From Promethearchaeota archaeon (GTDB lineage: Archaea; Asgardarchaeota; Lokiarchaeia; Sigynarchaeales; SOKP01), in assembly GCA_019057775.1 (NCBI GenBank), contig JAHLWT010000220.1:1-25987 (forward strand): DNA of 25,987 nucleotides, read 5' to 3'. The position numbers and the translations under genes were made by a program. The notes beneath the pieces were generated by a model. That model searched no databases, was not told the DNA's origin, and saw nothing but the letters and a program-made list of their open reading frames with translations. Of the stretch, positions 1 through 25,987 are shown in pieces (positions within the stretch are counted from its first letter, which is position 1; every line of letters begins with the position of its first letter).

Positions 1-1
1 A

Positions 2-757
2 TATGGCCTCTGTTATGACGCTAATGGTCTCCCAAATGTTGCTCTACATTTAGATGCAAGCATGTCTTTTCCTTATAGTGAATATGCTTTATCTCAAGTG
101 ATGTGGGAATGTCGTAATGTAGAAGATGTTATTGACTGGTATCAAAACCATCGTTGGTTTTCTCTTGGAGCTCAAATTCATTATGCAGATAAATCGGGAG
201 ATGCAGTAGTAGTAGGTGTAAATACTACGACAGGACAATGGGCTTTCACAAGAAAAAATTCGACATATTTTGTCTCTACGAATTTCAACCTCGATAATCC
301 TGAAAGTGGACACCATCCATGTTCACGATATACTACAGCAACTCAGATGCTAAGTGAGATCACAGACGAAAATGATCTTAACATCTCTGCTTGTGCACGC
401 ATTCTTTTAGAGGTACATCAAGAAGGTACATATAGAACAATGTATAGTAATATCTTCGATCCTGTTAACCTTGATATATACTTTAATTACGGAAGGGAAT
501 TTACAGAACACGAAAAGATAAATCTCCTCGAAAAACTAGCTGAAGAAGAATCTTTCGATGAAAAAGGGGTGTTTTTTGGGATTACAGGAACTGAAGGGTA
601 TGTTTCGGTGAATACGGTTAAAATCGCTGTCCTGTCTTGGACAACAAATGATAGCACCGCATATATAGCGATTCCTATTGTATTAGGCGTTCTATGCATA
701 CCTATAAGTGTGTTTATACTATTAAAGCGTAGGAAAAAAAGAGAATTAGGTAAATAA
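2..757 (+). CDS. C-terminal part of membrane-anchored Ntn-type linear amide hydrolase (5' partial)
   Basis: The reading frame is open from base 2 through the ATG at 62, reading YGLCYDANGLPN just before it, so the gene enters from outside the window and 62 is only an internal Met. The visible part resembles the C-terminal half of choloylglycine hydrolase / acyl-CoA:6-APA acyltransferase (peptidase C45-like) Ntn hydrolases: a SGDAVVV strand, a Phe-Thr-Arg-Lys segment, then an STNFNLDNPESG-type stretch with a following Arg-Tyr-x-x-Ala motif. The nucleophilic Cys expected at the mature N-terminus lies outside the window. The last about 35 residues form one hydrophobic helix followed by KRRKKRE, a typical C-terminal anchor with a cytosolic basic tail, so the enzyme domain is probably extracellular. 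The substrate cannot be told. The family call rests on motif memory, not a search. Confidence 0.6.
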   Translation, partial: YGLCYDANGLPNVALHLDASMSFPYSEYALSQVMWECRNVEDVIDWYQNHRWFSLGAQIHYADKSGDAVVVGVNTTTGQWAFTRKNSTYFVSTNFNLDNPESGHHPCSRYTTATQMLSEITDENDLNISACARILLEVHQEGTYRTMYSNIFDPVNLDIYFNYGREFTEHEKINLLEKLAEEESFDEKGVFFGITGTEGYVSVNTVKIAVLSWTTNDSTAYIAIPIVLGVLCIPISVFILLKRRKKRELGK

Positions 758-815
758 GAAGCAAAATTAAAACCAAAAAAAAATCAAAAATAAATCTATA
801 GTATTGGAAATTAGG

Positions 816-1010
816 TTAATCAATAGAAATAAGAATATCTCCTTTAATTGGAGCCTGACCATCATCACAATTTGAACACGTGATTTCATTTGAGATCACA
901 TCTCTTATATAATATTGTCCCGGTAATATTTTTTTATGACAAGCGGAACAGTATTTTTTTTGAAAATCTTCTATGTTAGTAGTAGCTCCATTTATCTCAT
1001 CTTTTGCCAT
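816..1010 (-). CDS. Small CxxC zinc-finger protein (64 aa)
   Basis: A 64-residue protein with two CxxC pairs, YCSACHK and CSNCDD, about 25 residues apart. This fits one treble-clef or ribbon-type zinc site of the sort common in archaeal small proteins. The start is supported by GAGGT about 7 bases upstream of the ATG (reverse strand, around 1018-1022). No catalytic residues are visible. It is convergent with the Ntn hydrolase and divergent from the membrane protease, so it is probably its own transcription unit. Function unknown; a nucleic-acid or protein adaptor role is only a guess. Confidence 0.55.
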   Translation of the reverse strand: MAKDEINGATTNIEDFQKKYCSACHKKILPGQYYIRDVISNEITCSNCDDGQAPIKGDILISID

Positions 1011-1105
1011 TTTAGAACCTCACTTAATATTGAATCACGAATTTACTTTATTTTCTTCATCATATCAACAATATTAAAATAAAAAAACAAATATTAAAAA
1101 CTAAC

Positions 1106-1131
1106 TAATTCAAATTTGCAGATTTGAATTA
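1106..1131. repeat. 10-bp perfect inverted repeat
   Basis: The arms TAATTCAAAT and ATTTGAATTA are exact reverse complements separated by the 6-base spacer TTGCAG. It lies upstream of both divergent genes. It could be an operator for a dimeric regulator or an RNA hairpin. There is no T-run after it, so a terminator is less likely. Confidence 0.45.
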
Positions 1132-1350
1132 AATTTAATGAAAAGGGAATCCAACCTTTAATTGATACTTCGTCTATAAAATTATTCATATAACAGGATT
1201 ATTTTGAGTATAGATGTAAACAGAATAAACAATTTTTAAAAGTAAAAGGACCCATCAAAAATGATGATTAACAGAATTTATATTATGAAATAACTGAGGG
1301 ATTTTTTAGTTTTTTTATCCTGATAATTAAGTATTGGGCTCCTAATTTTT

Positions 1351-1403
1351 TTTAAATATACATATGCAAAATTACATTATTAGGATAAAAAACAAAAAGG
1401 TAG
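1351..1403 (+). promoter_or_regulatory. TATA-like element and SD deciding the protease start
   Basis: TTTAAATATA (1351-1360) resembles an archaeal TATA box. Transcription from it would begin about 25 bases downstream, after the upstream ATG at 1364. AAGGTAG (1397-1403) sits 5 bases before the ATG at 1409. Together these favour 1409 as the start. Positions of promoter elements are inferred from spacing only. Confidence 0.35.
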
Positions 1404-1408
1404 AAAAT

Positions 1409-2215
1409 ATGAGCCAATCTCCAAAAATATTTAATTTATCCATCCTCAAATCAATACTTCTTGTGCTTGGAGCTTATACGTTTAGTTATTGTTTGGGTCT
1501 CACATTTCACGAAATCGGACATGCTCTCGCTTACACGATAGTAGGTGTTACTGATATAGAAATTCATGTTCATCCCTTTGCATTATCTTATTGTTCCCAT
1601 GGCTCACGTCCTACAGAAGTGCTGCCATTTACAGGGAGTATGGGTCCACTTTTTAATGTAGTTTGTGCAACTATTGTCTCTCTCTCATTATGGCGTATCC
1701 GGAATCCTAAACTCTTACCTCTATTAATGTGGGTCGGAACAGCATACATTGTTGAAGGTGTGGCAATGTTTATGGATATTGCGGGATTACCCATTTTAAC
1801 AGATTGGGGAAAAGTAATTATTATCGGTGGGGTATCACCCGTTATTATCGGAATTATGGGTATTGTCTTTATAACTATAGGGAGTATATTTATGCTCCTT
1901 CTATTGCCTTTGGAAAACGTTTCTCATCGTGATTTATTCGGGAGAAGGTACCTAATAACAACATCTATCTCGGTTTATTTCCTATTATCAGTCATTTATA
2001 CCTCAATATTTGCTTTATATGTGTTGGATAATAGATTAATTGCCTTTTTTTCCACAATTATATTCAACCTTTTGCTTACAGCAATATATAAGCCCATTTT
2101 TCCATTTTTAGATCGATTATCCCATACGGAAAGGTCTCCGATAAGCTGGTCTGTAGTTGCAATCGCTTGCGGATCAGCTCTAGGCATTATAATCATTGTT
2201 TTAGTCTTTTTTTAA
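1409..2215 (+). CDS. M50-type membrane metalloprotease (site-2-protease-like)
   Basis: An integral membrane protein of about 268 residues with six or more hydrophobic segments. The motif LTFHEIGHALAY inside the first membrane region is the HExxH zinc-binding/catalytic motif of intramembrane M50 proteases. A later MFMDIAGLP...TDWG stretch could provide the third, acidic zinc ligand seen as an Asp motif in this family, but it does not match the classic form exactly. No PDZ or CBS domain is visible. Likely role: regulated cleavage of membrane proteins inside the bilayer; substrate unknown. An ATG at 1364 would add 15 residues but lacks an SD and would lie before the expected transcription start, so 1409 was chosen. 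It appears monocistronic, ending in a U-tract. Confidence 0.65.
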   Translation: MSQSPKIFNLSILKSILLVLGAYTFSYCLGLTFHEIGHALAYTIVGVTDIEIHVHPFALSYCSHGSRPTEVLPFTGSMGPLFNVVCATIVSLSLWRIRNPKLLPLLMWVGTAYIVEGVAMFMDIAGLPILTDWGKVIIIGGVSPVIIGIMGIVFITIGSIFMLLLLPLENVSHRDLFGRRYLITTSISVYFLLSVIYTSIFALYVLDNRLIAFFSTIIFNLLLTAIYKPIFPFLDRLSHTERSPISWSVVAIACGSALGIIIIVLVFF

Positions 2216-2220
2216 TTTTT
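2207..2220 (+). terminator. U-tract terminator overlapping the protease stop
   Basis: Seven T residues (2207-2213), then AA, then five T (2216-2220) at the end of the protease gene. Archaeal RNA polymerase typically terminates at such oligo-T tracts without a hairpin. Confidence 0.45.
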
Positions 2221-2963
2221 AATCATATGCAACTTTCTCAGTAAATTGTATTATTATTGAGAAATCTTGGCTGGTATAAAGTTTAATAAGTGCAATGAAA
2301 ACTTAATCTTTGGAAAAAGAATAAGTAGCAATGAGTAACAGCTTAGGCAATCTCAACAAAAAGCTCTAATCCTTGAATCTCTTTTCGATTAATTTTTCAG
2401 CTAACCATAAATATGACTCAAAAAAACCCTCTTGATTCTTGGTACTCACATAGTCATTACACAACCATCTATGTCAAAAATATATATATCTTTCATTTAT
2501 ACTTTGTTTCAATTATTTATTATTAGTTCTCAAAATTTGAATATTTCTAGAATGTCTTTTCCAAGCTTATTAAAAAAATTAAGCAGTAATAAGTTAAAAA
2601 GTATTCCCTCAGCTATGGAAACCCCATACTAACTTAAATCTCTAAACATAAAAGCCTGCCAGGACGTTCCTTTACATTTTTGCTCATGTTTATCGTAGGT
2701 ATAGGATTATTCCTCTTTGGGTTGTTAGTAATTCAATTAATGATTTATGATATTATACTAGGTTAGATTTTTAGTAATTAAAAAAACTTAGAGGAAATTT
2801 ACGCACAGTACCTACAATGTAGAGAATCAATTAAGAAAATTCAAAATAAGATTTAGGAGATTGACCTCTATTCTAGGCATTCAATAAATTTATCTTGAAA
2901 TATTCATGATTATTGATTACTTAGAGTTAAAAATTAGCCCTTGCATCTTTAAATAAAAACAAT
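2216..2963. other. Long intergenic stretch, possible gene remnants
   Basis: About 750 bases with no well-supported gene. A frame ending at 2766 (ATG at 2686, TTG at 2680) encodes a short very hydrophobic peptide, MFIVGIGLFLFGLLVIQ followed by about ten more residues. It has no clear SD and may be a small membrane peptide or the broken end of a lost gene. A 66-codon frame at 2432-2632 has composition like AT-rich noncoding DNA. No tRNA, CRISPR or inverted-repeat structure was seen. Confidence 0.4.
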
Positions 2964-3596
2964 ATGTTAGAATTTTGTCCTGAGTGCAGTAATCTTCTCC
3001 GAAAGAGGTTCATCGACGGTATGGCGTATTTAGCGTGCGGTTGTGGATACAAACGAGAAATTGAAGGCCAAACAGCCAATCCGATGGTGAAAAAAATCCA
3101 AATAAAAAATAAACCGAGAAAGCTTAAGGTGAAGTCTGTCTCTTGGGACCCTCCTGAAGCAATGTCGCTATATGATAAGATAAAGGATGCCCCGAGGACC
3201 CAATCTAGAGGTGAAAGTTCTGGTAGATCACCCCTAATCTTGAAACTGATACAAGACAAGCTGGACATGAAATATTATAACTGCTCTAAATGCACACGGT
3301 TAATGAGTGCAAATTTATTTTGTTCACTTCACGAGCGAAAAGTAGGCAAGAGGGATATATGCAAGTCGTTTGAGCCCATTTATGCCGGACTTGACGCGAA
3401 GAAAGCGGGTCGCCGTTCAGATGACTGGCATCGCGGTAGCGCCTTAGAGGCTAACAGGAAATGTGGTAAGTGCATTTTTTTTCAAAATAGCTATTGTCAT
3501 GCTCATAAGAAATCAACTACCGTAAAAGGAGATGCATGCGAGGATTTTGAATATATTTATGAGCGATCCGAGGAATTTCTTCAGAAAAAAGATTAG
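2964..3596 (+). CDS. RPB9/TFIIS-like zinc ribbon protein with duplicated C-x2-C/C-x2-H/C unit
   Basis: A 210-residue protein. The N-terminus has FCPECSN (C5, C8) and ACGCGYK (C25, C27), closely resembling the first zinc ribbon of archaeal RPB9/TFS-like proteins, but no second TFIIS ribbon with its DE catalytic tip follows. A basic, low-complexity linker (about 41-100) leads to two related Cys-rich units: C107, C110, C120, H123, C133, then C167, C170, C178, H181, C192. Each closes with C-x-x-F-E-x-I-Y. They could bind zinc, or an Fe-S cluster as in the small subunits of some glycyl-radical decarboxylases, which share a C-x2-C...C...C-x-x-F-E pattern. No SD precedes the ATG, so translation may be leaderless. 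Function unknown; the ribbon suggests contact with nucleic acid or the transcription machinery. Confidence 0.6.
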   Translation: MLEFCPECSNLLRKRFIDGMAYLACGCGYKREIEGQTANPMVKKIQIKNKPRKLKVKSVSWDPPEAMSLYDKIKDAPRTQSRGESSGRSPLILKLIQDKLDMKYYNCSKCTRLMSANLFCSLHERKVGKRDICKSFEPIYAGLDAKKAGRRSDDWHRGSALEANRKCGKCIFFQNSYCHAHKKSTTVKGDACEDFEYIYERSEEFLQKKD

Positions 3597-3912
3597 TAAA
3601 TTGTATCAATGCATTAAATAGCCAAATTCTTAGGAATAATTTGCCCAGGCTATCGTTTGAGAACAAGGAATTAATATTAAACAGCTAAATATGTAAGGAA
3701 CAATAACCCTCTTTCACATAAAAAACCCACTTTAATTTTTGGATTGATAAATTCTAATAAATAGCGTTAATTAAATTTTAAATCATGTAGTTGAGTAGAT
3801 AAATGACTTAAATTTTCATTTAATAATAATAAAAAATAAAACAGTTCTAAGATATTTAAAAATAGTTAGTAAATAAAAAATACAATAAAAAAATATCAAA
3901 GAGGAAATAAAC
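3597..3912 (+). other. Intergenic region with alba promoter
   Basis: No gene seen. TATTTAAAAA (about 3853-3862) lies about 50 bases before the alba start, at the right distance for an archaeal TATA box that would give a leader of roughly 25-30 bases. GAGGAAA (about 3901-3907) is a good SD five or so bases before the ATG. Confidence 0.4.
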
Positions 3913-4191
3913 ATGTCACGCGATGAAAACGCTGTATTTGTTGGTCGCCGTCCTACTATGAATTACGTGATGGCAACTATGATGGTCCTTAATAAAGGTG
4001 TAGATTGTACCGTTAAAGCAAGAGGAAGGGCAATCTCCCATGCTGTTGATGTATGTGAGATTTTAAAAAATAGATTTTTGAAAGGTACAGAATATAAGGA
4101 TATAATAATAAGCACTGAACAATTAGAAGGAGAAAATGGACGAAGCAACAATGTCTCAAGCATCGAAATTGTACTCTCCCCTCCAAAATAA
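3913..4191 (+). CDS. albA: Alba, archaeal chromatin / nucleic-acid-binding protein
   Basis: A 92-residue protein matching the whole Alba fold: the N-terminal VFVGRRPTMNYVMATMMV strand-helix, the very characteristic KARGRAISHAVDVCEIL helix, NRFL, a TEQLE strand and the closing SNVSSIEIVL strand. Alba dimers coat double-stranded DNA and also bind RNA in archaea, and the affinity can be tuned by acetylation of a lysine near the N-terminus. The usual KKP turn here reads RRP, so the acetylated lysine is replaced by Arg. The gene has a good SD and its own likely promoter, and it is followed by a U-tract, so it appears monocistronic. This is the firmest evidence that the DNA is archaeal. Confidence 0.95.
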   Translation: MSRDENAVFVGRRPTMNYVMATMMVLNKGVDCTVKARGRAISHAVDVCEILKNRFLKGTEYKDIIISTEQLEGENGRSNNVSSIEIVLSPPK

Positions 4192-4212
4192 ACAGATTAA
4201 TAAGCCAATTAA

Positions 4213-4223
4213 TTTTTTGTTTT
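4213..4223 (+). terminator. U-tract terminator after alba
   Basis: TTTTTTGTTTT begins about 20 bases after the alba stop codon, as expected for archaeal intrinsic termination. Confidence 0.4.
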
Positions 4224-4292
4224 CTGAAGTTTCAATATAAAAGTGTCTTTTTGGAGGAGCCAAACTGAAATTAATATTTTCTTATTTTATTT

Positions 4293-4331
4293 ATAGAATC
4301 TATAGATGATTTGAAAAGATAGAATCTATAG
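4293..4331. repeat. Two copies of palindrome ATAGAATCTAT, 26 bp apart
   Basis: The 13-base string ATAGAATCTATAG occurs at 4293-4305 and again at 4319-4331. Within each, ATAGA-A-TCTAT is a perfect palindrome around a central base. Centres are 26 bases apart, about two and a half helical turns. This looks like a paired operator, but no intact gene starts nearby. The rest of 4192-4590 holds only an orphan GGAGGAG (4253-4259) with no usable start codon after it. Confidence 0.4.
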
Positions 4332-4590
4332 CTAATTTATTGTATATACATCAATTGAGCTAATAAAAATCATATAAGTACATGAATGTAATTTGTTAAA
4401 GCTTTTTGTTCAATTATAATTAAGTAATTGCTTTATTTATCTCAATAAGTTATTTAAATCCTAATTTAAGTACGTGACCTATAGAGCAAAAATAAAAAAA
4501 ATCCAATTGAATTTAAAGGTTAGCTCGCGTCAAATATGTGGATATTGAGATCCCAAAATAGAGTAAAAAAATAGCGGAAAAACTTCAATT

Positions 4591-4868
4591 ATGTCAGATG
4601 AAAACGATCATGAGAAGAAATCCTTGAATCCTTCAAAACTATAAAACATGATAGTGAAGAATTAACTAATAGTTCTTTACCTGTTGGTTATGTTAGACAA
4701 AGGTTTGCTAGAGGACTGTGTGTATATCAAAACCATATAATCATTGGTGGAAGTTCGCCTGCAACAATCTCAGTATATCAGTTTAAAAGCCAAAAAGCAA
4801 TCAAAGTAATAAGATTATCAAGTGACGTGAGAAATGCAATACATGGCTTAGAGATTTGGCCATATTGA
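4591..4868 (+). pseudogene. Decayed 3' end of a gene (beta-propeller-like)
   Basis: In the frame ending with the TGA at 4866-4868, codons from about 4614 read as convincing protein: RQRFARGLCVYQNHII, then a Gly-Gly-Ser-Ser-Pro turn, alternating hydrophobic strands, and the ending HGLEIWPY. An upstream ATG at 4591 begins MSDENDHEKK in a different frame; one base shift within about 4605-4620 would join the two into a product of some 90 residues. The strand-turn pattern resembles the last blades of a beta-propeller protein, but I cannot name a family. The fragment lies convergent to the end of the large minus-strand operon. It is most likely a degraded leftover rather than a functional small gene. 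Confidence 0.45.
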
Positions 4869-4893
4869 TATGAGTTGAGCTAAACAATATTAC

Positions 4894-5643
4894 TCAATCA
4901 AAAATCTTGATTGCATTATAATCATGTAGATTCATTGATGCACAATAAAGTTCAATATTTTTAATTTTGGCATAAAGTTGTATATCTTTTTCTATATGCA
5001 CATGCCCATAAATTACTTTATTAATTAATTTTGAATCAGATAGGTGATTTAGAAACTCTTCTCCTCCAAATCGTGGATTTTTAAATACAGAAACCGTTGG
5101 AGGGTAATGCAGTAAGCATAAATTCATAGTAGTTTGTTCTACTTTAACAATTTCATTAAGCTGAGATAAGGCATTATCTAAAGCTTTTAGTTCTAATTTA
5201 TGTAATTTTAAATCTTCTTCTGTTGGCTTATTATTTGTATCAAATGCAAACCCGCGTGCCCCACAAATCCCGACTTTGATTGAATTTATTGGAAAAATTG
5301 AAGCCCTTCCTCCTATATAATAAAAACCTGGAGATGAAAATTCCTCGTACATCTTTTCTTGTATTTTATGGAATGAATTTCCAAGGCGCTCTACCCATAT
5401 ATCATGATTTCCTTCAACAAAAAACTTAATTTTTCCGGGAAGATCTCGAATAAGATTTAAACTCTCTTGAATTTCTTGAAAATCAGATCCCCAGATTAAA
5501 TCTCCTGCGATTAATAAAACTTCTGGCTCTTTTTGTTCCAAATACTCTGAAAGTCGTGTAAAATAATCCTCAGAAACTCCATATTTTTTTACTTGCGTTC
5601 GTACAGGAAGGTGAGGATCTGCTATGGTGTATATACCGGGCAT
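4894..5643 (-). CDS. Calcineurin-like metallophosphoesterase (COG1768-like)
   Basis: A 249-residue enzyme with all five metal-binding motifs of the calcineurin-like phosphoesterase fold: ADPHL (D9, H11), AGDLIWG (around 47-52), EGNHDIW (around 77-83), LLHYPP and GHVHIE near the C-terminus. The fold binds two metal ions and hydrolyses phosphomono- or diesters; the substrate cannot be read from sequence. The GNHD-I-W form and overall length resemble COG1768 predicted phosphohydrolases. No signal peptide, so cytosolic. It is the last gene of the ten-gene operon, 32 bases after the PHP gene, with only a weak GAGAAG ribosome site. No oligo-T terminator is obvious after its stop. Confidence 0.8.
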   Translation of the reverse strand: MPGIYTIADPHLPVRTQVKKYGVSEDYFTRLSEYLEQKEPEVLLIAGDLIWGSDFQEIQESLNLIRDLPGKIKFFVEGNHDIWVERLGNSFHKIQEKMYEEFSSPGFYYIGGRASIFPINSIKVGICGARGFAFDTNNKPTEEDLKLHKLELKALDNALSQLNEIVKVEQTTMNLCLLHYPPTVSVFKNPRFGGEEFLNHLSDSKLINKVIYGHVHIEKDIQLYAKIKNIELYCASMNLHDYNAIKIFD

Positions 5644-5675
5644 AAAAATTTCTTCTCAAATCAAATTTTGATTTC

Positions 5676-6575
5676 TTATTGTGTAATCCCTAAATCGGAG
5701 TCATTTAAACACAAATCAATGATTTCCTTGAAATTACAATTAATTGTGCTAAATATACTGATTCTCTTATCGTTATCTGTAATCCCTTTATATATATTGG
5801 TGGACGAGTGATGATCACTACCGATGGTGGGAATTAGGTTTTGATTCTTGCATATTTTCAATAATTTTTCATATCTCTGCTCTTCGATATGAAAAAAGTG
5901 ATGTGTTTCAACTCCCATTAAACCGTATCCCTTTAATACTTGAATTAAATCGGATACTTGTTGATCAGATAATGCTTTTCTTCTTGGTCCCTTATAAGGA
6001 TGGGCTAAAACCGGAATTCCACCAAGCTTCAATATTAAGTCAATGCTTTCCTTCAAACTGGGTCTTACGAATGGATATTTGCTTAAAATATCCTTCGACC
6101 TCGTTATTTTTTTTGCTTCACTTCTATTTTTGCAGTAATTTCTTTCGATAAGCTGTTTTATAATATATAATTCTGAGTATCCATTCAAGCTATCGAAATC
6201 TAATTGATATCCCTTCTCATTTAAGTGTAGTACAAATTCTTTTGCCCATTTTATCTTTAAAATTGACAACTCTTCATATAACTTCTTCAATAGGCTACTG
6301 TGCCAATCAAACCTGTAGCTTAAAATATCAACTCTCGTGTGAGGGGCCAAAGATTTAACATCATATCCGGAAGTTGCTGTAATTTCAAGGCCTGGGATAA
6401 CTATCATGCCAATTTTTTTACCATATTCAATAGCTTCACCTATACCGGATACGGAATCATGATCTGTTATAGCAACTACATCCAACCCAAATTCCTTTGC
6501 TGTATCTAACATTTCTTTAACAGTTTGATTGCTACAAGGGGAATGATTTGTATGGTTGTGTAGATCGATTTTCAT
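5676..6575 (-). CDS. PHP-domain phosphoesterase
   Basis: A 299-residue protein with the full set of PHP metal motifs: DLHNHT (H6, H8), ITDHDS (D38-D40), PGLEITA (E64), VLAHPY and a late GSDHH. This arrangement matches the PHP family that includes the 3',5'-nucleotide bisphosphate phosphatase / RNase AM (YciV) group, which use three metals. Hydrolysis of a small nucleotide bisphosphate or of short RNA 5' ends is therefore possible, but the PHP fold also serves other phosphatases. The middle region (about 95-190) is a helical insertion. It follows the AAA-LRR gene directly, and a strong GGAGGG ribosome site lies within the last codons of that gene, so translation is coupled. No signal peptide. 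Confidence 0.8.
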   Translation of the reverse strand: MKIDLHNHTNHSPCSNQTVKEMLDTAKEFGLDVVAITDHDSVSGIGEAIEYGKKIGMIVIPGLEITATSGYDVKSLAPHTRVDILSYRFDWHSSLLKKLYEELSILKIKWAKEFVLHLNEKGYQLDFDSLNGYSELYIIKQLIERNYCKNRSEAKKITRSKDILSKYPFVRPSLKESIDLILKLGGIPVLAHPYKGPRRKALSDQQVSDLIQVLKGYGLMGVETHHFFHIEEQRYEKLLKICKNQNLIPTIGSDHHSSTNIYKGITDNDKRISIFSTINCNFKEIIDLCLNDSDLGITQ

Positions 6576-8642
6576 CTAAAATCCCTCCAAATTATCAGCA
6601 TATTCATGCCAGATAGGATGATTTCTATATTCATCAAGAATCATTTTTGGCACCAAGATTTTTTTATTTGGGTTAGTGGAATAAAAAGCATTTACCATAA
6701 GATTTACCACCTCATCTGAGTTCAACTTGATTACTTTTAATTTTTGACAGTATCTGAATGCATTCATTCCAATTTTCTTTATCGTATACGGTAATTCTAT
6801 TCTATATATCGTATCACAAAGGGTAAAAGCCCAGTCACCGACTTCTCGAATACCTTTAGAAATGATAACTTCTTTAAGGTTTTTACACTCATAAAAAGCC
6901 CATCTGCCAAATTTTTTGATGTCCGAGAGAATAAGTATCTGTAGTGGCAGATATTGTCTCATTATGTTTTCAATTACAAATTCATCACGAATATGGATCT
7001 TTGGGATATTTATTTTGCTCAAATCATCGAAATAATAAGCGAGCACGTATCTACCACCAATTGTCAATTCCTTGATAGATTTATCATCACTCAGAATTGC
7101 TTTACCTAATTTGGATTTATTATTGATACTTACATGGGTTGTTGCTAAATTGTTCGCTAAAGCATAATCGCCGATGTATTCTGATTTAATATTAATCTTT
7201 TGAAGTGATGTGTTAAATAATGAAAAAGCTCCAATTTTTTTTGTAGATTCAATATTAATTTCATGCAAATTAGAACAATCGTAAAAAGTGCCTTTTTCTA
7301 ATGATTTGGGAAATCCGGTAACAATTTGAAGATTATTACAATACGCAAACGCACAATGTCCAAGCTCAGTGGAATCAAGATCAATTTGTTCTAATTTTTC
7401 ACACATGAAAAATGCATAATCTCCAATATGATCTACTTCTTTCAGATCAATATGATGTAAAGATTTACAATACGCAAAAACAAAGGATTCTACACTTCCT
7501 TTTAATCCCCGTATTTCCTTTAGATTAATACACTGATAGAAGGCTCCTTCGGCAACAATGCATTTTTCGTTTTTAATTGTCACACACTCAATTTCATGAT
7601 TGTTAGAAAAGGCCCAATTGGTAATCGACACATAATTTTCAGAAATAATTATATTCGATTCTTTTCCTTGGTACTTATATAAAACATTTCCTAAAGTAAT
7701 GTAATCGTCATTGTTATCTTCAAGCCATTTTGTCCCGTATAATGCACTGTTCCCTATATGCTTTATTTTTTTTCCGACGTTTATGTGCTTTAGGCGTTTT
7801 GCTCCTAGAAATGTATTTTCACCAATGTACTCTAAATTCTCCGGGAGATCTATTTTTTTAAGCGACGTGCACTTAATAAATGCATAATTTCCTATCATTG
7901 TAATAGAGTTTGGTAGTTCTATATGAACAAGTTCGTTTCGATGGTGAAACGCCCCACTTGCAATTACTTTTACGACATTTCCATTTATTTCTTCAGGGAT
8001 TTCAACAATATTCCTTCTTTTTCCTTCTTCCGTCAAACCTTTAATTTCGATAAAATCATCTTTAATGTTATATTTGATATAGCCATCATATATTCCAAAC
8101 CCACTACTTTCTGTTTTGATGCTGGAATTATTTTTATCAGATAAAACTATGATTTTGATGAAATCAAAATTTTCGTCATATATCTTTTCATATACAATAG
8201 GGGATGCACTCGATGTACATACCAGCTTAACATTCAGGAAAGTTCCATTAATGTACTTTACAAAATTAAACCAATCATTAATAAAGTGAATTTCATTTAT
8301 GAATAAATAAAGAATTTGACCTTCATTATTTAGAGTAAAATCTTTAAGAATTTTATAGACGTCAATATTAGACAGAATGGGTAAATTATAATCTAACAAT
8401 AATATTTCTTTCGGATTCTTTCCGGCAATCAATAAAGATTTTATTAAAAGACCTAGTATATTACTCTTTCCTAAGCTTGTATTACCAACTAGAAAAATAA
8501 AATCATTTTTCTCGATATAGAACGATTCTTGAACTTCATTGTAATCATAGGCGAAATTACTATCTTCAAAGTTGGTACTATCAAAATATTCTCCGATATT
8601 AAGGTCTCTAATATAATCATATATATTCAATTGAATCACCAT
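6576..8642 (-). CDS. AAA (AAA_14-like) ATPase fused to BspA-type leucine-rich repeats
   Basis: A 688-residue fusion. Residues 45-175 form a P-loop ATPase: Walker A GNTSLGKS (53-60), a Walker-B-position LFINEIH (113-119) where the usual Asp is Asn116, followed by the NDW and TSSAS sensor-like segment. This order matches the AAA_14 / DUF4143-associated ATPase domain. From about residue 212 to the end come many BspA/LRR_5 repeats of the form I-x-L-P-x-x-I-x-x-I-G-x-x-A-F-x-x-C, including several short, irregular ones. No signal peptide or membrane segment, so cytosolic. The layout, NTPase switch plus LRR sensor, is analogous to NLR immune receptors, but no N-terminal effector domain is visible. 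The Asn in Walker B suggests weak or no ATP hydrolysis. The start is uncertain: the ATG at 8642 has no SD, whereas GGTGAT (8635-8640) could place a TTG start at 8630. Confidence 0.72.
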   Translation of the reverse strand: MVIQLNIYDYIRDLNIGEYFDSTNFEDSNFAYDYNEVQESFYIEKNDFIFLVGNTSLGKSNILGLLIKSLLIAGKNPKEILLLDYNLPILSNIDVYKILKDFTLNNEGQILYLFINEIHFINDWFNFVKYINGTFLNVKLVCTSSASPIVYEKIYDENFDFIKIIVLSDKNNSSIKTESSGFGIYDGYIKYNIKDDFIEIKGLTEEGKRRNIVEIPEEINGNVVKVIASGAFHHRNELVHIELPNSITMIGNYAFIKCTSLKKIDLPENLEYIGENTFLGAKRLKHINVGKKIKHIGNSALYGTKWLEDNNDDYITLGNVLYKYQGKESNIIISENYVSITNWAFSNNHEIECVTIKNEKCIVAEGAFYQCINLKEIRGLKGSVESFVFAYCKSLHHIDLKEVDHIGDYAFFMCEKLEQIDLDSTELGHCAFAYCNNLQIVTGFPKSLEKGTFYDCSNLHEINIESTKKIGAFSLFNTSLQKINIKSEYIGDYALANNLATTHVSINNKSKLGKAILSDDKSIKELTIGGRYVLAYYFDDLSKINIPKIHIRDEFVIENIMRQYLPLQILILSDIKKFGRWAFYECKNLKEVIISKGIREVGDWAFTLCDTIYRIELPYTIKKIGMNAFRYCQKLKVIKLNSDEVVNLMVNAFYSTNPNKKILVPKMILDEYRNHPIWHEYADNLEGF

Positions 8643-9312
8643 TTAAATATACCATTTTTTTGTATAAAACGGTATATTTTTCTTTATTTATGTCCTTGTG
8701 AAAATGCCCCAAGTACCAATGGTTATATTGTATCTTCTCCTCTACCAGATCAAGATACTCATTTAAGTTTTTCTCATATTCGTTTTCGATCTCATCAATT
8801 TCATTCAACCATTTTTTAGGGGCCGTGTGAGTCAGTACATAGTCCACTGTGAAATCATTTTTCTTGAGGTTTTTTAGTCCTTCATCATATTCACTTTGTG
8901 AAGGCATTTCTTCTTCCCACATATAAACGGGTGAATCTCCACTTAGTCTTTTTATCGAAAAAGCACCTCCAAATGTAAAGAATCTTTTTTTATCAATCTC
9001 ATACACTTGACCTCTCATTAGATGGATAATTTTTATGCTAATCTGATGGATTTTGCCTCCTTTCCATTTCTTAAGAGGAAACCTATTCAAGAGGGTAAAA
9101 TTTTCGTGATTACCGTCAATAAAGAGCGTATGAAATATTTGGGAATCAAACCACTTCAGTATTTCATTGTCTTTTATTGATTCTTTCCAAATAACCCCAA
9201 AATCTCCACATATAATAAAATAATCAGTGTCAATAAGCGTTTTAAGTATGGAGCTATTTTTTATACACTCAAAATTCACAATTCCGTGGACATCAGCAGT
9301 CAAAACTATCAT
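8617..9312 (-). CDS. Metallophosphoesterase (Clostridia-type family)
   Basis: A 231-residue calcineurin-like phosphoesterase. Motifs in order: TADVHG, IICGDFG, IDGNHENF, then the family-specific HLMRGQVYEID and FTFGGAFSI segments, LTHTAP and LGHFHK. The HLMRGQ/FGGA segments recall a compact subfamily common in Clostridia and other gut bacteria, often next to mobile or accessory genes, so bacterial origin is likely. The substrate is unknown. ATG 9312 was chosen because family members start immediately before the V-x-T-x-D-x-H strand; a TTG at 9324 overlapping the upstream stop would add four residues. Its 3' end overlaps the AAA-LRR gene by 26 bases, so the two are translationally linked. Confidence 0.8.
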   Translation of the reverse strand: MIVLTADVHGIVNFECIKNSSILKTLIDTDYFIICGDFGVIWKESIKDNEILKWFDSQIFHTLFIDGNHENFTLLNRFPLKKWKGGKIHQISIKIIHLMRGQVYEIDKKRFFTFGGAFSIKRLSGDSPVYMWEEEMPSQSEYDEGLKNLKKNDFTVDYVLTHTAPKKWLNEIDEIENEYEKNLNEYLDLVEEKIQYNHWYLGHFHKDINKEKYTVLYKKMVYLNGDSIEYI

Positions 9313-9320
9313 TTTTATAT

Positions 9321-12023
9321 TCAATTATATGATTTCTTGTTTTTTATAAACTTCAGTTCGGAATGAGTGTCATCAAATATTTGATTACCTTGAAGAATTG
9401 GTATTGTATTAAGATGAATTTCCTTTAAATTTGTGTCAAAATAAAATGCTTTTTCTTGTATGATCTTTACATTGTGTAAATGAACTGTTTCTAAATGAAA
9501 GGCATCCGATAATGCTCTAAATGAAATTATTTCAACCGAACTCGGTAAGTCGAATGTTTTATCTTGCTTTGCGATAGTATATTGTAACAAAGTTTTACCG
9601 TCTTTTGAGTATAGATTACCATCTATTTCAGTATAGCAAACGTTATTTTGGTCCACATCTATGTATTTTAAACTATCACAAGAACCAAAAGCGTACTTTC
9701 CTATTTTCTCTAAATTTTGAACTACTCGTATATGCGAAATTTTGTCACATCCATGAAAACACCATTTTCCAATCTCTTGTAAAGACTGATCAAAATCAAT
9801 AGACTCTAAATTTTTACAATCATCAAATGCACTCTTTCCAATTCTTTTTATTTTTTTATTGAATATTACAGACTTCAAACTTCGAGCATTTTGGAAAGCG
9901 TACTCTCCGATTTCTGTTACTGAACTAGGAACATGGTATGTTTCTGTTTTTCGTCCAATTGGATATTTTAGAATCATAGTTTTATCCTTATTTAATAAGA
10001 CCCCATCCAAACTTGAGTAATTTTGATTGTCATTATCTACTAGAATCTTTTCCAATTTATTTGAATTATAAAAAGATTGATAATCTATAGTCTTTATGTG
10101 GTTATTTATAAATAGATTGCTTTGATGTAATTTCTTGTTCCCTTCCATTATTATAGTTTCAGAATTGTCAATCTCTATTATATTCTCAATTAAAAATTTA
10201 CTCAAACTAATTCTTGCTTCTAATATCGCTCTAATTCCCCGATTGTAATCCTGTTCTATTGATTTCTTGAATAATGTTTTTGCAATTTTCAAATCTTTTT
10301 TTACTCCAAAACCGTTTAAATAGCAGTAAGCCAAATCGCTTGTACCGTGAGAATAATTATAACCATAAGCTATTTTGAACCAGGAAACGGCTTTTTTATA
10401 ATTTTTTTTAACGCCAATTCCTTTTAAATAATTTTGTCCTACATCGCGACATGAGTGGGCATACCCTAGTTTTGCGGATTTCAACCAGTATTTAAAAGAT
10501 AATCGGTTATTTTTTTCGACTCCTTGCCCTTCCAAATAACAATAACCCAAATCACATAACGCCTCAAGATTATTCTTTTTAGCTGCCTTTTTATACCAAT
10601 AAAATGCTTCTTCATAGTCTACTAATTTTCCCAGTCCAAAAGAGAACATATCGCCATAAACGACTTGGTATTTTGAATCTCCATTCATAGCTTTTTCTCT
10701 GACATCTTCGATTATTGATGATACTAACTTTTGCGACTTTTTTCGATCCCTTCCAATAGAGTTTCCCTCAAAAAATGCGAGGGCATACCCAAAGGTCCCT
10801 CTTGAGTTTTTAAGTTCATGAGCCTTTTTATAATATTTTATACTTTTCAGTTTGTCACAGTGATAATTGATGCTTCCTAAAGAGAGTTCTTTCGCGATAT
10901 CACAATATTGTTCAGCTAAATAAAAATAATATATTTTACTGATATCATTTGCCAATTTTTGTAGATCAAAGCGCTCATGTTGAATTGTTTGTTCATTATG
11001 ATGTTGATTTATGTATTGTTGCATATTTTTAACCCATTTGTTACAATCCAAAGATAGATAAGTACACAGACCTAGGTTTGCTTCGGGAGTAATATTTTCA
11101 GACACAAAACATCTGATTCCCATCGCTTGAGCCTCAATCAAAACAATTGGTAAGCCCTCCCATAAGGATGGTAACATGAGGCACTCTGCAATGCAATAAA
11201 TTTCTGCTACATTTACATCAGGATTTAATATATGAACTCGTTCCTTTATTCCTAAATAATCTATATGATTAATTATTTTTTCCTTCAATGGGCCATGCCC
11301 TACAATAATTAAATCAATAAAGGAATTTTGCTCTGCGATTTTTTTATATACATCTAAGGAAAAAATGGGGTTTTTTTGCGCGGCAAATCTCCCAATAGAT
11401 ATAATATATTTGATATCTGCCCTAAGGTCTAGTTTTTTATAAACTTCTTGTTTGTCAATTTTATTTTTTTGAAATTTTTTGTAATCAATTCCGTAATACA
11501 TAATCTGATATGGACGTTTTCTATATAGAAAAATGCAGGCTTGTTTTGAACAGCCCAATCTGTGGGTAGCGTATTTACTAATTAACTTTCGGGAGAATAA
11601 AATTCCAATTTTTTTTGTAATTTTAATTTTTTGATTTGATTGATGGCAATGTGATATTCTGGTAGGAACACTAGCATCATGGGCCATTTTTAGATAGAGT
11701 CCGTTATTCGAGAAATAGTGCGAATGTACAACATCAAAGGGCCCTTTCTCTATGAGAATTTTTTTAAGTTTTTTGGCTTGCCCAAGTGCTCTGAATAAAC
11801 TAGTACCACGAGTATGTATGTTATATGTATTGCCTCCAAAAGATTCAATTTTTTTTTTATAATATCCATCATCAACTGCTGTATTGACAACACTTATCTC
11901 AAACTGAGCTTTATCTAATCCATTTAACAAATTATAAATGAACTTACTAATGCCGTTTATTCTCAAATTACCGCCAATGTGTAAGATTTTGATTTTATTA
12001 CTAAAAATAAACCACCTCTGCAT
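9321..12023 (-). CDS. GT4 glycosyltransferase - Sel1 repeats - BspA-type LRR fusion
   Basis: A 900-residue, three-part protein. Residues 11-320 are a GT-B glycosyltransferase of family 4: ILHIGGNLRINGISKF, VVHSHYF (donor-side His), GRFAAQKNP and the EGLPIVLIE E-x7-E motif (E289, E297). Residues about 410-600 hold Sel1-type repeats, clear in LGYCYLEGQGVEKN, YLKGIGVKKNYKKA and LAYCYLNGFGVKKD. From about 685 to the end come BspA/LRR_5 repeats. No signal peptide. Glycosyltransferase-Sel1 joins are known in Clostridia; the added LRR tail matches the LRRs of the two neighbouring operon genes. The enzyme would transfer a sugar from an activated donor to a glycan or protein, with the repeat domains choosing partners. 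The ATG overlaps the preceding gene by 23 bases; an AGAGGTGG lies just after it, so the true start is not certain. Confidence 0.8.
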   Translation of the reverse strand: MQRWFIFSNKIKILHIGGNLRINGISKFIYNLLNGLDKAQFEISVVNTAVDDGYYKKKIESFGGNTYNIHTRGTSLFRALGQAKKLKKILIEKGPFDVVHSHYFSNNGLYLKMAHDASVPTRISHCHQSNQKIKITKKIGILFSRKLISKYATHRLGCSKQACIFLYRKRPYQIMYYGIDYKKFQKNKIDKQEVYKKLDLRADIKYIISIGRFAAQKNPIFSLDVYKKIAEQNSFIDLIIVGHGPLKEKIINHIDYLGIKERVHILNPDVNVAEIYCIAECLMLPSLWEGLPIVLIEAQAMGIRCFVSENITPEANLGLCTYLSLDCNKWVKNMQQYINQHHNEQTIQHERFDLQKLANDISKIYYFYLAEQYCDIAKELSLGSINYHCDKLKSIKYYKKAHELKNSRGTFGYALAFFEGNSIGRDRKKSQKLVSSIIEDVREKAMNGDSKYQVVYGDMFSFGLGKLVDYEEAFYWYKKAAKKNNLEALCDLGYCYLEGQGVEKNNRLSFKYWLKSAKLGYAHSCRDVGQNYLKGIGVKKNYKKAVSWFKIAYGYNYSHGTSDLAYCYLNGFGVKKDLKIAKTLFKKSIEQDYNRGIRAILEARISLSKFLIENIIEIDNSETIIMEGNKKLHQSNLFINNHIKTIDYQSFYNSNKLEKILVDNDNQNYSSLDGVLLNKDKTMILKYPIGRKTETYHVPSSVTEIGEYAFQNARSLKSVIFNKKIKRIGKSAFDDCKNLESIDFDQSLQEIGKWCFHGCDKISHIRVVQNLEKIGKYAFGSCDSLKYIDVDQNNVCYTEIDGNLYSKDGKTLLQYTIAKQDKTFDLPSSVEIISFRALSDAFHLETVHLHNVKIIQEKAFYFDTNLKEIHLNTIPILQGNQIFDDTHSELKFIKNKKSYN

Positions 12024-13656
12024 CGCAATTATTTAGTGCACTAGTGGCTAATTTTGTATCTTTATAGATTTTAATTTGTTTCATCTTTTTACAACCATTA
12101 AAAGCCCAAGCTCCAATTTGTTTTACGGTTTTTGGAATGTGAATTTTCTCCAAATTAATACAACCACTGAAAACGCCTCTACTTATTTGTTGAACACCGG
12201 AAGGTATATTCAATTCTTTTAAACTTTCACACCCGGTAAATGAGTTCCTACCAATGTTGATAAGACTTGAAGGTAGTTTTACTTCCTTTTCAGCAATTTT
12301 ACTTGTACAGCATATCAACTGCGTTTTTTCACGATCCAGCAATAAACCATATTCAACAGAAAACTTTTCACTATTATTTTCAAATTCTAAATTAATACAA
12401 GATGCAAAAGGATTATATCCTATTTCTCTCACGCTTGGTGGTATTACGATTTTTTCTAATTTTCTGCAATTCCAAAAACAATTTCTCCCTATTTTCCTCA
12501 CAGTATTTGCGATTTCAAAAATCTTGTCATTCATACCCATAGAATAGTGAAAAATCTCGGTTTTTTCTTTATTGTAAAGCCCTCCTTTTTCATACATAAA
12601 GAACGGGCTTTTATTTTTTATGACGATTTCTGGACAGTCTGAAAAGACATTGTTGCCCATGAATCTTACGTTTTTTGTAATCGTGACGCATTTTAAATTG
12701 ATACATTTATAAAAACTATGCTTGCCTATCCACTCCACGGTTTCTGGAATTACATACTCTTTTCTTGGGTTCTGCGGGAAGTAATGAATTAATGTTTTTT
12801 TATTTTTATCAAATAAAACATCGTCTTCAATTATAAAATTCGGACTATGATTGAAAATTAGGAGATTATCACACCCTGCAAATGGATCATCTCCAATTTC
12901 TTCAACGCTGCTTGGAATGTTTACCTTTCTAAGATTTTTACAATAAATAAATGAATCTCCAGCGATACATGTAACCGTTTCGGATATAGTAATTTCTTTT
13001 AAAAAAAGAGTATTCCAAAATACTCCCGTATCTATTCGTTTTACACCATAAGGGATTTGGACTTTAGTTTGATAACCATTGTATTTTTTTAGTACATCAT
13101 CACGTACTTCAAATTCTTCATGGTAAATAATAGTGGATTTCTCTTGTCTTAATTCTAAGTTATACAAATTTGTATTTTTTTCAAAAATGCCTGTATTATA
13201 AACATCATCTTGTTTGTATATCGTTGAAATAAAATCAACTAGTCCCCCACTCAATTGGGACGTATATAAAGCAATAATATTATCAGAATTATGGCTATAC
13301 GAGGATATTAGGTTTTTGTAATCAACCCATCCAGAAAATAAGATGTTAAAAAGAACCTGGTTCTCATTAATAACACTTAAATGAAAACTATTATGATTTA
13401 TAAAAATATTTGCGGCTCTATATCCTTTTCTTAATAATCTATCAATACACTCCAACAGTACAAAATCCTTATATTCTTTTAATTGATATGATTTATTTTT
13501 AAAGTTGAACAACTGGTTTTCTGATTCTATTGTTATTATGATATCGTTATAGTAGAAGGCAAAAATATCAGGTTTTATTTCAATATAACCCAGTTTTCGA
13601 TACAAAATGATATACTTCATATCAATAAATAATGTGTCTCTAACGATTTTGCTCAT
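12001..13656 (-). CDS. BspA-type leucine-rich repeat protein with unknown N-terminal domain
   Basis: A 551-residue protein. Residues about 195-551 are BspA/LRR_5 repeats; clear copies are IPSSVEEIGDDPFAGC, IPPSVREIGYNPFASC and LPSSLINIGRNSFTGC. Short hairpin insertions (for example DVLFDKNKKTLIHYFP) break the array, as in surface BspA proteins of Bacteroidetes and Treponema, yet there is no signal peptide or cell-wall anchor, so it is probably cytosolic. The first about 190 residues are a mixed alpha/beta region (LLECIDRLLRKGY and following strands) that I do not recognise. Its ATG overlaps the kinase stop by four bases (ATGA), implying coupled translation. The shared repeat type links it to the two LRR fusions downstream; a scaffold or sensor role is inference. 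Confidence 0.75.
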   Translation of the reverse strand: MSKIVRDTLFIDMKYIILYRKLGYIEIKPDIFAFYYNDIIITIESENQLFNFKNKSYQLKEYKDFVLLECIDRLLRKGYRAANIFINHNSFHLSVINENQVLFNILFSGWVDYKNLISSYSHNSDNIIALYTSQLSGGLVDFISTIYKQDDVYNTGIFEKNTNLYNLELRQEKSTIIYHEEFEVRDDVLKKYNGYQTKVQIPYGVKRIDTGVFWNTLFLKEITISETVTCIAGDSFIYCKNLRKVNIPSSVEEIGDDPFAGCDNLLIFNHSPNFIIEDDVLFDKNKKTLIHYFPQNPRKEYVIPETVEWIGKHSFYKCINLKCVTITKNVRFMGNNVFSDCPEIVIKNKSPFFMYEKGGLYNKEKTEIFHYSMGMNDKIFEIANTVRKIGRNCFWNCRKLEKIVIPPSVREIGYNPFASCINLEFENNSEKFSVEYGLLLDREKTQLICCTSKIAEKEVKLPSSLINIGRNSFTGCESLKELNIPSGVQQISRGVFSGCINLEKIHIPKTVKQIGAWAFNGCKKMKQIKIYKDTKLATSALNNCDAEVVYF

Positions 13657-14234
13657 TCTATTAACCCATTTTTCTTCAATGTATCAATAATAATGTTGAT
13701 AACTTGGTTGACATCACGATTACTGCTGTCAATAAAGAGATAATTCATTTTATGTTTCTTTAAAAACCCTTCCATTTTTGGATACAATTGAGGGATTAAT
13801 TCCGTTTTTTGGATATCAGGATCATTTAAATCTCTTTTTTTTATCCGTTCAATAACAACTTCGGGAGAAGCATAAATCAAAAATGTAAAATCTGGATGTT
13901 CTAATTCATTCACTAAAAGGTTGAAAACATTTTCACTTTCATCAGCACCACTCCAACAATAATTTGATACGAGATGGCGATCTGTAATAATATTTTTATC
14001 TTTAAAATAATGATATAAGAATATATTTCCCAATCCATAGAACCAAGATGTAAAAATTTTATTGGTTTGCTTGTTTACATAGTTTCTTATTCTTATATAG
14101 TGTTTATCTTCTCCTTCTTGATCAAATAAATATTTAAGAGGCTTTTCTATGAAATTAAAATTCAATTGTTTTGCCAATTGCTTTGCAATGGTGCTTTTAC
14201 CAACCCCATCTATGCCTTCGATCGCTATATGTAT
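13653..14234 (-). CDS. Thymidylate-kinase-like P-loop nucleotide kinase, probable ATA start
   Basis: Reading back in frame from the obvious body (TTG at 14177) adds HIAIEGIDGVGKSTIAKQ, a perfect dTMP-kinase N-terminus with Walker A GIDGVGKST. The body carries TDRHLVSNY (DR motif), FLIYASPEVVIERIKKRD (the LID-side segment) and a C-terminal helix. At 193 residues it has normal dTMP kinase length. It would phosphorylate dTMP or a related (deoxy)nucleoside monophosphate with ATP. No ATG, GTG or TTG lies in frame between the stop at 14250-14252 and the P-loop. AGGTG (14242-14246) sits 7 bases before an ATA at 14234, so either ATA is the start or an ATG has mutated. The alternative is a 2-base frameshift joining it to the GTG at 14244. 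It follows the NUDIX gene by 22 bases. Confidence 0.75.
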   Translation of the reverse strand: MHIAIEGIDGVGKSTIAKQLAKQLNFNFIEKPLKYLFDQEGEDKHYIRIRNYVNKQTNKIFTSWFYGLGNIFLYHYFKDKNIITDRHLVSNYCWSGADESENVFNLLVNELEHPDFTFLIYASPEVVIERIKKRDLNDPDIQKTELIPQLYPKMEGFLKKHKMNYLFIDSSNRDVNQVINIIIDTLKKNGLIE

Positions 14235-14241
14235 ATTTTCA

Positions 14242-14246
14242 CACCT
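14242..14246 (-). promoter_or_regulatory. SD AGGTG placing the kinase start
   Basis: AGGTG on the minus strand with 7 bases before ATA 14234, directly ahead of the codons for the P-loop strand. It is the only ribosome site that reaches a start giving a complete kinase. Confidence 0.4.
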
Positions 14247-14256
14247 ATTTCAATTT

Positions 14257-14802
14257 TTATTTTTTCTTCTGTTTTTTTAGCCTTTTTAAAAAAAAGGGAG
14301 AGAGGTTATGAGAATTTATTCGTGAGAGGGCTTGTTTCAGGATTTCTTTGTCTTTATCATAAGAGAGTATATCAAGTGCCTTTTCATCCTTAAACCAAGA
14401 AATAGACTTTATTTCTGTCTCTTGCCTTTGAATTAATGTAGACGTAGGTTGTGCCAAAAAATATATTACTTCTTTAACAGTATCAATGCTCGATAAATAC
14501 GAAACTTTCTGTCTAAATCCATCAATAATATCTACTTCTAAGTTTGTCTCCTCTTTTACTTCTCTTAACGATGTTTGCTCTTCAGTTTCACTGAGATTCA
14601 TATGGCCTTTTGGGAAAGACCAATGACCCCTATTCATTTGAACTAACAAAATATATATCTCTTTAATTTCTTTTTTATATACAATTGCCCCGCATGACTT
14701 TTCGTATTTCAACAATGACTCTCCTCTATCAACTACACACTTTATTTTTTCCTCCCATCCAAAAATTACACTGAGATATGGTTTCTTCTTATGTTCTTGC
14801 AT
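14257..14802 (-). CDS. NUDIX hydrolase, Ap4A-hydrolase-like
   Basis: The NUDIX box is complete: G66-x5-E72-x7-REVKEETNL (80-88), with Asn in place of the usual Gly before the last hydrophobic residue. Flanking segments SCGAIVYK, GHWSFPKGH, KEVIYFLA and SISWFKDEKALDIL match the asymmetric diadenosine tetraphosphate hydrolase (NUDT2-like) group, which splits Ap4A to ATP and AMP; related dNTP or ADP-sugar hydrolysis is possible. The product ends in a basic KKQKKK tail. Two starts compete: ATG 14802, overlapping nrdD by 14 bases with no SD, and TTG 14712, six bases after AGAGGAGAG. The TTG would start the protein right at the domain edge (151 aa) and is better supported by the ribosome site. It lies between nrdD and the nucleotide kinase, consistent with nucleotide-pool control. 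Confidence 0.82.
   Translation of the reverse strand: MQEHKKKPYLSVIFGWEEKIKCVVDRGESLLKYEKSCGAIVYKKEIKEIYILLVQMNRGHWSFPKGHMNLSETEEQTSLREVKEETNLEVDIIDGFRQKVSYLSSIDTVKEVIYFLAQPTSTLIQRQETEIKSISWFKDEKALDILSYDKDKEILKQALSRINSHNLSPFFLKRLKKQKKK
14719..14727 (-). promoter_or_regulatory. Strong SD AGAGGAGAG favouring TTG 14712
   Basis: On the minus strand AGAGGAGAG is followed after six bases by TTG (14712-14710), in frame with the NUDIX domain and five codons before its first strand. Confidence 0.5.
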
Positions 14803-16504
14803 TATTCAATATCATATTGGGTTTGCGATGGGCCACCTCTGCTTTCTTTCCTGGTGTGAAAAATTCTGAATCTTCTAAGTATCCGGATACCCTTCTTATT
14901 CTTTGTATGTTATTGCTCCCGCATTTTCCACAGCTATCAAATGTTCCTGTAGTACTACAATCTAAGCAACGATCCATTGGAAAATTAAAACCAAGATAAT
15001 TCACATCATTAAGGATCGCATATTCAATTAACTCCGAAATTGCTTCAATATTGCTTAATGGAGCAGATTGAAATTCTATATATGTGATACATCCGCCATT
15101 ACAAAATTTATGGAATACACCTTCAAATTTAATTTTCTCAAAAGGGTTTAATCCTGAATCAACATCGACATGAAAAGAATTTGTGTAAAAATCTTTATCA
15201 ATAAGAGGATGTGAGAAAAATTTCTTGTCAATACTCGGAAAGCGGCCAGAGATAAATTCCCCTGATGTTCCTAGTAAAGAAAAATTCATATTATAATCTT
15301 TTCTATATGCATCAATTGTATCTTTCATCATTTTTACTATTTCAATGGCGATCTCGTGATTTTCTTCGGATGCAAAGTACTTTTCCCCAGTCAATAGTTC
15401 GATTGTTTCTGATAACCCTATAAATCCAACGGATAATGTTCCAGTTTTAAACACTTCCTCGAGTGAGTTTTCCTTGCTTAAATCCTTTATCATTAAATTG
15501 TATTGTAAATTGCATGAAAAGTCATCAGCATCTAACTCACAAGTCTTATAAAACCGATCAAAAAGTAGATCCTTAACAATTTCAGCAATTTCTTTCCACT
15601 TGAATTTAAACAAGTGGATTTTCTCATTCTTAGTTAGATCTGGGGGTTCTTTATCAATTTCAAGAGCAATTCTGGGAAGGTTTATTGTATTATAAACGAT
15701 ATTAGCCCTCCCAATTGTAGTATCTTCACCATGTAAGTTTTGATATACTTTTGATCGGCACCCCATTAGTGCAATTTTGGAGGGATCTACAGTAAGATTG
15801 TGATTTGAATCACTTAAAAAATAGGTTGGAATCATTTTTTTACACGTGCATTCCATCGCTAAACGAAACAAATCATAATTTCTATCAGCTTTATTATGAT
15901 TAATCCCATGCTTCAATTTAAAAATAATATTTGGTCTAATATAATCCGATGCCTTGAAACAAGTCAATACAGATGAGGTTACAAACCTACTGATTTCTCC
16001 TTTCGCTAATCCAAGATTTAATGTTACATAATATTGTACTTGCCCACATCTATCTCTAGCCTCGTTTATCCACTTTAAGAAAGAGTCAATAATATCCCTT
16101 AGAAACTGAAGATTAGTCTTATTTTTAGCAATATTTAAATTATTAAAGATAATCTCAACTTCCTCATCAAAATTAGCAATACCTATTCCACCAGACTGCT
16201 CATTACCTAACCCTACAATAATATGTTTGTAGTAGTTAAACATCTCAATCATTTTCCTAAAATCTGAATAATTAGTATATTCTTTATATGGGAATCCTTT
16301 TAGAATATTTGGTGTCAAGCAATTGTAGGTTTCACCATACGCTTCTAAATCATGTATGTGTATTCTACCTTCCAAATGTAGTCTTGAAAATCTCTCATCC
16401 AAACTGTTAAGAACGGTTTCTTTTATTTCTTTGCTTCCTCTACTGTAAACAAGCCCAACAAAAGTTTTACGTTGAGCTGCGTGTTCATAATTAATTGATT
16501 TCAA
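14789..16504 (-). CDS. nrdD: Anaerobic (class III) ribonucleotide reductase, large subunit, no ATP cone
   Basis: About 571 residues. HIHDLEAYGETYNCLTPN near the N-terminus, the MGCRSKVYQ active-site-type cysteine segment, CLDC plus CGKC near the end (zinc site, about C513, C516, C525, C528), and the RVSGYL glycyl-radical loop identify NrdD. It reduces ribonucleoside triphosphates to dNTPs without oxygen, using a glycyl radical installed by NrdG. The N-terminal ATP-cone found in many NrdD proteins is absent, so the overall dATP-off switch is probably missing. A GTG at 16513 overlaps the ribosome site itself; AAGAGGTG (16511-16518) places TTG 16504 at correct spacing, so that start was chosen. 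The gene overlaps nrdG by 14 bases and is followed by NUDIX and kinase genes. Confidence 0.9.
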   Translation of the reverse strand: MKSINYEHAAQRKTFVGLVYSRGSKEIKETVLNSLDERFSRLHLEGRIHIHDLEAYGETYNCLTPNILKGFPYKEYTNYSDFRKMIEMFNYYKHIIVGLGNEQSGGIGIANFDEEVEIIFNNLNIAKNKTNLQFLRDIIDSFLKWINEARDRCGQVQYYVTLNLGLAKGEISRFVTSSVLTCFKASDYIRPNIIFKLKHGINHNKADRNYDLFRLAMECTCKKMIPTYFLSDSNHNLTVDPSKIALMGCRSKVYQNLHGEDTTIGRANIVYNTINLPRIALEIDKEPPDLTKNEKIHLFKFKWKEIAEIVKDLLFDRFYKTCELDADDFSCNLQYNLMIKDLSKENSLEEVFKTGTLSVGFIGLSETIELLTGEKYFASEENHEIAIEIVKMMKDTIDAYRKDYNMNFSLLGTSGEFISGRFPSIDKKFFSHPLIDKDFYTNSFHVDVDSGLNPFEKIKFEGVFHKFCNGGCITYIEFQSAPLSNIEAISELIEYAILNDVNYLGFNFPMDRCLDCSTTGTFDSCGKCGSNNIQRIRRVSGYLEDSEFFTPGKKAEVAHRKPNMILNNART

Positions 16505-16946
16505 TTTTTCCACCTCTTAGATCAATAAATTTTTGGTTATTTGAACCCATAAAAGGGATAATTGTACTTCTTTGTTCTTTAATATATTTACCAAATTTAA
16601 TATAATCGAGATAATGTAGAATTTCTTTTGGCACATAATCAAATTCAAAACCAGTATAAAGTACGATATTAAAATCATCTAAATTTTTAACTAATTCAAG
16701 AACCGCTGGGTATTGTGAAAGAGGTTCTCCTCCAGATATGGTTAGTTTCTTATTCAAACTTTTTTTTCTTAAGTCATCCACAATGTCCTCTATTTCAAAC
16801 TCTTTTCCCTGATCAATATCCCATGTGCTTGGATTATGACAATCTTCACATTTTCGACTGCAGCCTTGTACAAATAATACTGTTCTAATCCCTGGCCCAT
16901 CTACAATAGAACCGCTATAATCAATTGAATTGATAACAATCTTCAT
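16491..16946 (-). CDS. nrdG: Anaerobic ribonucleotide reductase activating enzyme (radical SAM)
   Basis: A 151-residue radical SAM protein. The cluster motif is GCSRKCEDCHN (C29, C33, C36), preceded by VDGPGIRTVLFVQG, and followed by ISGGEPL (SAM binding). Length and motifs match NrdG, which uses a [4Fe-4S] cluster and S-adenosylmethionine to form the glycyl radical on NrdD. It is the first gene of the operon, with GGTGAT about six bases before the ATG and a TATA-like element about 70 bases upstream. NrdG and NrdD usually sit side by side; the other genes in this operon are not usual partners. Confidence 0.92.
   Translation of the reverse strand: MKIVINSIDYSGSIVDGPGIRTVLFVQGCSRKCEDCHNPSTWDIDQGKEFEIEDIVDDLRKKSLNKKLTISGGEPLSQYPAVLELVKNLDDFNIVLYTGFEFDYVPKEILHYLDYIKFGKYIKEQRSTIIPFMGSNNQKFIDLRGGKIEIN
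16511..16518 (-). promoter_or_regulatory. SD AAGAGGTG deciding the nrdD start
   Basis: The minus-strand AAGAGGTG contains the only nearby GTG, which therefore cannot easily be the start; six bases later comes the in-frame TTG 16504. Confidence 0.45.
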
Positions 16947-17015
16947 TATATTATATCACCATGAATAAGGGATTAAGTCTAATTTATTTTTGCTATTATT
17001 ATTATTATAATGATA

Positions 17016-17029
17016 CTTATAAACTTTTC
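17016..17029 (-). promoter_or_regulatory. Likely BRE/TATA of the nrdG operon
   Basis: On the minus strand GAAAAGTTTATAAG combines a purine-rich BRE-like stretch with a TTTATAAG TATA box. Transcription would start about 25 bases on, near 16992, giving a leader of about 45 bases that includes the GGTGAT ribosome site. Confidence 0.5.
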
Positions 17030-17050
17030 ATTAAAATCTAAATTAGTGCA

Positions 17051-17076
17051 CCTTCATGAAAGACCTTCATGAAAGA
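17051..17076. repeat. Exact 13-bp tandem repeat with TTCATGAA palindromes
   Basis: CCTTCATGAAAGA is present twice head to tail (17051-17063, 17064-17076). Each copy contains the 8-base palindrome TTCATGAA. The second copy runs into TGAAG, forming a further inverted repeat CTTCAT-5-ATGAAG. This suggests a paired operator about 25-40 bases upstream of the operon TATA box. Confidence 0.55.
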
Positions 17077-17298
17077 TGAAGTAAAAGTTCTTTTTATCTT
17101 ATTTTCACATGCATTGTCAGTCTATATTTTTATATTTGAATTTTTCATTGCAGAACTCTAGGTTCTTGATTTTACCCAAAATTACCGTGAGCAATTAAAA
17201 GATTAACAAATATCCTTAAATGAGATTAAAATAAATACAAATTCATTAATAAAAACGTGTGATAGCACTAAATTAATAGAATTTAATAGAGAACATAA

Positions 17299-18264
17299 AT
17301 GAACTGGTCTATATCTAAAGCTAAAATTTTTTCGAAATGCCAAAGAAAATGGTTTTATTACGAAATTATGGCAAGAAAAAATAGTAAAGATAAAGATAGA
17401 TTTGAAGCCTATGTTTTAAAACAGTTAGGAAGCATTCATGCTTGGAGAGGGAAAATTGTCGACCAAGTTATCGAAAATCTTTTGGTTCCTGAATTTAATA
17501 AAAGCAATGTTCCTCCCTTTGATGAAATTGAAACTTTTGTTTCTGAGTTAATGAAAAAGCAATTAGAATTCGCAAAACTAAGGAAATATAGAGATCTTAA
17601 GCTAACTAAGAAGAAGGCAGGTGACAGTTATTGCGCTCTACGCGAAATAGAGAACTCAGAGGGATTAGATAACGACTCTGTTGAAAAAATAAAGGAACAA
17701 GTAATAATATCTTTAAAAAATTTACTCCAATCAGAGCTTATGAAAACCCTTTTAGACTCCGACACAGTCTTAGTTGCTCAAAAGAATCTCAATTATAAAT
17801 TCCAAGAGTTTAATATCATTAGCCGCCCAGATTTAATCGTTTATTTCAGGGATGAACCACCTATGATCATTGATTGGAAAGTCTATTTTTTTAGAACAGA
17901 GAATGCACGGATGCAACTGGGAGTTTACGCTATCGCTCTAACAGAATGTATATCAACTGATCCTTTCCAGAAACCTATTGATGATCCAACAGAAATAAGA
18001 TTAATTGAATATCAACTCTTAAAAAATTTTCAAAGAAACTATAAACTCACTTCTTCAGATGTCTGTAATATTAAAGATTATATCAATATTTCTTCAAAAG
18101 ATATGGGTAAGCTAATAAATAATAAGAAATACCATGAATTTGATATAAATCAATTTAAAATGGCTTATACGTCAGAATCATGTGAATATTGTAATTTTAA
18201 AAGCCTTTGTAGGAATAGGAAAGTAAAATATCAAGTTAACTTAATGAATTTTATCAATAATTAG
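17299..18264 (+). CDS. Cas4/RecB-like PD-(D/E)XK nuclease with Fe-S cysteines
   Basis: A 321-residue PD-(D/E)XK nuclease. The active site is visible as H48 (motif I), RPDLIVY (D178) and MIIDWKVYF (D192, K194), followed by the MQLGVYAIAL helix (Q206, Y210) typical of the Cas4/RecB/AddB branch. Four cysteines, C14 in SKCQRKWFY plus C295, C298 and C304 in SCEYCNFKSLC, are placed as the [4Fe-4S] ligands of that branch. The family cuts single-stranded DNA ends in repair, recombination or CRISPR adaptation. No CRISPR array or cas1/cas2 gene is in the window, so a repair or defence nuclease is as likely. It begins a short plus-strand unit with the Smr gene 26 bases downstream. The ATG has only a weak AGAG upstream. 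Confidence 0.8.
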   Translation: MNWSISKAKIFSKCQRKWFYYEIMARKNSKDKDRFEAYVLKQLGSIHAWRGKIVDQVIENLLVPEFNKSNVPPFDEIETFVSELMKKQLEFAKLRKYRDLKLTKKKAGDSYCALREIENSEGLDNDSVEKIKEQVIISLKNLLQSELMKTLLDSDTVLVAQKNLNYKFQEFNIISRPDLIVYFRDEPPMIIDWKVYFFRTENARMQLGVYAIALTECISTDPFQKPIDDPTEIRLIEYQLLKNFQRNYKLTSSDVCNIKDYINISSKDMGKLINNKKYHEFDINQFKMAYTSESCEYCNFKSLCRNRKVKYQVNLMNFINN

Positions 18265-18290
18265 AACTTTAATTTCTAAATCCCAGTAAA

Positions 18291-18701
18291 ATGGAATTAA
18301 ATGTGCATAAACTCACTGTAGAGGAAGCAATAGAGGAAATAATGTTTAAATTTGATGAATGTGTGGAAATTGGAGAAAATACTTTAAAAATAATACATGG
18401 TCATAAGCATGGTACCCGAATAAAGGATAATATTCGTTCAAACGGCTTTTTAAAAAAAACTTCTCGAATTGGTTATAAAATAGTTAGTAAAAATTATTCT
18501 GATGCTGGTGTAACCATATTCAAATTTGAATTATCTCAAAAATCCTTAAAAATAAAACCGAAAACCTCCTTTACGGGAATCAAGACTGAAAATAGAGTTC
18601 CAACAAAAATTTGTATCAAATATAAAGAACTACTGATCCTTATAAAAGAGTCTAACTGGTATAAATGCCCTAAGTGTGGGAAACTTAATACATTCCTTTA
18701 A
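18291..18701 (+). CDS. Small Smr-domain-like protein
   Basis: A 136-residue protein resembling a stand-alone Smr (small MutS-related) domain: N-terminal LNVHKLTVEEAIEEI corresponds to the L-D-L-H-G helix-start motif (Gly missing), and IIHGHKHGTRIKDNI matches the H-G-x-x-x-G-x-(I/L)-(K/R) nucleic-acid-binding loop. Smr domains nick or bind branched DNA or cleave RNA on collided ribosomes. The C-terminus ends WYKCPKCGKLNTFL, half of a zinc ribbon, so the protein may be cut short. It follows the Cas4-like gene by 26 bases and probably shares its transcript. Two decayed stretches downstream show similar strand patterns, as if this gene was once part of a small duplicated set. Confidence 0.6.
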   Translation: MELNVHKLTVEEAIEEIMFKFDECVEIGENTLKIIHGHKHGTRIKDNIRSNGFLKKTSRIGYKIVSKNYSDAGVTIFKFELSQKSLKIKPKTSFTGIKTENRVPTKICIKYKELLILIKESNWYKCPKCGKLNTFL

Positions 18702-18713
18702 ATTGTTTATAGG

Positions 18714-19038
18714 ATGAAAAAATTAACTGATCTTTTAGAGAGAAAATCCTCAATAAATAATTATATATGATTTGATACTTATAATAGTAAAGACGCTGGA
18801 ATTACTATTTCAAGGAACTTTAAAAAAATAATACCTTTTAAAATCGTAGTAAGAAGTCCAGATTACAATTTTATTTAATTTTAAAGAAAATGGTTATATA
18901 ACTATTATATTTTTTATAGAAAAATCTGAAAAAATTTCATTGCTAAATTCATTTAAATATCATATTTAAAAAGATAAAGCTGTTGCAGCATTATTAACAT
19001 ACTATCACATTTCTAAAATAAACAGGGATAATCTTTAA
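18714..19038 (+). pseudogene. Decayed gene, possible Smr-like relative (copy 1)
   Basis: An ATG after TATAGG at 18714 opens MKKLTDLLERKSSINNYI, which hits a TGA at 18768-18770, then continues in the same frame as NSKDAGITISRNFKKIIPF and KIVVRSPDYNFI before a TAA. A shift to another frame at about 18874 continues as NGYITIIFFIEKSEKISLL, with one further stop, to the TAA at 19036-19038. The protein-like sequence with at least two stops and one frameshift marks a degraded gene. The strand pattern (K-I-V-x-S near a G-x-T-I-x-F strand) resembles the C-terminal half of the upstream Smr protein, but this is tentative. Confidence 0.5.
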
Positions 19039-19095
19039 ATAAAAAAAAATAATATATTGAATTATAGAAATACTTTTGGATTGGTGGTTGCCTGT

Positions 19096-19224
19096 TTATA
19101 TCCAGTAATCCATAGTATTTCTTTTTTCCACTATATTCTTAGTTAGTTTTTTAGTTTCCGACTCAACAATAAAAATGTATTTTTGTCGGTTGTTTTCATT
19201 TATAATAATTTCTAATTTATTCAT
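19096..19224 (-). CDS. Possible small protein (42 aa)
   Basis: A 42-residue frame, MNKLEIIINENNRQKYIF onward, rich in Lys, Asn and Glu, ending TMDYWI. AAGAGGAA lies about six bases before its ATG, a better ribosome site than many larger genes here have. No motif is recognised. It is the only minus-strand frame with start and SD inside a decayed region, so it may be a genuine small gene (for example of antitoxin or adaptor size) or chance. Confidence 0.35.
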   Translation of the reverse strand: MNKLEIIINENNRQKYIFIVESETKKLTKNIVEKRNTMDYWI

Positions 19225-19378
19225 TGTAATTCCTCTTATTTGTAATTAAGATAATATTGATTTTTTCACATTATTAATAATATTTGATATTAGTCTTTTA
19301 ATAACATTAATCCATTATTCGTTTATGCATACTAATTTTACTATCCAACCATTTTTGCATCACAATTTCGTAATTTAA

Positions 19379-19630
19379 TTAATATTATTAGAATATAGTT
19401 TTATCCTCATTACTATTATTCTACGGAACTTCAGAAAAATACCACATTATAAAATCGTAATTTGGACTTCGAAATATCTTACTAAAGAAACTTTAAACTT
19501 TTAGACAAAAATTAAAGTATAATTTATCTACTTGGAAACTGTAAACTCATATATCGATGTATTAAGGAAAGTCGAAGAAATTAAAAATAATCTCTTTAAT
19601 AAAAAACATATTGAGTTAGAGAATAATTAG
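19379..19630 (+). pseudogene. Decayed gene related to the 18714-19038 remnant (copy 2)
   Basis: One frame runs from 19379 to the TAG at 19628-19630 and is interrupted only by TAG 19502 and TAA 19520. It reads ITIILRNFRKIPHYKIVIW, then ETVNSYIDVLRKVEEIKNN, ending as a coiled-coil-like helix. The section 19409-19460 aligns at DNA level with 18801-18850 (roughly three quarters identical by eye), and the peptides share I-T-I...R-N-F-x-K-I...K-I-V. This indicates two degraded copies of one family about 610 bases apart. The stretch between them (19225-19378) holds nothing recognisable. Confidence 0.45.
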
Positions 19631-19743
19631 GGAGAAATAGAGAAGAAGAATTATTTGACAGAATAGAAAATCATACCCTTTGGTAAATACTGTTCTCCTT
19701 TTTTTTAAAACACTTCACGATTATTTAGGTATTTCTCTCCCCC

Positions 19744-20568
19744 CTATGATTTATTATCTTTTTGAAGGAGTTTTTTTATCTCTGGATTATTTATTGGAAT
19801 ATGCAAGTCTTTCATATGATATGGTAGGAATAATTGGTTGCAAATATCAGCGTAGGCATAAGCTTTAGCTTCTTTTTTTTTTAATCCATTACCTTTTCCA
19901 TAGTATTTCTCTTCGGGGAAAAATTCATGTGTTTTTATCCAAACTTCGCTATAAAACGGAGGTGCAATAACCTCTGATTCTTTAAAATTTATTTCAATTA
20001 AGCCTTTATCTTCTAATTCCTTAAGTGCGTTTATCGGATTTTTTGGTTCTATTCCTAATTCCTTATAAAGTTCTTGGAACTTATCTCTTAATTTAATTTC
20101 ATCGGCATTCTCAAGATCATCAAACAATTCATAATAATCTCGCTCTTTTTCTTTTATATCTAAATCCCAGTAATTTAAATCATCGGTTATTATATCCCAT
20201 CTTCGCTTAGTTACAGCTATGCCTTTTATTAGTTTGACATCATTTTGAATTCCTTTGAACAATTTCATGTATTTTAACGTCTGCTGCCTAACTTCTTGTG
20301 CGTTCTTGTTTTTACATTCTACAATTAAAAAATTGTTTTTCCCATCTGTAAATATTAGATCTCCTTTACCCTTATTGGATAGACCAGGTTCAACCTCCCA
20401 TTCATAATCAAAAACAAATTTGAATTTACTAAATTCCGGTTTTTTCTTTGCTAGATCCTGGACAACTTCTTTAACTATAAGAAATTCAGGATTCTTATCC
20501 CAATTTTTTGATAAAATGTAAGAGCGAATTGTTTTATCTCTGTGCTTTATTTCTTTATCAATTTTCAT
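19744..20568 (-). CDS. PD-(D/E)XK nuclease fused to a dsRNA-binding domain
   Basis: A 274-residue protein. The first half has a PD-(D/E)XK nuclease core: GKGDLIFTDG (Asp of motif II), FLIVECKNK (E-x-K, about residues 84-86) and a following helix QEVRQQTLKYM, giving D-(E-x-K)-Q. The last about 70 residues before a short tail (about 176-246) read as a double-stranded-RNA-binding motif: NPINALKELEDKGLIEI, APPFYSEVWIKTHEFF, then YYGKGNGLKKKEAKAYA, where G-x-G and KKxAK match the third RNA-contact region. The usual GPxH of region two is APPF, so one contact is altered. A GTG at 20577 overlaps the GGAG ribosome site; ATG 20568, eight bases after it, was chosen. It lies 80 bases downstream of a zinc-ribbon NYN nuclease gene on the same strand. 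Confidence 0.7.
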   Translation of the reverse strand: MKIDKEIKHRDKTIRSYILSKNWDKNPEFLIVKEVVQDLAKKKPEFSKFKFVFDYEWEVEPGLSNKGKGDLIFTDGKNNFLIVECKNKNAQEVRQQTLKYMKLFKGIQNDVKLIKGIAVTKRRWDIITDDLNYWDLDIKEKERDYYELFDDLENADEIKLRDKFQELYKELGIEPKNPINALKELEDKGLIEINFKESEVIAPPFYSEVWIKTHEFFPEEKYYGKGNGLKKKEAKAYAYADICNQLFLPYHMKDLHIPINNPEIKKLLQKDNKS

Positions 20569-20648
20569 TAATTTCACTCCAATTTTTCATTTAAATTATC
20601 TTCTTTTTTCTTAAATAATTAAAATCTTAATTTCCTATTATGAATTAC

Positions 20649-21770
20649 TTATTGCTTATCAAAGAATTTCATGATGCCAAGAAATTTGATATCATCTATA
20701 TTATATTTTTCATAAATATCAGACGTGTTAATTCCAAGAATCCGAGATTTAATTTTTTTATAACTCGCTATCCGCATAACAGGTAAATAATCCTTATCGC
20801 TACTCACAATGATAAAACCTTTAATCTCACACCTTTCAAGGATTTCTACACTATTAGCGATTAAGTAGTTATCGATGTCACTATATCCTACTCCTTTTAA
20901 AACTTTTAGAAGATGGAAAAACTCCCTTTTCTGATTTTGAGTACAAAAATTAATGATGATATTATTAGGAATCTCGAGGTCCTTAGCGGGTTTTGAAAAG
21001 TACCTAATGATATAATTGTCCGATGTTTGAAAAGAATTTTCTATATACTGTAATAATAACAGATGAGCTTTTTTCAAGACATTCTCGAAGTCACGTGGAA
21101 AAAATTCTCTCAGAGTGCGAATAAAATTAGGGAGATCGACTAAACATACTACCTTATCCTGGTGGTGTTCCAAGAACTTACTATATTCATCATTATTCAT
21201 GGTTAGTAATGGAATCTCCTCTATTTTATATATCTGCTCCACGCTTTCTGTTTCTTGAGAATCCTTTGATATAGATTCGATTTTATCTTCGATTTCAATT
21301 TTAGGTAAGTGTTTTTCTTTAATTGGTTTCTCAATTATTTTAGAACCTGGCCTATTTGAATCTAACATATCTTCAAATAATCTGACCCGTGGAGATTTAC
21401 TTTCCCAATTATTATTACTAAAATCATAGCAGTATGGGTCAATATTTGATTCACATAACTTAACATTACACTTAAAAATTAATTTTAAATTCTGATTCTC
21501 GTCAATTTTGAATTCACGATGCAAAGGTTCCTGACAAGTGTCGCAATATCCTCCAAATGCCTCTTCATCTTGAATGTATTTATTTAAAATTATGAATGGG
21601 ATATTTTTTTCTTCACAATTTTTATTCCAGCAACGATATTGAATATAAAACTCATTGGAATCTAACTTTTTTACCTGAGTTTTAAAGCAGAAGGGACAAT
21701 AAACTCGTTTCTTATAATAATTCTTCTGGATATCGATTGTTTCTACTTCCGATTTTAATAAAAAATACAT
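20649..21770 (-). CDS. Zinc-ribbon and NYN (PIN-like) domain protein, likely ribonuclease
   Basis: A 373-residue protein. The N-terminal 115 residues hold two Cys4 ribbons: C25, C28, C47, C52 and C76, C79, C101, C106. A charged, probably disordered linker (about 130-190) leads to a C-terminal NYN/LabA-type domain: VVCLVDLPNFIR (D212, N215), GVGYSDIDNYLIAN (D298, D300) and IIVSSDKDYLPVM (D325, D327). These acidic positions are those of the PIN/NYN active site that binds divalent metal and cuts RNA. A strong GGAGGGG precedes the ATG. It is the first gene of a two-gene minus-strand unit with the dsRBD nuclease. Likely role: RNA processing or degradation with the ribbons choosing substrate; the substrate is unknown. 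Confidence 0.75.
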   Translation of the reverse strand: MYFLLKSEVETIDIQKNYYKKRVYCPFCFKTQVKKLDSNEFYIQYRCWNKNCEEKNIPFIILNKYIQDEEAFGGYCDTCQEPLHREFKIDENQNLKLIFKCNVKLCESNIDPYCYDFSNNNWESKSPRVRLFEDMLDSNRPGSKIIEKPIKEKHLPKIEIEDKIESISKDSQETESVEQIYKIEEIPLLTMNNDEYSKFLEHHQDKVVCLVDLPNFIRTLREFFPRDFENVLKKAHLLLLQYIENSFQTSDNYIIRYFSKPAKDLEIPNNIIINFCTQNQKREFFHLLKVLKGVGYSDIDNYLIANSVEILERCEIKGFIIVSSDKDYLPVMRIASYKKIKSRILGINTSDIYEKYNIDDIKFLGIMKFFDKQ

Positions 21771-22010
21771 AGAGATTACCCCTCCTACCTCATAAAAATT
21801 GAAATTTTAATCTTAAGTATCCAAATCCATAGTATAAGATATTTGGAATTCTTAATAAAAAACAATCCAAACTATATATAAGTATTTGATTAATAAAAGA
21901 AAAATACCATTAATCTCTGTGATATCCATAAAATTAATGAGATTCAATGGATTATTAATAATAAAGGATTCCATTTGATGTTCTGAACTAAAACTAATAA
22001 ATTATCAACA

Positions 22011-22340
22011 TTATGTTTCATCGGTTTCTGGAATTATGCTTTTCATGTCACTAATAACCTTTACCAATGCGTTTCTTAGTGGTTCAGACGAGATATCATT
22101 AAGCAAAGTATTTAGATTATCAACCCATTGAGATACTGTATCTATTCCAATAGGGAAAACTTCAAAATCGCGAATTTCTTTACAATATTGACAGAAAACG
22201 CCCCTAATATCCCCTGCAATTTTTTCTGTGCCTCTGGTACAATCACCACAGAGAGGTCTACCACAATTAAAACAACTATCTAATGGGGGGTATTCTGAAA
22301 TATCGTTATCAATTTCCTCATTACAAAAGAAACATTTCAT
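22011..22340 (-). CDS. Small RING/treble-clef-like zinc protein (109 aa)
   Basis: Eight cysteines in four pairs: C3/C6, C23/C26, C31/C34, C50/C53, with NCGRPLCGDC in the middle. This cross-brace-like spacing is like a RING, B-box or FYVE-type double zinc site, although no His occupies the ring positions. The last 50 residues are a helical tail (VSQWVDNLNTLLNDI). GGAG sits eight bases before the ATG. In Asgard archaea RING-like proteins can be ubiquitin-system components, but no ubiquitin or E2 gene is visible here and a plain adaptor is equally possible. It is divergent from the ADP-ribosylglycohydrolase gene. Confidence 0.6.
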   Translation of the reverse strand: MKCFFCNEEIDNDISEYPPLDSCFNCGRPLCGDCTRGTEKIAGDIRGVFCQYCKEIRDFEVFPIGIDTVSQWVDNLNTLLNDISSEPLRNALVKVISDMKSIIPETDET

Positions 22341-22451
22341 TTCAATAACTCCATAGTAGCATATATATTTAATTTAATCCATAAAAAAATTATTAAGAAA
22401 TAAATTTAAACTTTTATGTTAGTATTTTTATCTATTATTTGAGATTTTATC

Positions 22452-23455
22452 ATGTTGACAAAAGACAAAATTCTGGGTTGTTATTGGGGCTTAGCAATAG
22501 GCGATGCGCTGGGTATGCCTGTTGAGTTTAAATCGATTGAAGATATTCGTTCTAATTATGGAGATGATGGTATTCAAAATCCTAGAAAAAATGCTATTTG
22601 GACAGATGATACGGAAATGACTCTTGCACTTACCAAATCTTTATTACACTTAGGAAAAGTTGAAGAAATAAAAGATTTAGATGAGGATACTATTGGTCAA
22701 GCCATCGCGGAAGAATTTATTAATTGGTTAGATAATCCTGGATATGCTCCGGGAATTACAACTTCTAAGGCTGTTAATTTCTTGAAAGTAAATGGAGCAA
22801 AGAAGTGGAAGTTATCTGGTGTTAATGATTCAAAAGGTTGTGGGACTGTTATGCGTGCAGCACCATTAGGGATTTGGTCCGCAAATTCTTTAACACCGGA
22901 GTTACCTTTAATAGACGGCCTTATCATAAACTATTATTTAATATTTCTACTATACAATCTGAAATTACTCATGGTCATAAGGCAGCAACAACAACAGCTC
23001 TAGCAGGGTCATATGCTGTCGCTCTTGCAATTAATGGAATATCACCTGACAAAATGATAAATCCTATAGAAAAATATTGCAAACAAATCCACCCTGATTT
23101 TGAAAATGCTATGCAACGATTAAAGACGAGTCTTATTCAGCGAAGAGATGGAACATTTGAAACAGATTTAGAAGCACTTACTTATATTGGGCAGGGATGG
23201 GTTGGAGAAGAAGCTTTTGCCATGGCCCTTTATTCTGCGATTCAATTTACCAATGATTTAAAAATGTGCCTTCGCATTTCTGTTAACCATAATGGTGATA
23301 GCGATAGCGTTGCCTGTATTGCTGGGAGTATTCTCGGAGCTTTCCATGGAATGTCTATTATTCCAAAAGATTGGTTAGATTGCTTGGCTGAAAAGGAAAG
23401 AATGGAAACCTTTTTGAGAAATGTTATAGAATTTTTCAAAGATTATTTCAGTTAA
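22452..23455 (+). pseudogene. ADP-ribosylglycohydrolase (DraG family), one frameshift
   Basis: Two overlapping frames join into one protein of about 334 residues. The first part (from 22452) has GLAIGDALGMPVEF, IWTDDTEMTLAL, PGITTSKAV and GCGTVMRAAPLG. The second part (other frame, from about 22905) has EITHGHKAATTTALAG, GWVGEEAFAMALY and NHNGDSDSVACIAGSILG. These are the metal-binding and substrate motifs of enzymes that remove ADP-ribose from proteins or nucleic acids. Adding one T to the TTT at 22907-22909 restores a smooth junction, PELPFNRRPYHK, so a one-base homopolymer loss, real or from sequencing, is the simplest cause. All active-site residues are kept, so the break is recent or an error. 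The stop overlaps the convergent downstream gene by eight bases. Confidence 0.8.
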
Positions 23456-24305
23456 TTTTAATTCCCGTATTCATAATGATTTTTAGCTCATCTAATTTGA
23501 AGTAGAAGTTAAAAAAATTAGCTATAATTTGGTTAATTAACCTACATATATTACTTTTAATTTCGACAAAAGAGTCGTTTTTCTCCACTGTATCCTCGTT
23601 CATATAGAGTTCACGATTTATCTCAATCATAATAGATTTTACACGTTTTTCTTGGTGTAGGAATTTTATTGGAACATAACAGCCCGGGAATGGTTTATTG
23701 ATCTCAGTCGTAAGATTAATTTCTTCAAAAAAATTCCGAATTAATTGGATTAAATCTTCAGGCGTATGATAAAAATCTGTTCCAAGACAAATTTGTGGCC
23801 TTTTTATTTCTTGAGAGATTTCATAGGGCAAGGGAATCGCTGGGAATGAATGGGCGTCAATGATAAGGCATTCATCGAATTTGGCTAATAGCTCTTGTAC
23901 TTCTTTTGTTATTACCGTATGATAGGGATCATATATATTTTGTAATAGCATTTTTCGCTCGTTTTCATTAATTTCTCTTAATTTTCGCTCGTTTGAGTCT
24001 TTTGTATAAATCACTCCCATGCCCTTTGGTGCCATGACTTCTTTCTTATCATCTCGAAACCTTTCTGGATCTAACACTAATCTGCTGTAATTGTACGTTA
24101 CTGAAATGCCTCCTAATTCCGCAACACATGAAAATATTTCGTCTGTATATCTGTCAGTCATTCTCAACAATTCTTTTTGAAGATCATCATTGCTTAACAA
24201 AAATTTGGCTTTCATTTCTGGGGGTATGTAAGCAGAGCTATGGGGGATGTGAACTAAGAGTGGAACAACAACCTTGCTCTTTTTTATCTCAAACGGGTTA
24301 TTCAT
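23448..24305 (-). CDS. N-formylglutamate amidohydrolase family protein
   Basis: A 285-residue protein with the features of the N-formylglutamate amidohydrolase (HutG/FGase) family: LLVHIPHSSAYIP at the N-terminus, MTDRYTDEIF, LVLDPERFRDD, the metal-site segment LIIDAHSFPAIP, KRPQICLGTD and IMIEINRELYM. The family is a zinc amidase that releases formate from N-formylglutamate in histidine breakdown. No histidine-utilisation genes flank it, so another N-acyl amino acid substrate is possible. Cytosolic, no signal peptide. It is convergent with the ADP-ribosylglycohydrolase gene, overlapping by eight bases. Only a weak GTGAGA ribosome site lies upstream of the ATG. Confidence 0.85.
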   Translation of the reverse strand: MNNPFEIKKSKVVVPLLVHIPHSSAYIPPEMKAKFLLSNDDLQKELLRMTDRYTDEIFSCVAELGGISVTYNYSRLVLDPERFRDDKKEVMAPKGMGVIYTKDSNERKLREINENERKMLLQNIYDPYHTVITKEVQELLAKFDECLIIDAHSFPAIPLPYEISQEIKRPQICLGTDFYHTPEDLIQLIRNFFEEINLTTEINKPFPGCYVPIKFLHQEKRVKSIMIEINRELYMNEDTVEKNDSFVEIKSNICRLINQIIANFFNFYFKLDELKIIMNTGIKIN

Positions 24306-24408
24306 AAAAACAATTATCTCACTAAATCAATAATAAGTAAAAATATCAATTTATTTACTATGTCAAAATGGAAAATTTTATTTTAGATTTATGCAATTTA
24401 AAAACCTA

Positions 24409-25203
24409 CTAAATTGGTTTAAGATTTTCTCCACACATACTACAAACTTTTGAATTAACTTCTATTTCTGAGCCGCAATTTTCGCAAATCATCAGGTGAT
24501 TTAAATCAAAGTTATAAATTCTTATTTTTTTCAAAAATTCAGAAAATTTTTCATCCTTTAATAATTCTGGTATTAAAATATGCCCTAATACCTTAATATA
24601 ATAATCTGGAACATTGTATTCAATATCTTGATCATAATCTCTATAATGAATATATGTACTCTCAAATAATAAACCAAGTTTTACCAGAATAGAATTAATT
24701 TCAGGATGAGCTGTGATTTTAAAAGATTTTTGTAATTCGACATTAAAATTATTATGAAATTTATCAGATTTAGAATTATTTCCAGATAATAACAGCTCCC
24801 AATTTCTCAAGAAAAAAAATATCTGAGTTTTGATTTCAAAATCAGTTATAGAACTAAATTGTTTTTTGATTTCTTGTTCTAGTATTATTTGATGAAGATT
24901 AAATATCATTCTACCATCAGAGATTTCATTATATTTTAAATGATGCATTATCGTAAAATTTTCATTCTTTTCTATATAGCGTTTAAACTTTTCCCATAAT
25001 TTTTTAATCTTTTTTAGTTGGAGTTCTGGAAATTTTTTATTGAAATACCTTCGCAAATCATTGAATAAATTCTGTTCTGTATAATTACCCACATTAACTG
25101 CTTTTGTTGTACTTCTTTTATTAGCCAACCAGAATGCTAAAAATATTAATCTTTTATCTTTTAGCCTTTTTAATTTTTGATCAATTATTTCTTGTCTTTT
25201 CAT
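24409..25203 (-). CDS. Unknown protein with C-terminal zinc ribbon
   Basis: A 264-residue protein. The end, ICENCGSEIEVNSKVCSMCG, is a standard single zinc ribbon (zinc_ribbon_2 type), frequent as a C-terminal tag on archaeal proteins. The preceding about 235 residues are mostly helical and very Lys/Asn/Phe rich, with a basic N-terminus (KRQEIIDQKLKRLKDKR); no catalytic motif is visible. GTGAGAG lies about three bases before the ATG. It faces the helicase gene divergently over a 170-base AT-rich gap. Function unknown; partner binding through the ribbon is inference. Confidence 0.6.
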   Translation of the reverse strand: MKRQEIIDQKLKRLKDKRLIFLAFWLANKRSTTKAVNVGNYTEQNLFNDLRRYFNKKFPELQLKKIKKLWEKFKRYIEKNENFTIMHHLKYNEISDGRMIFNLHQIILEQEIKKQFSSITDFEIKTQIFFFLRNWELLLSGNNSKSDKFHNNFNVELQKSFKITAHPEINSILVKLGLLFESTYIHYRDYDQDIEYNVPDYYIKVLGHILIPELLKDEKFSEFLKKIRIYNFDLNHLMICENCGSEIEVNSKVCSMCGENLKPI

Positions 25204-25374
25204 TTTCTCTCACATTTTTTCTAAAGAAATTTAATTCTTTTACATGTTTACATATTTACGGTTTTTTAGTAAGGTAATTATTCCTACTAATAATAAACAT
25301 AAATTTTTATATGTATTCTGTTATTAGTTGTCTAAGTTTACAAAATATCTAAAGTATTTAATCCAATATCCTCA

Positions 25375-25987
<613 letters not shown>

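What the first reader, a model, noticed from the sequence alone, without database searches (positions are those of the whole stretch)
4894..16946. Ten-gene operon mixing class III RNR, nucleotide enzymes, phosphoesterases and three LRR proteins
Seen: ten same-strand genes with overlaps or gaps of at most about 32 bases apart from the nrdD-NUDIX-kinase start uncertainty. They encode NrdG, NrdD, NUDIX, dTMP-kinase-like, LRR, GT4-Sel1-LRR, metallophosphoesterase, AAA-LRR, PHP and a second metallophosphoesterase. Known: nrdDG supplies dNTPs; NUDIX, PHP and calcineurin-type enzymes destroy nucleotides or phosphoesters; NTPase plus LRR is the layout of NLR-type sensors. Inference: a cassette in which LRR proteins sense something (a phage or a stress ligand) and coupled enzymes reset or deplete nucleotide pools, or an accessory glycan/nucleotide pathway acquired from gut-type Clostridia. 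I know of no described system with this set.
Basis: partly seen in the sequence, partly recalled or inferred. Interest (0 to 1): 0.78.

Follow-up and report, generated by a model that had tools for sequence, protein, structure and literature searches.

The report
RNR–LRR cassette in Asgard archaea
Some Asgard archaea, and a gut phage, carry the same small set of genes that couples a spare DNA-building-block enzyme to repeat proteins built on a restriction-enzyme scaffold; it looks like an undescribed conflict or defence cassette, and what it does is still untested.

The parts
16491..16946 (-). NrdG-like activase, CxxxCxxC present
   Evidence: Fer4_12 5e-29; NrdG 2e-32, 112.1 bits, under the curated cut-off 126.1
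14789..16513 (-). short class III RNR (NrdD) without N-terminal extension or ATP-cone; catalytic Cys, Gly-radical and Zn motifs kept
   Evidence: (NrdD over its cut-off)
14257..14802 (-). NUDIX hydrolase, Nudix box intact; among the cassette loci seen, only here and in G102 (L032)
13653..14234 (-). dNMP kinase (thymidylate kinase/dNK-like); the only start position in frame before the P-loop is ATA at 14234
12001..13656 (-). LRR_5 protein with type IIB/IIG restriction-enzyme-like N-terminal domain (residues 13-166), catalytic residues lost
   Evidence: (relatives)
9321..12023 (-). GT4 glycosyltransferase - Sel1 repeats - LRR_5 fusion
   Evidence: 73% identical in G102
8617..9324 (-). calcineurin-like phosphoesterase 2 (motifs intact, no Pfam hit)
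   Evidence: 73% identical in G102
6576..8642 (-). AAA_14 P-loop ATPase fused to LRR_5
5676..6575 (-). PHP phosphoesterase, nearest families 3',5'-nucleoside bisphosphate phosphatase and RNase RNM (far below their cut-offs)
4894..5643 (-). calcineurin-like phosphoesterase 1, also the last gene of the methylase-type cassette in L001, L002 (cut by the contig end) and L003
17299..18264 (+). divergent PD-(D/E)XK Cas4-like nuclease, found only in two cassette carriers among 65 genomes of the family; possible part of the island

Best explanation
This is a variant of an accessory, horizontally moving conflict (defence-type) cassette. Shown: its core is an RNR activase, a class III RNR that lacks an N-terminal regulatory domain, a dNMP kinase, and an LRR_5 protein on a type IIB/IIG restriction-enzyme scaffold whose catalytic residues are mostly lost. 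In most loci where it can be seen this is followed by a type III Mod-like methylase (short of the target-recognition insert in the one tested), and several loci have a phosphoesterase. In the window the methylase is absent and a block GT4-Sel1-LRR / phosphoesterase / AAA-LRR / PHP takes its place. Inferred: the LRR proteins bind an invader or stress protein. They then direct the linked enzymes (methylase, or GT / ATPase / phosphoesterases). The RNR and kinase raise or sustain dNTPs without the dATP brake, so that DNA synthesis or repair of the host or element goes on when pools are attacked, or so that a (deoxy)nucleotide signal is made that the NUDIX, PHP and metallophosphoesterase enzymes remove.
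For: Core order in 9 of 9 loci where the kinase's downstream side is visible. NrdD and kinase in the same 6 of 227 genomes. 32 exact contig-length coincidences between the 120 NrdD and 120 kinase hits listed, against a mean of 0.56 (largest 5) in 1000 jitter controls. Another RNR in at least 5 of 6 carriers. Same five genes in gut phage NatCom_17901 beside two serine recombinases, and NrdG-NrdD-phosphoesterase-kinase beside two serine recombinases in L054. Restriction-enzyme fold at residues 13-166. Defence-type neighbours: Cas4-like nuclease, Cas_APE2256 and a CARF-wHTH gene in L003. Block exchange visible in identities: against L003 NrdD 83% but kinase 57% and LRR 41%; against G102 kinase 82% but NrdD 66%.
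Against: No functional test exists. No PADLOC model (2023 set) matches the cassette as a system. Defence-type neighbours are seen for few loci (L003, the window flank, G102), and the third carrier of that family, G002, gave no hit for the Cas4-like gene. In G038 the genes beyond the methylase are, by eye, not defence genes. An RNR supplies rather than destroys dNTPs, which is unlike known depletion systems. The kinase start codon in the window is ATA, so this copy may be weakly translated or decaying. In G102 nrdGD lies on the opposite strand, facing PHP, so the two halves need not share a transcript. P-loop relatives of the AAA part alone occur in five other Asgard genomes (G036, G086, G094, G161, G166).
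Confidence: 0.45

Rival explanations
1. Replication-support module of mobile elements: an unregulated RNR plus kinase feeds element DNA synthesis and the methylase masks element DNA. The LRR protein only holds the methylase, and there is no immune sensing.
For: Phage and serine-recombinase carriers. NrdD lacks the ATP-cone, as phage T4 NrdD does (PMC11226230, passages). The methylase keeps DPPY and the SAM motif.
Against: With the phage kinase as query, 1 of 50,697 phage records matched, the phage itself, and 1 of 72,556 plasmids, at 28% identity. The Asgard copies lie in MAG contigs with no phage genes noticed. The window lacks the methylase but keeps LRR proteins and has GT, AAA-LRR and PHP genes, which replication support does not explain.
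Confidence: 0.25
2. A degenerate restriction-modification system that has been captured behind nrdGD: the LRR protein and methylase are R-M remnants, and the RNR genes are an ordinary second RNR.
For: N-terminal domain homologous to type IIG enzymes. Catalytic residues incomplete in 15 of 19. Type III Mod-like methylase.
Against: The fold, an invariant Trp and the long LRR are kept, and the order is the same in Loki and in a gut phage although NrdD is 48% and the LRR protein 34% identical between them. A remnant would hardly stay a unit over that distance or be joined by two more LRR proteins.
Confidence: 0.15
3. Accessory metabolism: a nucleotide or glycan pathway operon with no link to conflict.
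For: GT4, NUDIX, PHP and phosphoesterases are common metabolic enzymes; cassette GC (0.309) is close to its surroundings (0.281 and 0.319).
Against: I know of no substrate pathway that unites RNR, methylase and restriction-scaffold LRR proteins; patchy presence (6 of 227); a phage copy; block swapping.
Confidence: 0.12

Closest known systems
Type IIB/IIG restriction-modification enzymes (BsaXI and relatives)
   Different: LRR_5 follows in place of the fused methylase part; catalytic D-(D/E)-K complete in only 4 of 19; methylase separate or, in the window, absent
Type III restriction Mod subunits (EcoP15I Mod, 6k0w Mod, Mbo45V)
   Same: the methylases of the sister cassettes match their catalytic halves
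   Different: in the L053 methylase 30-35 residues lie between the aligned halves where 6k0w and EcoP15I Mod have 114 and 145, so the target-recognition insert is missing; no Res gene noticed beside it
Class III RNR of phage T4 (NrdD without ATP-cone)
   Same: class III family and motifs (one search matches the T4 structures); no ATP-cone (T4 statement from PMC11226230, passages)
   Different: a separate, mostly archaeal NrdD family of about 550-580 aa, next to the kinase or LRR genes in the loci read here
Kongming and other nucleotide-signal immunity
   Same: a deoxynucleotide kinase step feeds immunity (PMC12948488, one passage)
   Different: RNR and LRR proteins have no counterpart there; KomA/B/C were not searched for specifically; analogy only
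NLR/STAND sensors
   Same: P-loop ATPase followed by LRR in 6576-8642
   Different: only a short AAA_14 P-loop domain; no NB-ARC/NACHT match and no effector domain in the Pfam scan

Membership tests
Restriction-modification system (type IIG/IIB) | PD-(D/E)XK nuclease domain with complete catalytic residues | tested here: not met
   window protein has lost all three residues; complete in 4 of 19 aligned proteins; the fold itself is kept
Restriction-modification system (type IIG/IIB) | methyltransferase fused to, or partnered with, the nuclease | tested here: not met
   absent from the window and from L032; in L001, L002, L003, L034 and L053 it is a separate gene, so there the 'partner' form may hold
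Restriction-modification system (type III Mod) | target-recognition domain inside the methylase | tested here: not met
   L053 methylase: 30-35 residues against 114 (6k0w) and 145 (EcoP15I) between the aligned halves
Class III ribonucleotide reductase | catalytic Cys pair, glycyl-radical motif, Zn site, and a CxxxCxxC activase | tested here: met
   (motif patterns recalled); activity itself not tested
Class III RNR with allosteric activity control | N-terminal ATP-cone | tested here: not met
   no N-terminal extension and no PF03477 match in the window, L053, L054, P0041 or P0072; control: the long NrdD in L163 matches ATP-cone at 6e-19, but that in L160 does not at 0.001 despite its extension
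NLR/STAND immune sensor | STAND NTPase (NB-ARC/NACHT with winged-helix part) plus LRR plus effector domain | tested here: not met
   Pfam finds AAA_14 and LRR families only; structure of this protein not predicted
Known anti-phage defence system | match to a catalogued system | tested here: inconclusive
   only weak single-gene hits, e.g. PDC-M51B and VakA for the kinase, PDC-S07 and PDC-S10; library of 2023
dTMP kinase | curated NCBIfam dTMP kinase score | tested here: not met
   59.1 bits against a cut-off of 83.25; Pfam Thymidylate_kin and dNK both over their cut-offs; P-loop and DRxxxS present, so a dNMP or deoxynucleoside kinase of unknown substrate

The most novel reading that the evidence does not exclude
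A new cross-domain immune system in which a feedback-resistant anaerobic RNR and a dNMP kinase generate or sustain a deoxynucleotide signal or pool, under control of LRR proteins evolved from restriction enzymes. The LRR domain stands in for the methylase's missing target-recognition domain, and effectors are swapped as modules (methylase, GT-Sel1-LRR, AAA-LRR).
Probability: 0.2. Interest if true: 0.9.

Novelty: categorically new. Interest (0 to 1): 0.62.

Why it matters
If the conflict reading is confirmed, it would be, as far as my searches and recall go, the first such system built around ribonucleotide reduction. It would show LRR proteins derived from restriction enzymes shared by Asgard archaea and gut phages, which bears on the origin of LRR-based immunity and on how dNTP pools are fought over. 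It also gives a directly testable set: five genes in a gut phage that can be moved into a laboratory strain. The novelty rating is for the gene set as such; if it proves to be an R-M remnant it would be a variant of a known kind.

Tried and rejected
Rejected: the operon as ordinary housekeeping (this NrdD family is in 6 of 227 Asgard genomes, and at least five carriers have another RNR). NLR identity for the AAA-LRR gene. Clostridial origin of the RNR core (organism-named hits archaeal apart from one contig taken as mis-binned and one unnamed metagenome; the gut phage NrdD is 48% identical). The LRR protein as an active nuclease in the window. A common phage cassette: with the phage kinase 1 of 50,697 phage records matched, itself.

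IMG/VR scans: the window NrdD alone found none. A mixed NrdD alignment found 10 loci, of which only L054 (61%) was read; the other nine are 30-37% identical and were not inspected. The kinase alignment found the L054 contig again and one 28% hit, L065, not followed. The LRR alignment found two weak hits, L066 and L067, not followed. The methylase alignment matched 374 loci, 80 kept, not inspected one by one; the list cannot show whether any is a cassette.

Led nowhere: tRNA and Rfam scans empty. Promoter counts at chance. Paper searches with combinations of the gene names returned 0 papers, in an open-access library only. Heliusvirales gave one unrelated review, seen as a listing; searches gave nothing used beyond listings. 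A sequence search of the N-terminal domain against PDB chains gave only a chance hit. Foldseek on the full LRR model listed LRR proteins, and in the viral library also a few other repeat or uncharacterised proteins; the restriction fold came only from the second aligner, whose note advises folding the domain alone, which I did not do. A test for overlap of contig ends in G102 and G038 found none, so adjacency of those contigs stays an inference. The AAA part, residues 1-200, had no match in phages. The first 508 residues of the GT-Sel1-LRR protein gave generic glycosyltransferases in plasmids; bacterial relatives of it are not excluded.
Full report
Observation. Catalytic motifs (patterns recalled) are intact in NrdG, NrdD, the NUDIX enzyme, the GT4 and both calcineurin-type enzymes; the AAA P-loop and the start of the PHP signature are also present, as is the kinase P-loop (seen in the alignment; my pattern was written wrongly and missed it). 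The kinase has only ATA (14234) at the start position used by relatives.

Host. No whole genome is held for the window. Close relatives of NrdD (83-84%) lie in two Lokiarchaeota MAGs and in a contig binned as Patescibacteria. That contig carries archaeal-looking genes (by eye) and an N-formylglutamate amidohydrolase-like protein 78% identical to the window's, so I take it as mis-binned Loki DNA.

The recurring cassette. In L001, L002 and L003 the order is NrdG - NrdD - kinase - LRR protein - N6/N4 DNA methylase - phosphoesterase, the last cut by the contig end in L002. A search of 227 genomes of the phylum found the NrdD in 6 (E <= 1e-40), the kinase in the same 6 (E <= 1e-12), and the LRR protein in 10 (E <= 1e-3): the same six plus G057 (a 1284-aa protein matching the N-terminal domain only), G091, G113 and G194 (repeats only). 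Neighbourhoods of the other four carriers: G055 and G159 show NrdG-NrdD-kinase-LRR before the contig ends; G038 shows the same on one contig and LRR-methylase on another; G102 shows NUDIX-kinase-LRR-GT4Sel1LRR-phosphoesterase-AAALRR on one contig and AAALRR-PHP facing NrdD-NrdG on another. The two AAA-LRR pieces are complementary (residues 1-92 and 102-688 of the window protein), but the contig ends do not overlap, so their adjacency is inferred. Counting loci where the base after the kinase is visible (window, L001, L002, L003, L032, L035, L036, L037, L053), the LRR ORF follows in 9 of 9. The methylase follows the LRR gene in 5 of 7 visible cases (L001, L002, L003, L034, L053; not the window or L032).

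Outside Asgard. Human gut phage NatCom_17901 (PV036423.1) has NrdG-NrdD-kinase-LRR-methylase next to two serine recombinases. It was the only one of 50,697 phage records matched by its kinase. One IMG/VR contig (L054) has two serine recombinases, then NrdG-NrdD-phosphoesterase-kinase to the contig end; its recombinases are 42% and 51% identical to the phage's. Among the 120 NrdD hits and 120 kinase hits listed (of 3298 and 613), 32 longest-contig lengths coincide exactly, against a mean of 0.56 and at most 5 in 1000 jittered controls. The coinciding contigs include ones whose proteins are named Methanosarcinaceae, Methanomassiliicoccales and Heimdallarchaeota. Whether an LRR gene follows in those archaea could not be checked; of the 14 LRR hits only 3 contig lengths coincide with the NrdD or kinase lists. 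This is the weakest point of the claim that the LRR gene is core outside Asgard.

An extra RNR. PF02867 (class I/II RNR) is in 90 and NrdD (PF13597) in 160 of 227 genomes at E <= 0.001. Of the six carriers, G038, G055 and G159 have a class I/II RNR, and G003, G055, G102 and G159 have a second, long NrdD. For G002 the listing was cut and did not show its other two NrdD matches. The window NrdD is about 29% identical to the long NrdD of G003 over 219 residues and has no N-terminal extension. ATP-cone is detected clearly in G055's long NrdD, marginally and under the cut-off in G159's, and not at 1e-3 in G003's or G102's; it is detected in none of the short NrdDs scanned (window, L053, L054, P0041, P0072). 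T4 NrdD is reported to lack it too (PMC11226230, passages). That the enzyme escapes dATP inhibition is inference.

Block exchange. Window against L003: flank nuclease 96%, NrdG 87%, NrdD 83%, phosphoesterase-1 63%, kinase 57%, LRR 41%. Window against G102: kinase 82%, LRR 76%, PHP 74%, GT 73%, phosphoesterase-2 73%, AAA-LRR 63-70%, NrdD 66%, NrdG 61%, NUDIX 59%. The kinase-to-PHP block and nrdGD therefore seem to have different recent histories. That is the pattern of modular exchange, and it means nrdGD and the rest need not be transcribed together everywhere.

Surroundings. The divergent gene 17299-18264 matches PADLOC's Aga_Cas4-like nuclease (4e-89; I have no other evidence of an Argonaute link). 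In the 65 genomes of G003's family it occurs in G003 and G102 only, both carriers; the third carrier G002 lacks a hit. L003 also has Cas_APE2256 (2e-35) and, divergent from nrdG, a CARF-wHTH-like gene (weak Pfam, PADLOC CARF 1.7e-11) whose counterparts are seen by eye in L001 and L002 but not in the window. A PHP close relative (74%) occurs only in G102 of 227, with distant PHP proteins in 40 others. The terminal phosphoesterase occurs in G002 and G003 and, at 40-41%, in two genomes in other contexts. The AAA part has P-loop relatives alone in five other Asgard genomes.

Mechanism. Shown: composition, accessory status, presence in Asgard genomes and in a gut phage, restriction-enzyme origin of the LRR protein, module swapping. 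Inferred: LRR proteins sense or recruit; the RNR and kinase raise or sustain dNTPs or a signal; phosphoesterases and NUDIX turn over nucleotides. Three phosphoesterases with no significant pairwise similarity beyond one marginal match (E 0.007) occur in the set (window 1 and 2, L054), which suggests that such an activity is wanted; this is inference.

Against my reading: no functional data, few loci with clear defence neighbours, a possibly impaired kinase start in the window, and G102's different orientation. In print: searches returned no paper combining these genes, in an open-access library only. Of the papers cited, PMC11226230 was seen as an abstract start and passages and PMC12948488 as one passage.

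Noticed in passing
14234 (minus strand): Kinase start position is ATA in the window where relatives have TTG or ATG; the next in-frame canonical start (14177) would remove the P-loop.
   Followed up: partly
17299-18264: Divergent Cas4-like nuclease (PADLOC Aga_Cas4-like_Nuc, 4e-89) shared only with two cassette carriers among 65 genomes of the family; no Argonaute gene was noticed in the window, but none was searched for specifically.
   Followed up: partly
22452-23455: ADP-ribosylglycohydrolase reading is split between two overlapping frames, near an AGCAACAACAACAG stretch; a frameshift in the sequence or the gene.
   Followed up: no
about 25889-25930: A run of some 40 A ends a helicase-like ORF (by eye) in poly-lysine; looks like an assembly or sequencing artefact.
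   Followed up: no
L001: Contig binned as Patescibacteria (AMOR_Bin_1762) carries the Loki cassette and archaeal-looking genes; probably mis-binned.
   Followed up: partly
L161:411-5471 and L163:891-5195: Long, presumably housekeeping NrdD genes of two carriers (G102, G055) contain inteins (Intein_splicing; in L163 under the cut-off).
   Followed up: partly
L003:8296-9039, L002:2501-3244, L001:3631-4371: CARF-wHTH-like gene divergent from nrdG in the three sister loci, absent from the window; could link the cassette to cyclic-oligonucleotide signalling.
   Followed up: partly
L174 (G102 contig 303): Cas4-like nuclease gene lies with an ATPase, a DprA-like protein and an acetyltransferase pair (all by eye), a defence-like cluster.
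   Followed up: no
19744-20577 and 20649-21770: Two minus-strand genes without Pfam or PADLOC hits that look by eye like a PD-(D/E)XK protein and a NYN/PIN-type protein.
   Followed up: no
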